From positions 2,232,001-2,296,000 of the forward strand of contig NZ_CP081150.1 of assembly GCF_019665765.1 (NCBI RefSeq): 64,000 nt of DNA, given 5' to 3'. The stretch comes from Deefgea tanakiae. Lineage in GTDB: Bacteria; Pseudomonadota; Gammaproteobacteria; Burkholderiales; Chitinibacteraceae. Both the position numbers and the translations under genes were made by a program. The notes under the pieces were generated by a model that did no database searches, was not told the origin of the DNA, and saw only the letters and a program-made list of their open reading frames with translations. Of the stretch, positions 1-64,000 are shown piece after piece; the stretch's first letter is position 1, and each line of letters opens with the position of its first letter.

Positions 1-1015
1 AAGCCAATCCACCCGTGATCAATGGCCGCCCTGAATGCCCCAAGGTCACCCGCGTGACGAACGCCAACAACATGCAGCAAAAAAAGCCCAAAGTCAGCGC
101 ATGCAAAGGTGCGAATCCTAAACCCACATAACCGCTCAATCGCAAAGTCTCGCTGATGGCCGATAGCAGCATCGCAATTCCCGCCCAAGCGAAAGCAGCA
201 TGCAACATAGCCAGCAATTTCACTTTGAACGATTGACGTAAATCCCAACGCCAAGTGGTGTACAACAACACACCTGCCATCACCGAATCAACAACAAGGG
301 TATTTAATTCAAGGCTAATGAATACAATGCGTAGCAATGAACACCCTATTAATGTATACAGCCACCAACTCGGCCGCCACGGGCTATACGGCTGCAAAGC
401 CGTGCCAGAGAAAAACGGAATCATCCGATGACTCACCGTCAAAAACACCGGCAGTAGCAAACCCCAGACGCCAATCTGAACCGACCACAACCACGCAGCG
501 GTACTTCCTGTTGCCGCCCAAAATCCCGCGATGGCCATGCCAAGCAAGCCCAATGTGAACGCCAACGCAATCACTCGCGCATGCAGTTGATCTTTCACTT
601 GGCTGCGTTTGATCGCACTCAGCCAAATCCATAATGCGGCCGACCATGCGATAGCTTGCAAGGCAATGCCCAGCACCAGCAAATGGGTATTAACTGCTGA
701 AGCAAGCACTAAAATGCCGCCAATTAAATACCCCAGCATGACTGGCGCATAACGCGACAAATTCGGACTACTCACACTCAACCAACGCGGCCCAGCGGTA
801 TAAATAAATCCCAACATGAACAGCGGGAAAAAACAGTACGTCATGCTGTAGCCATGCAAAAACATCGGCACGACTGCGCTTGGCAAAGCGACACCTTGCC
901 AGCGCCCGAGCATGTGCGCGCCCCACCAGATAAAACTCAGCAAGAGCAGCACGCCACCAGCCAGAAAACCCAGTCGATGCGGCGCTGCGATAGTTTGTTT
1001 GAATAAGGTATTCAT
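1..1015 (-). CDS. nnrS: NnrS family heme/copper membrane protein, 3' part cut by window edge
   Basis: The minus-strand frame opens at an ATG at 1013-1015 (MNTLFKQTIAAPHRL) and stays open to base 1, giving 338 codons; the C-terminus lies outside the window. The protein is a multi-pass membrane protein with many hydrophobic segments. Near the window edge it has VTLGHSGRPL, a hallmark of the NnrS family. NnrS proteins protect against nitrosative stress and belong to NO-responsive regulons. It lies 16 bases downstream of a DUF2249 gene on the same strand and near nsrR, so the context agrees with the name. The exact biochemical activity of NnrS is not settled. No frameshift is visible in the part present. 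Confidence 0.9.
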   Translation of the reverse strand, partial: MNTLFKQTIAAPHRLGFLAGGVLLLLSFIWWGAHMLGRWQGVALPSAVVPMFLHGYSMTYCFFPLFMLGFIYTAGPRWLSVSSPNLSRYAPVMLGYLIGGILVLASAVNTHLLVLGIALQAIAWSAALWIWLSAIKRSQVKDQLHARVIALAFTLGLLGMAIAGFWAATGSTAAWLWSVQIGVWGLLLPVFLTVSHRMIPFFSGTALQPYSPWRPSWWLYTLIGCSLLRIVFISLELNTLVVDSVMAGVLLYTTWRWDLRQSFKVKLLAMLHAAFAWAGIAMLLSAISETLRLSGYVGLGFAPLHALTLGFFCCMLLAFVTRVTLGHSGRPLITGGLA

Positions 1016-1031
1016 CTAGCGCCCCTAAGAG

Positions 1032-1316
1032 TTAACCGTTGCAATGGCCGCAACACGGCGCACCCGTGCTGGCATCGCTGATTTTTTCAATTTTGACTTG
1101 CCATAGCTCAGGCCCATCTTGCAGGTATTGCCACGTAAACGCGCCAGCAAAACGCACGGCAAACTGTGCCTGCAATGGGCTTGGACGGTGGTCGTTCACC
1201 AACTCCATCGCCTCACCAGCCTTTAATGCTTCAAAGGTTTTGAATATCAAAGCATGCCGATCAATCGGTGCGATGGTACGAACGTCGATGTACTGAACAC
1301 GGTTTGTTGGGTGCAT
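1032..1316 (-). CDS. DUF2249 domain protein with C-terminal cysteine motif
   Basis: This 94-residue protein starts MHPTNRVQYIDVRTI and holds the DUF2249 signature, an N-terminal DVR segment followed by a (F/L)E.L..GE..ELVNDH.P block near residues 27-46. DUF2249 proteins are small, SirA/TusA-like in fold, and often sit with NO and nitrite genes; their function is not established. The C-terminus ends APCCGHCNG, a short cysteine/histidine cluster that could bind metal (inference). A GAGGA ribosome-binding site precedes the ATG. It is the first gene of the likely DUF2249-nnrS operon, and its promoter lies under a palindrome at 1335-1357. Confidence 0.85.
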   Translation of the reverse strand: MHPTNRVQYIDVRTIAPIDRHALIFKTFEALKAGEAMELVNDHRPSPLQAQFAVRFAGAFTWQYLQDGPELWQVKIEKISDASTGAPCCGHCNG

Positions 1317-1334
1317 TTTGAATCCTCACTCTTT

Positions 1335-1357
1335 AATGTGTAAATTATATACATATT
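1335..1357 (-). promoter_or_regulatory. Probable NsrR operator over the DUF2249-nnrS promoter
   Basis: A 23-base imperfect palindrome has two 11-base arms that match at 9 of 11 positions (AATGTGTAAAT against AATATGTATAT, one central base). A perfect minus-strand -10 hexamer TATAAT lies inside it (1344-1349). The -35 is weak. NsrR binds imperfect 11-1-11 palindromes of this AT-rich type, and nsrR is the next gene. Repression relieved by NO is the natural reading. NsrR binding itself is inferred. Confidence 0.6.
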
Positions 1358-1467
1358 AAAATAACATGAAGATTCTAGTCGAATCAAGCGCAGCAAACCC
1401 TATCTAGCGCTCAACTGCGCAAAATCAAACATCAGTAACGTTCAAAGATCCTTCTGCTCAATTTGTC

Positions 1468-1905
1468 TCATCGACTCTGAACAAATATGGCATTGAGCTC
1501 AGTTGGATTAGTAATTAAATCCGCCAAGCGATAGCCATCGAGTACGGCATAAAAAGCTTGCATCGCCTCATGCAAAATCCCCTTCAAACGACAAATCCCG
1601 CCAATGCTACAGGTAGAGTGTTCACGATCAAAGCACTCCACCACCGGGCTATCTGCCTCGCTCAAGCGCACCAAAGCCCCCACGCTAATCTCGCTCGCAG
1701 GCCGCGCCAACCGCATACCACCGCCCTTGCCTCGCGCTGTTTCAATAAAGCCATTGCGCGACAAAAAATTCACCACTTTCATCAAATGGTTGTCGGAAAT
1801 ATCGTAAGCACTGGCAATTTCAGCACGCGTCACAATGCCACCACCTTGCACGCCGACATAGATCAGTGTGCGCAAGCAATAATCGGTAAACACATTCAAG
1901 CGCAT
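1468..1905 (-). CDS. nsrR: Rrf2-family nitric-oxide-sensing repressor NsrR
   Basis: An N-terminal winged helix-turn-helix ([18 protein letters not shown], then a recognition region around [17 protein letters not shown]) is followed by three cysteines at about residues 91, 99 and 105 in a C-x7-C-x5-C pattern. This spacing is the iron-sulfur ligand arrangement known from NsrR. NO damages the cluster and relieves repression. I take the second of two adjacent ATG codons (1905) as start because family members begin MRL and the upstream GAG is better spaced from it; 1908 is the alternative. Downstream lie DUF2249 and nnrS, typical NsrR targets. IscR is less likely, given the neighbours and the cysteine spacing. 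Confidence 0.9.
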
Positions 1906-1930
1906 CATTCAGTCTCGGATTTTAATAGTG

Positions 1931-1948
1931 GCATTTATTATACATCTT
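1931..1948 (-). promoter_or_regulatory. nsrR promoter with NsrR-like half-site
   Basis: Read on the minus strand, this stretch gives AAGATGTATAATAAATGC. AAGATGTAT matches the known NsrR half-site (AAGATGYAT), and it overlaps a perfect -10 hexamer TATAAT (1937-1942), 26 or more bases upstream of the nsrR start. The second arm is weak. Autorepression is inferred. Confidence 0.45.
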
Positions 1949-2174
1949 CAATCAGCACCGACATGGAAAACCTCAGTGGACATACTTATTTCTATTTACG
2001 TGCCTTATACTGGTCCTTTATTTACTGTTATTGGATGGCGAAAATAGATTTTTTTGTGCTGAACTTGCTAATCACAACAATCGCGGAAAGTGTTGGACTG
2101 CATTTCATTTAGCCCAACGTGCGGCTCGTTTTATATTCGGAAACGCTCAGCATTTACAATCAAGGGGTGTAAAA

Positions 2175-2447
2175 ATGAATGAAAACATTATAGAAATTGG
2201 CGGAATTAATTTAAATTATCTTGATGTAAAAAAATACTGGGTAGATTCTGAATCACCAGAAGAAAAGGCAATCAAAGACAAACATCAAGACAATAACTAT
2301 CTTGCTGGCTTCTTGTCTATATTAGTTGCTGGTCTGATCAGTGCATACATGTCGCAAATGAAAGGCAATTCGCCACAAAAAAATATCTACACATCAAAAC
2401 CAATCAAAATACTACTTACTGCTTTTCAGAAGATGAAATTGACATAA
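2175..2447 (+). CDS. Small hypothetical protein with one membrane segment, probably frameshifted near its end
   Basis: The family is not recognised. Start MNENIIEIGGINLNYLDVKKYW is supported by an AAGGGG ribosome-binding site. The 90 residues include one hydrophobic segment (LAGFLSILVAGLISAYM, about residues 50-66). A run of seven A at 2377-2383 seems to break the frame: one more A would give a charged, protein-like tail (TTYCFSEDEIDIKDALLKLKQ-type ending) that stops at 2474-2476, directly before the strong ribosome-binding site of the next reading frame. As written, the protein ends in a less protein-like IKILLTAFQKMKLT. Either a real one-base loss, slippage at the A tract, or a sequencing error would explain this. 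Base use is AT-richer than in neighbours, suggesting transfer. Confidence 0.5.
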   Translation: MNENIIEIGGINLNYLDVKKYWVDSESPEEKAIKDKHQDNNYLAGFLSILVAGLISAYMSQMKGNSPQKNIYTSKPIKILLTAFQKMKLT

Positions 2448-2483
2448 AAGATGCACTCCTTAAATTGAAACAATAAGGAGGCA

Positions 2484-2687
2484 ATGGCACCGTAGCGCTG
2501 AGGTCGTTTTGGGTCGATCACTGAAATCCAAAAGCTGTTCCTCATCATTGAGCAGCCCAAATACTCACCCTATCACCTAAGCGATGCAGCGCATATTGAA
2601 ATGCGGTGCATCGCCAGCCGACAGATTAGCCAATGGGAGCAGGCCAATCTGCCTACATCAGCATCAGCCAGCCAAGGTATTCAGTAG
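2484..2687 (+). pseudogene. Decayed small gene with two early in-frame stops
   Basis: An AAGGAGG ribosome-binding site precedes an ATG at 2484, but codons 4 and 6 are TAG and TGA. The same frame then runs on as an ordinary-looking protein (GRFGSITEIQKLFLIIEQPK, continuing with HIEMRCIASRQISQWEQANLP) to a stop at 2685-2687. Single C-to-T changes (CAG to TAG, CGA to TGA) would account for both stops. The family is not recognised. It directly follows the small gene ending at 2447 (or 2476 if its frame is restored), so the two were probably one operon. It overlaps the 3' end of chrA, which converges on it, by 24 bases. Confidence 0.45.
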
Positions 2688-4013
2688 CAGTCCAAGCAAA
2701 GCACTGCTTGCAATCACTTCAATCACACTGCGCTTCAATTTGAATAATGCCAATGCCGCCAACAGCACTAATCCAGCCGCGGTAAAATCAAACTTTGGTG
2801 GCAAGCCTTGTGGCCACAGCACATGAAATGCAAAAAACAGCGCCAAATTTACGATGACCCCCACCACGGCTGCGGTAATTGCAGTCAGCGGCGCAGTCAA
2901 TTGCAAGTTATTGTGCGTCGACTCGACCAACGGACCTCCGGCTAAAATAAAAATAAATGACGGCAAAAATGTAAACCATGTCACAACACAGGCGGCGATC
3001 GCGCCAGCCAAAAACACCTGCTCAGGCCCGAGAAAAGCGTTTAAATACCCACCAATAAACCCGACATAAGCCACCACCATAATCAAGGGCCCCGGTGTCG
3101 TTTCACCTAAAGCCAGACCATCCATCATTTGGGTCGCACTCAACCAGGCATAATGTTCAACTGCGCCTTGAAACACATACGGCAGCACCGCATACGCACC
3201 ACCAAAAGTGAGCAAAGCGGCCTTGCTAAAAAATAGCCCCATCTGTGTCAAAATATGTTTCACACCGTATATCGCCATGAGCATTATTATTGGCAAGGCC
3301 CAAAGCAATACCCCAGACAGCAATACAATTACAAATCGCCGTAGTGAAAATTGCGCATGTGCCTGCTGAGGTGTTTCATCACCAATCAGGGCCGCGCCGT
3401 ACGACTGCAGACTGGCAGCATGCCCTCCGCCTATTTGAAACCAGTTAGGCGCAAATCGCCCCCCTAACCAGCCAACGATGGCTGCGAAGATGACAATCAA
3501 AGGAAACGGCACTTTCAACACAAAAATGGCTAAAAATGAAGCGGCGGCAATCGCCCAAAGCGCTTTATTTTTTAATGTCCTTGAGCCGATTCGAAAGGCA
3601 GCATGCAGCACAATCGCAACGACCGCAGGTTTAATGCCGTAAAACAGGCCCGCAATCAGCGGCAAATGCCCATAGGCAATATAAACCCATGACAAGCCAA
3701 TGAGTATCAGCAGCGATGGCAGTACAAACAAGGCACCGGCAGCAATACCGCCCCATGTTTTATGCATTAACCAGCCAATATAAGTAGCCAGTTGCTGCGC
3801 CTCAGGACCGGGTAATACCATGCAATAGTTCAAGGCATGCAAAAAACGACGCTCAGAAATCCAGCGCCGATTTTCAACTAGCTCTTGGTGCATCAATGAA
3901 ATTTGTCCAGCAGGGCCACCAAAGCTAATCAAACCGAGTTTCAACCAAAACCAGAAGGCTTGCCAAAAAGACACCGGGGTAGGAGGAATATCTGGGTTAA
4001 TTTCGGGGTTCAT
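2664..4013 (-). CDS. chrA: Chromate transporter ChrA, two-domain (long) form
   Basis: The protein has about 449 residues and two homologous CHR halves. The first carries the GLISFGGPAGQISLMH motif near residue 27; the second carries LTFGGAYAVLPYVF and LGETTPGPLIMV. These are the conserved signatures of CHR-family transporters, which export chromate using the proton gradient. About ten or more hydrophobic segments are visible. I take ATG at 4013 (MNPEINPDIPPTP) over a TTG 27 bases upstream. Members near heavy-metal loci confer resistance, but here no other metal genes flank it, so the true substrate is uncertain. Its 3' end overlaps a decayed gene on the other strand. Confidence 0.9.
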   Translation of the reverse strand: MNPEINPDIPPTPVSFWQAFWFWLKLGLISFGGPAGQISLMHQELVENRRWISERRFLHALNYCMVLPGPEAQQLATYIGWLMHKTWGGIAAGALFVLPSLLILIGLSWVYIAYGHLPLIAGLFYGIKPAVVAIVLHAAFRIGSRTLKNKALWAIAAASFLAIFVLKVPFPLIVIFAAIVGWLGGRFAPNWFQIGGGHAASLQSYGAALIGDETPQQAHAQFSLRRFVIVLLSGVLLWALPIIMLMAIYGVKHILTQMGLFFSKAALLTFGGAYAVLPYVFQGAVEHYAWLSATQMMDGLALGETTPGPLIMVVAYVGFIGGYLNAFLGPEQVFLAGAIAACVVTWFTFLPSFIFILAGGPLVESTHNNLQLTAPLTAITAAVVGVIVNLALFFAFHVLWPQGLPPKFDFTAAGLVLLAALALFKLKRSVIEVIASSALLGLLLNTLAG

Positions 4014-4054
4014 TACAAACAACCTATCTATGCTCAACAAAAAGCCAAGCCTGA

Positions 4055-4084
4055 ATAAAAAAGCCCCGCTCGATCAGCGGGGCT
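4055..4084 (-). terminator. Rho-independent terminator of the OmpA-domain gene
   Basis: A 9-base perfect stem (AGCCCCGCT, 4062-4070, pairing with 4076-4084) with a 5-base loop is followed on the minus strand by a T run. It lies 20 bases after the stop of the gene at 4105-5007. Confidence 0.85.
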
Positions 4085-4104
4085 GGTGTGAATTTAATCA
4101 ACTC

Positions 4105-5007
4105 TTACTGAGCAAACTCAATGCGGCGGTTTTTCTGACGACCTTCTTCAGAGCCATTGTCCGCAATCGGCATTTCTTGGCCCATACCCACAGCCACCAA
4201 TTGCTCGCCTTTCACACCAAATTTAATCAGCGTGATCCGCACAGAGGCTGCACGATCTTGCGATAGTTTTTGATTCGCAGCAGGCTCACCCACATTATCG
4301 GTGTAACCCAAAACGCGAATAACACGACCATCTTCGAGCAAGAATGCGGCGATTTCTTTCAGGCGAGGCTCAGAAGCTGCACTGACTTCAGCAGAACCGG
4401 TCGCAAACTCAATCGACTCATTGAGTAAGACACCGTCATTCCAAACACTCAACTGAGCATCTTCAACGACATTGAGTTGGCTCAAAACCGCTGCGCCCGG
4501 TTTAAACCATTGGCCCAAACCTAAATTGACGCCATCACCGAGTTTTGCACTACCGGCTTCACCAGCAAAAGTGACTTTCTCGTCAGCCAGTTTCAAATCA
4601 AACGCTTTGAGCTGCTTTAAGCGAGAGAATATCTCGATTGGGCGACCCGCCCACCAAAACGCTGGCGCACTGGCATCCACAGTAATTTGATCGACAACAT
4701 TACTTGCGCCCCACAACAAACGAGCCGGTTTCAACAAGCGTTGTTTACTGGCTTCATCTGCGGCACGACCCGTGAAGGTGATTTTGCCGTCAACAAATAC
4801 AATGTGCATATCACCCAACACAAATTCTTTAGTAGCCGATGCGACCGAGCTCGCTGCGGCAACTGGTTTTTGTTCTGCAGTTGGTTTCAATGTCGTAACA
4901 AACAAAGCGGCACCAATGGCAATCGCACTGACCACCAAGCCCACCGAAACGCCAATTTTTTCTTCTGTATTTAACACCGTCAGATCCCCGATAAATTGAA
5001 TCGGCAT
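4105..5007 (-). CDS. OmpA-family C-terminal domain protein with N-terminal membrane anchor
   Basis: The 300-residue protein has an N-terminal hydrophobic segment (about residues 19-40, VSVGLVVSAIAIGAALFV) that would anchor it in the inner membrane or act as a signal. A BON-like middle (residues 60-110, VFVDGKITFTGRAAD) follows, then a C-terminal OmpA peptidoglycan-binding domain from about residue 190 with GYTDNVG, NQKLSQDRAASVR and KNRRIEFAQ. The domain binds the peptide side chain of peptidoglycan. It resembles the YiaD/ArfA style of architecture. It has its own terminator downstream and no obvious operon partner. Confidence 0.85.
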   Translation of the reverse strand: MPIQFIGDLTVLNTEEKIGVSVGLVVSAIAIGAALFVTTLKPTAEQKPVAAASSVASATKEFVLGDMHIVFVDGKITFTGRAADEASKQRLLKPARLLWGASNVVDQITVDASAPAFWWAGRPIEIFSRLKQLKAFDLKLADEKVTFAGEAGSAKLGDGVNLGLGQWFKPGAAVLSQLNVVEDAQLSVWNDGVLLNESIEFATGSAEVSAASEPRLKEIAAFLLEDGRVIRVLGYTDNVGEPAANQKLSQDRAASVRITLIKFGVKGEQLVAVGMGQEMPIADNGSEEGRQKNRRIEFAQ

Positions 5008-5121
5008 GATGCCATAAATTGATGAAACTTTTACTTATGCCAAGTGAATTTAATTTCACGACCAGACAGAAAAACCATGCAAAAACGAAGATTAATCAGC
5101 AACAAAACCACCAAACTGCTT

Positions 5122-5406
5122 TCAATTAAGTAGCAAGAGAGGAATTCGTTTTCTTTGCTCCATACAATCGCTATCCCCTGCCGCGTATTCTCGACAAATC
5201 CAAGGTCTTTGTGAATAAATGGTACAGAGCATCGTACTGCGATTGAGCGCAGCGCACCAACCATCGGCGAGCCGAAGCATGATTTCACCGCCCCAGGCAT
5301 CTTGTTCCACAAATTGCGCGGGCACCTCATCATCACCTGCAATCAACATGACTTCTAATTGGCAACAACACGCTTTACAGCTACTACAATTTACTTCGGT
5401 GGACAT
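5122..5406 (-). CDS. YkgJ-family cysteine-cluster protein
   Basis: This 94-residue protein begins MSTEVNCSSCKACCCQLEV. The C-x2-C-x2-CCC block at the N-terminus and later cysteines (GWCAAL, MLCTIY, WICREY, SDCMEQ) match the YkgJ / UPF0153 family, proposed to bind a zinc or iron-sulfur centre; no activity is established. The start at 5406 is chosen because an AGGAG ribosome-binding site lies eight bases upstream; an ATG 33 bases earlier lacks one. It sits alone between the OmpA-domain gene and a LysR regulator, all on the minus strand. Confidence 0.75.
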   Translation of the reverse strand: MSTEVNCSSCKACCCQLEVMLIAGDDEVPAQFVEQDAWGGEIMLRLADGWCAALNRSTMLCTIYSQRPWICREYAAGDSDCMEQRKRIPLLLLN

Positions 5407-5492
5407 TACGCTCCTATATGACGACGTATATGAATGCAATCATTAATAATAAAGACCTACATAAACATACATCATGCATTATTCATATTTGA

Positions 5493-6431
5493 CTAGCGAA
5501 TATACGGCAATGCAATTTCATCACTCCGTTTTGCGCCAGCAGTGACTGTTCGGCACAAATCTAAAAAAGCCGTGATCCCCGCCGTGCGGTATTTTTGCTT
5601 GTGCAGCACAAAATGAAATTGCCGTGCCAAATCCATCCCCGCCACAGGCAATTCGACCAAGCTGCCACGGCGAAACGCCTCTTTCAGTGCCAAACGAGAA
5701 ATACAACCAATGCCCAAGCCCGACTCAACCGCGCGTTTAATCGCCTCGGTGTGCTCCAGTTCAAGCCGAATATCGAGCTTGGATTGCACATGACGCATTG
5801 CATAGTCAAAAGTCTGCCGCGTTCCCGAGCCCGGTTCGCGCACAATCCACGATGCCGCTATCAAATCATCAACGGTAATCGCCTGTTGCTGTGCTACTTT
5901 GCTGGCCAAAGGATGTTCAGGCGCGGCGAATACCGCCAACTCGTCAGCAATCCAAGGAATAACCTCTAGATCAGGATGCTGGCAATCTCCCTCAATCAAG
6001 CCTAAATCCAGTTCAAAATGCGCCACTTGCCGCACAATATGTGCAGTATTGTGCACGCCCAACGAAATCCGGCATCCTGGGTGCTGGCGCATAAAATCAC
6101 CGATCAACAAAGTCGCCAGATAATTACCGATGGTTAATGTCGCCCCCACCCGCATTGGGCCAAAGCCAGAGCGCCCCGCCAAGAGCGCATCAATTTCAGC
6201 AGCGTGATCAAGTAGCTGCATAGCCTGCGGTAGCAATAAGCCGCCTAACTCATTGAGCTGCAATCGTTTACCAATTCGATCAAACAAGCGCCGCTCATAC
6301 ACCCGCTCGAGTTCCGCCAATGCCGTACTCGTCGCCGATTGGGATAAGCCCAGTTGTTCAGCGGCCCGAGAAACACTCTCGCCACGCCCGACTGCGACAA
6401 AGACTTCAAGTTGACGTAAAGTAAATCTCAT
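5493..6431 (-). CDS. LysR-family transcriptional regulator (YeiE/CbbR-like)
   Basis: The 312-residue protein has an N-terminal winged HTH (MRFTLRQLEVFVAVGRGESV, then SRAAEQLGLSQSATSTALAELE) and a LysR substrate-binding domain from about residue 90. REPGSGTRQTFDYAM and ESGLGIGCISRLAL are typical of the YeiE/CbbR branch. Start 6431 is supported by AAGGTG upstream; an upstream in-frame start would add a hydrophobic stretch not seen in the family. Its effector and target are unknown. It is divergent from the diguanylate cyclase at 6637, with about 205 bases between, so it may act on that promoter, but LysR proteins also control distant genes. Confidence 0.88.
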   Translation of the reverse strand: MRFTLRQLEVFVAVGRGESVSRAAEQLGLSQSATSTALAELERVYERRLFDRIGKRLQLNELGGLLLPQAMQLLDHAAEIDALLAGRSGFGPMRVGATLTIGNYLATLLIGDFMRQHPGCRISLGVHNTAHIVRQVAHFELDLGLIEGDCQHPDLEVIPWIADELAVFAAPEHPLASKVAQQQAITVDDLIAASWIVREPGSGTRQTFDYAMRHVQSKLDIRLELEHTEAIKRAVESGLGIGCISRLALKEAFRRGSLVELPVAGMDLARQFHFVLHKQKYRTAGITAFLDLCRTVTAGAKRSDEIALPYIR

Positions 6432-6636
6432 ATCAACACCTTGAATACTTATTAAACATATCATCGGAATGATAAATATAGCAGCACAACTCAGCAAGCA
6501 CTAAAACCCGCCAAAATCCTGCTAATTTGCGTAAGATAATAAAATCATGCTTTTTTGTGACTTTTGATTGATTTTTCAAAGCCTAGGTCACTAAATAAGC
6601 CTATATTTGTATCCTTAAACTCTGCGCTCTCAGCCA

Positions 6637-8262
6637 ATGCCAGATTCAAGCACTGCCATCACACAACTCGATCAATGGATTAAAGAAGCCCGCAGCTGGT
6701 TTGTGCCAGATTGCGCCAAAACCATTGAAATCCTGCAACCGGCCTGCCAACTTGCTCACGACATCGGCGATTCTGCGCGCGAAGTGCAAGCACTGTTGCT
6801 GATTTCAAAAAGCCAATGGGCGCTAGGGCAATTAATTGCAGGCAATCAAACGATTGAGCAAGCCGAGCCCTTGGTGCGCGAATTAAAAGACCCACGACTC
6901 CAAGCTGAGTTTGAAAATGCACGAGCAGATTTATTACTAGCCAATAGTCAGTATTCACAAGCACTCAAAGCTTGGAGCATATGCCTCAAACAGGCCTTAA
7001 GCATTCACGCTTACCATCTCTACGTGGAAGCCTGCCTTGGCATTGGTAATATTTTCACCGCACAAAATAAACACGGTGATGCACTGCAGTGGCATGAAAC
7101 GGCACTTGAATTTGCAAAAAAGACCACCGACCATGAATTGCTGGCCGAGAGTTTTTTACATGTCGCCGCCGATCTCATTCACCTGAAAGAATACGAGCTC
7201 ACGCTAGAGCTCTCCAAAATGGGTGAGCCTGTGTTTCTAACCAGCCAGCACAAAGCTTGGTTAGCTGACTGGTATAGCTACCGAGGCGAAGCCTACTTTG
7301 AGCTTGGTAAACATACCGAGGCGCAAGCCTGGCTGCATGCCGCTTGGGACTTAAATCAGAATCTTGATTATTTGTGGAGCCAATCAATTAATTTAATGGC
7401 GCTCGGACGAGTTTATATCGCGCAACGCCGCATGGATGAGGCCAAAGACTATTTATTACGCGCTCTCCAAACCATAAAGACTTTTGGCGCTCACACACTG
7501 CTATTGCGTGTTTATGCCCTATTGGCTGATTTAGGTGAAGCCAAACAAGACTACAAAATGGCGTGGGAGTTTCGCCGCCAGTACCATGAGCTGGCGATTC
7601 AAGACGCGCAGCAACTGGCCAAAGAAAAACTCACCAATGCGCTTGAACGCCGCATCAAAGATCTCGACTCACAATTATTTGTATTGCAAACGCGGCAAGA
7701 AAACATTCTGCTTCGGCAACAAAACTCGGCCGATACAGAACTCCTCCAAACACTGCGTAATGCCACTTTACAAGACCCACTCACGGGAGCGAGCAATCGC
7801 CGACATCTCGATCAAGAGATGCCACTGATGTATCAGCGCTGCAATGAAGAAAACCGGCCCTTGACGATACTGATGGTGGATTTGGATCATTTCAAACGAG
7901 TCAATGATCGTTTCGGGCATCCGATTGGGGATGATGTGATTCGCAGCACTGCAGCAATTTTGCTGCAATCTTGCCGTGGCGGCGATTTAGTCGCACGTTT
8001 TGGTGGCGAAGAATTCGCCCTACTACTGCCAGGCGCAGCGGGGACTACCGCGGTTGATGTCGCGGAACGGATTCGAAAACGGATTGAAACCTTCGATTGG
8101 CAACAATTTCATCCTGATTTAAAAGTGACTAGCAGTATTGGTGTGGCAGAAATGAATCAAGAAGCCAACGCGGCAGAACTACTCAATTGCGCCGATCAAG
8201 CACTATACCAAGCAAAAGATAAAGGCCGAAATCGAGTGGAGTTTTTTAATGACAACAGATGA
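6637..8262 (+). CDS. TPR-repeat diguanylate cyclase (TPR-coiled coil-GGDEF)
   Basis: The 541-residue protein has no signal peptide. Residues about 15-330 are tetratricopeptide-like helical repeats (for example AQNKHGDALQWHETALEFA, SYRGEAYFELGKHTEAQAW). A charged coiled-coil linker follows (about 330-375), then a GGDEF domain. The active site is GGEEF at residues 456-460, and RGGD at 447-450 sits exactly five residues upstream, so the inhibitory I-site is intact. The enzyme should make c-di-GMP from two GTP and be product-inhibited. The TPR part probably senses a protein partner. Its last 14 bases overlap the next gene, which encodes a similar TPR protein without the cyclase. Confidence 0.92.
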   Translation: MPDSSTAITQLDQWIKEARSWFVPDCAKTIEILQPACQLAHDIGDSAREVQALLLISKSQWALGQLIAGNQTIEQAEPLVRELKDPRLQAEFENARADLLLANSQYSQALKAWSICLKQALSIHAYHLYVEACLGIGNIFTAQNKHGDALQWHETALEFAKKTTDHELLAESFLHVAADLIHLKEYELTLELSKMGEPVFLTSQHKAWLADWYSYRGEAYFELGKHTEAQAWLHAAWDLNQNLDYLWSQSINLMALGRVYIAQRRMDEAKDYLLRALQTIKTFGAHTLLLRVYALLADLGEAKQDYKMAWEFRRQYHELAIQDAQQLAKEKLTNALERRIKDLDSQLFVLQTRQENILLRQQNSADTELLQTLRNATLQDPLTGASNRRHLDQEMPLMYQRCNEENRPLTILMVDLDHFKRVNDRFGHPIGDDVIRSTAAILLQSCRGGDLVARFGGEEFALLLPGAAGTTAVDVAERIRKRIETFDWQQFHPDLKVTSSIGVAEMNQEANAAELLNCADQALYQAKDKGRNRVEFFNDNR

Positions 8263-9313
8263 ATTCGACCAGCATTTGAGTCTTACTCGGCAAGCCATGT
8301 TCTTTGAAAAATGCCCAGAATTAATGAGCGCCGCCATCTCTCTGGCGCAAGAAATAGGGTACCCCCAAGGGCAAGCCAATGCTTTGATGGCGCGCGGCGA
8401 ATATCTGATTGATATTGGCGAGCAACCCAGTGCCGCCTGCAAAGACTTTCGCGATGCGGGATTTATCGCACGCCAACTAAATAATTGGTCTTTACTCGCC
8501 CAGACACTGCACTGGCAAGCACAAAGTCAGCTCCATCTGGGCGAATACATGCGTGCCCTAGACATCTGGCTACAAGCACTCCAAACCGCTGTGGAGGCTG
8601 AAGACAGTCGCGCTTTTATTCGCGGCTACTCGGGTATAGCGCAAGTCTGTTTAGTATTTGGGCAACTTGAAATTTCACTCGACTATCAGCGACGCGCCTT
8701 AAGTCTGGCAGAGAGTGTCAATGATCCAGCCCTCGTGATGGAGTGCACTTTGGCGCTGGTAGCGACCTGCCTTCGTCTACAGCAGTTTGATGAAATGCGG
8801 GTATTGCTATCCCGTTTAAATATACAGCTGCAAATCACACCGCATTTAGAAAATCAGGCCGAGTATCACATCTATAGCGGATTGATTTTTCTGCATCAAG
8901 ATCAAGTGGATGAGGCCAATGATCATCTGCAATTAGCCCGTGTATTAGCCCAGCAAATTGGCGGGCTATGGTGCAGATCTTATGCCGCATTGATTCTTGG
9001 TCAAATTTATATTCGCCAGAATAAAATACTGGATGCGCAATTATCACTGGAATTGTGTTTAAAGCTAGGGTCCCAAATCAAAGGATTTTCAATGGGGCAA
9101 GAAGCCCATTTATTGCTAGAAACCCTATGTGCGCAAGCGGGTGATTACCAAGGAGCACTGGTTCATTTAGAAGCCGCTCACTTAAAGCAATTACAACTAT
9201 TACAAAAGCAGGCAGAGCAAAAACTATTCCGCATTTCAAAAAAACTACTCAACCAGCTTGAATTAGATTTACGACTCGAGTTGAGCCGAATTCGCTACTC
9301 CAGCAACCTATAG
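8249..9313 (+). CDS. TPR-repeat protein related to the upstream cyclase but lacking GGDEF
   Basis: The 354-residue protein is built of TPR-like helical repeats over its full length and ends in a coiled-coil-like segment (KQLQLLQKQAEQKLFRISKK) where the upstream protein continues into GGDEF. The order of repeats and the segment ALQTAVEAEDSRAFIRGYSG resemble the N-terminal half of the upstream cyclase. It starts inside that gene (14-base overlap), which suggests translational coupling and roughly matched amounts. A likely origin is tandem duplication and loss of the catalytic part. It could pair with the cyclase through TPR or coiled-coil contacts; that role is inference. Confidence 0.75.
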   Translation: MTTDEFDQHLSLTRQAMFFEKCPELMSAAISLAQEIGYPQGQANALMARGEYLIDIGEQPSAACKDFRDAGFIARQLNNWSLLAQTLHWQAQSQLHLGEYMRALDIWLQALQTAVEAEDSRAFIRGYSGIAQVCLVFGQLEISLDYQRRALSLAESVNDPALVMECTLALVATCLRLQQFDEMRVLLSRLNIQLQITPHLENQAEYHIYSGLIFLHQDQVDEANDHLQLARVLAQQIGGLWCRSYAALILGQIYIRQNKILDAQLSLELCLKLGSQIKGFSMGQEAHLLLETLCAQAGDYQGALVHLEAAHLKQLQLLQKQAEQKLFRISKKLLNQLELDLRLELSRIRYSSNL

Positions 9314-9448
9314 CCCTCATTAGCGAAGTACGACTGTACCAACTAGCAACAGATATAACGCAATGGTGAACTGAAAATACTTTCAAGTAATTTACTGATA
9401 AAGTTAATTTTAAAATTAAATCAATCACAGTGAAATTGGAGAAAATGC

Positions 9449-10192
9449 ATGAAACAGAAATTGCCACTTTGCTATATCGCCTTCATTCCATTCAGCTTAT
9501 CCGTTTTTGCTGCGGAATCAAATGAAAGCCAAGTTAACCCCTTAGTCGTTGCAAAAGCTGTTGAAGTTGGCCAACATCTGCGCTCACTGCCTAAAGTTGA
9601 AGTCACTGCACAGACAACATTGGATGTCACGTTAAAGTCAGGGCAAAAGATACAATCCCATGGCACCAGTCAAATGGTTGCGGATGGAAAAAATCGACTT
9701 TATATGAATATTGACAGCGACAGCATTACACGCGAGTATTTTTTTGACGGGAAAAATCTAACTCAGTATTCCCCTCCATTACAGTATTACACCACGATCG
9801 ACATGCCCGGCACTGCGGCGGGAATGCTCAATAAAGTTGAAGCCCACTACGGTATTCACCTTCCTCTTAAAGCACTTTTCACATTAGGAAGCGATCAAGA
9901 AGCACTGAGTAAACTCACTTCTGCTGTTTATATCGGCCCCTCAAAAATCAACGGCAAAGTTTGTGATCACCTCGCGTTTAGCCAACCAGGAGCAGATTGG
10001 CAACTTTGGGTTAGCCGCGACAAGAACCCACTCCCCTGCAAACTTGTTGTGACGAAGACCGACGAGACCAGCCAGCCACAAACATCACAAACTTTTGCTT
10101 GGAATCTAAAACCGTTCGTGAGTCCCAGCGAGTTCACATTCAAACCAGCGAAAGGCGACGTAGCCATTCCACTCAAAAAACTTGCTGAATAA
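9449..10192 (+). CDS. DUF2092-type exported protein
   Basis: The 247-residue protein starts with a signal peptide (MKQKLPLCYIAFIPFSLSVFA, cut before AESNESQ). The body reads as a LolA/LppX-like beta sheet: VTAQTTLDVTLKSGQKI, then KNRLYMNID, REYFFDGKNLTQYSP. These are features of the DUF2092 family of periplasmic proteins of unknown function, some of which may carry lipophilic ligands. It is followed after 14 bases by a gene for an Asn-rich exported protein, and a terminator lies after that, so the two form an operon. An ATTGGAGAA ribosome-binding region precedes the ATG. Confidence 0.75.
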   Translation: MKQKLPLCYIAFIPFSLSVFAAESNESQVNPLVVAKAVEVGQHLRSLPKVEVTAQTTLDVTLKSGQKIQSHGTSQMVADGKNRLYMNIDSDSITREYFFDGKNLTQYSPPLQYYTTIDMPGTAAGMLNKVEAHYGIHLPLKALFTLGSDQEALSKLTSAVYIGPSKINGKVCDHLAFSQPGADWQLWVSRDKNPLPCKLVVTKTDETSQPQTSQTFAWNLKPFVSPSEFTFKPAKGDVAIPLKKLAE

Positions 10193-10206
10193 GGGCGATA
10201 CATATC

Positions 10207-10752
10207 ATGTTAAAGACAACGGCGAAATCAGCCTTACTCTCACTCGTTGCAGTTTCGCTCTTCACGCTTGGAATACCTGCCGAAGTAATGGCGCGTGGAG
10301 ATGGTGGCGCAAGAAGCAGCGGCAAAATTGACCGACCAGCAAAGAGCACTAACGCGAGTGCCAAATCATCCAATCGCTCAGGCAATGCCAACGGCAACAA
10401 AATAGCAAATAACAGTGGTGGTAACACGACCAACAATGTCAGAGGTGGCAATAACAACGTCAATATCGACAATAGCAGAGATGTGAACGTCAATGTCGAT
10501 GGTAATAATGGCTGCTGCTACGGTGGTGGTTACAACAATCATTATCACCCAGTTGGCACAGCTGTAGCCGTCACTGCCGCTGTAGCAGTCACTGCTGCTG
10601 TCGTTGGCTCTATCGTTTATCCTAATCAAATGCCAAGCAATTGCGTGCAGGTCATTCGCTATAACACCACCTATATGCAATGCGGCTCGACCTGGTATCA
10701 ACCGCAATATCAAGGTAGTAATGTGACCTATATTGTCGTCAACCAACCTTAA
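10207..10752 (+). CDS. Asn/Gly/Ser-rich exported protein of unknown function
   Basis: The 181-residue protein has a signal peptide (MLKTTAKSALLSLVAVSLFT, cut near EVMARG). It has a low-complexity Asn/Ser/Gly region (about 35-105, with NNVRGGNNNVNIDNSRDVNV), a CC pair with Gly/Tyr/His, a hydrophobic Ala/Val segment (AVAVTAAVAVTAAVVGSIVY) and a C-terminal module with MQCGSTWYQPQY ending in YIVVNQP. That module resembles the C-terminus of small exported proteins with a GSTWY motif seen in many proteobacteria. The Ala/Val segment could span the outer or inner membrane or be part of a cell-surface assembly. It is cotranscribed with the DUF2092 gene. Function is unknown. Confidence 0.6.
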   Translation: MLKTTAKSALLSLVAVSLFTLGIPAEVMARGDGGARSSGKIDRPAKSTNASAKSSNRSGNANGNKIANNSGGNTTNNVRGGNNNVNIDNSRDVNVNVDGNNGCCYGGGYNNHYHPVGTAVAVTAAVAVTAAVVGSIVYPNQMPSNCVQVIRYNTTYMQCGSTWYQPQYQGSNVTYIVVNQP

Positions 10753-10774
10753 TGTATTGAGTACTGCATACTAA

Positions 10775-10797
10775 AAAGCCGCACGATGTGCGGCTTT
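10775..10797 (+). terminator. Terminator of the DUF2092 operon
   Basis: A 10-base stem AAAGCCGCAC with loop GAT and pairing arm GTGCGGCTTT lies 22 bases after the stop at 10752. It is symmetric and could also work on the minus strand. Confidence 0.75.
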
Positions 10798-10861
10798 ATC
10801 TATTACTAGGTATGTTGTTACAAAAATTGAAAATAAATACACTTAGGTACATACCCATCAA

Positions 10862-11116
10862 TTACTTAAGCAAGGTATGAGCCAGTAGTTTCTGATTCAC
10901 AAACTGAGCTTCAATTTGCAAATCACCGTTCTGCCAAACAGCACTCTCGCCCTCTATGCCGAGAAAACTGCCGCTCTCAGTACGAGTCGGCTCACCAAGC
11001 AATCCAACAACTTCTGCTCGATTCATCCCCGCACTTACTTTCTGATAATTCTCTGCCGTAATTTTGCTACATGCCGCTAATAAAAACAGTAGCGCTAATA
11101 GTAATAAACGTTTCAT
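10862..11116 (-). CDS. Small SmpA/DUF3862-like lipoprotein
   Basis: The 84-residue protein has a lipoprotein signal peptide (MKRLLLLALLFLLAACSK, lipobox LAAC, lipidated Cys16). The mature part has YQKVSAGMNRAEVVGLLGEP, the BamE/SmpA-OmlA-like fold signature, and ends in IEAQFVNQKLLAHTLLK. It looks like a DUF3862-type outer-membrane or periplasmic lipoprotein; the partner is unknown. It follows purL's neighbourhood in reverse (converges with the Asn-rich gene), and the purL terminator lies just upstream of it, so it has a separate promoter. Confidence 0.75.
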   Translation of the reverse strand: MKRLLLLALLFLLAACSKITAENYQKVSAGMNRAEVVGLLGEPTRTESGSFLGIEGESAVWQNGDLQIEAQFVNQKLLAHTLLK

Positions 11117-11139
11117 TCTTTAAATCCTTTAGAAAAACA

Positions 11140-11161
11140 AAAGCAGCCCTTAGGCTGCTTT
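11140..11161 (-). terminator. purL terminator
   Basis: An 8-base stem AAGCAGCC (11141-11148) pairs with GGCTGCTT (11153-11160), extended by one A-T pair. On the minus strand a T-rich tail follows. It lies 16 bases after the purL stop and just before the small lipoprotein gene. Confidence 0.8.
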
Positions 11162-11176
11162 GTAAGGAAACGCGAA

Positions 11177-14100
11177 TTAACCGAGGAACACGCGAGCATT
11201 GCGGAACATCCGCAACCATGCGCCGTCTTCAGACCAATCTTCCGGATGCCACGAGTTTTGCACCGTACGGAAGACGCGCTCTGGATGCGGCATCATAATG
11301 CTAAAGCGGCCATCTGGCGTTGTTACACCGGCAATCCCGTCTGGCGAGCCATTTGGATTCATCGGGTAAGTTTGCGTCGCTTTACCGTGGCTATCAACGT
11401 AACGCATCGCCACCAAAGCCTTGGCTTTATCACCTTGTTGGCTGAAGTTCGCAAACCCTTCGCCATGACTCACCACCACTGGCATTTGGCTGCCTTCCAT
11501 ACCAGCAAAGAACAGCGATGGTGATTTCATCACCTCGGCCATCACAAAGCGCGCTTCAAATTGCTCACTTTGATTACGGGTAAATTTAGGCCAGTGTTCC
11601 GCGCCAGGAATGATGCCCGACAAATTGGCCATCATTTGGCAACCGTTACACACGCCTAAACCGAAGGTATCGGCACGATTAAAGAAGGCTTCAAATTGTT
11701 CGCGGGCAGCACCGTTAAACAGAATCGACTTAGCCCAACCTTCACCAGCCCCCAATACGTCACCGTAAGAGAAACCGCCACAAGCGGCCAAGCCATTGAA
11801 ATCGGCCAGTTGTAAACGGCCAGCAATCACGTCGCTCATGTGTACGTCAACGGCTGCGAAACCAGCTCGCGTAAACGCCGCGCCCATTTCCACATGACCA
11901 TTCACGCCTTGCTCACGCAGTACCGCAACGCGAGGTTTCGCGCCGCCGTTAATATATGGAGCGGCGATATAAGGCGCAGCGATGTCTTCACTTGGATTGA
12001 AACTCAACTTCGCAAACAAGCCCTTATCGGCTTTATCACCAATACGAGCGTACTCAGCATCAGCGCAAGCAGGATTATCGCGCAGACGTTGAATTTGCCA
12101 GCTAGTGTGGCTCCAAGCACGTTGTAAATTCACGCGCGTTTCATCAAGCAACAGGCGATTGCGTTTCTTGATTTTGAGCTTGTCATCGTGATTAGTAGAA
12201 CCAATCACATGCAATTCACCCGCCAAACCGGCATTCATAAATGCAGCAATAACAGCAGCAGTGTCACTACGACGAACTTGCATTACAGCACCGAGTTCTT
12301 CGTTAAACAACACGCCCATCACACGGCCATTTTCTGCTCGTTCAATATCATCCGAAGAAATCTCATCTTGTTGGCGTTGACGTAAACGACGCTCAATACA
12401 CAGCTCATCAATTTCTAATGTCACGCCGCAATGACTAGCAAACATCATTTCTGCAACAGCGGCCACTAAACCACCGTCTGAACGGTCGTGGTAAGCCAGC
12501 AATTTGCCTTCCGCATTCAGTAATTGCACCGTCGCAAAGAACGACTTCAAGTGCGCTACATTCACCACATCCGGTGCCCAGTTACCGACTTGGCTATACA
12601 CCTGTGCCAAAGCTGAACCACCGAGGCGGCATTTGCCGGTTCCCAAGTCGATCAACAGCAAATCAGATTCAACATCTTTTAAAACTGGCGTTAGCGTTTT
12701 CGTTACATCCGTCACCGGTGCAAAGCCCGAAATCACTAAAGACAACGGCGCAGTCACCGCTTTCGCTTCGCCATCATTCCATACCGTTTTCATCGACAAG
12801 GAGTCTTTACCGACCGGAATCGACACACCCAGTTGGCGGCACAATTCCAAACCGACTGCGGCAACAGTATCGTACAAGTTAGCGTCTTCACCCGGGTGAC
12901 CTGCAGGGGCCATCCAGTTTGCAGAGAGTTTCACATCGCTGAGTTTTTCAATTGGCGCAGCAGCTAAGTTAGTCAGCGCTTCACCCACGGCCATGCGGCC
13001 AGATGCAGGGCCAGAAATTAATGCAAGAGGGGTACGTTCACCCATCGCCATCGCTTCGCCGCGTAGCGTGTTATACCCCATAGTCGTTACGGCAACGTCT
13101 GCCACAGGAACTTGCCACGGACCGACCATTTGATCGCGCGCGGTATAACCACCGACCGTGCGGTCGCCAATATTAATCAGGAATGATTTGTCCGCAACCG
13201 ATGGCAATGCCAACACGCGGTAGAGCGATTCTTTTAAATCCAAAGCTGCAGAATCAAATGTCTTTAATTCTGGCTGCACACGCGCTACATCACGCGTCAT
13301 TTTTGGTGGCTTGCCGAGCAAGACATCCATCGGCATATCAACAGGCTTATTGCCAAAATGAGGATCTTCAACCGTCAATTGACGCTCATCAGTCGTACGA
13401 CCAATCACTGCAAACGGGCAACGCTCACGTTCGCAAATGGCTTCAAAAGTCAGCAGATCATTCGGATGAATACCGAGCACGTAACGCTCTTGCGATTCAT
13501 TGGACCAAATTTCTTTTGGCGCCATGCCGTGTTCTTCGATATTCACTTTACGTAAGTTAAATATCGCGCCCATACCGGCATCGTTGACCAGCTCGGGGAA
13601 GGCATTCGAAATCCCGCCCGCGCCCACATCATGAATTGATTGGATTGGATTTTTGTTACCCATTTGCCAGCAGCGATCAATCACCTCTTGGCAACGACGC
13701 TCCATTTCTGGATTGCCACGCTGAACTGAATCAAAATCCAAGTCAGCAGTATTACTACCGGTTTCCATCGACGAGGCAGCGCTACCGCCCATGCCGATCA
13801 ACATGCCAGGGCCACCGAGTTGAATTAACAATGAGCCATCTGGCAAATCATTTTTCTTCACGTGCAGCGCGCTGATATTGCCCAAACCACCGGCAATCAT
13901 AATCGGCTTGTGGTAGCCACGCCGTTCGCCGTTGAAATCCAATTCAAAGGTACGGAAATAGCCAGCCAAATTCGGGCGACCAAATTCATTATTAAATGCC
14001 GCAGCACCAATTGGGCCTTCGATCATAATATCGAGGGCGCTGGCGATACGATCAGGTTTGCCGTATGGCGTTTCCCACGGTTGCACGTGACCGGGCAAAT

Positions 14101-15136
14101 TTAAATTCGAAACAGTAAATCCGCACAGGCCTGCTTTAGGTTTAGAACCACGACCCGTCGCGCCTTCATCACGAATCTCGCCACCTGAGCCAGTTGCTGC
14201 ACCTGGGAATGGAGAAATCGCAGTTGGATGGTTGTGGGTTTCCACCTTCATCAGGATATGCGTTTCTTCTTGTGTGAACGCATACTCAGCACCATCGGCT
14301 GCTGGGAAGAAACGCTCAGTCAGCGCACCTTCGATCACTGATGAATTATCAGAATACGCCACCACCGTACCTTCTGGCGCGGCTTTATGCGTTTCGCGAA
14401 TCATGCCAAACAAACTGTAATCTTGTGCTTGGCCATCGATAATGAAATTAGCGTTAAAGATTTTATGACGGCAATGTTCTGAGTTCGCTTGAGCGAACAT
14501 CGTCAACTCAACATCACTTGGATTGCGACCAAGCTTGGTGAAGTTTTCTACCAAATAATCAATTTCATCTTCTGACAAGGCCAGACCGTATTCTGCATTG
14601 GCTTTTTCTAAAGCGGCTTTACCACCTTGTAATACGTCAACCGTTTCCAGCGCTTTAGGCTCAAAGTGACGGAACAATTCATTGCCCGCCGCCAAGCCCT
14701 CAAAAACTTGTTCTGTCATTCGATCGTGAATCAGTGGCAACAGAATATTTTTTTCTGCCGTAGATAGCGCAGAGCCATCGGCTTTAGTCGCATAAATCGC
14801 CATACCACGCTCAATGCGCGCCACTTTGCCTGCTAAACCACAGTGCAAAGCAATATCAGTAGCTTTCGATGACCAAGGCGAAATTGTACCTAAACGTGGC
14901 AGTACCAAAATCGGCGTACCGACTGCCAAAGCAATATTGGCTGGCTCGCCATAACTTAAAATACGCTCAACGACCATCTGGTCATCGCTCGATAAAGCTT
15001 GCTGTTGTTCAATAAAGTGCCAGAATTCGGCGTACAGATTGGCAGCAATGCCTTGCGCCGCGAGGCTAGCTACGAGTTTCTCAATCCGAAACGAAGAAAG
15101 TGCGGCACCGCCGCGAAGTTGGAGCACATCAACCAT
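11177..15136 (-). CDS. purL: Phosphoribosylformylglycinamidine synthase, single-chain form
   Basis: The 1319-residue enzyme converts FGAR plus glutamine and ATP to FGAM in purine synthesis. The N-terminus [20 protein letters not shown] matches proteobacterial PurL. Following motifs include [65 protein letters not shown] and, in the C-terminal glutamine amidotransferase domain, [11 protein letters not shown] (catalytic Cys near residue 1160) and MMPHPER (catalytic His). The length is that of the large fused enzyme. ATG at 15136 is chosen over an in-frame TTG at 15166. It is monocistronic, ends in its own terminator, and starts 37 bases from a divergent gene. Confidence 0.97.
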
Positions 15137-15173
15137 GTCTGCTATCCAAATTTGGCTAAAAATCAAAGGTGTA

Positions 15174-15953
15174 ATGATACCGAAAAAAGGCCAAGTTCGC
15201 AGGCTAGGCTTCTACTTATCGCGAAGTTTATTCGTTTTTTTTCTCAGCCATTCAATTTATGCAGTCGAAATACCTGCATTTACTGAGAATTTACCACCAC
15301 TGAATTACGAAGAAAACGGCATAAACCAAGGTTATTCCGTTGAATTACTACAAGCCATTGCTCAAGAAGCAGGAATTAAAGTCAATATCCAAGTCATGCC
15401 ATGGGCGCGCTCCTACCAAACTGCACTTGAAACACCGAATGCGCTATTGTTTACGCTTGTTCGCAACGCTGAACGTGAAAACCAATTTTTATGGATTGGT
15501 CCCATTGCTAAACGCAAAGTCTATTTATTTAAACTCAGTCAGCGTAGTGATATTGTGATCAGTGATCTTGCTAGCGCAAAAAAATATCGTATCGGTGCCG
15601 TCCGTGAATCAGCCTCAACAAAGCTGTTGATGGCGCAAGACTTTCAAATTGGTAGAGAGCTAGATGTCACTAAAGATGATTTTATTAATATGAAGAAATT
15701 AATTGTAGGACGGATTGACCTCATGGTCTCACTCGACTGGGCGGCAAATTTCGCTATCAAAAAAGAAGGTGGTACTACAGATCAAATTAGCCGTGCTTTT
15801 CTTTTAGATCAAAGTCATGAATACTATTTTGGCGTTAACAAAAACACCGATCCTGAAGTATATGAAAAGTTAGCTAAGGCATTCGACAAGGTAAAAAAGA
15901 ATGGCCTACTAAAACGACTCCAAATTCAACACCTTGGACCGCAAGACAATTAA
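15174..15953 (+). CDS. Periplasmic solute-binding protein, amino-acid type (SBP_bac_3)
   Basis: The 259-residue protein has a signal sequence ([20 protein letters not shown], cut near IYA-VEIP). The mature part has [40 protein letters not shown] and [10 protein letters not shown], the first lobe of SBP_bac_3 proteins. The later [15 protein letters not shown] marks the second lobe. No permease or ATPase gene flanks it, so it may be an orphan binding protein or a redox-independent ligand sensor; many such orphans exist in this group. The start at 15174 has AAAGGTG upstream. It is transcribed away from purL. Confidence 0.82.
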
Positions 15954-16054
15954 TTACAATAGCCTGTAAAACTAGAACAATGTATATGTGCCTAAGCATT
16001 ATTTTAAATACTCTAGCAGACAATACCCGCCGGCATTGCAAATCTAGCGGACAG

Positions 16055-16083
16055 CAAAAAGCCCGACTCTTTCGAATCGGGCT
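16055..16083 (-). terminator. Terminator of the rRNA operon
   Basis: A 7-base stem AGCCCGA (16060-16066) pairs with TCGGGCT (16077-16083). On the minus strand it is followed by TTTTT. It lies about 15 bases beyond the 5S gene. Confidence 0.85.
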
Positions 16084-16097
16084 CTTCTTTAGGGAAG

Positions 16098-16212
16098 TCT
16101 GGCAATGACCTACTTTCACACGGGCAATCCGCACTATCATCGGCGCTGAGGTGTTTCACTGTCCTGTTCGGGATGGGAAGGAGTGGGACCACCTCGCTAT
16201 GGTCGCCAGACA
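16098..16212 (-). rRNA. rrf: 5S ribosomal RNA
   Basis: The minus strand reads TGTCTGGCGACCATAGCGAG and continues with the conserved CCCATCCCGAACAGGACAGT region and CGTGTGAAAGTAGGTCATTG, closing with the complementary GCCAGA end. The length is about 115 bases; the ends are estimated to within a few bases. It is the last gene of the rRNA operon, followed by a terminator. Confidence 0.95.
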
Positions 16213-16438
16213 TTAAACTGTCTGGTGCGGTGAGTTTTCTCACCACACTTTGAATTATCGCATTCAGCTGCACTATTTCTAGTAACACGCCTACAGCGCT
16301 AACTCACAAATCAATAGAAGAAGTAATTATACTACACTTTCCAACCACACTGTCTCAGTATTTATCTTTCGTATCATGCACTTACGTACACTCTACTTTC
16401 TTTGGGTTGACTATATCTTCGTCGCATTACGCGTCTCA

Positions 16439-19344
<2,906 letters not shown>

Positions 19345-19705
19345 TCAAACACGTAAACGTATTTCAAGTTACTGAAATCGTATTTGCGACTTGCAAGTGA
19401 GTTCTCATTTCACTTGCGGTTCAATCAAACTGGCATGAGACCAATTCAACTGAACAGATACAATCAACCCAATATATTTACTTTGAAATCAAATTTATCC
19501 ATCACTGCAAGCAGTAATCTCTAAATCTAATTCCACAACAATGTTTATTGGAATTAATTACTTCTTCTATTTTGTTAAAGATCGATATTTCAATTCACTT
19601 TCGTGAATCATTCTAATTTTAGAAACCAGAATAAAATACACTGCACAATACATCGTGCAATCCATAGAATTCTATTTTCTACTAGGTAGTTCCAGACCAA
19701 ACTAA
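19345..19705 (-). other. Spacer between tRNA-Ala and 23S, with boxA antitermination element
   Basis: This 361-base spacer holds no gene. At 19569-19583 the minus strand reads GATCTTTAACAAAAT, a boxA element for Nus-factor antitermination, the same 15 bases as in the 16S leader (21643-21657). The rest is AT-rich and would supply the 5' side of the 23S processing stalk. Confidence 0.7.
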
Positions 19706-19781
19706 TGGTGGAGGCTAACGGACTCGAACCGTTCACCCCCTGCTTGCAAAGCAGGTGCTCTACCAGATGAGCTAAGCCCCC
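19706..19781 (-). tRNA. alaT: tRNA-Ala (anticodon TGC)
   Basis: The 76-base minus-strand gene reads GGGGGCTTAGCTCATCTGGT at the 5' end, has anticodon loop CTTTGCAAG with TGC, and ends with encoded CCA. The cloverleaf closes without mismatches that matter. It lies in the 16S-23S spacer, the usual place. Confidence 0.96.
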
Positions 19782-19789
19782 AACTAAGG

Positions 19790-19866
19790 TGGTGGGTCAG
19801 ATAGGAATCGAACCTATGACCCCCGCGTTATCAACACGGTGCTCTAACCAACTGAGCTACTGACCC
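19790..19866 (-). tRNA. ileT: tRNA-Ile (anticodon GAT)
   Basis: The 77-base minus-strand gene begins GGGTCAGTAGCTCAGTTGGT, has anticodon GAT in GTTGATAAC, and ends ATCTGACCCACCA with encoded CCA. It precedes tRNA-Ala by eight bases in the spacer. Confidence 0.96.
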
Positions 19867-19925
19867 ATATCGTTGTCATCTCAATTCAGATTATTCATCT
19901 CAATCAATCCGACATTCTTCAAATC

Positions 19926-21642
<1,717 letters not shown>

Positions 21643-21643
<1 letters not shown>

Positions 21644-21657
21644 TTTTGTTAAAGATC
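21643..21657 (-). promoter_or_regulatory. boxA antitermination element in the 16S leader
   Basis: The minus strand reads GATCTTTAACAAAAT, matching the boxA consensus core (CTTTAACA). An identical copy lies in the tRNA-Ala/23S spacer at 19569-19583. Nus factors bound here keep RNA polymerase from terminating in the untranslated operon. Confidence 0.75.
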
Positions 21658-21728
21658 AGTGGCTTAGACACCGAAACTTGCTTTAGAACCGCTTGTTTCG
21701 TTTGCTGTGTCAGCAGCAGAGAGGCCGA

Positions 21729-21757
21729 ACTATACCCACACGACCGAAACACGTCAA
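21729..21757 (-). promoter_or_regulatory. rRNA operon promoter P1
   Basis: On the minus strand, -35 TTGACG (21752-21757) and -10 TATAGT (21729-21734) are separated by exactly 17 bases. A GC-rich discriminator (TCGGCC) follows the -10, as in growth-rate-controlled and ppGpp-sensitive rRNA promoters. It lies about 225 bases upstream of mature 16S. Confidence 0.8.
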
Positions 21758-21894
21758 CACCAACCCGCAAAGAAAATAGACTAAAGGTGATAAGTCGTTG
21801 ATTTACAACAAATCAAAAACCAACAACAAATCCTCACTAGCCTTCCTATAAGTTTTAACTAAACTAAATAACACGATCAAATATGGAGCAAAGC

Positions 21895-22332
21895 ATGCTC
21901 AAACCGCTACAAGAATGGATTTGCGACACCTGTGGCAAGACAATTACTTCGGCTGATGATGGTTACGTCATCTGGCGCCACGATATTGACCAACGTGATT
22001 TTGACTTTAAGATCATTCATAAATTTGTTTGCGAGCCCCCCTCCTTCCCCTCTTCAGTTCCACTGGGTGAATTTCTTGGCTCCAAAGGCAGCACTTATCT
22101 ACTGTCATTTATTAGTCTAGGCAAAATCAAAGCACGTGGTCGCTATCGCAACTACTGCCACGTACTGGATTTTGATGAATTTGTTGATCTATATCGCCGC
22201 GTACAAATTCCATACTACGAAGAAGCCAGAAAGAAATTCAACAACCCTGCACTGCTTGCGGAAATGGAAGATGCTAGTGAGCTACACCCCTATCAAGAAG
22301 ACGTATTAAAGCAAATCATTGAAAAATACTAA
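21895..22332 (+). CDS. Hypothetical protein with N-terminal CxxC motif
   Basis: The 145-residue protein is not recognised. It begins MLKPLQEWICDTCGKTITSA; the single CDTC pair looks like half of a zinc site, and a further Cys at CEPP could help. The C-terminal half is acidic and helical (FNNPALLAEMEDASELHPYQ). No signal peptide or membrane segment is seen. I choose the second ATG (21895) because GGAG lies six bases upstream; an ATG at 21883 would place the ribosome-binding site inside the coding region. It is a single gene upstream of the rRNA promoter region on the opposite strand. Confidence 0.65.
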   Translation: MLKPLQEWICDTCGKTITSADDGYVIWRHDIDQRDFDFKIIHKFVCEPPSFPSSVPLGEFLGSKGSTYLLSFISLGKIKARGRYRNYCHVLDFDEFVDLYRRVQIPYYEEARKKFNNPALLAEMEDASELHPYQEDVLKQIIEKY

Positions 22333-22410
22333 TACGGCACACCACCACAACCCATTACGCAAAGTGCCTATAGATTGAAAATAGACTGATGATCAATCAG
22401 AACACCTAAC

Positions 22411-22445
22411 AAAAAAATGCCCCACAGTTTAAGCGGGGCATTTTT
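22411..22445. terminator. Bidirectional terminator between the hypothetical gene and phoX
   Basis: A stem AAAAATGCCCC pairs with GGGGCATTTTT around an 11-base loop, with A and T tracts on both sides. It lies between convergent genes ending at 22332 (plus) and 22481 (minus), so it can end both. Confidence 0.8.
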
Positions 22446-22480
22446 AACTGAAAAAACTAATACAGCATTAACTTAAAGCA

Positions 22481-24751
22481 TTACGAACCAATGCGACCGC
22501 CATCATCTTTGGTGATCACGATCGTTGCCGAACGTGGGCGCTTGCCTGCACCGTAGCCTGCATTACTCGGCCATTGGCTAGTGTACTTGGTTGGATCAGC
22601 AACATCAGCCATCTTGGTGGTTTCACCTGGATGCTGGATATTGATAAAGATGGCTTTGCCATCAGGCGTTTCACACAAACCGGTAATTTCGCAATCTTTT
22701 GGCCCAACCAAGAAACGCTTGAGCTTATCTGCAGCAGGCGCGGCACCCACTTTAGTTGTCACATCCAGTTTAGAGCCATCTGTTTTCGTATAGCTCAGTG
22801 CTTTACTTGCACCATCACCCACTTTGCCTGGAATCGCCGCCAACATCATGCAGTTAGTCACATCTGTATAGGCGCCATCATCAGTTTGAATCCAGCAAAT
22901 ACCAGTGCTTTGACTAAACGCCAAACCATCAGGTGAAGACATATCTTGATCATCAGTCAAATTCGACAAATTGATCATCGCCTTATCAGCATCAGCCTCT
23001 GCACCAAACAAGTAAACATCCCACGTGAAAGCACCAACAGAAGCACCTTCTTTGGTACGCAGAATGTGACCATTTGGATTCCCTACATTCTTACTAGCGT
23101 TAGGTCCATCAGTGTCTTGGTAGGCACGAGGATTCGCACTATCTGGTGCCAACTGCGAAGAACCTGTTGGATTAACGTTACGATTGCTATTATTGGTCAG
23201 AGTCTGATAGTACTCACCCGTCACTGGATGGACACCACCCCACTCTGGACGATCCATCTTCGTGGCACCGACTGCATCACCAGCCAAGCGGGTATTCACG
23301 CAAATATCAGCCAAGTCCGCAAATTTATATGTTGCATAGCCCGCGATCGTTGGATTGGCCATCGACAACTCAATCCATTGTCCAGTTCCATCTGCATTAA
23401 ATTTAGCGACATACAGCGTACCTTCATTGAGGTATTTATCTCCAGTCGCCATGCGATCAGCTGGATTTGCATCAGCAGCCGACCAAAGCGCTTTTGACAC
23501 AAACTTGTACATATATTCATTGCGTGAGTCATCACCCAAGTACACAGTCAGAGGCTTGCCGACTACAGGCAACCCAAACGCCGCGCTTTCGTGAGCAAAG
23601 CGACCTAAAGCGGTACGTTTTTTCAGTGCTTTGGTTTTATCGTAAGCATCCATCTCAATGATGTAGCCTTGGCCATTCATTTCATTGCGATAGTCATCAC
23701 TACCATCAACTGAAGCGCCTAACTTACTAATATTCCAGCGCGCGTATTTATCATCGCTACCGCCCGTTTCCCAACCGTGACGTGATTTATCACCCGCAAT
23801 GCGGCCATAACGCTTCAGTGAAACGACGCTCTTATCACCGCGCACGGTGTCATCTGCGGCAACACGGAAGAAATAACCCGCCCAGTTTTCTTCGCCAGAC
23901 AGGAAAGTACCCCAAGGCGTTTTACCTGTACCACAGTTATTGATCGTACCGCGTGTTTTGGTACCATCAGCAGAATACTTAGTTTTCAACAAGGCATTGC
24001 CGCGCGCTGGACCCGCGATTTCAACTTCGCTCAATGGCGTAACGCGGCGATTAAATGCTGAGGTCTGAACAGTTGCCCACTTCTTATTAGTCGCCTTGAT
24101 CTCAACGACTGACAAACCGTGGATCGCCACTTCTTTATCTACTTCAGCCGCAGGACGTGGCAAGGTTGAAGTGCCGCCCGTAGGGAACAAGAAGAATGAT
24201 GATTTATCAGCGTCAGTTGTCGCCTCATGATTCATCGCCAACAAAGCGCGATCAACACCAGAAGCCGAAGGCTTACCAGCAGCATCAAGACCAAAATATT
24301 CCATACCATCGTGATGATCACCCGCGCGATTTTCAAAATCACCGTCGGTACCATCGTTTTTGAATGCTGGCGTTGCAGCAGTCAAAGGATCACCCAAGGC
24401 ATAAATCACTTGATAGCTATAGCCCGCAGGGATAACCACTTTATCCAACAAACTCTTCGCTACAGCAGTAAAGCCCAAACTAGCAGCGATTACATTTGGC
24501 GTAGGAGTCGGCGTTGGCACAGCAGTCGGCTTCGGCGTACCAGTTGGAACAGCTGTTGGTGTTACGGCCAAATTCTCACCAGAAGAACAGCCAGTCAATC
24601 CCAAGCCCATCCCACCCAAAACAGCAGCACCAGCTACACTCATCCCCAAAAAGCCACGGCGATTCACCAAGCGCTGTTCCAGTACAGAATCAAACGTTGG
24701 GTTAGCTGATGTGTTGGAGTTTTCATCATTAAAGTTATTAGACTTAGACAT
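22481..24751 (-). CDS. phoX: PhoX-family alkaline phosphatase with Tat signal and lipobox
   Basis: The 756-residue protein belongs to the PhoX (DUF839) phosphomonoesterases, which use iron and calcium. A twin-arginine signal is present (NRRGFLG, Arg31-Arg32) and the hydrophobic part ends in LTGC, so Cys55 could be lipidated: a Tat-exported lipoprotein is likely. A Pro/Thr repeat linker follows (residues about 65-86, with PTPTPTPN), then the catalytic region including RAGDHHDGMEYFGLD, LAMNHEATT, GTFLSGEENWAGYF, RWNISKLG and SSPDGLAFSQSTG. It would release phosphate from organic esters outside the cytoplasm under phosphate starvation. A strong Pho box lies 50 bases upstream. It is monocistronic. 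Confidence 0.93.
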   Translation of the reverse strand: MSKSNNFNDENSNTSANPTFDSVLEQRLVNRRGFLGMSVAGAAVLGGMGLGLTGCSSGENLAVTPTAVPTGTPKPTAVPTPTPTPNVIAASLGFTAVAKSLLDKVVIPAGYSYQVIYALGDPLTAATPAFKNDGTDGDFENRAGDHHDGMEYFGLDAAGKPSASGVDRALLAMNHEATTDADKSSFFLFPTGGTSTLPRPAAEVDKEVAIHGLSVVEIKATNKKWATVQTSAFNRRVTPLSEVEIAGPARGNALLKTKYSADGTKTRGTINNCGTGKTPWGTFLSGEENWAGYFFRVAADDTVRGDKSVVSLKRYGRIAGDKSRHGWETGGSDDKYARWNISKLGASVDGSDDYRNEMNGQGYIIEMDAYDKTKALKKRTALGRFAHESAAFGLPVVGKPLTVYLGDDSRNEYMYKFVSKALWSAADANPADRMATGDKYLNEGTLYVAKFNADGTGQWIELSMANPTIAGYATYKFADLADICVNTRLAGDAVGATKMDRPEWGGVHPVTGEYYQTLTNNSNRNVNPTGSSQLAPDSANPRAYQDTDGPNASKNVGNPNGHILRTKEGASVGAFTWDVYLFGAEADADKAMINLSNLTDDQDMSSPDGLAFSQSTGICWIQTDDGAYTDVTNCMMLAAIPGKVGDGASKALSYTKTDGSKLDVTTKVGAAPAADKLKRFLVGPKDCEITGLCETPDGKAIFINIQHPGETTKMADVADPTKYTSQWPSNAGYGAGKRPRSATIVITKDDGGRIGS

Positions 24752-24800
24752 TTCGCGTTAATCGCCTTAGTGGAAAGATGCGCCACTTTAAAGAGCGAAT

Positions 24801-24829
24801 ATGACAGCCCAATGCCAGTTTGATGACGA
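24801..24829 (-). promoter_or_regulatory. Pho box (three direct PhoB repeats) upstream of phoX
   Basis: On the minus strand three heptamers repeat at 11-base spacing: TCGTCAT, CTGGCAT, CTGTCAT, with 4-base spacers CAAA and TGGG. This matches the PhoB consensus (CTGTCAT repeats) closely; the last repeat is perfect. A -10-like TTTAAA follows about nine bases downstream. PhoB control of phoX under low phosphate follows from established knowledge. Confidence 0.82.
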
Positions 24830-24935
24830 TTTAATGAATCATCATGCCAAGCCCACTCACTAAGCAAAAAATCGTGAGAAACAAATCGATCAATAGGTAT
24901 TTTCACCTACATGGCAATAAATAACCCCCAAAACA

Positions 24936-24967
24936 AAATACCCCAAGAAAATTCTTGGGGTATTTTT
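24936..24967. terminator. Terminator of the cysI-DUF934 operon
   Basis: A 15-base stem AAAATACCCCAAGAA pairs with its complement around a 2-base loop and runs into TTTTT. It lies 27 bases past the DUF934 stop on the minus strand. Confidence 0.82.
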
Positions 24968-24993
24968 GAGAACCAAACGGCACAAGCAATAAA

Positions 24994-25512
24994 TTAAGCG
25001 ACCAAACCTCGGCGGCGGAACAGCGGTAAAGGCTGTGCTACGCTCGATTGATAGTGCTCGGTAAAGTCATCCAAACCCTTGGCGGCTTCGACGATGTCTT
25101 TATCGGCGCGAACATCAAATGCAGTAAAGCCGCAACGCGATAGATAATTGATCGTATCTTTAAATACATCGCCGACAGCGCGCAACTCACCAGTAAATCC
25201 ATGACGCTCGCGTAGCAAACGACCAATCGAGAAACCACGACCATCGGTGAACGCTGGGAAATCGCAAGCAATCATTGCAAAGGTATTCGCGTCAACTGGC
25301 AAGCTTTCTGGCTCGTCATCTGGCGCAAAGCACACCGCAATTTCACGGCCAGCCAATTCGGTTTGATTATTCAACCAGTATTGATACGGAACCAGCACTG
25401 CGCCTTCGCTAGGAACAGATACCACGCCTTCTTCATTGGCTACGACGCGAGTCCAGCGATTAGCAACTACTTCGCGATTGATAATCACCTGAGGATTTGA
25501 TTGATTAAGCAT
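24994..25512 (-). CDS. DUF934 protein, partner of sulfite reductase
   Basis: The 172-residue protein begins MLNQSNPQVIINREVVANRW. It has FPAFTDGRGFSIGRLLRERH and GFTGELRAVGDVFKDTINYL, the core signature of DUF934, and FDVRADKDIVEA. Genes of this family sit with cysI or cysH in betaproteobacteria, and a role in sulfite reduction is assumed but not shown. Its start lies inside the last codons of cysI (8-base overlap), so translation is coupled. The same frame runs upstream within cysI without being coding. cysH does not follow here; the operon ends at a terminator. Confidence 0.85.
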   Translation of the reverse strand: MLNQSNPQVIINREVVANRWTRVVANEEGVVSVPSEGAVLVPYQYWLNNQTELAGREIAVCFAPDDEPESLPVDANTFAMIACDFPAFTDGRGFSIGRLLRERHGFTGELRAVGDVFKDTINYLSRCGFTAFDVRADKDIVEAAKGLDDFTEHYQSSVAQPLPLFRRRGLVA

Positions 25513-27187
25513 CTGCTTTCTCCCGACGATTTGGCTTGCCTTCGTACACTTTGGCTTTGAATGGCTCGGCACCGATGCGATCAAACAAGTCGATGAACGA
25601 CTCTTCACCATTGCGGTTGGCAACAAACACATTCACAATTTTTTCGATTACATCGGGCATTTCGTCTTGCGCAAATGATGGGCCGAGCACTTTGGCCAAG
25701 CTCGCACCCTTGCCTTGACGGCCGCCAAGTGACACTTGATACCATTCCGAACCATTTTTATCGACGCCCAAAATGCCGATATTGCCGATATGGTGGTGAC
25801 CGCAAGCATTCATACAGCCCGACATATTCATGTCGATCTCGCCCAAGTCGTGCAGATAATCGAGATTATCAAAGCGGTCTTGAATCGCCAAAGCGATTGG
25901 GATCGACTTGGCATTGGCAAGCGAACAGAAATCACCGCCAGGGCAGCAGATCACGTCGGTCAACAAACCAATATTTGGCGTCGCAAAACCAATCGCTTTC
26001 GCCGCTTCCCACAAGGCAAACAATTCTGATTGCTTCACATCGGCCAAGATCAAGTTTTGCTGATGCGATACGCGCAATTCACCAAAGCTATATTGATCCG
26101 CCAAATCAGCAACGGCAGCCAACTGTGCAGAAGTCGCATCGCCCGGCGCCACGCCGTTTGGTTTCAAGCTCAAAGTCACCGCCGCATAACCAGCCTGCTT
26201 GTGCGCGAACACATTGCGCTCTACCCAACGGCCAAAACCTTTGTTTTCTGCTTTCAAACGCGTGAATTCAGCATCGTCACCTACGAACGCTTCATAAGCA
26301 GGCGCAGTAAAGAATTTATGGTTGCGAGCGATTTCGTCAGCAGTCAAAGTCATTGGGCCATTTTTGGTAAACGCCCATTCTTGATCGACTTTCGCGCCAA
26401 ACGCTTCTGGCGTCATGGCTTTAACGAGGATTTTAATCCGCGCTTTGTATTTATTATCGCGACGGCCGTAGCGGTTATACACACGCAACACGGCATCGAG
26501 GTAAGTCAGCAAATGTTCTTGCTCAAGCCAAGGCTTAATCAAGCTACCCACAATCGGTGTACGACCCAAACCACCGCCGACATACACTTCAAAGCCAACC
26601 ACGCCTTCTGCATTCTTAACAACATTGATACCCACATCGTGTACCAACACGGCCGCGCGGTCTTCCACCGAGCCATTCACTGCAATTTTAAATTTACGTG
26701 GCAAATGGGCAAATTCAGGATGGAAAGTCGACCATTGACGGATGATTTCACACCATGGGCGTGGATCAACGATTTCGTCATGCGCCACGCCAGCAAATTG
26801 GTCGGTGGTCGTATTGCGAATACAGTTGCCGGAAGTTTGAATCGCGTGCATTTGCACGGTTGCCAATTCAGCCAAAATGTCCGGCACGTTTTCTAGCGCA
26901 GGCCAGTTGTATTGAATGTTTTGACGCGTTGTGAAGTGAGCGTAATCTTTGTCGTATTTTTTGGCGATTTCACCGAGTTTGCGCATTTGACGGCTGGTCA
27001 AATGGCCATACGGAATCGCCACGCGCAGCATTGGCGCATGACGTTGTACATACAAGCCGTTTTGCAAACGCAATGGGCGGAATTCTTCTTCAGAAAGCTC
27101 ACCGGCTAAATAGCGGCGGGTTTGGTCGCGATATTGGTCAACACGCTGATCCACAATCTGCTGGTCGTACTCGTCGTAAATATACAT
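25505..27187 (-). CDS. cysI: Sulfite (nitrite/sulfite) reductase hemoprotein subunit
   Basis: The 560-residue protein reduces sulfite to sulfide in assimilatory sulfur metabolism. Two ferredoxin-like half domains are visible (LRLQNGLYVQRHAPMLRVAI; FTTRQNIQYNWP near the start of the siroheme fold). Ligands of the coupled 4Fe-4S/siroheme centre are CCPGGDFCSLANAKS and SGCMNACGHHHIGNIG. ATG at 27187 (MYIYDEYDQQIVDQR) is preferred to a TTG 27 bases upstream. The ferredoxin-type architecture rather than the NADPH-coupled E. coli type is inferred from length and the absence of a cysJ neighbour. It is cotranscribed with DUF934. Confidence 0.93.
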   Translation of the reverse strand: MYIYDEYDQQIVDQRVDQYRDQTRRYLAGELSEEEFRPLRLQNGLYVQRHAPMLRVAIPYGHLTSRQMRKLGEIAKKYDKDYAHFTTRQNIQYNWPALENVPDILAELATVQMHAIQTSGNCIRNTTTDQFAGVAHDEIVDPRPWCEIIRQWSTFHPEFAHLPRKFKIAVNGSVEDRAAVLVHDVGINVVKNAEGVVGFEVYVGGGLGRTPIVGSLIKPWLEQEHLLTYLDAVLRVYNRYGRRDNKYKARIKILVKAMTPEAFGAKVDQEWAFTKNGPMTLTADEIARNHKFFTAPAYEAFVGDDAEFTRLKAENKGFGRWVERNVFAHKQAGYAAVTLSLKPNGVAPGDATSAQLAAVADLADQYSFGELRVSHQQNLILADVKQSELFALWEAAKAIGFATPNIGLLTDVICCPGGDFCSLANAKSIPIALAIQDRFDNLDYLHDLGEIDMNMSGCMNACGHHHIGNIGILGVDKNGSEWYQVSLGGRQGKGASLAKVLGPSFAQDEMPDVIEKIVNVFVANRNGEESFIDLFDRIGAEPFKAKVYEGKPNRREKADA

Positions 27188-27365
27188 TCTTTGGCAATTC
27201 CGTAATGACGGCAAAATATGGTCGCAATCATACCAGCCCGTCCTTAGAATCTGAATGATTGTTTTTGTCTAAGATCGAATTTTTTTGGAATAAACGCCCA
27301 ATCACGCTGCGGTGTGATGCATTTTTGTACTGCTACCGCAACGGATGAAAACCCTTAGGCTTGGC

Positions 27366-27379
27366 GTCATTGTAATGAC
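27366..27379. promoter_or_regulatory. Short palindrome upstream of pepN
   Basis: GTCATT-GT-AATGAC is a perfect inverted repeat 55 bases before the pepN start, in the 246-base gap between divergent cysI and pepN. It may be an operator, but no specific regulator is recognised. Nothing else definite is seen in this gap. Confidence 0.3.
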
Positions 27380-27433
27380 ATCGTTGCAGGTTTAAGCTTG
27401 CACCCTTTCTGCCATCAAAAAGAGCCGCCCACC

Positions 27434-30064
27434 ATGAGCAGCCGCCAAGCGATCCGTCGTCTCGACTATACCCCCCCTAGCTATTTAATTGACCGCGTTG
27501 ATTTAACTTTCGAGCTGAGCGATACCCATGCCAAAGTCATTTCACGCCTGATTATTAAACGCAACAAAGGGGTCAGTAGCGATACGCCGCTGGTCTTACA
27601 TGGCGAAGAACTGACTTTAGAGGGCATCAAACTCGACGGCGCACCGCTGACCAGCGCGCACTATGTCGTTGACGAAACCAGCTTAACGATCGCCAATATG
27701 CCCGATGATGGCATTCTGGAAATCGTCACCCGCCTGTTGCCAGCGGAAAACACCAGTTTGATGGGTTTATACCAAAGCAACGGTAATTTCTTTACCCAAT
27801 GCGAGGCCGAAGGCTTTCGCAAGATCACCTATTACCTCGACCGCCCCGACGTGATGGCGAAATTCACCACAACGATTATTGCGGATAAAACCAAGTTTCC
27901 GGTGTTGCTATCGAACGGCAATCGCGTCGGTAGCGGCACGATGGACAAAAATCGCCACTGGGTGAAATGGGTCGATCCATTCAAAAAACCAGCATATTTA
28001 TTTGCGCTGGTCGCCGGCAAACTCGTCGTGCTCGCGGGTACCCACACGACGCCATCCAAACGCAATATCAATATCGAAATTTACGTTGAACCCGGCAATT
28101 TAGATAAATGTCATCACGCCCTCGCCGCCGCGCAAAAAGCAATGGCATGGGACGAGGAACGCTTTGGTCTGGAATACGATCTGGATACCTATATGATCGT
28201 TGCCGTGTCCGACTTTAATATGGGCGCGATGGAAAACAAGGGTTTGAATATTTTCAATACCAAGTTCGTGCTCGCTAAACCGGACACCGCCACCGATGTC
28301 GATTTCGACGGCATCGACTCGGTCGTTGCACATGAATACTTCCACAACTGGACCGGCAATCGCGTCACCTGCCGCGACTGGTTTCAGCTTTCGTTAAAAG
28401 AAGGCCTGACCGTCTACCGCGATCAAGAATTCTCTAGCGACATCGGTAGCCGCGCCGTGCAACGCATCAGCAATGTGCGCGCGCTGCGCGAAACGCAATT
28501 TGCCGAAGACGCCGGCCCGCAAGCACACCCGATTCGCCCCGACGAATACCTCGAAATCAATAATTTCTACACGTGGACGATTTACGAAAAAGGTAGCGAG
28601 GTCGTGCGCATGTACGCCACCTTGCTCGGCATCGACGGTTTCCGCGCTGGCATGGAATTGTATTTCAAACGCCACGATGGCCAAGCGGTCACGTGCGACG
28701 ATTTCCGCGCCGCGATGGCGGATGCGAATGGCGTGGATTTAAGCCAATTCGAGCGTTGGTATAGCCAAGCAGGTACGCCCGTATTGCGCGCTAGCGCACA
28801 GTATAACGAGGCTGCACACACATACACCCTCACTATCACACAAAGCTGCGCGCCAACGCCGGGCCAAGCCGAAAAACTGCCGTTCCACCTGCCATTTGCC
28901 ATCGGCCTGATTGACCGCCGTGGTCATGATTTGCCGCTGCAATTGCTCGGCGAAAGCGTTGCTGGCGATACCACGCGCGTGCTCGACATTCGCGATACGA
29001 CGCAAACCTTCACCTTTATCAACGTGCCTTGCCCGCCCGTGCCGTCATTGCTGCGCGATTTCTCCGCCCCCGTCGTCTTGGAATACGACTACAGCGACGA
29101 TGAATTGGTGTTTTTGATGGCCAACGACAGCGATGCGTTTGCGCGCTGGGAAGCGGCCAACACCTTTGCGCTGCAACTCCTCAAAAACCAATATGCCGCT
29201 GCAGGTCGCGGGGAGAAAGTCGCCGCCCCAGCCGCATTTATTGCGGCGTACAAAAAGCTCCTAAGCAGCGACAAGCTCGACCCTGCACTCGTCGCCTTGA
29301 TGCTCGAATTGCCACGTGAAAATTACTTGCTCGAGCAACTGTCCGACGTGGATCCAGTGCGCCTATTTGAAGTTTGCCGAAGCATCAAACACCAAATCGC
29401 CCGCGAATTACGTCAGGAATTGCTCGCGGTCTACCAGCATCTCAACGATGGCACGCCATACGCTTACGATGGCGAACAAGTAGCGCGCCGTAGCCTCAAA
29501 AATATCTGCTTGGATTATCTGGCCGAGCTCGACGAACCGATGATTGCTCAGCTACTCGCCAAGCAATATCAGCGCGCCGACAATATGACCGACCGCTTAG
29601 CAGCACTCAAAGCGCTCGTCAACCGCGATGGCGGCGAGGCGCAACTGGCCGACTTTGCCGCGCAATGGCAATCAGACGCACTGGTGATGGACAAATGGTT
29701 TGCGCTGCAAGCCACCAGCCGCCGCCCAGGCGCACTCAGCCGAGTGCAGCAATTGCTGGAGCATCCTGGGTTTTCGATTAAAAACCCAAATAAAGTGCGT
29801 TCACTGATCACCGCATTTTGCCTAGCCAACCCACCGCATTTCCACGCTGCCGACGGCTACGGCTACGCTTTTGCTGCCGACCACATCATCGAACTCGACA
29901 AAATCAACCCCCAAATCGCCGCGCGATTGGCGAGCGCGTTTAATCGCTGGACGAAAGTCGATGCAGGGCGTCGTGAGTTGATGCAGCAAGAGTTAGAACG
30001 AATTCGCGGGACGGAAGGATTGTCGAGTGATACGTTTGAGATTGTGACGAAGGCGTTGGGGTGA
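27434..30064 (+). CDS. pepN: Aminopeptidase N
   Basis: The 876-residue M1 metallopeptidase removes N-terminal residues from peptides in the cytoplasm. The GAMEN exopeptidase motif is at residues 264-268 and the zinc motif HEYFH at 300-304 with the third ligand Glu about 19 residues later (SLKEGLTVYRDQEF). The length and C-terminal helical domain fit E. coli-type PepN. ATG 27434 (MSSRQAIRRLDYTPPSYLID) is chosen; 12 upstream in-frame codons lack a ribosome-binding site and similarity. GC content is visibly higher than in flanking accessory DNA. It is monocistronic. Confidence 0.96.
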   Translation: MSSRQAIRRLDYTPPSYLIDRVDLTFELSDTHAKVISRLIIKRNKGVSSDTPLVLHGEELTLEGIKLDGAPLTSAHYVVDETSLTIANMPDDGILEIVTRLLPAENTSLMGLYQSNGNFFTQCEAEGFRKITYYLDRPDVMAKFTTTIIADKTKFPVLLSNGNRVGSGTMDKNRHWVKWVDPFKKPAYLFALVAGKLVVLAGTHTTPSKRNINIEIYVEPGNLDKCHHALAAAQKAMAWDEERFGLEYDLDTYMIVAVSDFNMGAMENKGLNIFNTKFVLAKPDTATDVDFDGIDSVVAHEYFHNWTGNRVTCRDWFQLSLKEGLTVYRDQEFSSDIGSRAVQRISNVRALRETQFAEDAGPQAHPIRPDEYLEINNFYTWTIYEKGSEVVRMYATLLGIDGFRAGMELYFKRHDGQAVTCDDFRAAMADANGVDLSQFERWYSQAGTPVLRASAQYNEAAHTYTLTITQSCAPTPGQAEKLPFHLPFAIGLIDRRGHDLPLQLLGESVAGDTTRVLDIRDTTQTFTFINVPCPPVPSLLRDFSAPVVLEYDYSDDELVFLMANDSDAFARWEAANTFALQLLKNQYAAAGRGEKVAAPAAFIAAYKKLLSSDKLDPALVALMLELPRENYLLEQLSDVDPVRLFEVCRSIKHQIARELRQELLAVYQHLNDGTPYAYDGEQVARRSLKNICLDYLAELDEPMIAQLLAKQYQRADNMTDRLAALKALVNRDGGEAQLADFAAQWQSDALVMDKWFALQATSRRPGALSRVQQLLEHPGFSIKNPNKVRSLITAFCLANPPHFHAADGYGYAFAADHIIELDKINPQIAARLASAFNRWTKVDAGRRELMQQELERIRGTEGLSSDTFEIVTKALG

Positions 30065-30192
30065 GTTAGCTGCAATGCAATTAGTGGCATACGCGAAAAC
30101 CGCGTTCATTGAGCGCGTGTCAACCTTAGAGCCCGTCATTCCGCGATGATACAAAAAAGAACTTGGCGCTCTCTGACCTAGATTCGTAAATA

Positions 30193-30475
30193 CATCTACT
30201 GCAGCTTCTCAATCAGAGTCTCCTGTTTATGAAAGGTAAAATGCCATTGAGATATATTAGCCGGGCGTGTATTGCTGAGGACGTTCACCACCGATTGCTA
30301 CAGGGCGATACCCAACTAGAGCTACATGAGTGTAAAAATGGTGAGCATCTGTGGCTGATTGACACTGTGACGCCCTTTGGGCAAAGAGAATGAGATGCTA
30401 GATGATTTGAAATTACATACATTTCATAATCAATCAGTGAATTATTACGCCAACGATAGCTTTTTTTCTTTTTAA
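30193..30475 (+). pseudogene. Remnant of an RTX-toxin-activating lysine acyltransferase (HlyC/RtxC type)
   Basis: A start-less frame reads LQLLNQSLLFMKGKMPLRYI, then SRACIAEDVHHRLLQGD and GEHLWLIDTVTPFGQRE before a TGA at 30391. Compared from memory with HlyC (region around NQYALL and PVAYCSWANLS, then WFIDWIAPFG), the order and spacing match well. After dropping one T the frame continues EMLDDLKLHTFHNQSVNYY to a stop at 30473-30475, again as in the family. The N-terminal part with the catalytic His is absent. These enzymes acylate lysines of RTX toxins to activate them. No RTX toxin gene is in the window. Homology is moderately secure; function is lost. Confidence 0.6.
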
Positions 30476-30512
30476 AGTGAATGAATTACATAGGGACTGG
30501 ATGGGTGAAAGC

Positions 30513-31109
30513 ATGGGTTGCCTAAAATTAACAAATAATTTTGTTCTTTTAGTGGCTTTGACCTCCTGTGTCGAAGGGTCTGTGTGGGAGCATATTCGCT
30601 TTAAAAAGACAAAATATAGTGAGTCTATGACCTTTAAAATAAGAAGTTGCAATATTGGTCGGATTGATAATAGAGAAGGTGTTTCATTGCGTGGCAAGTG
30701 GAATTTTAATGCGTCGTCGCCTAGCTTCGATTGCGTTGATAAAAATCCTGAGTTATTCCAGTTGCGCATGGGGACGGCAATTCGATCAGGGAAAAATGGA
30801 TTTTACGATAAAGCGGATGGCACTACTCGTTGTTTGATTTTGGAATCTGGCGATTATATTCGTTGGCGATACGGCTGGGGTGGGCGATGCGATGCTTTTG
30901 AGGTGATGGAATTCACATCAAAAGATAATAAGCGCATTTTAGTTAAGTATCTTATTGATAACTCCAAAAAAAGTGCAAATATAACTCGAGACATTGGACA
31001 TGATTGGCATGTTGAATATTGGATTGATTGGATCCCCTCGATTGAAGAGGCTCGAATTATTGATGCGAACGTTGTGACTGTAACTAATCGAATGATTGAA
31101 AATGAGTAA
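30513..31109 (+). CDS. Hypothetical lipoprotein
   Basis: The 198-residue protein begins MGCLKLTNNFVLLVALTSCV, a plausible lipoprotein signal with lipobox LTSC. The mature part is rich in aromatic and basic residues (GDYIRWRYGWGGRCDAFEVM, HDWHVEYWIDWIPS) with several Cys that could form disulfides. The family is not recognised. AT-rich codons differ from pepN. Two further ATG codons lie upstream in frame (30477, 30501); 30513 is chosen because the signal peptide then starts the protein. It lies alone next to the acyltransferase remnant, and could be cargo of the same lost island. Confidence 0.55.
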   Translation: MGCLKLTNNFVLLVALTSCVEGSVWEHIRFKKTKYSESMTFKIRSCNIGRIDNREGVSLRGKWNFNASSPSFDCVDKNPELFQLRMGTAIRSGKNGFYDKADGTTRCLILESGDYIRWRYGWGGRCDAFEVMEFTSKDNKRILVKYLIDNSKKSANITRDIGHDWHVEYWIDWIPSIEEARIIDANVVTVTNRMIENE

Positions 31110-31223
31110 TTACTTTATTAACTTAAATGCAAATCAAATAAAACCACTGGATTGAATCTGGCGGCTTTATTTTTTTATGCGGCTACGCCGCGTAGGTTTT
31201 AGGGCGCGGGCTGCGCGCGGCAG

Positions 31224-31257
31224 GTCACTTTCTTTTGCTTCTCCAAAAGAAAGTGAC
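31224..31257. repeat. Hairpin repeat, copy A
   Basis: A perfect 14-base stem GTCACTTTCTTTTG pairs with CAAAAGAAAGTGAC around loop CTTCTC. It is preceded by a GC-rich GCGCGCGGCA tail, so it is copy B (31759-31816) in inverted orientation. Confidence 0.75.
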
Positions 31258-31488
31258 GAAAGAAAAGGAGCCCCGAGCGCGCCCAGCTCCGCTGTGCCCT
31301 CGATTGTCGCGAGCCTAGGTCTCGCTCCACACTCGGTGCGCTTGGACGGGATTTGAAAACCATCACTCCACCACTGTTGTGCATAGTTTCTTGCTGGTGT
31401 TGAGCCAACATGGTTGTTTTTTGGATTTTTCGACATAAAGGGCAAAGATCGCTATCTAAAGTGTCTTTACCGCTAGCTTTGCTACTGG

Positions 31489-31508
31489 ATTCCGGCGTAC
31501 GCCGGAAT
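31489..31508. repeat. REP-like palindrome
   Basis: ATTCCGGC-GTAC-GCCGGAAT is a perfect palindrome within ...CTGGATTCC...GGAATGATG, the widespread extragenic form seen in many proteobacteria. Confidence 0.7.
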
Positions 31509-31527
31509 GATGAGTCAGAAAGTGCAT

Positions 31528-31580
31528 CGATGTATTTAATCGTAGCCATTGATCAACAATGCCTTGCTGGCAATACATCG
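31528..31580. repeat. Duplicated 53-base segment, copy 1
   Basis: It matches 31986-32038 at 40 of 53 positions without gaps. Both begin CGATGTAT and end near ATAC(A/G)TCG. On the minus strand a translation shared with copy 2 (YC...I-D-WL..-TS) can be followed, so both may derive from a lost gene. Confidence 0.5.
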
Positions 31581-31758
31581 AAATAATTTCTTGATCGTTG
31601 AGCTGGAGCTTGAGCTCCCTTGTATCGCGCCGAGCGAGGAACAAGCGGCAAGGGGCTTTCGGCGGGCTCTGTTTTGTTAAAGCCCGACGCCTTGCCGATT
31701 GTCCGCAGCGAGGGACTCCGACAAAGTCGGACGCAGATACTAGGGCGGCCTTCTTTTG

Positions 31759-31816
31759 CTTACTTTTCTTGGCCGTTCAAGAAAAGTAAGTGCCGCGCGG
31801 CATTAGCGCGACTCAG
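31759..31816 (+). repeat. Hairpin repeat, copy B, with GC-rich tail
   Basis: A 13-base perfect stem CTTACTTTTCTTG pairs with CAAGAAAAGTAAG around loop GCCGTT, followed by TGCCGCGCGGCATTAGCGCG-ACTCAG. The same tail occurs at 32583 and 34576. Confidence 0.75.
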
Positions 31817-31985
31817 TCTAAAAAGGCGACAGCAGATTCAGATAAAGAGCAGACTGTAAGGTTTGCAAACCCACAAAGTTTGCGAACGCGGGCGGATCGC
31901 TTTCGGTTCTGTTTAATTTTCAGCTCGTTTATTGATTCATATTCTGGCGCGCAAATCCAAAATGGATTGTCACTCCCTACAATAC

Positions 31986-32038
31986 CGATGTATCTACCTG
32001 TAGCCATTATTAATCAATACTTAGATGGCAATACGTCG
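31986..32038. repeat. Duplicated 53-base segment, copy 2
   Basis: See copy 1 at 31528-31580. In this copy the minus-strand frame that is open in copy 1 has stop codons, consistent with decay. Confidence 0.5.
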
Positions 32039-32193
32039 ACCAATACTACTGACCATTAGTATCCATGCATACGCAAGTTGCAAAGCGACAACAGAACGAA
32101 CGTTCCATTTCTAGCTTATGCCATGTGGATGTTTTAATTTGCTTTTGAAAGTACTTTTAACATTCTTTATTGCCACTCAGCATGGAGTACGAA

Positions 32194-32580
32194 ATGGAAA
32201 CTTATATCACCTTGGGTGCAAATGATTCAGCGCAATCGAACGCCTTCTACGATGCCGTATTAGCAACGATTAATTGGCAATCTCATATGGACTTTCCCGG
32301 CTGGCGCGCTTATTCCGAGCAAGGGAAAGGTGAAGGTCTGGTTCTGTGGATTGCCAAGCCTTTTGATCAGCAAGCTGCAACAGCAGGCAATGGCACAATG
32401 ATTGGTTTTAGCGCTAAAAATCATTCGGAAGTGGATGCCTTTTATGCTGCCGCGATGGCTTGTGGTGGCCAAGACGAAGGCGCTCCCGGAATGCGTCCAT
32501 ATGGCCCGAACTGGTATGCGGCTTATATGCGCGACCCAACAGGAAATAAAATTGCCATTGTTTGCAATGAGGCGATGTAA
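32194..32580 (+). CDS. VOC-superfamily (glyoxalase-like) protein
   Basis: The 128-residue protein begins METYITLGANDSAQSNAFYD, with the beta-alpha-beta pattern of VOC proteins; later HSEVDAFYAAAMACGG and PTGNKIAIV mark the second module (a metal site is possible: the His near HSEV and Glu of NEAM are candidates). Such proteins bind metals or small molecules; the substrate is unknown. ATG 32194 is chosen because GGAG lies six bases upstream; an ATG at 32182 is the alternative. A repeat tail lies directly after the stop. Confidence 0.82.
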   Translation: METYITLGANDSAQSNAFYDAVLATINWQSHMDFPGWRAYSEQGKGEGLVLWIAKPFDQQAATAGNGTMIGFSAKNHSEVDAFYAAAMACGGQDEGAPGMRPYGPNWYAAYMRDPTGNKIAIVCNEAM

Positions 32581-32582
32581 TT

Positions 32583-32613
32583 GTAAGCGCCGTACGGCAT
32601 TAGCGCGACTCAG
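32583..32613 (+). repeat. Tail of the hairpin repeat, copy D
   Basis: Thirty-one bases match the end of copy B (GTAAG-TGCCG...ACTCAG, 31786-31816) with three changes. The stem part is missing, so it is a half element just after the VOC gene. Confidence 0.6.
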
Positions 32614-32693
32614 CAATCAAGAGTTCGAATTGACCCGCTACCGAAGCTGAACACAGCCACACCATCTTTCGATAGCCAAGCGAGGCGGCGGCA

Positions 32694-33602
32694 ATGCACA
32701 ATATCATCTCGACTTTTTTCGGGCTGATAATGAATTTTGCCAATGCCTGCCGTTTGACTTTACTCGCCGCAATTTGGGGCGCGTCCTTTTTGTTCTTACG
32801 ATTAGCCGTGCCAAGCCTTGGGCCGATTTGGACAATTAGTGCGCGCATTGGCTTAGCAGCGTTATTTTTAGCCGTGGTGGCGCAAGTTCTCAAGCAAGGC
32901 TTTGCATGGCAACACTGGCGCGAATATCTGATTCTGGGCGTCTTTAATACCGCGTTGCCATTTTTAGCCTACGGCTTTGCTGCTCGTACGCTCAATGCCT
33001 CGATGATGTCGATCCTCAATGCTACGGCGCCGATTTGGGGTGCGATTATTATGGCGCTGATCATTCAAAAAATGCCGACATTCAAAGTGTGCTTAGGCCT
33101 ATTGATTGGCGTATTAGGCGTAGCCGTCTTAGTTGGGTTTGATCGGATTGTCGGCCAAGCTGGCGCAGCACTGGGCATTGCGGCGTGTTTATCGGCAACC
33201 TTGTGCTACGGCATCGCCAGTGCGTATACCAAAATCAAAGCCAGCCACATTCCTTCATTTCAAGCTGCCCACGGCAGTATGTGGGGTGCGAGTCTGTTTT
33301 TATTGCCGCTGTTTGCCGCTAGCCAGCCCATTAGCACGCCCACACCTATAGTCTGGTTTGCCATCGCAGGGCTGGCGATTTTATGCACGGGTGCGGCGTA
33401 TTTATTGTATTTCCGCCTTGTACGCGAAATCGGCGCGGCATCGACATTGACCGTCACCTTTTTAATTCCTGTCTTTGGCATCCTGTGGGGCTCGCTTTTT
33501 TTAGGCGAACACATCGGTGGCAACACGGTGATGGGTGCATTAGTCATTTTACTCGGCACCGCCTTAGTGACTGGATTTAACCCTCTGGCTAATCGCAAAT
33601 AA
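32694..33602 (+). CDS. DMT-superfamily (EamA) inner-membrane transporter
   Basis: The 302-residue protein has ten hydrophobic segments in two EamA repeats: the first has LLAAIWGASFLFLRLAVPSL and the second ends IPVFGILWGSLFLGEHIGG, the characteristic P..G...G...LGE motif. EamA proteins export metabolites such as amino acids; the substrate is not predictable. The start is uncertain: ATG 32694 adds 12 residues before MNFANACRLTLLAAIWG (32730), and neither has a strong ribosome-binding site. It is monocistronic in appearance. Confidence 0.85.
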   Translation: MHNIISTFFGLIMNFANACRLTLLAAIWGASFLFLRLAVPSLGPIWTISARIGLAALFLAVVAQVLKQGFAWQHWREYLILGVFNTALPFLAYGFAARTLNASMMSILNATAPIWGAIIMALIIQKMPTFKVCLGLLIGVLGVAVLVGFDRIVGQAGAALGIAACLSATLCYGIASAYTKIKASHIPSFQAAHGSMWGASLFLLPLFAASQPISTPTPIVWFAIAGLAILCTGAAYLLYFRLVREIGAASTLTVTFLIPVFGILWGSLFLGEHIGGNTVMGALVILLGTALVTGFNPLANRK

Positions 33603-33679
33603 GAACAGTGCAGCATCAGCGAGACCTTGGATTGAAAGCACAGTAAAATGCGCAATCAAACTGAATAAGGAAAATCGTT

Positions 33680-34168
33680 GTGAGCATGACCGATGATGAA
33701 TTTTACGCCTTTATGGACAGCACTTTTGCCGAGCTAGAGCAAAAGCAAGTGGCATTGAGCGAAAGCTATGGCCTAGGCAATGGCGCTGGCCGTTGGTGGT
33801 TTGACCAAACCACAGGAAAACTGCAATTTTTCGACGCCGCCGACAACTTAGAAGCTGAAGCCGATGTGATCGACATCGGCAGCTACTCGGCCAAAGCCAA
33901 TTCGTGGAAATGGGCTTGGTGCAATGAAACCGTGTTGCCTGCTCTGCGCGAACGCGCCGCTAAACTCAAAGAGCTTGAAGCACTGACCGGTATTGCGCTA
34001 TTTGGCTTAGATCATGTGTTTGAAATTGGCGATGAAGCGATGGCGTGGGAGCTAACCGCAATGGCAGTGCATTTCCTCGGCGCATTGGGATGCTATAAAG
34101 CACCATCGTCGGTCGAAAATGGGCCGGTGACGTTTTTGGCGATCATGTCAATCACGCCAAGAAGCTAA
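33680..34168 (+). CDS. DUF6882-type protein of unknown function
   Basis: The 162-residue soluble protein has an acidic start (MSMTDDEFYAFMDSTFAELE), then WWFDQTTGKLQFFDA and SYSAKANSWKWAWCNETVLP, motifs typical of the DUF6882 family, which is widespread and uncharacterised. The end has LGALGCYKAPSSVENGPVTF. An AAGGA ribosome-binding site favours the GTG start at 33680; ATG 33686 is the alternative. It stands alone, followed by the MITE-like element. Confidence 0.65.
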   Translation: MSMTDDEFYAFMDSTFAELEQKQVALSESYGLGNGAGRWWFDQTTGKLQFFDAADNLEAEADVIDIGSYSAKANSWKWAWCNETVLPALRERAAKLKELEALTGIALFGLDHVFEIGDEAMAWELTAMAVHFLGALGCYKAPSSVENGPVTFLAIMSITPRS

Positions 34169-34191
34169 TAAGCACCGTACAAAATATGGCA

Positions 34192-34386
34192 ATGTTCAGA
34201 TTTGGTGTTGATGTTGAATTTGTGCTTTTATCCCCTCTCCCTTGACGGGAGAGGGCTAGGGTGAGGTTGAAATGTTGAATTTATCGTCAAAGCAGCCATT
34301 GCCACCCCCATCCCAACCTTCCCCCGTCAAGGGGGAAGGAGCTACTTCAACTCATTCCCAAGCATATCAACACCAAACCTGAACAT
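34192..34386. mobile_element. MITE-like element with terminal inverted repeats
   Basis: The ends are inverted repeats, 21 bases long with one mismatch (ATGTTCAGATTTGGTGTTGA at 34192, its complement at 34366-34386). Inside are two hairpins: CCCTCTCCC-TTGAC-GGGAGAGGG (34233-34255) and CCTTCCCCC-GTCAA-GGGGGAAGG (34317-34339), which are inverted copies of one another. The 7-mer AAAATAT lies outside both ends (34181-34187 and 34392-34398), compatible with a target-site duplication a few bases beyond the repeats. It encodes nothing. A transposase must act in trans; none is in the window. Confidence 0.55.
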
Positions 34387-34541
34387 CACCCAAAATATAC
34401 AGGTATCAATTTGAATCCTTTAACTAAAAAGGCTTTCATACAGATACATCAAGATATTAGCTTGTTCGTTGAATTGTGGTTTTAAACCCCTTGATATCAA
34501 ACCGACGAAGTCGGTGCAGATTTAGGGTTGCCTTTCTTTGG

Positions 34542-34597
34542 CCTACTTTTCTTTGGCAACGCAAAGAAAAGTAGGTGCCGCGCGGCATTAGCGCGAC
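34542..34597 (+). repeat. Hairpin repeat, copy C, with GC-rich tail
   Basis: A 14-base perfect stem CCTACTTTTCTTTG pairs with CAAAGAAAAGTAGG around loop GCAACG, followed by TGCCGCGCGGCATTAGCGCG-AC as in copy B. Upstream ACCGACGAAGTCGGTGCAGA also resembles the stretch before copy B. Confidence 0.75.
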
Positions 34598-34655
34598 CTA
34601 CGTCAAACGAAAATTTCACTTAAAAAGTAAACAACTCACTGATTGATTCAAGCAT

Positions 34656-35696
34656 TTATTGCTGCTTAAACGGACTCAAACTTCGATACGGCGCAGCCAG
34701 TGGATCGCCAATAAACACGCCTTGCGCAGGCCAAGCGACACTTTTCCAGTAGGCCTCGACCGCCGTGGCACCGCTCAAATAATGCGCGAGCAACACTTGC
34801 GGGTGCGGGAATTTTTGTGGGTAGCTATATGGCTCGCTCACGGTGCCGTAGCTCGCCGTAGCGCCACTTTCCAGCCATTTCATACTGCTCATCTGGCCAC
34901 TATCGGTGAGCATGCCACCAAACGACGTCAGATGATCGGCCAGAGCTCCGGGTACAAACCGCAACGTATCGAGGTCAGCTACGCTGGCCAAACCCGTTTG
35001 GTAAACGACGATATCGTTTTTATCTTTCAGCGTATTGGCATTGATATTTTCGATTTTAATCGCTGGTTTTTTGACGATTTGACTCGGTGGAAACAAGGGC
35101 GCGCGCGAGCTGCGGGCTTTGTCGGTCGTCGTCAAAAAATACGCAGTGGCTTTGGGCTGATTGCCCCATGCGGCGACGCCGCGATCAATCAATTTTTTAG
35201 CACTCGGTACATCTTTCGCCGCCAGCATCATGCTCGGACGAATACCAAGGTCGGTAAATGGTTGCGTGGTCGCGTTATTAAAATACGGCGACTCAGGCGT
35301 GGGTTTGCCCAGATTGCTGCAGACGCCTTCGACATAACCCACCGTAACGCCATAGGTAATGCCAAGGCAATTGACGCGATACGGCTTGCTCCAAGCCAAA
35401 GCCAAAGCTTGAATCTCGGGCGAAAAATGCGCGTCGATTTTCGCTTTGAGTTGCTCTAACTCGCCTTCGGCCAACCAGACTCGATCGGTCGGCAGGCTCA
35501 CTTCCAAAATTTGCTCAGGCTTTAGATGATGCTGCTTGGCGTAATACGCGGCGATTTCGACAGACAATGGGTCGTTTTTATTAACCACCAAGCCAAGCTG
35601 CTCGGCGCCCAAGCTGTAACGTGGGGGGCTTGGCTCGGCGGCCAAAGACGCCGTAGATAGCCAGCAAGACATGAAAATAAGGAATAAATGTCGCAT
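34656..35696 (-). CDS. TIGR03790-family exported protein
   Basis: The 346-residue protein has a signal peptide (MRHLFLIFMSCWLSTASLAA). The mature part has LGLVVNKNDPLSVEIAAYYA, then WLESGATASYGTVSEPYSYP and KFPHPQVLLAHYLSGATAVE, with YWKSVAWPAQGVFIGDPLAA, characteristic of TIGR03790. These proteins are found in many proteobacteria and have no assigned role; caspase-like or C25-type fold has been suggested for relatives but I cannot show it here. ATG at 35696 is chosen over one 18 bases upstream. It converges with nothing; a repeat-rich gap follows it. Confidence 0.75.
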   Translation of the reverse strand: MRHLFLIFMSCWLSTASLAAEPSPPRYSLGAEQLGLVVNKNDPLSVEIAAYYAKQHHLKPEQILEVSLPTDRVWLAEGELEQLKAKIDAHFSPEIQALALAWSKPYRVNCLGITYGVTVGYVEGVCSNLGKPTPESPYFNNATTQPFTDLGIRPSMMLAAKDVPSAKKLIDRGVAAWGNQPKATAYFLTTTDKARSSRAPLFPPSQIVKKPAIKIENINANTLKDKNDIVVYQTGLASVADLDTLRFVPGALADHLTSFGGMLTDSGQMSSMKWLESGATASYGTVSEPYSYPQKFPHPQVLLAHYLSGATAVEAYWKSVAWPAQGVFIGDPLAAPYRSLSPFKQQ

Positions 35697-35775
35697 TGCA
35701 CTCGCCACGGCCATAAAAAGCTCATCATAACGGCAAATGTCATTTATGCCAGCTAGAAATCACTGAGGAATAAAA

Positions 35776-35799
35776 AAAGCCACTCCATAGAGCGGCTTT
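35776..35799 (-). terminator. Terminator of the orn-hslO operon
   Basis: On the minus strand AAAGCCGCTC pairs with GAGTGGCTTT (one G-U pair) around a 4-base loop, followed by a T run. It lies 58 bases after the hslO stop. Confidence 0.7.
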
Positions 35800-35856
35800 A
35801 ATTGATTAGGGTATAAAAACAAACCCATTTACAGACAATGGCTACGTAGCAATACC

Positions 35857-36744
35857 CTACTGCACCGATCCAGTTTCTGGGCTACCCGCATACAGCGCAC
35901 CGATATCGACTGCATCGAACTCGTATTCTTTACCGCAGAAATCACAGACGATATGCACATTGCCTCGCTCAACCAAGACTTCGTCGACTTCATCGCGTTC
36001 CATCAATTTAATCATGCCGGCCACGCGGTGGCGCGAGCATGAACACGCAAAGCGCGGCGTGGTTGGATCGAATACACGTACGCTGTCTTCGTGGAACAAG
36101 CGATACAGCACTTCACGCGCTGATAAGTCGAGCAATTCTTCTGGCTTGACCGTTTCGGCCAGCGTAACCAAATGTTCGTACGATTGCGTTTCGTCGGGCT
36201 CGGCGGGCATTTTTTGCAGCATCATGCCAGCGGCCATTTTATTGGCGCTGTTGTGCTCGCTACACGCCAACCAAATGCGCGTTTCGAGTTGCTCAGACGT
36301 CGCCATGTAGTGTTCAATAATTTGCGCGACGGATTGTCCATGTGACATACCCACCACGCCTTGATAGGCTTCGCCCACGGTAGGGTCCAGCGTAATCATA
36401 AAGCGACCACGACCCAGTAATTCTGCCAATGACGAACCAGGGCCGAAAGTTTGGATTTTTTCGGCATCCCAACGCGCTGTCGCGCGCATGGTTCGCTCTG
36501 ACGTGAATTCAATGACGATCAATTGCACCGCGCCCGTGCCGTGCATTTGCATAATCAGCGTGCCGTCAAATTTCAGCATGGCCGATAGCAAGGCGCTGGC
36601 CGCCATCAATTCGCCGATAATCCGTTGCAGCACCAACGGATATTGGTGGCGCGCGAGGACTTCTTTGTAGGTGGCATCAAGTTGCACCAACTCGCCGCGC
36701 ACCGGGGCTTTATCAAACAGGAAACGCTCTAAAATATCTTTCAT
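35857..36744 (-). CDS. hslO: Redox-regulated chaperone Hsp33
   Basis: The 295-residue protein begins MKDILERFLFDKAPVRGELV and ends with the zinc-binding redox switch: CSCSRHR and later CDFCGKEY, the C-x-C and C-x2-C pairs. Oxidation forms disulfides, releases zinc and turns on chaperone activity. The start overlaps the stop of the preceding gene by four bases (ATGA), so it is translationally coupled at the end of the orn-pncC-proteasome homologue operon. A terminator follows. Confidence 0.95.
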   Translation of the reverse strand: MKDILERFLFDKAPVRGELVQLDATYKEVLARHQYPLVLQRIIGELMAASALLSAMLKFDGTLIMQMHGTGAVQLIVIEFTSERTMRATARWDAEKIQTFGPGSSLAELLGRGRFMITLDPTVGEAYQGVVGMSHGQSVAQIIEHYMATSEQLETRIWLACSEHNSANKMAAGMMLQKMPAEPDETQSYEHLVTLAETVKPEELLDLSAREVLYRLFHEDSVRVFDPTTPRFACSCSRHRVAGMIKLMERDEVDEVLVERGNVHIVCDFCGKEYEFDAVDIGALYAGSPETGSVQ

Positions 36745-37346
36745 TTTTTACTCTTTGTGATTGCAACCGCCGCTGGCGCAGCGCCAACATAGGCCACACT
36801 GTAACTTGTCATCGGCAGGCTGGAGGCCACGTCAAACATACAGCCCGTTTCTACGCCGACTTTAGCGATTTCGTTGGCATTGGATTGATCATAAATCGCA
36901 CTCATCGCACCAATCGCGTAATCGCGACCGCTGCCGATGGCCCAGAAACGCTCAAATTCATATACTTCACGCAGGCTGTACACGCCAAAAATGCCGTGCG
37001 CATTCGCGATCAATACCGTCATCTGGCTCGATTCGTAGGCGTCGTCTTCTTCCTCGTCGGTTTTGAGGAAAAAGTCGTCTTTCAGTTTGCCGTGTAATTT
37101 TCTGAATGATTCAAAAATGGCGGCGCGATTGGAAAAATCAAGCTTCTTGAGCTTTTTTAACGCCGATTGCAAAACCAAATCATGCGCGGCGCTACCGCAA
37201 ATCGCGAAATAGCTGTCGCCATGTTGGAAAATTTTATTCCAGCGCGCATCGTCTAGTGCGGCAAGGCGCGTATCACCAAACGTAGACTGGCTATCCGCAG
37301 CAATACTAATCACGCCGTCTTTTTTAACGGCAACAATCGTTGTCAT
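36741..37346 (-). CDS. Proteasome-homologue Ntn hydrolase (HslV/BPH-like)
   Basis: The 201-residue protein begins MTTIVAVKKDGVISIAADSQ. After Met removal Thr1 would be the nucleophile, with Asp17 (AADS) and a Lys in NKIFQHG about position 37 matching the catalytic set of HslV and proteasome beta subunits. GSGRDYAIGAMSAIYD matches the conserved GSG..YA.GA motif. The length and features fit the betaproteobacterial proteasome homologue (BPH) better than HslV, since no hslU is adjacent. BPH assembles into rings without a known unfoldase. It overlaps pncC upstream and hslO downstream by 4 bases each. Confidence 0.75.
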   Translation of the reverse strand: MTTIVAVKKDGVISIAADSQSTFGDTRLAALDDARWNKIFQHGDSYFAICGSAAHDLVLQSALKKLKKLDFSNRAAIFESFRKLHGKLKDDFFLKTDEEEDDAYESSQMTVLIANAHGIFGVYSLREVYEFERFWAIGSGRDYAIGAMSAIYDQSNANEIAKVGVETGCMFDVASSLPMTSYSVAYVGAAPAAVAITKSKK

Positions 37347-37837
37347 GCTTGTTCCTTCATTAACTCAACCATGCGCTCTAATGCACGGTATACCGTTGCA
37401 GCCCTTATCTCTGAACGACTACCAGCAAATACCTGCTTCTCTGTGGTAATGCCATAGGGCGTTGCCCAAGCCAGCCACACAGTACCGACCGGTTTTTCTG
37501 GCGTACCACCCGTTGGCCCCGCGACACCAGATACCGCCACCGCCCAACGCGCGCACGCGCCATCTGCAGCGCCTTGCGCCATCGCCGCCACCACAGGCTC
37601 GCTCACCGCGCCGAGACCGTCGATAAACGCCATCGGCACATCGAGCATCGCCGCTTTCGCTTGATTCGCATAAGTAATATAGCCGCGATCAAACCAAGCG
37701 CTTGAACCCGCTACTTCGGTAATCGCGCCAGCAATCAGGCCGCCCGTGCACGATTCAGCCGTTGTGACCGTCTCGCCCCGTGCCAACAGCAATTGGCCTA
37801 ACTCGACAGCAAGCGCATTAATTTCTGGACTAAACAT
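37343..37837 (-). CDS. pncC: Nicotinamide-nucleotide amidase (CinA C-terminal domain)
   Basis: The 164-residue protein has LLLARGETVTTAESCTGGLI, the conserved AESCTGG motif with the catalytic Ser, and VAVSGVAGPTGGTPEKPVGT. It is the stand-alone amidase without the N-terminal MoCF domain of full CinA. It hydrolyses NMN to nicotinic acid mononucleotide for NAD recycling. Start overlaps the orn stop by one base (TAATG) and its own stop overlaps the next start by four bases. Confidence 0.93.
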   Translation of the reverse strand: MFSPEINALAVELGQLLLARGETVTTAESCTGGLIAGAITEVAGSSAWFDRGYITYANQAKAAMLDVPMAFIDGLGAVSEPVVAAMAQGAADGACARWAVAVSGVAGPTGGTPEKPVGTVWLAWATPYGITTEKQVFAGSRSEIRAATVYRALERMVELMKEQA

Positions 37838-38403
37838 TAGGATGCTTCTTCCACCGCAGGCGCCTGGATAAAGTTGTCGCGGTAATATTTGAGTTCGTCG
37901 ATCGATTCAACAATATCGGCCAATGCAGTGTGCGCACCGCGTTTTTTGAAACCTTTGGCAATCGCTGGTTGCCAGCGTTTGCACAACTCTTTGAGCGTCG
38001 ACACATCCAGATTGCGGTAATGGAACCACGTTTCTAGTGTTGGCAAATATTTCACCAAGAAACGGCGATCTTGATGCACCGAGTTACCGCACAAAGGCGA
38101 AACACCTTTCGGTACGTATTCAGAAATAAACGCGATCAATTGCGCTTCAGCCTCGGCTTCAGTCGTTGTTGATGCTTTCACTTTGGCGGTCAGGCCTGAA
38201 TTACCATGCGTTTTCACACACCATTCGTCCATGCTATCCATCAATTCATCGGGCTGATGAATCACGAACACGGGGCCTTCAGCGACGATATTGAGATCAT
38301 TGTCGGTAATCACGACGGCAATTTCGATCACACGGTCTGTTTCAGGCTCTAAACCCGTCATTTCCATGTCGACCCAGATGAGTCGGTTCTGGTCTTGTGG
38401 CAT
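37837..38403 (-). CDS. orn: Oligoribonuclease
   Basis: The 188-residue protein begins [20 protein letters not shown] with the DEDDh exonuclease motif (D-x-E), followed by later Asp residues ([13 protein letters not shown]) and HTALADI. It degrades short RNA including pGpG and pApA, so it also finishes c-di-GMP breakdown, relevant to the two diguanylate cyclases in this window. It is the first gene of the operon and is divergent from the M48 protease with 40 bases between. The start follows a TATA-rich gap; ATG 38403 is preferred to 38418. Confidence 0.95.
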
Positions 38404-38443
38404 ACTCGCGTAATCCAATCTTGAAAAAACACCATTTTACTTC

Positions 38444-39709
38444 ATGACCGACCTTTTTAGCGCACATCAATTTTCACTTCTTTTTCTGTTTGCGCTGGTT
38501 TCTAGCGTTTTATTACAACTTTGGTTGGCGCTACGTCATATCAACCATGTAAAACGCCATTCACGCACTGTGCCAACCGAGTTTGCCGAACAAATTACGC
38601 TCGAATCGCACCAGCGCGCAGCCGCCTACACGGTGACGAAAACGCGCTTTGGCATGGCAACCACCTTGTTTGATGCGATGGTGCTAGCGGCGTTTACGCT
38701 CGGCGGTGGGATTGAATGGTTGTCGCAATTGACTGCTCAATGGTTTACGCCCAATTCGACTGGGCATGGTGTGGCATTGATTGCCGCGCTTGGTGTGGTC
38801 AGCAGCCTGATTTCACTGCCGTTTTCACTGGTTTCAACCTTTGTCATCGAAGCGCGCTTTGGTTTTAACCAAATGACCGCCAAGCTATTTATCACCGACC
38901 TGATCAAATCAACGGCCATTGGTGCGGCGATTGGCTTGCCTTTGATTGCAGCGATTTTGTGGTTGATGGGCGCAATGGGTGAAAACTGGTGGCTGTATGT
39001 ATGGGCAACTTGGTTGGTGTTCTCATTGACCTTGATGTGGGTGTTCCCGACTTTTATCGCACCGCTGTTTAATAAATTTGTACCAATGGAAGACGGCGAG
39101 ATGAAAGATCGCATCGTCGGTTTGCTCAACCGTTGCGGCTTTCAATCGAATGGTTTGTTTGTGATGGACGGCAGCAAACGCTCAAGCCACGGCAATGCTT
39201 ATTTCACGGGACTGGGCAAATCCAAACGTATCGTGTTTTTTGATACCTTACTCAAACACTTGTCACCGTCTGAAGTCGAAGCCGTGCTTGCGCATGAGCT
39301 TGGTCACTTTAAACACCGCCATATTGTGAAGCGCTTGGTGTGGACATTCGCCTTGATGCTGGGGATGTTGTGGGTCTTGGGCCAGCTCAAAACGCAGCTT
39401 TGGTTTTACAACGGATTGGGCGTGAGCACGCCATCAACCGCGACAGCGTTACTACTGTTTTTTATGGTGTTGCCAGTGTTTACGTTCTTGTTTGCGCCAA
39501 TCAGCTCGATGATGTCACGCAAGCATGAATATGAAGCCGATGCATTTGCAGCCAGCCAATCATCGAGTACTGATTTGGTCAACGCGCTAGTTAAACTCTA
39601 CCGTGATAATGCGGCGACCTTGACGCCTGATCCATGGCACAGCGTGTTTTACGATAGCCATCCACCGGCCAGTTTACGCATTGCCGCCTTGCAACGGCTG
39701 GGGACTTAA
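38444..39709 (+). CDS. M48-family membrane metallopeptidase (Ste24/CAAX type)
   Basis: The 421-residue protein has several membrane segments (starting FLFALVSSVLLQLWLAL) and the zinc motif HELGH near residues 284-288 in AVLAHELGHFKHRHIVKRLV, with a downstream Glu in KHEYEADAFA. It belongs to the Ste24-like branch; bacterial members cleave membrane or exported proteins in quality control. It is divergent from orn, and phhB follows 62 bases after the stop, probably cotranscribed. Confidence 0.9.
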   Translation: MTDLFSAHQFSLLFLFALVSSVLLQLWLALRHINHVKRHSRTVPTEFAEQITLESHQRAAAYTVTKTRFGMATTLFDAMVLAAFTLGGGIEWLSQLTAQWFTPNSTGHGVALIAALGVVSSLISLPFSLVSTFVIEARFGFNQMTAKLFITDLIKSTAIGAAIGLPLIAAILWLMGAMGENWWLYVWATWLVFSLTLMWVFPTFIAPLFNKFVPMEDGEMKDRIVGLLNRCGFQSNGLFVMDGSKRSSHGNAYFTGLGKSKRIVFFDTLLKHLSPSEVEAVLAHELGHFKHRHIVKRLVWTFALMLGMLWVLGQLKTQLWFYNGLGVSTPSTATALLLFFMVLPVFTFLFAPISSMMSRKHEYEADAFAASQSSSTDLVNALVKLYRDNAATLTPDPWHSVFYDSHPPASLRIAALQRLGT

Positions 39710-39771
39710 TTGGCTTTGGCTTCTGAAGCTGCGTGGGCTACAACAATGGGAAACCTCACCGGAGAATCACC

Positions 39772-40086
39772 ATGTCGCTAATCACCCAACACTGTGTAGA
39801 TAAAACTGAAAAGCTCGATGCATTGGCCGCAGAGATGCTGTCGACTGAGCTGAATGATTGGATTATCGTCAACGATACGCTAGAAAAAACCTTTCGTTTT
39901 AAAAGCTTTCACGAAACAATGGCGTTTACCAATGCAGTGGCGTTTATCGCGCACCAGCAAGATCACCACCCTGATATCACACTGAGCTTTAGCCGCTGTA
40001 AATTGAGTTGGAATACCCATTCAGTGGGCGGCTTATCGCGCAATGACTTTATCTGCGCCGCGCGCGTCGATGCGATTTTTACTTAA
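39772..40086 (+). CDS. phhB: Pterin-4a-carbinolamine dehydratase
   Basis: The 104-residue protein begins MSLITQHCVDKTEKLDALAA. The family signature is in HQQDHHPDITLSFSRCKLSW with the HHPD motif and later THSVGGLSRNDF. It dehydrates 4a-hydroxytetrahydrobiopterin, supporting recycling of the pterin cofactor of phenylalanine hydroxylase; no phhA is nearby. GGAG seven bases upstream supports ATG 39772; an upstream ATG would add 13 unlikely residues. Confidence 0.92.
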   Translation: MSLITQHCVDKTEKLDALAAEMLSTELNDWIIVNDTLEKTFRFKSFHETMAFTNAVAFIAHQQDHHPDITLSFSRCKLSWNTHSVGGLSRNDFICAARVDAIFT

Positions 40087-40215
40087 ATTGGTTTTACTTA
40101 ATTTAATCTGCAACAGTTTTATGGCAAGGCGTGACACCGCAGACCGTACTCATTCGTACGACAAAGCGGAACAACGCGGCAAGAACACTTTTGCTAACCT
40201 CACTACAAAGGCCTC

Positions 40216-41100
40216 ATGAGCGAAACCGCCCGCATTGTTACTAGCTACGGCAAAGTCTATATCGTTGAACTGGCCGATGGTCGTCGCCTCTCCGCCTCGA
40301 CCCGCGGCAAAAAAACCGATTACGCCTGTGGTGATCAAGTCGATATCGACGTACTGAACGCCGAGCAAGCTGTGATCAATAAAGCCCTCAAACGCAAAAC
40401 GTTGCTGTATCGCTCGGATGCATGGCGCAGCAAAATGATCGCCGCCAATGTCACGCAGATTGTAATTGTCGTTGCGACCGAGCCGAGTTTTTCCGATGAA
40501 CTCATTAGTCGAGCGCTGATTGCGGCTGAGGCCGAAGGCATTCGCCCCGTGATTTGCTTAAACAAATGTGACCTCCCCGTCGCCGATGCCGCACGTTCGC
40601 GCTTGGCCTATTACACGGGTTTGGGCTATCCGGTGGTTGAAATCTCCGCAAAACAGGATTTAACACCACTAGAACCGTGGTTGGATGGTCAAGTTTCAGT
40701 TTTGGTTGGCCAATCAGGGATGGGAAAATCAACGATCACCAATGCGCTGATTCCCGACGCCAATGCGCGCGTCAAAGAAATCTCGACCGCGCTCGACTCA
40801 GGCAAGCATACGACAACCCACGCGCAGTTGTATAAATTAAACGCAACGTCTGAGTTGATCGATTCGCCGGGTTTGCAATCCTTTGGTTTAGCGCACATTA
40901 GCGTCGAAGAATTACCGCGTTTAATGCCCGATATGGCGCGGCATTTGGGCCAATGCCGTTTCCACAATTGCCGTCACCGCCAAGAGCCCGGCTGCGCCAT
41001 TCATGAAGCAATCGCAGCGGGCAGCATTGCGAACGAACGACTGGTTTTTCTACAACGCTTACAAGATGAACTCAGCGCTGCCGCGAGCTGCAAATACTAA
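40216..41100 (+). CDS. rsgA: Ribosome small-subunit biogenesis GTPase RsgA
   Basis: The 294-residue protein is a circularly permuted GTPase: G4 LNKCDLPV precedes G1 GQSGMGKSTI and G3 DSPGLQSFG. A C-terminal zinc cluster is CRFHNCRHRQEPGCAIHEAI. The N-terminal OB-fold region is present. It assists late 30S maturation. An AAAGG site precedes ATG. The gap upstream (40087-40215) shows only a small inverted repeat and no gene. Confidence 0.94.
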   Translation: MSETARIVTSYGKVYIVELADGRRLSASTRGKKTDYACGDQVDIDVLNAEQAVINKALKRKTLLYRSDAWRSKMIAANVTQIVIVVATEPSFSDELISRALIAAEAEGIRPVICLNKCDLPVADAARSRLAYYTGLGYPVVEISAKQDLTPLEPWLDGQVSVLVGQSGMGKSTITNALIPDANARVKEISTALDSGKHTTTHAQLYKLNATSELIDSPGLQSFGLAHISVEELPRLMPDMARHLGQCRFHNCRHRQEPGCAIHEAIAAGSIANERLVFLQRLQDELSAAASCKY

Positions 41101-41281
41101 ACCCCATCCCAAAGGGTATTCACTCCTAGGCATTTAGCAATATGACTCATAGGTGAATACCCCAACACCATCTGCAGTTGCAAAATTCCAACAGCCTCAC
41201 TACGAACGAACATTACTCGCAATATCATACTAGAATGCCTTGTGCGTCAGTTTTCTAACCCTAAACTCGATCTAGGCATTC

Positions 41282-44200
41282 ATGACTCCATCCTTTCCAT
41301 ACATCGCCGATCAAGTTGGTTTACCTATCTTGGGTCAACCCTACTTATTCAGCGACGCCAAGATGGCGACCTTTCTACTCGATAGCCAAGCTAGCGCACT
41401 TAATCAATTACTCGATACCTATATCAATCAGCCTTCAGAAGGCCAGTTTGAATACCGCTGCTTAGCCGTCAAGGGGCAAGCATTTAGTATTATGATTATG
41501 GCGCAGATGACCATCGACGCTAGCAATCCAACAGGCAAGGTCTATGGCAAAGAGCGTTATTCAGAATTGTCGTTTTGGATTCCTTGTTACGATCGCAAAG
41601 CCTTAGCACGCGGTGAATTTAAACCCGCACTATTCTTGCCATTTTTATTTCCTGATAGTTTCTCAGCGATCGCCACCGGCCGTGAAATGTTTGGTTTTCG
41701 CAAACAGCTCGCCGCGTTTAACTACCCTAACGGCGAGCTCAACGTTTGGCATCCGCAATTTACTGCCAGCACATGTGGTTTTAAAACGCTGGGCGCAGAC
41801 AGTATCGCTCAGCAATATGACTTTATTTCACTCCTTGCAGCTGAAAAAGATGAAACCGTCGCCGATTCAGCATGGCGCAGCACCAGCGAAGCCGCCACTG
41901 GAATGATCGAGCACCTGTTTGGCCAGCAATGGACCTGCGCCGAAACCGGCGAGGTATTAGGTGACATCCATGCGGATTTCCTTGCCAATTGCCCTGCGCT
42001 ATTTATCAAACAATTCCCAGCGATTGAAGGCGCGCAAAATGCCGAAGTACGTAGCATCGCCAGCGCACCCTTCCAATTGCAAGCATTTCATGGTGGTTTT
42101 CCATGGCTCAAAGGCCTAAGCCTTAAGCAATTCGATCTGCAATTAATGCGCCTAGCCAGCCACCCGATTGTGGCACAACTGGGTTTAACGCCAACGTCCA
42201 GCACGCCAGATGTGGATACCGTCAGCACCAAAGGATTTTGGGTTAACGTGGATTTCTCACTCGAAACAGGAAAAACACTACAGTCGATTAAGCCACCGAA
42301 ACAAAAAATCGCCATACTTGGCGGTGGTATTGGCTCTCTAAGCACGGCCTATGGGATTACCCAAGATCCAGACTGGCAGACCAAATATGACATCACCATT
42401 TACCAAATGGGTTGGCGACTGGGTGGCAAAGGCGCCAGTGGGCGCAATCGCGACATTGCCGATCGCATCGAAGAACACGGCCTGCATATTTGGTTTGGCT
42501 ATTACGACAATGCATTTGCACTCATTCAAAATTGCTATGCCGAACTAGCGCGTTCCAGCAATGCCCCGCTGGCAACTTGGGATCAGGCATTCAAACCGCA
42601 GAATACGATTGTTGTTGAAGAATATGTAAAAGAAGAATGGCGCACTTGGGCACTATCATTTAAGCCTGATAGTAAAGTTCCAGGTCAAGGCGACAGTAAA
42701 AGCGATCATCCGATTGGGTTTTTCGCCCACCTTCGCGAAGCACTGAGTGAACTGCATCAAGCGCTTCAGCAGCAAATCAGCCAATCAGACAGTGCACGGC
42801 AGGCAGCAGCACGCCACTTTACGCGTGGCGTGTCGCATACGGGGGAAAGCATTTTAGGTAAAGTGCTCGACGTGGTCGGTAAACCTGTTGAAATGGTAGT
42901 CGAACACGAAGTCGAGCGTGTATTTACGCAACTACAAAACCTCTATGAATCATTTCCTCTACGCAGTGAAATCGCCGCCCTATGCACCACACCAGCGCCA
43001 AGCCATTGGCTGGATGTGATTGCCGAAATCAAAGCGTTAGTTGAGCAAGTGCTGGCGCCTTTTGCCGAAATTTTCGATTCAATCCGCCGTATTTTCACGC
43101 TGGTCGATATCGCACTCGCCGTTGCCAAAGGCATTTTGGTCGACGGCGTCTTAATCAAAGGCTACACCGCAATCAATCAGTATGATTTTACCGAATGGTT
43201 GATCATTCACGGCGCCAGTGCTGATGCGGCTAATTCAGCCTTGGTGCGCGCGTTTTATGATTTGTATTTGGGTTTTCCAAATGGCGAGAATAAAATCGTT
43301 GGCGACGGCGTTGCTATTGGCGGCAATGTCTCGGCCGGGGAATTGTTACACAGCTATATTCTGGTGACGCTGTGCTACAAAGGCGCGGTAATGTGGAAGA
43401 TGCAAGCCGGCATGGGCGACGTAGTAATGACGCCAATCTATCAAGTGTTGAAACAGCGCGGCGTCAAATTTGAGTTTTTCAACAAGGTGACGGATTTACA
43501 TTTAAGCGCTGACCAACAGCAAATCTCCGCCATCGACATTGACGTACAAGCAACCTTAAAACCTAATATTGCCAGCTACAATCCGCTTTATGAGGTCAAA
43601 GGCTTGCCATGCTGGCCATCTACGCCACTGTACGAGCAACTCGAACAAGGTCAAGCGCTCAAAACGCAAGAAATTAATCTGGAATCAGCATGGAGCCCGT
43701 GGCCTGCTGTTGCGAAAAAAACGCTGCAATTAGGGCAAGATTTTGACCTTGTCGTACTTGGCATTTCAGTTGCCGCACTGCCGTTTATTACCGAAGAACT
43801 CAGCCAAGCCAACCCCGCTTGGCAAGCGATGCTCAATAATGCCGCCACCACGCAAACTCAGGCTATGCAGCTTTGGCTCAATATCAATCTAGAAGAAACC
43901 GGCTGGCCCTTAGCCAGCCCGATTCTGGATGCCTATGGCGAGCCGTTTAACACATGGGCGGCAATGGATCAAACGCTAGACAAAGAAAACTGGCCTCTGA
44001 ATCAACAGCCCTTTGGTATTGCCTACTTCTGCAACAATATGAAGGATGCTGAGCCTATACCCCCATTTAGCGACCATAGTTTCCCAGCGCAGCAAGAGGA
44101 GCGCGTCAAGCAAAGTGCAAAACAATGGCTTATGCAGTACATCGGTCATTTATGGCCCTATGCCACCCAAGCGAATGACAAGAGTCTAGATTGGTCTAAA

Positions 44201-44482
44201 TTGGTCGATTTGGAAAATCGGCAAGGTGAAGCCCGACTCGATGGACAATATTTCCGCGCGAACATTGATCCAACTGAACGCTATGTGTGCAACGCAGCCA
44301 ACACCAATCAATATCGGCTCAAGGTCGATCAATCAGGCTTTCGTAATTTATATTTGGCCGGTGATTGGGTAAATAATGAAGCGCTAAACTTAGGCTGCGT
44401 AGAATCCACCGTGATCTCAGGTTTACAAGCAGCGAGAGCCTTAAGTGGGTATCCATTAACAATTCATCATGAAACATTTTAA
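41282..44482 (+). CDS. Fusion of an acetoacetate-decarboxylase-like domain with a phytoene-desaturase-like FAD oxidoreductase
   Basis: The 1066-residue protein has two parts. Residues about 1-320 look like an acetoacetate-decarboxylase (ADC) domain, with TGREMFGFRKQLAAFNYPNG; Lys141 would be the Schiff-base lysine, and the following Lys of ADC is replaced by Gln here. From about residue 340 comes an FAD/NAD-binding oxidoreductase: GGGIGS at 347-352, EEHGLHIWFGYYDNAFAL, and at the C-terminus LYLAGDWVNNEALNLGCVES, as in phytoene-desaturase relatives. A 170-residue helical insert (about 480-650) is odd for either family. It could oxidise then process a hydrophobic substrate, but this is inference. 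The next gene starts 87 bases later. Confidence 0.75.
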   Translation: MTPSFPYIADQVGLPILGQPYLFSDAKMATFLLDSQASALNQLLDTYINQPSEGQFEYRCLAVKGQAFSIMIMAQMTIDASNPTGKVYGKERYSELSFWIPCYDRKALARGEFKPALFLPFLFPDSFSAIATGREMFGFRKQLAAFNYPNGELNVWHPQFTASTCGFKTLGADSIAQQYDFISLLAAEKDETVADSAWRSTSEAATGMIEHLFGQQWTCAETGEVLGDIHADFLANCPALFIKQFPAIEGAQNAEVRSIASAPFQLQAFHGGFPWLKGLSLKQFDLQLMRLASHPIVAQLGLTPTSSTPDVDTVSTKGFWVNVDFSLETGKTLQSIKPPKQKIAILGGGIGSLSTAYGITQDPDWQTKYDITIYQMGWRLGGKGASGRNRDIADRIEEHGLHIWFGYYDNAFALIQNCYAELARSSNAPLATWDQAFKPQNTIVVEEYVKEEWRTWALSFKPDSKVPGQGDSKSDHPIGFFAHLREALSELHQALQQQISQSDSARQAAARHFTRGVSHTGESILGKVLDVVGKPVEMVVEHEVERVFTQLQNLYESFPLRSEIAALCTTPAPSHWLDVIAEIKALVEQVLAPFAEIFDSIRRIFTLVDIALAVAKGILVDGVLIKGYTAINQYDFTEWLIIHGASADAANSALVRAFYDLYLGFPNGENKIVGDGVAIGGNVSAGELLHSYILVTLCYKGAVMWKMQAGMGDVVMTPIYQVLKQRGVKFEFFNKVTDLHLSADQQQISAIDIDVQATLKPNIASYNPLYEVKGLPCWPSTPLYEQLEQGQALKTQEINLESAWSPWPAVAKKTLQLGQDFDLVVLGISVAALPFITEELSQANPAWQAMLNNAATTQTQAMQLWLNINLEETGWPLASPILDAYGEPFNTWAAMDQTLDKENWPLNQQPFGIAYFCNNMKDAEPIPPFSDHSFPAQQEERVKQSAKQWLMQYIGHLWPYATQANDKSLDWSKLVDLENRQGEARLDGQYFRANIDPTERYVCNAANTNQYRLKVDQSGFRNLYLAGDWVNNEALNLGCVESTVISGLQAARALSGYPLTIHHETF

Positions 44483-44503
44483 CTAGCGCATTCAAAACGC
44501 ATG

Positions 44504-44530
44504 CGAGGCTCGCGCTGGTGCGCAGCCTCG
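44504..44530 (+). terminator. Strong hairpin without T-tract between the fusion enzyme and the giant kinase
   Basis: CGAGGCT-C-GCGC-TGGT-GCGC-AGCCTCG forms an 11-pair stem with one bulged base. No T run follows, so it is not a classical terminator. It may be an attenuator or processing site between two cotranscribed genes. Confidence 0.4.
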
Positions 44531-44568
44531 TCAAGCTGGTTCACGTACCCCAAAAGTAAGGTTCCAAG

Positions 44569-47500
44569 ATGCTGACATTTCCCGCTTACCGCTTGCGCGA
44601 TCAACTGCACGACAGTGAACACTCCAGTGTGTATCGCGCTATTGATGAGCGGGATTCATCGCTGGTTGTACTGAAGTTTTTTGGAAAATCGAATCCATCG
44701 CATCACCATATCGCGCGCTTCAAGCGCGAATATGCCATCGCTCAGCGACTCATTCATCCGAATATTTCCCGACCATTGGCGCTAACACAACATGATTCGC
44801 GCTGGATCATGATTATGGAAGATCAGCAGGGGCTTTCACTAAATCAACATCCGCGCCTAAAGCAAGGTCAGCCGATTGATCTCAAATCGTTTTACGACAT
44901 CGCACTCCAGCTTTGCGATGCACTGCAATTCATTCATCAAAACAAGATCATCCACAAAGACATTAATCCAGCCAATCTGTGCTGGAATGATGCGACGCGC
45001 CAGCTGCAAGTGATTGACTTTGGTGTGGCCAGCGAATTGGGCCAAGAAACGCCACTGATTCAAAATCCACAGACCATTGAAGGTACGCTGGCGTATATGT
45101 CGCCAGAGCAAACGGGGCGGATGAATCGCATCGTCGATTATCGGTCGGATTATTATTCGCTGGGCGTCACCCTCTATGAATTGCTGACGGGGAAAACACC
45201 GTTTACCAGCTTAGATGCAATGGAAATGGTTCACTGCCATTTGGCGCGCACACCGGATTGGTCTTTGGCGCAATTCAAAAACCTACCACCGCATTTGCTG
45301 ACCATTTTGCAACGCTTGCTCGAAAAAAATGCCGAGGCTCGCTATCAAAGTTTGAATGCCTTAATCAACGATCTAAAACACTGCCAAGCTCAATCACTGC
45401 AACTCCCAATGGCAGGTCATCAAGATGCAGGTCTGAGCGACCATAGCGGCGTCTTTCATATTCCACAAAAACTCTATGGCCGCGAGCAAGACGCTCAAGT
45501 GTTAATGGATGCGTTTGATCGGGTCTGCCTTGGGCAAAGTGAAATGCTGCTCGTGGCGGGGTTTTCTGGGATTGGGAAGTCAGCCGTCGTCAATGAAATT
45601 CAGCGCGCCATCGTCGCGCGACGTGGCTACTTTATTGCGGGTAAATTTGATCAATACCAGCGCAACACGCCCTACTCGTCGCTCATTCAAGCTTTTCAAG
45701 ATTTAATCCGCCAATTGCTCAGCGAACCCCGTGCACAACTGGATCAATGGGCTACGCGAATTCGCGCCGCATTAGGCAGCCATGCTGGCGTAATCACGCA
45801 ACTCATTCCAGACCTTGCGCTAATCATCGGCGCTAGCGAGTCCGTTGCCGAGCTGCCGCCACTGGAATCGCAAAATCGGCTCAACCGTTTATTCGAGCGT
45901 TTTGTCCAAGTGTTCTCCAGCGAGGAACATCCGCTGGTGATCTTTCTCGATGACTTACAGTGGGTTGACCAACCTACATTAAAATTGATTGAGTGGAGTA
46001 TGCGCGACGCTGATAAGCGCTACTTGCTTTTAATCGGAGCTTACCGTGATAACGAAGTCGACGCGGCGCATCCCCTGATTGCATTGCGGGACGATTTACT
46101 CAAACGCCAAGTCACACTCCACACACTCAACTTAGCCCCATTACAGCCAAACCATGTGAATGAGCTGGTTGCCGATACTTTGCATATGCCAATGGCTCAC
46201 TGCCAAACGCTGGCACAGCTCTGTTTTGATAAAACACAGGGCAATCCATTTTTCCTCAATCAATTCTTAAGCACGATTCATGAGTTGGCGTATCTGAGTT
46301 TTGATTTTGAGCACAATCAGTGGGTTTGGGATGTGGCAAGCATTGAAAAAGCTGACTTCACCGATAATGTTGTTGAATTGATGATCAGTAAAATTCGTCG
46401 CCTACCTGAGCTCACTCAACAGCTTTTGCAATTAGCCGCCAGTATCGGCAATCGCTTTGATCTGTGCACGCTGGCAACGGTCTGCAAACTCACTCCTTAC
46501 CAAACCCAAGTAGGTCTTTGGCCTGCTTTGCAAAGCGAACTGATACTACCTTTAGATCAACACTACAAATATTTACTCGAAGACGAAACGAAACCACAAA
46601 TTAGTTACCGCTTTCTGCACGACCGTGTACAGCAAGCTGCCTACGCATTAGCCAGTGATGAACAAAAACAACTGCATCACCTCAGCATTGGCCGCTTACT
46701 ATTATGCAATGCACCCAGCGGACAAGTTGAAGATCAATTATTCACGATCATCGAGCAATTTAATGCGGGGCGCGCACTCATCAGTGATCCTGATGAGCGT
46801 ATTGCTATCGCTCACCTGAATTTACAAGCGGGGCTCAAAGCACGAACCTCCGCCGCCTACCAAGCCGCATTTCACCACTTACAAATTGGCTTAAGTCTGC
46901 TACCGGCGGACTGCTGGCAAGCATGCCCTCAACTCACGCTGGATTTACATATTGGTGCCGCAGAAAGTGCCTACCTCTCTGGCGATTTTGTGAGTGCAGA
47001 ACGAATCTACCCAGTGGTTCTTCGTAATTGCACAGGGGTATTGAACCAAATCCGTTGCTATACAATACAAGCAAGCCAATACCAGCTAGAAGGTCGCTTC
47101 TTAGAAGCCATCGCCATTCAGCGTACTGGTCTACAGCTACTAGGCTCTATGATTCCGACTGAGGATGCGGACTTATTAAAAGAGGTAGGGCAAGGCTTTA
47201 GCGATATCGCCAATTTAAGTGCCCATCGCTCCATGGCCGAGCTGATGCAAGCCAAATCGATGAGCGACCCCGAGCAACTTGCCGCGATGCAATTGCTGTT
47301 TGGCATGTGGTACGCCAGCTATCTGGCAGGATTACCTAATTTAAATGCAGTGACGACGACGACGATGACTCGGCTTTCGCTGCAAGCGGGTCATTGCGAT
47401 ATTTCGCCTTTTGCCTATGTCAATTACGCTTTTATCGTGGCGTTTATATTGCAGCAATACGATGTCGCTGAACAATTTGGTGCAACCGCCATTGAGCTTG

Positions 47501-50500
47501 CCAATGCACAACGCAATTTGGCCATTCGCGGCAGCACGCATTTTCTGTTCGCAACCTTCACCAATTACTGGACTAAGCCACTAGCCACTTCCAATACCTA
47601 CTACGACGATGCTTATACTTGGAGTCTAGAAAGCGGCGATTTTGCTACCGTGGGTTATATTGTGGCCGTTCGCTCGACCGACCGTGTTATCCAAGGACAA
47701 AACCTCACCGAGCTATTGGCGAGTTGTGAACGCGATATTTTGCTACTGACTAGCACTGGTCAGCAGGATATGGTCGATTGCACCAGCGTGGGTACCGTGC
47801 AATCAATCAAAAATCTACAGGGTCAAACACGGCATGCAGCAACGTATGACGATGCTGATTTTAGTGAAGAACAGTTCCTCCTCGAATATGCCAGCAAGCC
47901 CTTACATCTGGCCTATTTCTATCATGGAAAAATCCGTAATGCATATTTATTTGATACCGACTATGCAGATGAACTAGCAGAAAAACTCGCTCTCGTTGAA
48001 CAATATGTACCTGGCCAATGCAAAATTCCAGAGGCTACTTTTTATACTGCACTCATTCGGCTGCGCACCCTGCTACGCCATCCGGCACACGATGAATACG
48101 GTACGATTCATGCACAAGTAGCGCAATTGAATGAGCGATTTATCGCTTGGGCACAGCAATGCCCTGCTAATTTTTCCACGCAATCACTGCTGATCCAGGC
48201 GCAACTGGCCCAATTAAATGGTGATACGGCCAGCGCAATTTCACTTTACCCTCTGGCCATCGCCGCAGCTAAAAGCAATCATTACGTCAATTTGGAAGCG
48301 CTCGCCAATGAATTGTACGGCCAATTCTGGCTCGCTCAACAACAAGAACGAATTGCCGAGGTCTTCTTACGTGATGCTTTGCACCTGTATCGCGCGTGGG
48401 GGGCGGAAGGCAAAGCCATTCAACTACAAAGTCGATACGCTGAACCTGCGCCAATCTCACGCACAAAAGGTCACAAAAGTACGTCAATGACGAGCCCCTC
48501 AGGGACCGCCAATACTGCCATAGGTAGCGTTAATTATCTTGATCTTACGTCCATTCTGAAGGCGAACCATGCACTATCAAGCGAAGTTGCATTAAGCCCT
48601 GTTTTGGCCAAGCTATTGGGCATCGTGAAGGAAAACTCTGGCGCACAAACCGTACGCTTATTTCTCAGCAACTCTAGCCGGAAAGAAGCAAGCGAAGAAT
48701 GGTATTTAGAAGGTGAAGCGTCTGCCAATAAGGTGGACGTGTTGCAATCACAAGCGATTGCACTCAATGGGCTGAGTAGCCCGCTATTGCCGCTCTCTTT
48801 ATTGCGCTATGTGGTTCGTAGTGGCAACGAAGTGATTGAAGAAAATATCAGTAGTTCAGAAAATTACGCCATGGATCCTTATGTCTTGGCGAAACACCCT
48901 AAATCTGTGATGTGCCTACCAATAATGCGGTTTTCACAAGTCATTGGCGTGTTGTACTTAGAAAACAATCTAGCAGCAGGCGCATTCACCCAAGAACGAG
49001 TAGAGTTTCTCAGAGTGCTAGCGGTGCAAGCACTGATTTCAATTGATAACGCACGACTCTACGACAACCTAGAACGCCAAGTGGCTGAACGCACAGCCAA
49101 TCTCAATCAAACGTTGCTTGAGCAACAAGCCATTTTCGACAATACCGTCATCGGCATTGCCTTTGTCAAAGACCGTGTCGTACAACGCTGCAATGCGGGC
49201 TTGGCAAAGTTGTTTGGCTACGAGCGTGAAGAAGTCATCGGGCAAGCAACTCGGATGTTTTATGCCAGTGATGAAGAGTCTGAACAATCCGCCAAAGTCA
49301 CTTATGCCCAAGTGATGCAAGGTGGCTACCACACCGATTTACAATTAGTTGATAAACAAGGCCGCCAGATTTACTGCGAAATCCACGCCCGTTTGCTCGA
49401 TAACCTGCATCCAGAGCAAGGCATCATCATCACCATTCAAGATATTTCGGAGCGAAAACTTAGCGAGCATGCCTTAGCAGAAGCCAAAGTGCGTGCAGAG
49501 GAAGCAACGCAAGCCAAATCGATGTTCCTTGCGAATATGAGCCATGAAATTCGCACGCCGATGAATGCCGTCATGGGCATGAGCCGTTTGGCATTAAAAA
49601 TCGCCAATGACGATAAACTGCGTAATTATCTACAAAAAATTGTTATTTCTGCCGAAAATCTACTCGGTATCATTAATGATATTTTGGATTTTTCTAAAAT
49701 TGAGGCTGGTAAACTCGAAATTGAAACCATTCCTTTCCAATTAGACGACCTACTCAATCCACTCTCTGATTTAATGATGTTGCGCACCGAAACAAAAGGC
49801 GTTGAAGTTATTTTTCGTATTGCTCCCGATGTACCGCAACAACTCATCGGTGATCGATTACGTTTAAGTCAGGTGCTAAATAATCTTGCTAGCAATGCGA
49901 GTAAATTCACCGAACAGGGTGAAATTGTGCTCGACATCCGTGTTGAGGCGCAGCAACACGACCGTGTGACACTACGCTTCACCCTCAGCGACACCGGCAT
50001 CGGCATGAGCCCAGCGCAAATGGCCTCCCTCTTCCAATCCTTCACCCAAGCAGACAGCTCAATTACCCGCAAATACGGTGGGACCGGCTTAGGCCTCAGC
50101 ATTAGCAAGCAATTGGTTGAAATGATGGGCGGTGAACTCACTGTCGGCAGCACACTCGGCCAAGGCAGTACTTTCCGCTTCACCTTGGAATTGGGTATCG
50201 AAGCAAGCCAATTAGTCAATATGGCGCAGCACTACACACCTCAGCGGGTCTTAATCGTTGATGACCATGCGGTTGCACGCGAGGTATTGGCCGATATGGT
50301 TCGTTCATTCGGCGCCGAAGTTTTGCTTGCGGACTCAGGAAGAACGGCCTTAGATACCTTAATGATTGCCGCCAAGACTGAACAGCCGATTGATTTGGTC
50401 TTGATGGATTGGCAAATGCCTGATTGGGATGGTATTGAAACGATCGAACGTATACGCGCCGAGAGCATGCTTAACAACACACCCCCAGCAATACTCATGG

Positions 50501-51723
50501 TCAGCGCGTATTCACAAGACGAAATCATACGGCAAGCACAGCGAGTAAAATTAGATGGGTTCCTCGTAAAGCCAGTCAGTCGCGCCTTGCTGCAAGCCCA
50601 TTTCATACTACTGACTGCCCCTGGCTCACCCAATTTTGCACAGTCAAAAACGATAGAATCCGAGCTGAAATCAATCATCAAACTTGATGGCGCTCGCATC
50701 TTATTGGCTGACGACACTGAATTTAATCGAGAGATTGTATTCGGGATACTAGGCGAAGCACGCATCAGCATCGATATAGCTGAAAATGGCCAAATCGCAC
50801 TCGAAAAAGTACAATCCACTCACTATGATTTGATCTTGATGGACATCCAAATGCCTGTGATGGACGGCCTGAGCGCAAGTCGTGCCATTCGCCAGTTGGG
50901 CCTGAATTTGCCGATTATTGCGATGACGGCCCACGCGATGGTAGGAGATCGCGACGCCAGTTTAGCGGCAGGCATGAATGCACATATTACGAAGCCGATA
51001 AATGCAGACGAATTAATCCAAACTTTACAACATTGGATTCCCCAACAACAGCTCGTAAATCGAGTTATCCCTGCACAACTCGAGTATCAATACTCAAGCA
51101 TGACTGCATCAGCCCCGCCCACCAGCAACTTAGGGATCGATTTAACTGTCGCGCTTAAACTGCTTGGAGGAAATCAAAATTTACTCCAGCGTTCGTTGAT
51201 TATTTTTGCGCGGGATTATGGTGCAGCGGGTTTGATTGTTGGAGAGGCTTTGGAAGAAAACGACTTTAAGCGCATTGCCGACAATGCGCATGCCGTCAAA
51301 TCTGCCGCGGCATATTTGGGAGCAACACAGCTCTCAAGCAGTGCGGCGGCACTAGAAACCGCCATTCGAGTGGAGAAAAATGCAGAAATCCCAGAGCGAG
51401 TCAGCCATTTTCAGCAGCAACTTGCAATTACACTGAATGCGATTACTCAAACGATAAGGGTTGCCCCAACGTCATCACCTCATGCAAACAGCTATAATAT
51501 CTCCCAAGCTTTGCTCCAGCTCGAGGCTCTCGTTCCTCTTATCCGAACAGGCAATTTTGCCGCTAATCGTCAGCTTGACGAACTAAACAAATCATTAGCA
51601 ACCCGCTGGCAAGCGCAAATGAGTGAAATTAGCCGCTTATTTGACTATATGGAAACGGACGCAGCGATTGCGGCGCTCTTTGAACTACAAAATGCACTGC
51701 GTTCCGAGCTAGACACACTATGA
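44569..51723 (+). CDS. Giant hybrid kinase: Ser/Thr kinase, AAA ATPase, GAF, PAS, histidine kinase, two receivers, Hpt
   Basis: The 2384-residue protein has, in order: a Ser/Thr kinase (VVLKFF Lys near 36; HKDINPANL at about 129; DFG at about 149; MSPEQ at about 177); an AAA-type ATPase (Walker A GFSGIGKSA near 331, Walker B VIFLDDLQWVD near 457) with TPR-like helices to about 1300; GAF (about 1325-1490); PAS (about 1520-1625); HisKA (SHEIRTPMNAVMG, His1659); HATPase (DTGIG near 1808, GGTGLGLS near 1837); receiver 1 (Asp1947), receiver 2 (Asp2092, LMDIQMPVMDG); and Hpt (His2241 in AHAVKSAAAYLG). All key residues are present. This trifunctional architecture is known in cyanobacteria and some proteobacteria. 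The stop overlaps the next start, so the response regulator is coupled. Confidence 0.9.
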   Translation: MLTFPAYRLRDQLHDSEHSSVYRAIDERDSSLVVLKFFGKSNPSHHHIARFKREYAIAQRLIHPNISRPLALTQHDSRWIMIMEDQQGLSLNQHPRLKQGQPIDLKSFYDIALQLCDALQFIHQNKIIHKDINPANLCWNDATRQLQVIDFGVASELGQETPLIQNPQTIEGTLAYMSPEQTGRMNRIVDYRSDYYSLGVTLYELLTGKTPFTSLDAMEMVHCHLARTPDWSLAQFKNLPPHLLTILQRLLEKNAEARYQSLNALINDLKHCQAQSLQLPMAGHQDAGLSDHSGVFHIPQKLYGREQDAQVLMDAFDRVCLGQSEMLLVAGFSGIGKSAVVNEIQRAIVARRGYFIAGKFDQYQRNTPYSSLIQAFQDLIRQLLSEPRAQLDQWATRIRAALGSHAGVITQLIPDLALIIGASESVAELPPLESQNRLNRLFERFVQVFSSEEHPLVIFLDDLQWVDQPTLKLIEWSMRDADKRYLLLIGAYRDNEVDAAHPLIALRDDLLKRQVTLHTLNLAPLQPNHVNELVADTLHMPMAHCQTLAQLCFDKTQGNPFFLNQFLSTIHELAYLSFDFEHNQWVWDVASIEKADFTDNVVELMISKIRRLPELTQQLLQLAASIGNRFDLCTLATVCKLTPYQTQVGLWPALQSELILPLDQHYKYLLEDETKPQISYRFLHDRVQQAAYALASDEQKQLHHLSIGRLLLCNAPSGQVEDQLFTIIEQFNAGRALISDPDERIAIAHLNLQAGLKARTSAAYQAAFHHLQIGLSLLPADCWQACPQLTLDLHIGAAESAYLSGDFVSAERIYPVVLRNCTGVLNQIRCYTIQASQYQLEGRFLEAIAIQRTGLQLLGSMIPTEDADLLKEVGQGFSDIANLSAHRSMAELMQAKSMSDPEQLAAMQLLFGMWYASYLAGLPNLNAVTTTTMTRLSLQAGHCDISPFAYVNYAFIVAFILQQYDVAEQFGATAIELANAQRNLAIRGSTHFLFATFTNYWTKPLATSNTYYDDAYTWSLESGDFATVGYIVAVRSTDRVIQGQNLTELLASCERDILLLTSTGQQDMVDCTSVGTVQSIKNLQGQTRHAATYDDADFSEEQFLLEYASKPLHLAYFYHGKIRNAYLFDTDYADELAEKLALVEQYVPGQCKIPEATFYTALIRLRTLLRHPAHDEYGTIHAQVAQLNERFIAWAQQCPANFSTQSLLIQAQLAQLNGDTASAISLYPLAIAAAKSNHYVNLEALANELYGQFWLAQQQERIAEVFLRDALHLYRAWGAEGKAIQLQSRYAEPAPISRTKGHKSTSMTSPSGTANTAIGSVNYLDLTSILKANHALSSEVALSPVLAKLLGIVKENSGAQTVRLFLSNSSRKEASEEWYLEGEASANKVDVLQSQAIALNGLSSPLLPLSLLRYVVRSGNEVIEENISSSENYAMDPYVLAKHPKSVMCLPIMRFSQVIGVLYLENNLAAGAFTQERVEFLRVLAVQALISIDNARLYDNLERQVAERTANLNQTLLEQQAIFDNTVIGIAFVKDRVVQRCNAGLAKLFGYEREEVIGQATRMFYASDEESEQSAKVTYAQVMQGGYHTDLQLVDKQGRQIYCEIHARLLDNLHPEQGIIITIQDISERKLSEHALAEAKVRAEEATQAKSMFLANMSHEIRTPMNAVMGMSRLALKIANDDKLRNYLQKIVISAENLLGIINDILDFSKIEAGKLEIETIPFQLDDLLNPLSDLMMLRTETKGVEVIFRIAPDVPQQLIGDRLRLSQVLNNLASNASKFTEQGEIVLDIRVEAQQHDRVTLRFTLSDTGIGMSPAQMASLFQSFTQADSSITRKYGGTGLGLSISKQLVEMMGGELTVGSTLGQGSTFRFTLELGIEASQLVNMAQHYTPQRVLIVDDHAVAREVLADMVRSFGAEVLLADSGRTALDTLMIAAKTEQPIDLVLMDWQMPDWDGIETIERIRAESMLNNTPPAILMVSAYSQDEIIRQAQRVKLDGFLVKPVSRALLQAHFILLTAPGSPNFAQSKTIESELKSIIKLDGARILLADDTEFNREIVFGILGEARISIDIAENGQIALEKVQSTHYDLILMDIQMPVMDGLSASRAIRQLGLNLPIIAMTAHAMVGDRDASLAAGMNAHITKPINADELIQTLQHWIPQQQLVNRVIPAQLEYQYSSMTASAPPTSNLGIDLTVALKLLGGNQNLLQRSLIIFARDYGAAGLIVGEALEENDFKRIADNAHAVKSAAAYLGATQLSSSAAALETAIRVEKNAEIPERVSHFQQQLAITLNAITQTIRVAPTSSPHANSYNISQALLQLEALVPLIRTGNFAANRQLDELNKSLATRWQAQMSEISRLFDYMETDAAIAALFELQNALRSELDTL

Positions 51724-52619
51724 GCGAACAACAAAAAATTTTGGTTGTCGATGATTCAGCGAGTAATCGACAATTATTAGGTGAGCTATTGCAAGCGGAC
51801 TATACCGTGCTATTGGCAAAAAATGGCGAGCAAGCCTTGCTCCGCGCGCGTGAGCAACTGCCCGATTTAATCTTGCTCGATGTCATGATGCCAGAGATGG
51901 ACGGTTATGAAGTGCTGCAATTACTCAAAGCCGATCCAGATACAGCACCGATTGGCGTTATTTTCATTACCGGCTTAGACACACCCGATGACGAAGAACG
52001 CGGCCTCTTAATGGGGGCGTCTGATTATATTGCCAAGCCATTCCATCCTGCAGTTGTTAAAGCGCGTGTCTCGGTACATATGCAAGTGGCGCGCCAACGC
52101 CGAATGCTAGAAACGCTAGCCAACATTGATGCATTGACGGAACTGCCCAATCGACGTCAGCTCGATGCCGTATTAGCAGCTGAATGTTCTCGTGCGGGAC
52201 GGACAGGCAATCCATTATCAGTTGCGATTTTAGATGTCGATTATTTTAAACTGTATAACGATTATTATGGCCATGCGATGGGGGATCGGGTTCTGCAAAC
52301 CATTGCGAGCGTGCTAAATGGCAAAATGAAACGCCCTAGCGATTTAGCGGCGCGCTATGGCGGTGAAGAGTTCGTACTCATTATGCCCGACACCTTACTT
52401 GAGGGCGCACTTGAGGTTGCCAACAAGCTTTGCAGCGCCATCGCAGCACTACAAATCCCACATGAAAAATCAAGAGACTATGCGTGTGTCACCGTGAGTA
52501 TTGGCGTCGCCAGTGGCACTGTAAACGTACCGCCAACAGCCGAGAGTCTATTGCAAGTCGCCGATGCGCGCCTTTATCGTGCGAAAGCGGCTGGTCGAAA
52601 TCGGGCTCTAGCGACCTAA
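51720..52619 (+). CDS. Response regulator-diguanylate cyclase (REC-GGDEF)
   Basis: The 299-residue protein has an N-terminal receiver (KILVVDDSASNRQLLGELL, acceptor Asp54 in LLDVMMPEMDG, Lys in IAKPFHP) and a GGDEF domain with GGEEF at 214-218. RPSD at 205-208 is five residues upstream, so the I-site is intact. It resembles PleD/WspR-type outputs, made active by phosphorylation and dimerisation. Its start ATGA overlaps the stop of the giant kinase, whose Hpt domain is the likely phosphodonor. It would turn the upstream signal into c-di-GMP. Confidence 0.92.
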   Translation: MSEQQKILVVDDSASNRQLLGELLQADYTVLLAKNGEQALLRAREQLPDLILLDVMMPEMDGYEVLQLLKADPDTAPIGVIFITGLDTPDDEERGLLMGASDYIAKPFHPAVVKARVSVHMQVARQRRMLETLANIDALTELPNRRQLDAVLAAECSRAGRTGNPLSVAILDVDYFKLYNDYYGHAMGDRVLQTIASVLNGKMKRPSDLAARYGGEEFVLIMPDTLLEGALEVANKLCSAIAALQIPHEKSRDYACVTVSIGVASGTVNVPPTAESLLQVADARLYRAKAAGRNRALAT

Positions 52620-52655
52620 TCGCAGCACACCATAAATATGATGGCACGTATCTGC

Positions 52656-53198
52656 TCACAGCCTACGTTTACGCTTAGCTATAGACCAATACACCCAAAG
52701 CCGCCAAACGACATGCACAGAAAAATACGCCATCACCGCCAGTAAGGCAGCCAATAAAGGTAAGCCAATCAGCAAAGGCGCGCCCAATGACTGCATCCAA
52801 GCCCACATCGCCCACATCCAGTCCCCCAGATTCAAGGCAGAAAACGAGGGCATCAAAACAGTCACTTTCGCTCCAGCGAGGCCCGACACCCAAGCACCAA
52901 GCTGATAAGCCAACCAGTAAATGGGGCCAATCGTTAATGGATTGGTGTAGAAAGTCCCCAAAATCGCCACTGGCAAATTGACGCGAAAAATCAGGCACAG
53001 AATGCATGAGGTAATCACTTGTAAAGGACCGGGGATCAAGCCGCCAATCATCCCCACCGCTAAACCACCTGCAACCGATTTACGATTTAAATGAAATAAA
53101 TTCGGATGTTCAAACCAATGCGCAAAGCGGCTCAAAAAGCGGTTTTGCAGCATCGTTTGGTGATCTGGCAACCAGCGTCGTAAATATTTGCGGGGCAT
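52656..53198 (-). CDS. DUF2062 membrane protein
   Basis: The 180-residue protein has a basic N-terminus (MPRKYLRRWLPDHQTM) and membrane segments, with AGGLAVGMIGGLIPGPLQVI and GTFYTNPLTIGPIYWLAYQL, the DUF2062 motif. Function is unknown. It converges on the response regulator and is divergent from relA, 92 bases away. Confidence 0.82.
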   Translation of the reverse strand: MPRKYLRRWLPDHQTMLQNRFLSRFAHWFEHPNLFHLNRKSVAGGLAVGMIGGLIPGPLQVITSCILCLIFRVNLPVAILGTFYTNPLTIGPIYWLAYQLGAWVSGLAGAKVTVLMPSFSALNLGDWMWAMWAWMQSLGAPLLIGLPLLAALLAVMAYFSVHVVWRLWVYWSIAKRKRRL

Positions 53199-53290
53199 TC
53201 GGCACTTTTCTCGTTAATTTAGCTATGACAGACTGCATTATTGTCGCAAAATTCAATTATTCACTTCAGCAAATAGATAAATAAATAATC

Positions 53291-55492
53291 ATGGTTGCCG
53301 TAACTCGCCCGCTTGCCCAATCCATCGCTGAAGCCGCTGATCCTGATCGCTGGCTGATTGCCCTTTCTGAGCGTTATCCGCCGCAGGACATCACTCGCCT
53401 GAGGGAGGCGCTTGATTGGGCTGCTGAGTTATATGGCAACTCACTCAATCCCGACACACAAACCTCACTATTTTTGCATTCGGTTGCCAGTGCATCCATC
53501 GTGGCGGATTTGCGCATGGACGCGAACGCCGTAATCGCAGCGCTACTATTTTGCGTTCCTGACAAACTCAGTAACGCGTCCGAACAAATCAATAAACGCT
53601 TTGGCACGACCGTTGCTGCATTGGTCGATGGCATTTTGAAAGTCCGGCAGCTGCGGCAGCTAGCTCAACCACAACAGGGCAAAGCCGAAGACTACGCACA
53701 GCAAGTCGAAGCGCAACGCAAAATGTTGCTCGCGATGGTTGAAGACATTCGTGCGGTGCTGATTAAACTTGCGTGGCGCACGCAAACGATGCATAGCTTG
53801 GCGAATGTGCCCGAAGAGCTGCGCCGTATTATTGCCCGCGAAACGTTGGATTTATTTGCGCCACTGGCCAATCGTTTGGGCGTCTGGCAAATTAAATGGG
53901 AGCTGGAAGACTTAGGTTTCCGTTACCTACATACCGAAACCTATAAGAAAATCGCTAAATTGCTTGATGAGCGCCGCGTGGACCGTGAGCAATTCATTGG
54001 CGATGTGATTGGTAAGCTACGCAGTGAACTCGCCCTTGCTGGCGTAAACCATGTCGACCTGATGGGGCGACCTAAACACATCTACAGCATCTGGAAAAAG
54101 ATGCAGAAAAAGAAGCTCGACTTTTCTGAGCTCTACGATATTCGCGCGGTGCGTGTCTTAGTCGATGATGTGAAAGATTGCTATACCGTACTGGGAATTG
54201 TGCATAACTTGTGGCAGCCTATTCCAGGTGAATTTGACGATTACATTGCACAACCCAAAGGTAACTTTTATCGCAGTCTGCATACCGCAATCATAGGCCC
54301 GCAAGACAAAGCCGTCGAAGTACAAATCCGTACTTTTGATATGCATGAGCACGCCGAGTTCGGCGTCGCCGCGCACTGGCGCTACAAAGAAGGCGGCAAA
54401 GGCGACTCACGTTACGAAGAAAAAATCGCATGGCTACGACAATTACTAGATTGGCGCGAAGATGTCGCCTCTGAAGCTGATTTTTCAGATGCATTTAAGG
54501 CTGAGTTATTCGACGACACCATCTATGTGCTAACCCCTGCTGGGCGTGTGATTTCATTGCCCAAAGGCAGTACCGCAGTCGATTTTGCTTATCACCTACA
54601 CACCGATCTGGGTCATCGTTGCCGTGGGGCGAAGGTCAATGGCGCAATTGTGCCGCTCGGAACACCGCTAGAAAATGGCCAGCGCATAGAGATTCTGGCC
54701 GCTAAAACGGGTGGTCCTAGTCTCGATTGGTTACATCAAGGCTATATTAAAAGCCATCGCGCGCAGCAAAAAGTAAGGCACTGGATTCGTCAGCAGCATC
54801 TTGATGTGGCTATAGAAGCCGGTCGTGCCCTGTTTGATAAAGAATCATCCCGCGCCGGTGCCAATAATATTAGCCATGAACTCATTGCACAAAAGCTAGG
54901 CTACAAAGAAATCGAGGACGTATTTGCTGCGCTGGGCCAAGGCGAATGCTCGTTACGTGCATTGTCGATTGCATTTAATGAGTCACTTGCTCCCGTTGAA
55001 TTACCGGACGAACCCGAAGACTTCGTCAAAACCGCACGTGCCAATCAAAGTGGCGAAGGCATTTTAATTGAAGGCATCGACAAGCTGATGACGATGCTCG
55101 CCAAATGCTGCAAACCCGTACCCCCCGACCAAGTAATGGGTTTTGTTACCAAAGGGCGCGGTATTTCAATCCATCGCACCGATTGCCTCACCCTTAAACG
55201 ATTAGCAATTGAAGCACCTGAGCGCTTAATTAAGGCAGACTGGGGAAAATCCAGCGGGCACGTATTCTCGGTCGATATTTTAGTTGAGACGCTAGAACGG
55301 CCAAGTATGTTGCGGGATTTATCCGACGTGATGGTGCGCGATAAAATCAATGTCACTGCGGTGCATACACAAAATAAAGATGCCCGATCACAAATGCGCT
55401 TTACGATCGAAATTAAAGATAGCGAGCAATTGCAAAAAGTTTTTGTCCGCCTCAAAGATGTTCAAGGCGTAATTAGAGTGTCACGACTTTAG
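53291..55492 (+). CDS. relA: (p)ppGpp synthetase RelA
   Basis: The 733-residue protein has an N-terminal HD-like domain without the catalytic HD pair (LFLHSVASASIVADLRMDAN), a synthetase domain (SELYDIRAVRVLVDDVKDCY, PGEFDDYIAQPKGNFYRSLH) with the ExDD motif near 314-317 typical of RelA rather than SpoT (RxKD), a TGS domain (FDDTIYVLTPAGRVISLPKG), a CC zinc-finger-like part (MLAKCCKPVPPDQVMGFVTK) and a C-terminal ACT domain (DILVETLERPSMLRDLSDVM). It should make (p)ppGpp on ribosomes during amino-acid starvation but not hydrolyse it; a separate bifunctional SpoT is expected elsewhere. Confidence 0.95.
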   Translation: MVAVTRPLAQSIAEAADPDRWLIALSERYPPQDITRLREALDWAAELYGNSLNPDTQTSLFLHSVASASIVADLRMDANAVIAALLFCVPDKLSNASEQINKRFGTTVAALVDGILKVRQLRQLAQPQQGKAEDYAQQVEAQRKMLLAMVEDIRAVLIKLAWRTQTMHSLANVPEELRRIIARETLDLFAPLANRLGVWQIKWELEDLGFRYLHTETYKKIAKLLDERRVDREQFIGDVIGKLRSELALAGVNHVDLMGRPKHIYSIWKKMQKKKLDFSELYDIRAVRVLVDDVKDCYTVLGIVHNLWQPIPGEFDDYIAQPKGNFYRSLHTAIIGPQDKAVEVQIRTFDMHEHAEFGVAAHWRYKEGGKGDSRYEEKIAWLRQLLDWREDVASEADFSDAFKAELFDDTIYVLTPAGRVISLPKGSTAVDFAYHLHTDLGHRCRGAKVNGAIVPLGTPLENGQRIEILAAKTGGPSLDWLHQGYIKSHRAQQKVRHWIRQQHLDVAIEAGRALFDKESSRAGANNISHELIAQKLGYKEIEDVFAALGQGECSLRALSIAFNESLAPVELPDEPEDFVKTARANQSGEGILIEGIDKLMTMLAKCCKPVPPDQVMGFVTKGRGISIHRTDCLTLKRLAIEAPERLIKADWGKSSGHVFSVDILVETLERPSMLRDLSDVMVRDKINVTAVHTQNKDARSQMRFTIEIKDSEQLQKVFVRLKDVQGVIRVSRL

Positions 55493-55599
55493 ATTGGAAA
55501 TACATGACGTTTATTCAAAAAAGCTGATAAAAGATTTGTTTTTTTCTGCCGATAACATCTATTCTGATTGAACGTCTAAAGACAATATCGAGGCACGCC

Positions 55600-57483
55600 A
55601 TGTTTAACTCCCTACGCAATAAATTGATTGCTTTTATTGCACTGTTACTACTTATTACCGTGGGTTTAATTTCCCTCGGTGGTTACTTCAAGATGCGCGG
55701 CGTCATGATTGACTCGTTGCAAAGTGAAGTTTCAGCTACCGCAACAGGTAACAATGTCACATTGCGAGACTGGGTTTCAAGTCACAAAATGATCGTTGGT
55801 GCTATGGCAACAGCCCTCGGTACAGCCAGTGATCCAATGCCCGCTTTAGTGCAAGGCGCAAAAAGTGCCAAGTTTGACTCGGCCTACTTTGGCAAAGCCG
55901 ACAAACAAATGATCACGAATCGCGAACTCGGTCTTCCCGAGGGTTACGACCCAACAAGTCGACCATGGTATCAACAAGCTGTCGCAGAAAAACGCACCGT
56001 CCTAACCGCACCGTACATTGATGCGGGCAGTAAAAGACTTACGATGTCGTTTGCCTCTCCAGTCGAAGCCAACGGAGCCCTTTTGGGGGTCGTAGGTACC
56101 GACATTATGCTCGATGACATTGTAAAAGACGTCCTCAGTATTAAGCTGACTGGCGATGGCTACGCTATTTTATTGGGCAAAGACGGTAAAGTGCTCGTTC
56201 ACAGCAACCAAGCGTACATCCAAAAACCAATTTCAGAAATCAGCCCAGATTTATCTTTAGATCTACTAACAAAATATGCGGCTGATAAAACGCTCAATCC
56301 AGTCAACATTGATGATAAAAATCGTCTTGTTTATGTCCAGCCCATCGAAGGCTCGGACATGTACTTGATGTTTGTTATTGATAAAGAGATTGCACTTGCT
56401 CCACTTAATCAGTTGCTTATTATCGCCCTAGTTGCATTGATTGGATTACTAGTTGTACTCATACCTATTGCAAGCATGCTGGTCAGCAGAATGCTAGTGA
56501 ATTTGCGTGTAATGCGAGATCGGATGCAGCAGATTGCAAGCGGTGGCGGAGATTTAACTCGTACTCTGAATATCCATGGTAATGATGAAATCGCCCAAAT
56601 GGCAATCGCGTTTAATCAATTTACAGGGCAGCTTCGTACCATGTTCATTGATATCCGCAAAGAAACAGAGAACCTCACTCATGGTGTGACAGATATTAAT
56701 AGTGTACTGCATCAGCTTTCTAATGATTCCGCTCTATTGGCCGACCTTGCTGCATCCAATGCCGCAACGATTGAAGAGATCACAGTCAGCATCAGCCATA
56801 TCGCCGATAACTCTAACGATGCAAATCAATTGGTAACCAGCACAGGAGCACTCTCTGGAGAGTCGGCGTCAACTGTTCGCGAAGTAGCCAAAGAAGTTAG
56901 TAAATCGGCTGCCGAAGTTGAAGGCTTGGCGAGTCTTTTGAATAGCCTCAATCAACGATCTCAAGACATAAGTGGCATTATCCGTGTGATTAAAGAGATT
57001 GCAGACCAAACTAACTTACTCGCACTTAATGCAGCCATTGAAGCGGCTCGCGCTGGTGAGCAAGGCCGAGGTTTTGCAGTGGTTGCCGATGAGGTGCGCA
57101 AACTAGCGGAACGAACTGGTCATGCCACGGTAGAAATTACCGGCATGATTGATGGCATTCGCAACGAGACGGATGCCGCCGTTGCCAATATGCAATCGAC
57201 GATCACAACAGTACAAAGTGGTGTGACATTATCTGAATCAGCAGCAGAAAAAATCGCCCATATTCGCGAAAATATGCACACCGTGATGATCAAAATTGGT
57301 GAAATCGCACACTCTACCAAAGAGCAGCAAGACGCCACCACGGCCATGGCGCAAAGTGCAGAAAACATTACTAATCAGATGCAACAATCTGATGCCGCAC
57401 TTCACCGGGCAACTGGTGCAGTGCATCAACTCAGTGACTTAGCAGTATTCTTAAGGCAGCTTTTTGGCAATTTTAAATTGTAA
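55600..57483 (+). CDS. Methyl-accepting chemotaxis protein, dCache type
   Basis: The 627-residue receptor has a first membrane segment (about 9-30), a dCache-like periplasmic domain (about 40-270, with [20 protein letters not shown], the Rxx(W)Y...Y motif of amino-acid-binding Cache domains, then [20 protein letters not shown]), a second membrane segment ([20 protein letters not shown]), a HAMP domain and a cytoplasmic signalling region with the hairpin tip [20 protein letters not shown]. The ligand may be an amino acid (inference). It is monocistronic with its own terminator. Confidence 0.93.
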
Positions 57484-57505
57484 TAACGCCAAGTTTTAAA
57501 TCATC

Positions 57506-57534
57506 AAAGCCAGTGGAAACCCACTGGCTTTTTT
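57506..57534 (+). terminator. Terminator of the chemoreceptor gene
   Basis: AAAGCCAGTGG pairs with CCACTGGCTTT around a short loop and is followed by TTTT. It lies 22 bases after the stop. The rest of the 300-base gap to the fimV-like gene holds nothing recognisable apart from the next terminator. Confidence 0.85.
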
Positions 57535-57721
57535 AGTGCTTGAAATAATTGCTTGCATTTGTCGACGAATCTTCATGAACTACTATTTTCATCACAAACC
57601 TATACGCCATTTATCAAAGTCAGATCCAATTGAAGCAGCAATCAAAACATGCTTTGATATTTAGATAATTATTAATGCCAAACATTCTTCACAATCCAGA
57701 TCCAGATCCAACAACATAAGT

Positions 57722-57750
57722 AAAAAAGCCCACCTAGGTAAAGTGGGCTT
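57722..57750 (-). terminator. Terminator of the fimV-like gene
   Basis: On the minus strand AAGCCCAC pairs with GTGGGCTT around a 9-base loop and runs into a T tract. It lies 38 bases past the stop at 57788. Confidence 0.8.
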
Positions 57751-57787
57751 ATCCGATTGTGGATAAAAAATTAGTTAACAAACTAAT

Positions 57788-59911
57788 CTAAAGTTTACCG
57801 TATTTACTCAACAACTTATCAAGCCACTTCGAGGCGGTTAGTCGTTGAGGCATGGTCCCTTTGTAAAGCAAAATTTCAAGGTGATCGAAGGCTTCCCGCC
57901 GCTGACCATTGCTAATTAAATTAGCAATATTTTGCAGAACTTCATCATCAGAAATGAAATCACCATTTTCAGCGATTGATTTTGGGACTCCCTTAGTTTC
58001 CTCAATCGGTACATTAACCGGTTTGCGGAGCGCATCTACTGGTGCAGCCTCTTCATTAATTTCAAATTCCTCAGGTATTGAAGCAAAAAAAGCATCTTCG
58101 GACTCTTTGATACTCGATGCCTTATCTTCCAATGGTTTGAAATCAATTTCAAATGTGAAACCATCACTCACATCTAAACCATTACTCCCAGTCGCATCGT
58201 CGGGCAATTTAAATCCTGCATCATTATACAATTCCGCAGCCAAGTTCGAATTTGATATCTCAATCTTGTTATGATTTTCTTGCTTGCCAAAGTCAGGCAT
58301 AACGTCCAGCGATTGGTACAAAGGATTCGTTGGGTCAATTTGCAAGCCAAGACCTTGCACTTGCTGCCAAAGAGCCTCACTAGAAAACTGTAACCGAAAA
58401 GCAACCGCACGCTCTTGGAATAGCTCCACCATATTGTTCTGTTGAAATACATCAAACAATTTCATCCAAAGTGCTAACGCAGTTGGGCGCTCAGCAACCT
58501 CATGCATTAATAAATTAATCGCCTGCTTGGTGAGCCCATGATCGATCAGCAGCTGCGCTTCTTCTGCTACCGAGTTCGGCGAGAATACATCAACGTCTTC
58601 ATTGTGCCACTCTTGATCATCGATATTTCGTACAGGAATACCTATTTCATCGTCGTCAAAGCCACCAGTGCGGGGCATAAACTGACTATTAAAGTTAGTG
58701 GGGGTACGTGGAGCAGGAGTAGCCCCATAAGGATTAACATGCATCGTCGATATGCCAAGCATAGAATAAGGTTCTTCCTGGGCTTGCCGCTGAAACACAT
58801 GCCGCCGCCACAATAGAATTGCAACGACAGCAATAATGAATGCAATCAAATATAGCAACGACATTGAAAAATAGCTGTTAGATTGTTCTTTGCTTTCCAC
58901 GTTGGATGGCGATGAGTCAGCCGAATTGGTTTTGAAACTATTGAGCTGTTTTTCTAATTGTGTAATCTGATATTTAAGCTGCAGCATCTGCGAAGCTTGT
59001 TCATCGGTCTCTAACGACAATAATCGTTCGCGTAGACGAAGGGTTTCCTCTGGGCTAAGGGTATTTTTCTGGTTTAAATCTAGGCTTGGCAAAGATAAAC
59101 GAAGACGAAAATCACCGCTTTTCTCCACCGAATTAGCAACAGGAACTTCAGCCGCCGAGGGTACGGAATCAAGGGTGAGTCTAGGCAGCACCTCTTGTTG
59201 AGTCATCGGCTCGACTCGAACAGGCTGGCTAACAATGGCTGGACTTGAAATCGGAGAAGGTAACTGCAGACGCCAATCTCCCCCTAGACGCACTGAAGTC
59301 CCTTGAGGCAAGTCAGGGTTTAAATCATAAATAGCATCAATAAATTTGGCTCTTAACTTGTCATCATTCGGATAATATCGACGAGCAATACTAGCAACCG
59401 AATCACCATCTTCAGTTAACCAAGCAGTTCCAAGCCGAGGCAAACTTCGACGACTTTGCTTGCTACTTGCAACGACCTCGGTCTGCTTTCGTTGTGCAAC
59501 CTTATATTCCCTTGGGTCAAGTAGCACTCTATAATCGCGCTGAAAAACCCGATCCTCTTCCCCTGGGCACTTCACTCGCACAGAAACATTCACCACCGGC
59601 TCTTGTAATGGATCAAGTCCATGCACCAACAAGCGGCCACCATCGCCGTCTTGCTGGAAGATCAGCTTGGCGCGTCTTAATGAATTGATCTCCGCATTGT
59701 CATGCGGGCTTACCAAACGAAAGCAATTGCTATTTATGTCCTCATCGTTGGTTGAAGCGACAGGAATACTGGCATCAAACTTTTCACCCAGCGCAGAATT
59801 AACGCGTATTTCACCCAGCATGGCAGCGTTAGAGTGTGCAATCAGCAAACTCATCACGGTGACTGCAAGCAAACGGGAGTTAAACATCAAATGAGGCCAT
59901 TTTCTTATCAT
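57788..59911 (-). CDS. fimV: FimV/HubP-family pole-organising protein
   Basis: The 707-residue protein has a signal peptide (VTVMSLLIAHSNAA), a FimV N-terminal domain (MLGEIRVNSALGEKFDASIP), a LysM-like segment (DGDSVASIARRYYPNDDKLR) for peptidoglycan binding, a coiled coil (about 290-330), one membrane segment (YFSMSLLYLIAFIIAVVAIL) and a C-terminal acidic region with TPR-like DFISDDEVLQNIANLISNGQ. FimV (TspA in Neisseria) positions type IV pilus and other polar machinery, which fits the pilTU neighbours. It may start at 59911 or at ATG 59887 (MFNSRLL), which gives a more normal signal peptide; no clear ribosome-binding site decides. Confidence 0.85.
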   Translation of the reverse strand: MIRKWPHLMFNSRLLAVTVMSLLIAHSNAAMLGEIRVNSALGEKFDASIPVASTNDEDINSNCFRLVSPHDNAEINSLRRAKLIFQQDGDGGRLLVHGLDPLQEPVVNVSVRVKCPGEEDRVFQRDYRVLLDPREYKVAQRKQTEVVASSKQSRRSLPRLGTAWLTEDGDSVASIARRYYPNDDKLRAKFIDAIYDLNPDLPQGTSVRLGGDWRLQLPSPISSPAIVSQPVRVEPMTQQEVLPRLTLDSVPSAAEVPVANSVEKSGDFRLRLSLPSLDLNQKNTLSPEETLRLRERLLSLETDEQASQMLQLKYQITQLEKQLNSFKTNSADSSPSNVESKEQSNSYFSMSLLYLIAFIIAVVAILLWRRHVFQRQAQEEPYSMLGISTMHVNPYGATPAPRTPTNFNSQFMPRTGGFDDDEIGIPVRNIDDQEWHNEDVDVFSPNSVAEEAQLLIDHGLTKQAINLLMHEVAERPTALALWMKLFDVFQQNNMVELFQERAVAFRLQFSSEALWQQVQGLGLQIDPTNPLYQSLDVMPDFGKQENHNKIEISNSNLAAELYNDAGFKLPDDATGSNGLDVSDGFTFEIDFKPLEDKASSIKESEDAFFASIPEEFEINEEAAPVDALRKPVNVPIEETKGVPKSIAENGDFISDDEVLQNIANLISNGQRREAFDHLEILLYKGTMPQRLTASKWLDKLLSKYGKL

Positions 59912-60014
59912 TATTTATTTTAAATTACTCGAATTATCCAAATTATTTTTTAGCAAAATGTGGCTTTAATATGATGTTAAACACCACAAAAATACTGACT
60001 CTAGACCTATATAA

Positions 60015-61151
60015 TTAAACAATATCGAGATGATCTAGCCCAGACAATACATCTCTATTTTTGGACTCTGTTCCGTTAAGCTTAATTTGTAGACGCAAGT
60101 CATTGACTGAATCAGCATTACGCAGAGCATCTTCATAGCTAATTCGATTGGCCTCAAACAAATCAAATAAAGATTGATCAAACGTTTGCATGCCAAGCTC
60201 ACGAGATTTTTTCATGATTTCTTTAATCTCGTGTACTTCTCCTTTGAAAATCAACTCTGAAATCAACGGTGAATTGAGCATCACTTCTACAGCGGCAACA
60301 CGACCTTTTCCTGATAGGTGTGGTACCAATCGTTGAGAAACAAAGGCCTTCAAATTCAACGACAAATCCATCAAGAGCTGCGAACGTCGCTCTTCAGGGA
60401 AAAAGTTAATAATCCGATCTAGAGCCTGATTCGACGAGTTGGCATGCAAGGTGGCCATGCACAAATGCCCCGTTTCAGCAAAGGCAATGGCATAATCCAT
60501 CGTTTCACGATCACGAATCTCACCAATCAAAATCACATCCGGCGCTTGGCGCAAGGTGTTTTTAAGTGCTGCCATCCAAGAATCAGTATCAACGCCAACC
60601 TCACGCTGAGTAATGATTGAGTTCTTGTGCTCATGCACATATTCAATGGGGTCTTCAATCGTAATGATGTGATCGTATGCATATTCATTACGATGACCGA
60701 TCATGGCCGCTAAAGAGGTCGATTTACCTGATCCAGTCCCCCCCACAAAAATAACTAAGCCACGCTTAGTCATGGCGATATCACGTAGCACAGGCGGCAG
60801 GTTGAGTTCTTCAAGCTTAGGAATTTCGGAGTTAATCGTACGCAATACCATTCCGACGCGACCTTGCTGCATAAAAGCATTTACGCGAAAACGCCCCATC
60901 GTGCCTGGGCTAATTGCAAAGTTACATTCTTTGTTGGCTTCAAAGTCCTCAGCCTGGCGATCATTCATAATCGCACGCGCTAATTCTTTGGTGTGCTGCG
61001 CGGTCAATTGCTGATTTGAAACCGGCGTTACTCGACCGTCAATCTTCATGGCTGGTGGAAAATCGACCGTAATAAAAAGATCCGAAGCATTTTTGCCACG
61101 CATATGGCGCAACAAATCATGCATAAACTTAGCGGCTTGTTCTTTTTCCAT
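60015..61151 (-). CDS. pilU: Type IV pilus retraction ATPase PilU
   Basis: The 378-residue ATPase has Walker A GGTGSGKST near 137, ITIEDPIEYVHEHKNSIITQ and DVILIGEIRDRETMDYAIAF. Sequence features distinguishing it from PilT are the longer C-terminus (GLDHLDIV end) and LELG-to-MDLSLNLKAF; the order pilT then pilU is conserved. PilU works with PilT in pilus retraction. The gap to pilT is 11 bases, so they form an operon. Confidence 0.95.
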   Translation of the reverse strand: MEKEQAAKFMHDLLRHMRGKNASDLFITVDFPPAMKIDGRVTPVSNQQLTAQHTKELARAIMNDRQAEDFEANKECNFAISPGTMGRFRVNAFMQQGRVGMVLRTINSEIPKLEELNLPPVLRDIAMTKRGLVIFVGGTGSGKSTSLAAMIGHRNEYAYDHIITIEDPIEYVHEHKNSIITQREVGVDTDSWMAALKNTLRQAPDVILIGEIRDRETMDYAIAFAETGHLCMATLHANSSNQALDRIINFFPEERRSQLLMDLSLNLKAFVSQRLVPHLSGKGRVAAVEVMLNSPLISELIFKGEVHEIKEIMKKSRELGMQTFDQSLFDLFEANRISYEDALRNADSVNDLRLQIKLNGTESKNRDVLSGLDHLDIV

Positions 61152-61162
61152 TTTGCTAACTC

Positions 61163-62206
61163 TTAGCCTTTAAAATTATCAGGTATTGCTGCTTTACTGC
61201 GCGCATCCGCAATTGAAACAATGTTTCTTTGTACTAAGTTTTGTAAACATTGATCCAAAGTCTGCATCCCATATTGCGATCCAGTTTGAATGGACGAATA
61301 CATTTGGGCAATCTTATTTTCACGAATCAAATTTCGAATCGCAGGAATACCAATCATAATTTCATGTGCCGCAACACGCCCTTGCCCGTCTTTTGTCTTC
61401 AACAAGGTTTGTGAAATAACCGCACGTAATGATTCAGACAACATCGAACGAACCATTTCTTTCTCAGCGGCAGGGAACACGTCAACCACGCGGTCAATCG
61501 TTTTCGCGGCAGAGGTCGTATGCAAGGTACCAAACACTAAATGCCCCGTTTCAGCAGCAGTGAGAGCTAAACGAATGGTTTCCAAATCACGCATTTCACC
61601 CACCAAGATCACATCAGGATCTTCACGCAAAGCACTACGCAGCGCATTGGAGAACGACATCGTATGGGGGCCAACTTCACGTTGATTCACTAAACATTTT
61701 TTTGATTGATGTACAAACTCAATCGGGTCTTCAACGGTCAAAATATGGCCGTAGTCATTATCATTAATAAAGTTGACCATCGCGGCCAATGTGGTCGACT
61801 TACCTGAGCCAGTTGGGCCAGTAACCAGAACTAAACCTCGTGGATTTTGCGCGATATCTTGAAATACTTTTGGGCAACCCAGCTCTTCCAGTGACAAGAC
61901 CTTAGATGGAATGGTCCGAAATACTGCGCCTGCGCCACGATTTTGTACAAAGGCATTGACGCGGAAACGCGCCAGATTCGGAATTTCAAATGAAAAATCG
62001 CACTCTAATGTATCTTCGTAAATTTTACGCTGGCCATCATTCATAATGTCGTACACCATATCGTGCACGTCTTTATGCTCCATCGCAGGCAAATTAATAC
62101 GGCGAACATCACCGTGTACGCGAATCATTGGCGGCAAGCCTGCGGAAAGATGTAAGTCGGATGCTTTATTCTTTACCGAAAAGGCTAAGAGTTCTGAGAT
62201 TTCCAT
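61163..62206 (-). CDS. pilT: Type IV pilus retraction ATPase PilT
   Basis: The 347-residue ATPase has Walker A GPTGSGKSTT near 133, VEDPIEFVHQSKKCLVNQRE, DVILVGEMRDLETIRLALTA and the C-terminal AIRNLIRENKIAQMYSSIQ segment with the conserved AIRNLIRE motif required for retraction. It disassembles the pilus fibre in twitching motility and DNA uptake. GAGGAAGA precedes ATG. It is divergent from yggS. Confidence 0.96.
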   Translation of the reverse strand: MEISELLAFSVKNKASDLHLSAGLPPMIRVHGDVRRINLPAMEHKDVHDMVYDIMNDGQRKIYEDTLECDFSFEIPNLARFRVNAFVQNRGAGAVFRTIPSKVLSLEELGCPKVFQDIAQNPRGLVLVTGPTGSGKSTTLAAMVNFINDNDYGHILTVEDPIEFVHQSKKCLVNQREVGPHTMSFSNALRSALREDPDVILVGEMRDLETIRLALTAAETGHLVFGTLHTTSAAKTIDRVVDVFPAAEKEMVRSMLSESLRAVISQTLLKTKDGQGRVAAHEIMIGIPAIRNLIRENKIAQMYSSIQTGSQYGMQTLDQCLQNLVQRNIVSIADARSKAAIPDNFKG

Positions 62207-62295
62207 TTATAATTCTTCCTCTTATCCATCTAAAGGCCTCAAGCTAGCCCTATTTTATATAAAGGGCGAATGGCCCTTGAGTGATTGTGTCCATT

Positions 62296-63006
62296 ATGGC
62301 AACGATATTTACTGCATTGCAAGACGTACAAGCGAGGATTCACGCTGCATGCACAGCTGCCGCGCGAAATGATCAGGAAGTAACCCTCTTAGCCGTCAGT
62401 AAAACCTTTCCAAGTCGTGATATTCGTATGCTTTACGAGCATGGCCATCGTGCATTTGGTGAAAACTACGCACAAGAATTAGCCACCAAGCATCATGAGT
62501 TGAGCGATTGTACAGGTTTAGAATGGCACTTTATTGGTCCAATACAAAGTAATAAAACAAAGTTAGTCGCTGAAAATGCAGCTTGGGTTCATACAATAGA
62601 CCGTTTTAAAATAGCCGAGCGTCTTTCCAATCAAAGACCAAGTCACATGGCGGCGCTAAATATCTGCCTCCAAGTCAATGTGTCTGGCGAACAAAGCAAG
62701 TCAGGTATTACCCCCAGTGAGCTGCTTGGATTAGCACAACAAGTCAGTCAGTTGCCGCAGATAAATATTCGTGGCTTGATGTGCATCCCCGAAGCCACTG
62801 ATAATGCCACACGCCTAGCGAAACAATTTTCCACCTTAGTGTCACTGAAAGCACAACTGAACCAACAAGGATTTAAGCTAGATACCCTCTCAATGGGCAT
62901 GTCGGGCGATTTAGAATTAGCGATTGCATCAGGATCAACTTTAGTTCGAATTGGTAGCGCCATTTTTGGTGCCAGAACCTATACATCAGGAAATACAGCA
63001 CAATGA
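62296..63006 (+). CDS. yggS: PLP-homeostasis protein YggS
   Basis: The 236-residue protein has the PLP lysine in TLLAVSKTFPSRDIRMLYEH and conserved GENYAQELATKH, EWHFIGPIQSNKTK and LSMGMSGDLELAIASGSTLV. It binds PLP and affects amino-acid and cofactor balance. ATG 62296 (MATIFTALQDVQ) is chosen over a start 15 bases upstream. It overlaps proC by four bases (ATGA). Confidence 0.93.
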   Translation: MATIFTALQDVQARIHAACTAAARNDQEVTLLAVSKTFPSRDIRMLYEHGHRAFGENYAQELATKHHELSDCTGLEWHFIGPIQSNKTKLVAENAAWVHTIDRFKIAERLSNQRPSHMAALNICLQVNVSGEQSKSGITPSELLGLAQQVSQLPQINIRGLMCIPEATDNATRLAKQFSTLVSLKAQLNQQGFKLDTLSMGMSGDLELAIASGSTLVRIGSAIFGARTYTSGNTAQ

Positions 63007-63818
63007 AAATTACTTACATCGGCGGTGGCAATATGGCTGCGGCCATGATTGGCGGCATGTTAGCGCAAGGCTTTACCGGCAGTGAAATTCACGTCGTTGA
63101 GCCTGATGCAAAAAAACGCGATGAACTCACCACACAATACGGCATTAGCACCAGTGCGCCTGATGAAGCACTCCCAACAAGCCTTGCCATCATCTTTGCG
63201 ATCAAGCCTCAACAATTTCGCAGCGTAGCCGCTCAAATTTTGCCGCAATTAAACAATGCATTAGTCATTTCGATTGCAGCGGGGATTCGCGCCGAAACAA
63301 TTTCTAAATGGCTAGGTAATTACGGTCGAATTATCCGTGTCATGCCCAATACCCCTGCACTCGTTCAAGCCGGTATTTCTGGTGTCTATGCTTCAGCAGA
63401 AGTCACGAGCGACGACAAAGCACTCACTGAGCGTATTTTGGCATCGATTGGTGAGCAAGTTTGGGTTGACGATGAAAGCCAAATCGACGGCATTACAGCG
63501 ATTTCCGGCAGTGGTCCAGCCTATGTATTTTACTTTATGGAAGCACTTCAAGCCGCAGCCAAGGCACAAGGCTTTAATGCTGAAATTGCGCAAAAACTCG
63601 CCTACCAAACATTTGCTGGTGCAGTGAAACTAGCGCTGAGTAGTGAAGATGATGCGGGAACCTTGCAAGTCAAAGTCACGTCCAAAGGTGGCACCACTGA
63701 ACGCGCAATTAAAGCCCTTGAAACGAGTCAAGTTCGGTCAACCATTATTGCTGCAGCTTCTGCCGCTGCGGCACGTTCACGTGAGTTAGGCGAAGAACTC
63801 GGCCGTGATACCGAGTAA
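63003..63818 (+). CDS. proC: Pyrroline-5-carboxylate reductase
   Basis: The 271-residue protein begins MKITYIGGGNMAAAMIGGML with the NADPH-binding GGGNMA. Later IIRVMPNTPALVQAGISGVY, ITAISGSGPAYVFYFMEALQ and VTSKGGTTERAIKALE are the conserved active-site blocks. It makes proline from P5C. The gene is coupled to yggS, and yggT follows 15 bases later; this yggS-proC-yggT order is common in proteobacteria. Confidence 0.96.
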   Translation: MKITYIGGGNMAAAMIGGMLAQGFTGSEIHVVEPDAKKRDELTTQYGISTSAPDEALPTSLAIIFAIKPQQFRSVAAQILPQLNNALVISIAAGIRAETISKWLGNYGRIIRVMPNTPALVQAGISGVYASAEVTSDDKALTERILASIGEQVWVDDESQIDGITAISGSGPAYVFYFMEALQAAAKAQGFNAEIAQKLAYQTFAGAVKLALSSEDDAGTLQVKVTSKGGTTERAIKALETSQVRSTIIAAASAAAARSRELGEELGRDTE

Positions 63819-63833
63819 TCAAGAGGACGCACT

Positions 63834-64000
63834 ATGTTGACTAGCGTATTAGACTTTTTACTGCGGAATGTTTTAGATTTTTTCATTCTACTGCTATTAG
63901 CTCGCTTTTATTTTCAAGCTGCCAAAGTGTCATTTCGCCATCCGCTGGGCCAATTTGTACTGGCATTAACTAACTGGATTGTCTTGCCAGTACGTCGCCT
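63834..64000 (+). CDS. yggT: YggT-family membrane protein, cut by the window edge
   Basis: ATG at 63834 follows AAGAGGA. The 55 visible codons begin MLTSVLDFLLRNVLDFFILL and continue to LGQFVLALTNWIVLPVRR, the YggT signature before the first loop. YggT proteins are small inner-membrane proteins with a suggested role in osmotic tolerance or division. The 3' part is outside the window. Confidence 0.85.
   Translation, partial: MLTSVLDFLLRNVLDFFILLLLARFYFQAAKVSFRHPLGQFVLALTNWIVLPVRR

Follow-up and report, generated by a model that had tools for sequence, protein, structure and literature searches.

Three consecutive plus-strand genes make up a variable block (41101..52655) of the window, the whole 64,000-nucleotide stretch of the Deefgea tanakiae genome analysed here, between rsgA (40216-41100) and a minus-strand DUF2062 gene (52656-53198). 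A 1066-aa fusion of an acetoacetate-decarboxylase (ADC)-like domain with an FAD oxidoreductase (41282..44482; assigned from its ORF, Pfam, and profile and fold comparisons) is followed by a 2384-aa hybrid kinase (44569..51723) and a 299-aa REC-GGDEF diguanylate cyclase (51720..52619), both assigned from ORF, Pfam and motifs; the block holds no other gene. Each of the three reading frames is uninterrupted at the coordinates given in the initial annotation, and the four-base overlap it described between kinase and cyclase lies at 51720-51723. The block is all-or-none at one site, being whole in three of the seven Deefgea genomes searched and absent from four; the rsgA-to-DUF2062 flanks are ~80 bp apart in Deefgea genomes G201, G203 and G205 and ~1 kb apart in G204.

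Enzyme and kinase are separated by 86 bases (44483-44568), not the 87 first reported. This gap contains a plus-strand hairpin (about 44499..44536, from folding of the gap), which had been called strong and free of a T-tract. The hairpin is present and a T-tract is not directly 3' of it in the window, so that we do not favour it as a terminator, but its strength is just moderately above chance, the gap folding at -28.2 kcal/mol (z -2.1) and 6 of 200 shuffles folding equally well. Hairpins of different sequence occupy the corresponding gap in the sister-species loci L018 and L019 (z -4.8 and -2.5). Rfam gave zero matches in 40000-53400 at gathering scores, and a promoter/terminator scan returned counts not above those of shuffles.

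The ADC-like/FAD fusion enzyme

The N-terminal domain (residues 1-325; 41282..42256, plus strand) was delimited by a family profile and alignment A3, and its putative ADC assignment is supported. The Pfam ADC (PF06314) match within the fusion is sub-threshold (23.1 bits against a cut-off of 29.8); the family profile matches the solved acetoacetate decarboxylase 3bgt (E 1.1e-5), and lysine K141 (41702-41704, plus strand) is invariant in 16 of 16 rows of A3, aligned with the lysine of 3bgt and 3c8w. The lysine sits in the motif GRExxGxxK and aligns with the GfpK lysine of solved decarboxylases; unlike theirs, it is not followed by a second lysine in 21 of 25 family hits (those matching the motif pattern), and the Deefgea domain falls below the Pfam cut-off, is longer and is fused to a flavoenzyme. 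The pattern is missing in the other 4 hits (two in L109, one each in L091 and L094), which counts against the cassette reading set out below. AlphaFold gave the ADC-like domain alone a mean pLDDT of 37, and its model of the fusion has a usable FAD part and an unusable N-terminal third.

The C-terminal FAD domain (42293..44467, plus strand) is phytoene-desaturase/HpnE-like, with GGGIGSL at residue 347, YQMGWRLGGKGASGR at 374, RIEEHGLHIWFG at 395 and NLYLAGDW at 1022, and Pfam finds NAD_binding_8 in the fusion. It differs from plant-type phytoene and zeta-carotene desaturases and from HpnE (hydroxysqualene dehydroxylase) in scoring far below the NCBIfam equivalog cut-offs (41.1 of 283 bits for HpnE, 26.9 of 622 for TIGR02732, 18.5 of 569 for TIGR02731), in an FAD part of ~730 aa with a long insert, and in the ADC-like domain that is fused or paired with it in most loci. 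Nor does it match oleate hydratase/MCRA over the full length: PF06100 scores 25 bits (cut-off 23) across just 48 residues and NF010584 25 of 567. Single-sequence searches of the PDB with the ADC-like and FAD domains gave zero matches, whereas family profiles did match. Protoporphyrinogen oxidases superpose on the FAD part equally well; its fold matches are spread across the entire amine-oxidase/PPO/PDS superfamily and hence do not reveal the substrate. The enzyme looks suited to modifying a lipophilic, carotenoid-like molecule.

The hybrid kinase and the cyclase

Along the kinase (all plus strand), Pfam places a Ser/Thr kinase domain (Pkinase, 17-263; 44617..45357), an AAA_16/STAND ATPase (301-489; 45469..46035), GAF (1345-1491; 48601..49041) and PAS (1533-1628; 49165..49452) domains, HisKA with HATPase_c (1649-1875; 49513..50193), two receivers (50257..51027; Pfam and motifs, the second at 2044-2153 and the first approximately bounded) and an Hpt phosphotransfer domain (2225-2286; 51241..51426). 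Residues about 560-1320, between AAA_16 and GAF, have no Pfam match and are probably TPR-like. This AAA_16 is the sole match of the D. tanakiae genome at E<=1e-12. The catalytic residues that the initial annotation reported in kinase and cyclase are indeed in place: VVLK, HKDINPAN, DFG, GFSGIGKS, LVIFLDD, SHEIRTP, DTGIGM, GGTGLGL and two REC aspartate motifs are intact in the former, and RPSD-x5-GGEEF (about 52332-52373) in the latter, which we take to be a GGEEF active site with an inhibitory I-site; the functional meanings of all these motifs, VVLK to GGEEF, are presumed. The Hpt histidine motif pattern was unmatched in the kinase, and the Hpt call comes from Pfam.

Both proteins belong to known types. 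The cyclase carries REC and GGDEF by Pfam, as expected of a diguanylate cyclase, and its NCBIfam PleD score (262 against a cut-off of 474) indicates that it is not PleD itself; its identity is 91% and 85% in the sister species and 48% in L107 and L144. In the kinase, Pkinase, GAF, HisKA and HATPase_c follow in order in one polypeptide with both kinase activities predicted from motifs, the arrangement of an HstK-type protein. HstK and cbSTKIII are cyanobacterial dual Ser/Thr-histidine kinases that likewise combine, in a single protein, an N-terminal Ser/Thr kinase, GAF and a C-terminal histidine kinase (PMC2176072). Homologues of the Deefgea kinase on Nostoc plasmids share 36-40% identity; unlike HstK and cbSTKIII, the Deefgea protein additionally has two REC domains and Hpt, overlaps translationally with a REC-GGDEF partner and neighbours an enzyme. 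TOMM kinase/cyclase fusions (TIGR03903) resemble the Deefgea case in kinase architecture and in having a biosynthetic context, and the STAND-type region of our kinase matches them at 302-745, but at 151.8 bits against a cut-off of 705.75 and with no cyclase domain.

Enzyme-sensor adjacency across genomes

We surveyed 49 enzyme loci, assembled from sets of 7 (two Deefgea loci included), 11, 4 (plasmid records), 9, 6 and 12, the final 12 coming from 11 genomes; the window itself is not counted and its own genome was left out. The plasmid set covers four of eleven records, the other seven being further Azospirillum records, and 7 of the 49 loci have <2.5 kb on one side. A sensor gene lies within 2.5 kb of the enzyme, mostly within 250 bp, in 36 loci (AAA_16 in 20, 7TMR-DISM in 15, a hybrid kinase in 1), or in 34 of the 42 with both flanks of at least 2.5 kb and 24 of 33 genus-level groups. 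Winged-helix-TPR and TIR-TPR classes added post hoc would lift the count to 40 of 49 (38 of 42 with full flanks); we retain 36 as the headline. A phytoene-desaturase/HpnE-like FAD enzyme adjoins a sensor protein in both Pseudomonadota and Bacteroidota. The complete trio of enzyme, STK-AAA-HK-REC kinase and REC-GGDEF protein is repeated in L107 and L144 (two genera, two families, one other order). A quick version of the enzyme tree needs 8 changes between STAND, DISM and no-sensor states, with 5 rows ungrouped.

Density per 100 kb falls steeply with distance, for AAA_16 from 36 within 500 bp (17 genes) to 0.5 at 2.5-5 kb (1 gene) and 0 at 5-7.5 kb, and for DISM from 27.7 to 0.9 and 0.5 over the same intervals. 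These figures bear on whether enzyme and signalling genes could be independent cargo of variable genomic islands, their adjacency functionally meaningless, as might be suggested by the single-site, all-or-none trio in three of seven Deefgea genomes, the several plasmid-borne relatives, and the patchiness of the enzyme (found in 20 of the order's 399 genomes at E<=1e-40). Against such hitch-hiking stand the confinement of AAA_16 and DISM enrichment to the first 500 bp, the occurrence of AAA_16 next to the enzyme in 14 of 33 genomes where 0.08 would be expected (a 7 kb target per genome, AAA_16 genes randomly placed), and the retention of one DISM receptor family beside the enzyme in two orders. 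The enrichment argues strongly against pure chance, and a shared bias of unrelated cargo alone could rescue this explanation, which we regard as very unlikely.

Several observations nevertheless count against a cassette. No sensor was found by our models within 2.5 kb in four full-flank loci (L029, L086, L094 and L096; L086 has an annotated diguanylate cyclase ~2 kb upstream of the enzyme), and in the reverse control the enzyme was found within the fetched flanks of 0 of 17 STK-AAA loci chosen independently of it; in one of these 17 loci, from Microvirga, an acetoacetate decarboxylase (as annotated) lies 2-4 kb off together with an FAD oxidoreductase of 400 aa, but our models match neither. 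The kinase and REC-GGDEF pair occurs without the enzyme in L156 and L157. Enzyme-linked kinases do not form one clade in the kinase tree (4 changes), although its backbone is unresolved and a single origin possible, and their sensor regions are no closer to Deefgea's than those of unlinked kinases; a ligand region common to enzyme-linked kinases, which we had considered, is not supported by this comparison.

The idea in the initial annotation of one undescribed cassette of enzyme and signalling genes is partly supported. Its pair proved conserved as neighbours, the block being kept in 3 of 3 enzyme-bearing Deefgea genomes and enzyme-sensor adjacency recurring in distant taxa; the ADC-FAD fusion turned out not to be obligatory, and the partner receptor need not be a trifunctional kinase. 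Our models found ADC in 35 of 49 loci, to which Pfam adds L087 and L110 (C-terminal domains above the cut-off, at 34.5 and 35.5 bits), and the ADC partner may be separate, fused at the opposite end or undetected. A narrow search of open-licence PMC papers found no description of the enzyme-sensor association, and neither the enzyme family with signalling nor ADC with 'phytoene desaturase-like' gave a match.

A candidate enzyme-receptor cassette

Since the enzyme stands beside a large signalling receptor in distantly related bacteria, both may handle one small molecule. We think it somewhat probable that enzyme and sensor act on a single small compound, probably isoprenoid or otherwise lipophilic, with c-di-GMP as the Deefgea output. 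Oxidation, desaturation or isomerisation of the compound would fall to the FAD domain, and a keto intermediate would be cleaved or condensed by the ADC-like domain via lysine 141. The ligand of the Deefgea kinase would be the product or, with lower probability, the substrate; its binding, most likely to the AAA-TPR part, would trigger an ATP switch. Histidine 1659 would then be phosphorylated and the phosphoryl group relayed via both REC domains and Hpt to the receiver in the overlapping REC-GGDEF protein, raising c-di-GMP. The initial annotation had suggested that the kinase senses the enzyme's product or redox state through GAF or PAS; redox sensing is speculative, and the TPR-like region, or the 7TM receptor in other loci, is at least as likely a site. 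Elsewhere the enzyme would be wired to class III (cAMP-type) cyclases, 7TM-DISM-GGDEF proteins, DISM histidine kinases or winged-helix-TPR regulators, and the consecutive enzyme, cyclase and Crp/Fnr genes of L087 would make up a local circuit.

The Rpf/DSF system comprises the synthase RpfF, the hybrid kinase RpfC and RpfG, together with RpfR. Like the Deefgea block, it has adjacent genes for an enzyme that modifies a lipid, for a hybrid histidine kinase carrying REC and Hpt, and for a response regulator that metabolises c-di-GMP. The Deefgea fusion, unlike RpfF, has no crotonase match (Pfam, E<=0.001); a GGDEF cyclase takes the place of an HD-GYP response regulator, the kinase is an STK-AAA protein, and the enzyme's partner receptors vary across genomes. 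DSF and RpfR are treated in PMC8846402.

The sensor might instead detect what the enzyme consumes, or some related nutrient, and control expression of the enzyme pathway, the enzyme making no signal. In L022, L035 and L108 the enzyme gene is preceded, at <=~70 bp and in the same orientation, by a winged-helix (Trans_reg_C)-TPR regulator, divergent enzyme and sensor genes in L107, L144, L114, L088, L145, L146, L148 and L150-L152 fit a common control region, and in L087 enzyme, cyclase and a Crp/Fnr gene are consecutive; MalT-type STAND activators, which adjoin catabolic operons, offer a precedent. In Deefgea and many other loci, however, signalling ends in a second-messenger enzyme or phosphorelay instead of a DNA-binding protein and would thus act on the neighbouring gene indirectly; in the seven DISM-GGDEF loci the enzyme and receptor genes converge and have no common promoter. 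We hold such regulation possible but rather unlikely.

Least probable of all, and highly so, is a stress or antiphage device with the STAND-type ATPase as pathogen sensor and the enzyme as effector. It would suit a TIR-AAA_16 protein in L153, a TIR-TPR (not winged-helix-TPR) neighbour in L109, and PADLOC matches of the kinase to profiles including PD-T4-6 and mads_6; the 25 listed of 37 such matches all fall in the Ser/Thr kinase domain, the enzyme had zero PADLOC matches (E<=0.001) and the cyclase three weak ones, while outputs elsewhere include DISM-GGDEF and DISM-HK and the Deefgea block lacks any additional gene.

Receptor families and isoprenoid context

Returning to the shared-compound reading, a single family accounts for 14 of the 15 DISM domains near the enzyme, 13 sharing 31-80% identity with that of L026 across ~320 aa; their outputs differ (GGDEF in 7, HK-REC in 7) and the sensor half is conserved, whereas three farther DISM copies in the same loci reach just 20-27%. 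The fifteenth receptor, in L112 (26% over 209 residues), counts against the cassette, as does the carbohydrate sensing predicted for 7TMR-DISMED2, where present, in a review (PMC8846402). To our knowledge, ligands have yet to be identified for most of the large STAND kinases/cyclases and 7TMR-DISM receptors, and one enzyme family beside many such orphans would offer an experimental handle on their ligands.

More doubtful is that the ADC/FAD family makes a new class of isoprenoid- or apocarotenoid-derived signals, each genome pairing the synthase with a different receptor (STAND kinase/cyclase, 7TM-DISM cyclase/kinase, winged-helix-TPR regulator); if correct, this would be a modular synthase-receptor system across Pseudomonadota and Bacteroidota, with c-di-GMP as its Deefgea output. 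Were the compound isoprenoid, it would represent new bacterial signalling chemistry tied to c-di-GMP and cAMP.

As to the isoprenoid side of the shared-compound reading, neither a polyprenyl synthase nor RPE65 was seen beside the Deefgea block, and their rarity in the survey likewise counts against it. Their presence in a few loci hints at an isoprenoid-like substrate: polyprenyl synthase in 5 of 49 (L033, L109 and L153 by Pfam, L091 and L094 by clustering) and the carotenoid-cleavage-type oxygenase RPE65 in 1 (L098). FadL-type proteins occur in L029, L030 and L095, all of one genus, and, as annotated, in Azospirillum.

Association of the enzyme with neighbouring sensors

Iterated profiles were used to examine the neighbourhoods of 49 loci (L-numbered) encoding relatives of the phytoene-desaturase/HpnE-like FAD enzyme, which in Deefgea tanakiae is fused to an acetoacetate-decarboxylase-like (ADC) domain. 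A sensor lay within 2.5 kb of the enzyme in 36 of them (AAA_16 in 20, 7TMR-DISM in 15, a hybrid kinase in one), in 34 of the 42 loci with full flanks, and in 24 of 33 when loci were counted as genus-level groups. Conservation of enzyme and signalling gene as neighbours, the check set by the initial annotation, thus holds beyond the genus. Among the 13 loci without a counted sensor, five are truncated by the end of the contig close to the enzyme (L023, L093, L095, L097 and L154), three carry a winged-helix-TPR regulator ~70 bp or less from it (L022, L035 and L108), and in L109 a TIR-TPR protein adjoins the ADC gene. In L029, L086, L094 and L096 our models detected no sensor within 2.5 kb, although L086 has an annotated diguanylate cyclase ~2 kb upstream.

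The enzyme itself is patchily distributed, occurring in 20 of 399 genomes of Deefgea's order and three of 274 in a class sample (E ≤ 1e-40) and, at E ≤ 1e-50, in five of 398 in a phylum sample, three of 247 around a Bacteroidetes metagenome-assembled genome and 12 of 341 from another order, each tally including the genome of the query or centre. The FAD-ADC gene of one genome (G012; L029 8592–11765) is broken by stops, whereas its counterpart in the related genome G060 (L030) is uninterrupted.

Within the same survey loci, 17 AAA_16 genes lay no more than 500 bp from the enzyme cluster, a density of 36 per 100 kb that fell to 0.5 at 2.5–5 kb (one gene) and zero at 5–7.5 kb; DISM density was 27.7 per 100 kb in the innermost interval against 0.9 and 0.5 in the two outer ones. 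Across 33 enzyme-carrying genomes (~134 Mb in total, 46 AAA_16 matches at E ≤ 1e-12), an AAA_16 protein lay within 2.5 kb of the enzyme in 14, representing ten genus-level groups, against 0.08 expected by chance, and in nine of the 14 it was the genome's sole AAA_16 match at that threshold. In the reverse test, the enzyme was found near none of 17 STK-AAA proteins that had not been picked via the enzyme. Taken with the enrichment around the enzyme, this reverse result indicates that it is the enzyme that draws sensors, which themselves form a broad and generic family.

Receptors, outputs and candidate cues

Fourteen of the 15 enzyme-near 7TM-DISM domains belong to one family, 13 of them sharing 31–80% identity over ~320 residues with that of L026, and the family spans two orders and Paraglaciecola. 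Seven of these loci join the receptor to a GGDEF output and the other seven to histidine kinase-REC. The one remaining domain (L112) matched at 26% over 209 residues, much like three more distant DISM copies within the same loci (20–27%). Retention of one receptor family with swapped outputs favours, for these 14 receptors only, a response to a common cue that would be linked to the enzyme; a comparable sign was looked for among the STAND kinases and not found. On a Qingshengfaniella plasmid (L087 9899–16715), a FAD-ADC protein, an adenylate-cyclase-AAA protein and a Crp/Fnr regulator are consecutive, possibly a self-contained cAMP circuit.

Accompanying genes offer clues to the chemistry. Five loci from a single enzyme clade (L033, L091, L094, L109 and L153) encode, along with the FAD and ADC proteins, a polyprenyl synthase (Pfam-confirmed in L033, L109 and L153) and a saccharopine-dehydrogenase-like oxidoreductase, which we read as a longer isoprenoid-type pathway. 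L153 additionally encodes a PhyH dioxygenase and a TIR-AAA_16 protein, and L109 a leukotriene-A4-hydrolase-like peptidase besides its TIR-TPR protein. Directly behind the FAD-ADC-FAD genes of L098 lies an RPE65/carotenoid-cleavage-type oxygenase (13363–14820), whose top NCBIfam match, apocarotenoid-cleaving, scored 157 of 675, far below the cut-off, with lignostilbene oxygenases second. FadL-type outer-membrane proteins adjoin the enzyme in Azospirillum (as annotated) and in L029, L030 and L095 (three genomes, one genus). Together with the desaturase-like fold, these extra genes point to a lipophilic compound, perhaps an isoprenoid. Counting against this reading, a review (PMC8846402) predicts carbohydrate binding for DISMED2 domains, and none of these accompanying genes was seen adjoining the Deefgea block.

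Gene order, intact motifs and co-occurrence were observed directly; in the mechanism we propose, the compound processed by the enzyme would be the receptor's cue, and the Deefgea relay would terminate in c-di-GMP. Product sensing is preferred by a small margin over substrate sensing, because most of the outputs run through second messengers or phosphorelays, not DNA-binding proteins. Every component is of a known kind, and narrow searches of open-licence papers turned up no description of this enzyme family being paired systematically with receptors that replace one another. In function, the closest precedent is the Rpf/DSF system; the Deefgea trio differs from it in both of the families compared, those of the synthase and of the response regulator. 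DSF is treated in PMC8846402.

The kinase-cyclase module and the Deefgea locus

The initial annotation had described the ADC-FAD fusion, trifunctional kinase and REC-GGDEF cyclase as a candidate cassette. Its enzyme, kinase and cyclase recur together in L107 and L144, which represent two families in a different order of this class. There, the FAD gene and an STK-AAA-HK-REC gene are divergently oriented, and the latter is directly followed by a REC-GGDEF gene (48% identity to Deefgea's); no ADC gene was detected in the fetched flanks of either locus. The two loci may count as a single event, since their enzymes are 56% identical. Both have instead an uncharacterised ~300-aa protein (L107 8255–9190; L144 11537–12355) common to L088 (12171–13148), L111 (8049–8984) and L112 (8075–8947), with no Pfam match in the five rows and no NCBIfam match in the three tested. 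This family has 61 invariant columns over the five rows and adjoins the FAD enzyme where no ADC domain was detected; it may replace that domain. The kinase-cyclase pair constitutes a module in its own right, since L156 and L157, from two further genomes of the family to which Deefgea belongs, carry STK-AAA-HK-REC and REC-GGDEF together but no enzyme. On a Microvirga plasmid (L115 11703–15811), a trifunctional kinase adjoins a 3-hydroxybutyrate dehydrogenase, a patatin, an acetoacetate decarboxylase and a FAD oxidoreductase, the last two of which do not match our enzyme models; this is perhaps a parallel association.

The D. tanakiae genome is a single 3.56-Mb contig, of which the window covers 2232001–2296000, and the nearest named relatives found are Deefgea chitinilytica (93% over the fusion) and D. 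rivuli (85%). All three trio genes run in the same direction, bounded by rsgA and a convergent DUF2062 gene, beyond which lies a gene that we take, from its sequence, to be RelA-like. While rsgA was present in all seven Deefgea genomes searched, fusion, kinase and cyclase occurred together in three and the fusion was absent from four, in which rsgA and DUF2062 lie ~80 bp (G201, G203 and G205) or ~1 kb (G204) apart; the trio therefore acts as a single block. In the four fusion-less genomes, the top kinase match over the AAA region was a different STK-AAA-HK protein (32%). Each of these genomes, all without the trio, has such a protein of ~2053 aa (L054–L057), and each of the three trio-bearing genomes has a single AAA_16 match, the trio's kinase; one STAND kinase may possibly have been swapped for another.

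The enzyme-kinase gap forms a hairpin in all three trio-bearing species (window 44499–44536; sister-species loci L018 13199–13283 and L019 13205–13300). Candidate roles are processing, attenuation or a mobile element scar; the three hairpins differ in sequence, whereas the flanking proteins are 76–93% identical.
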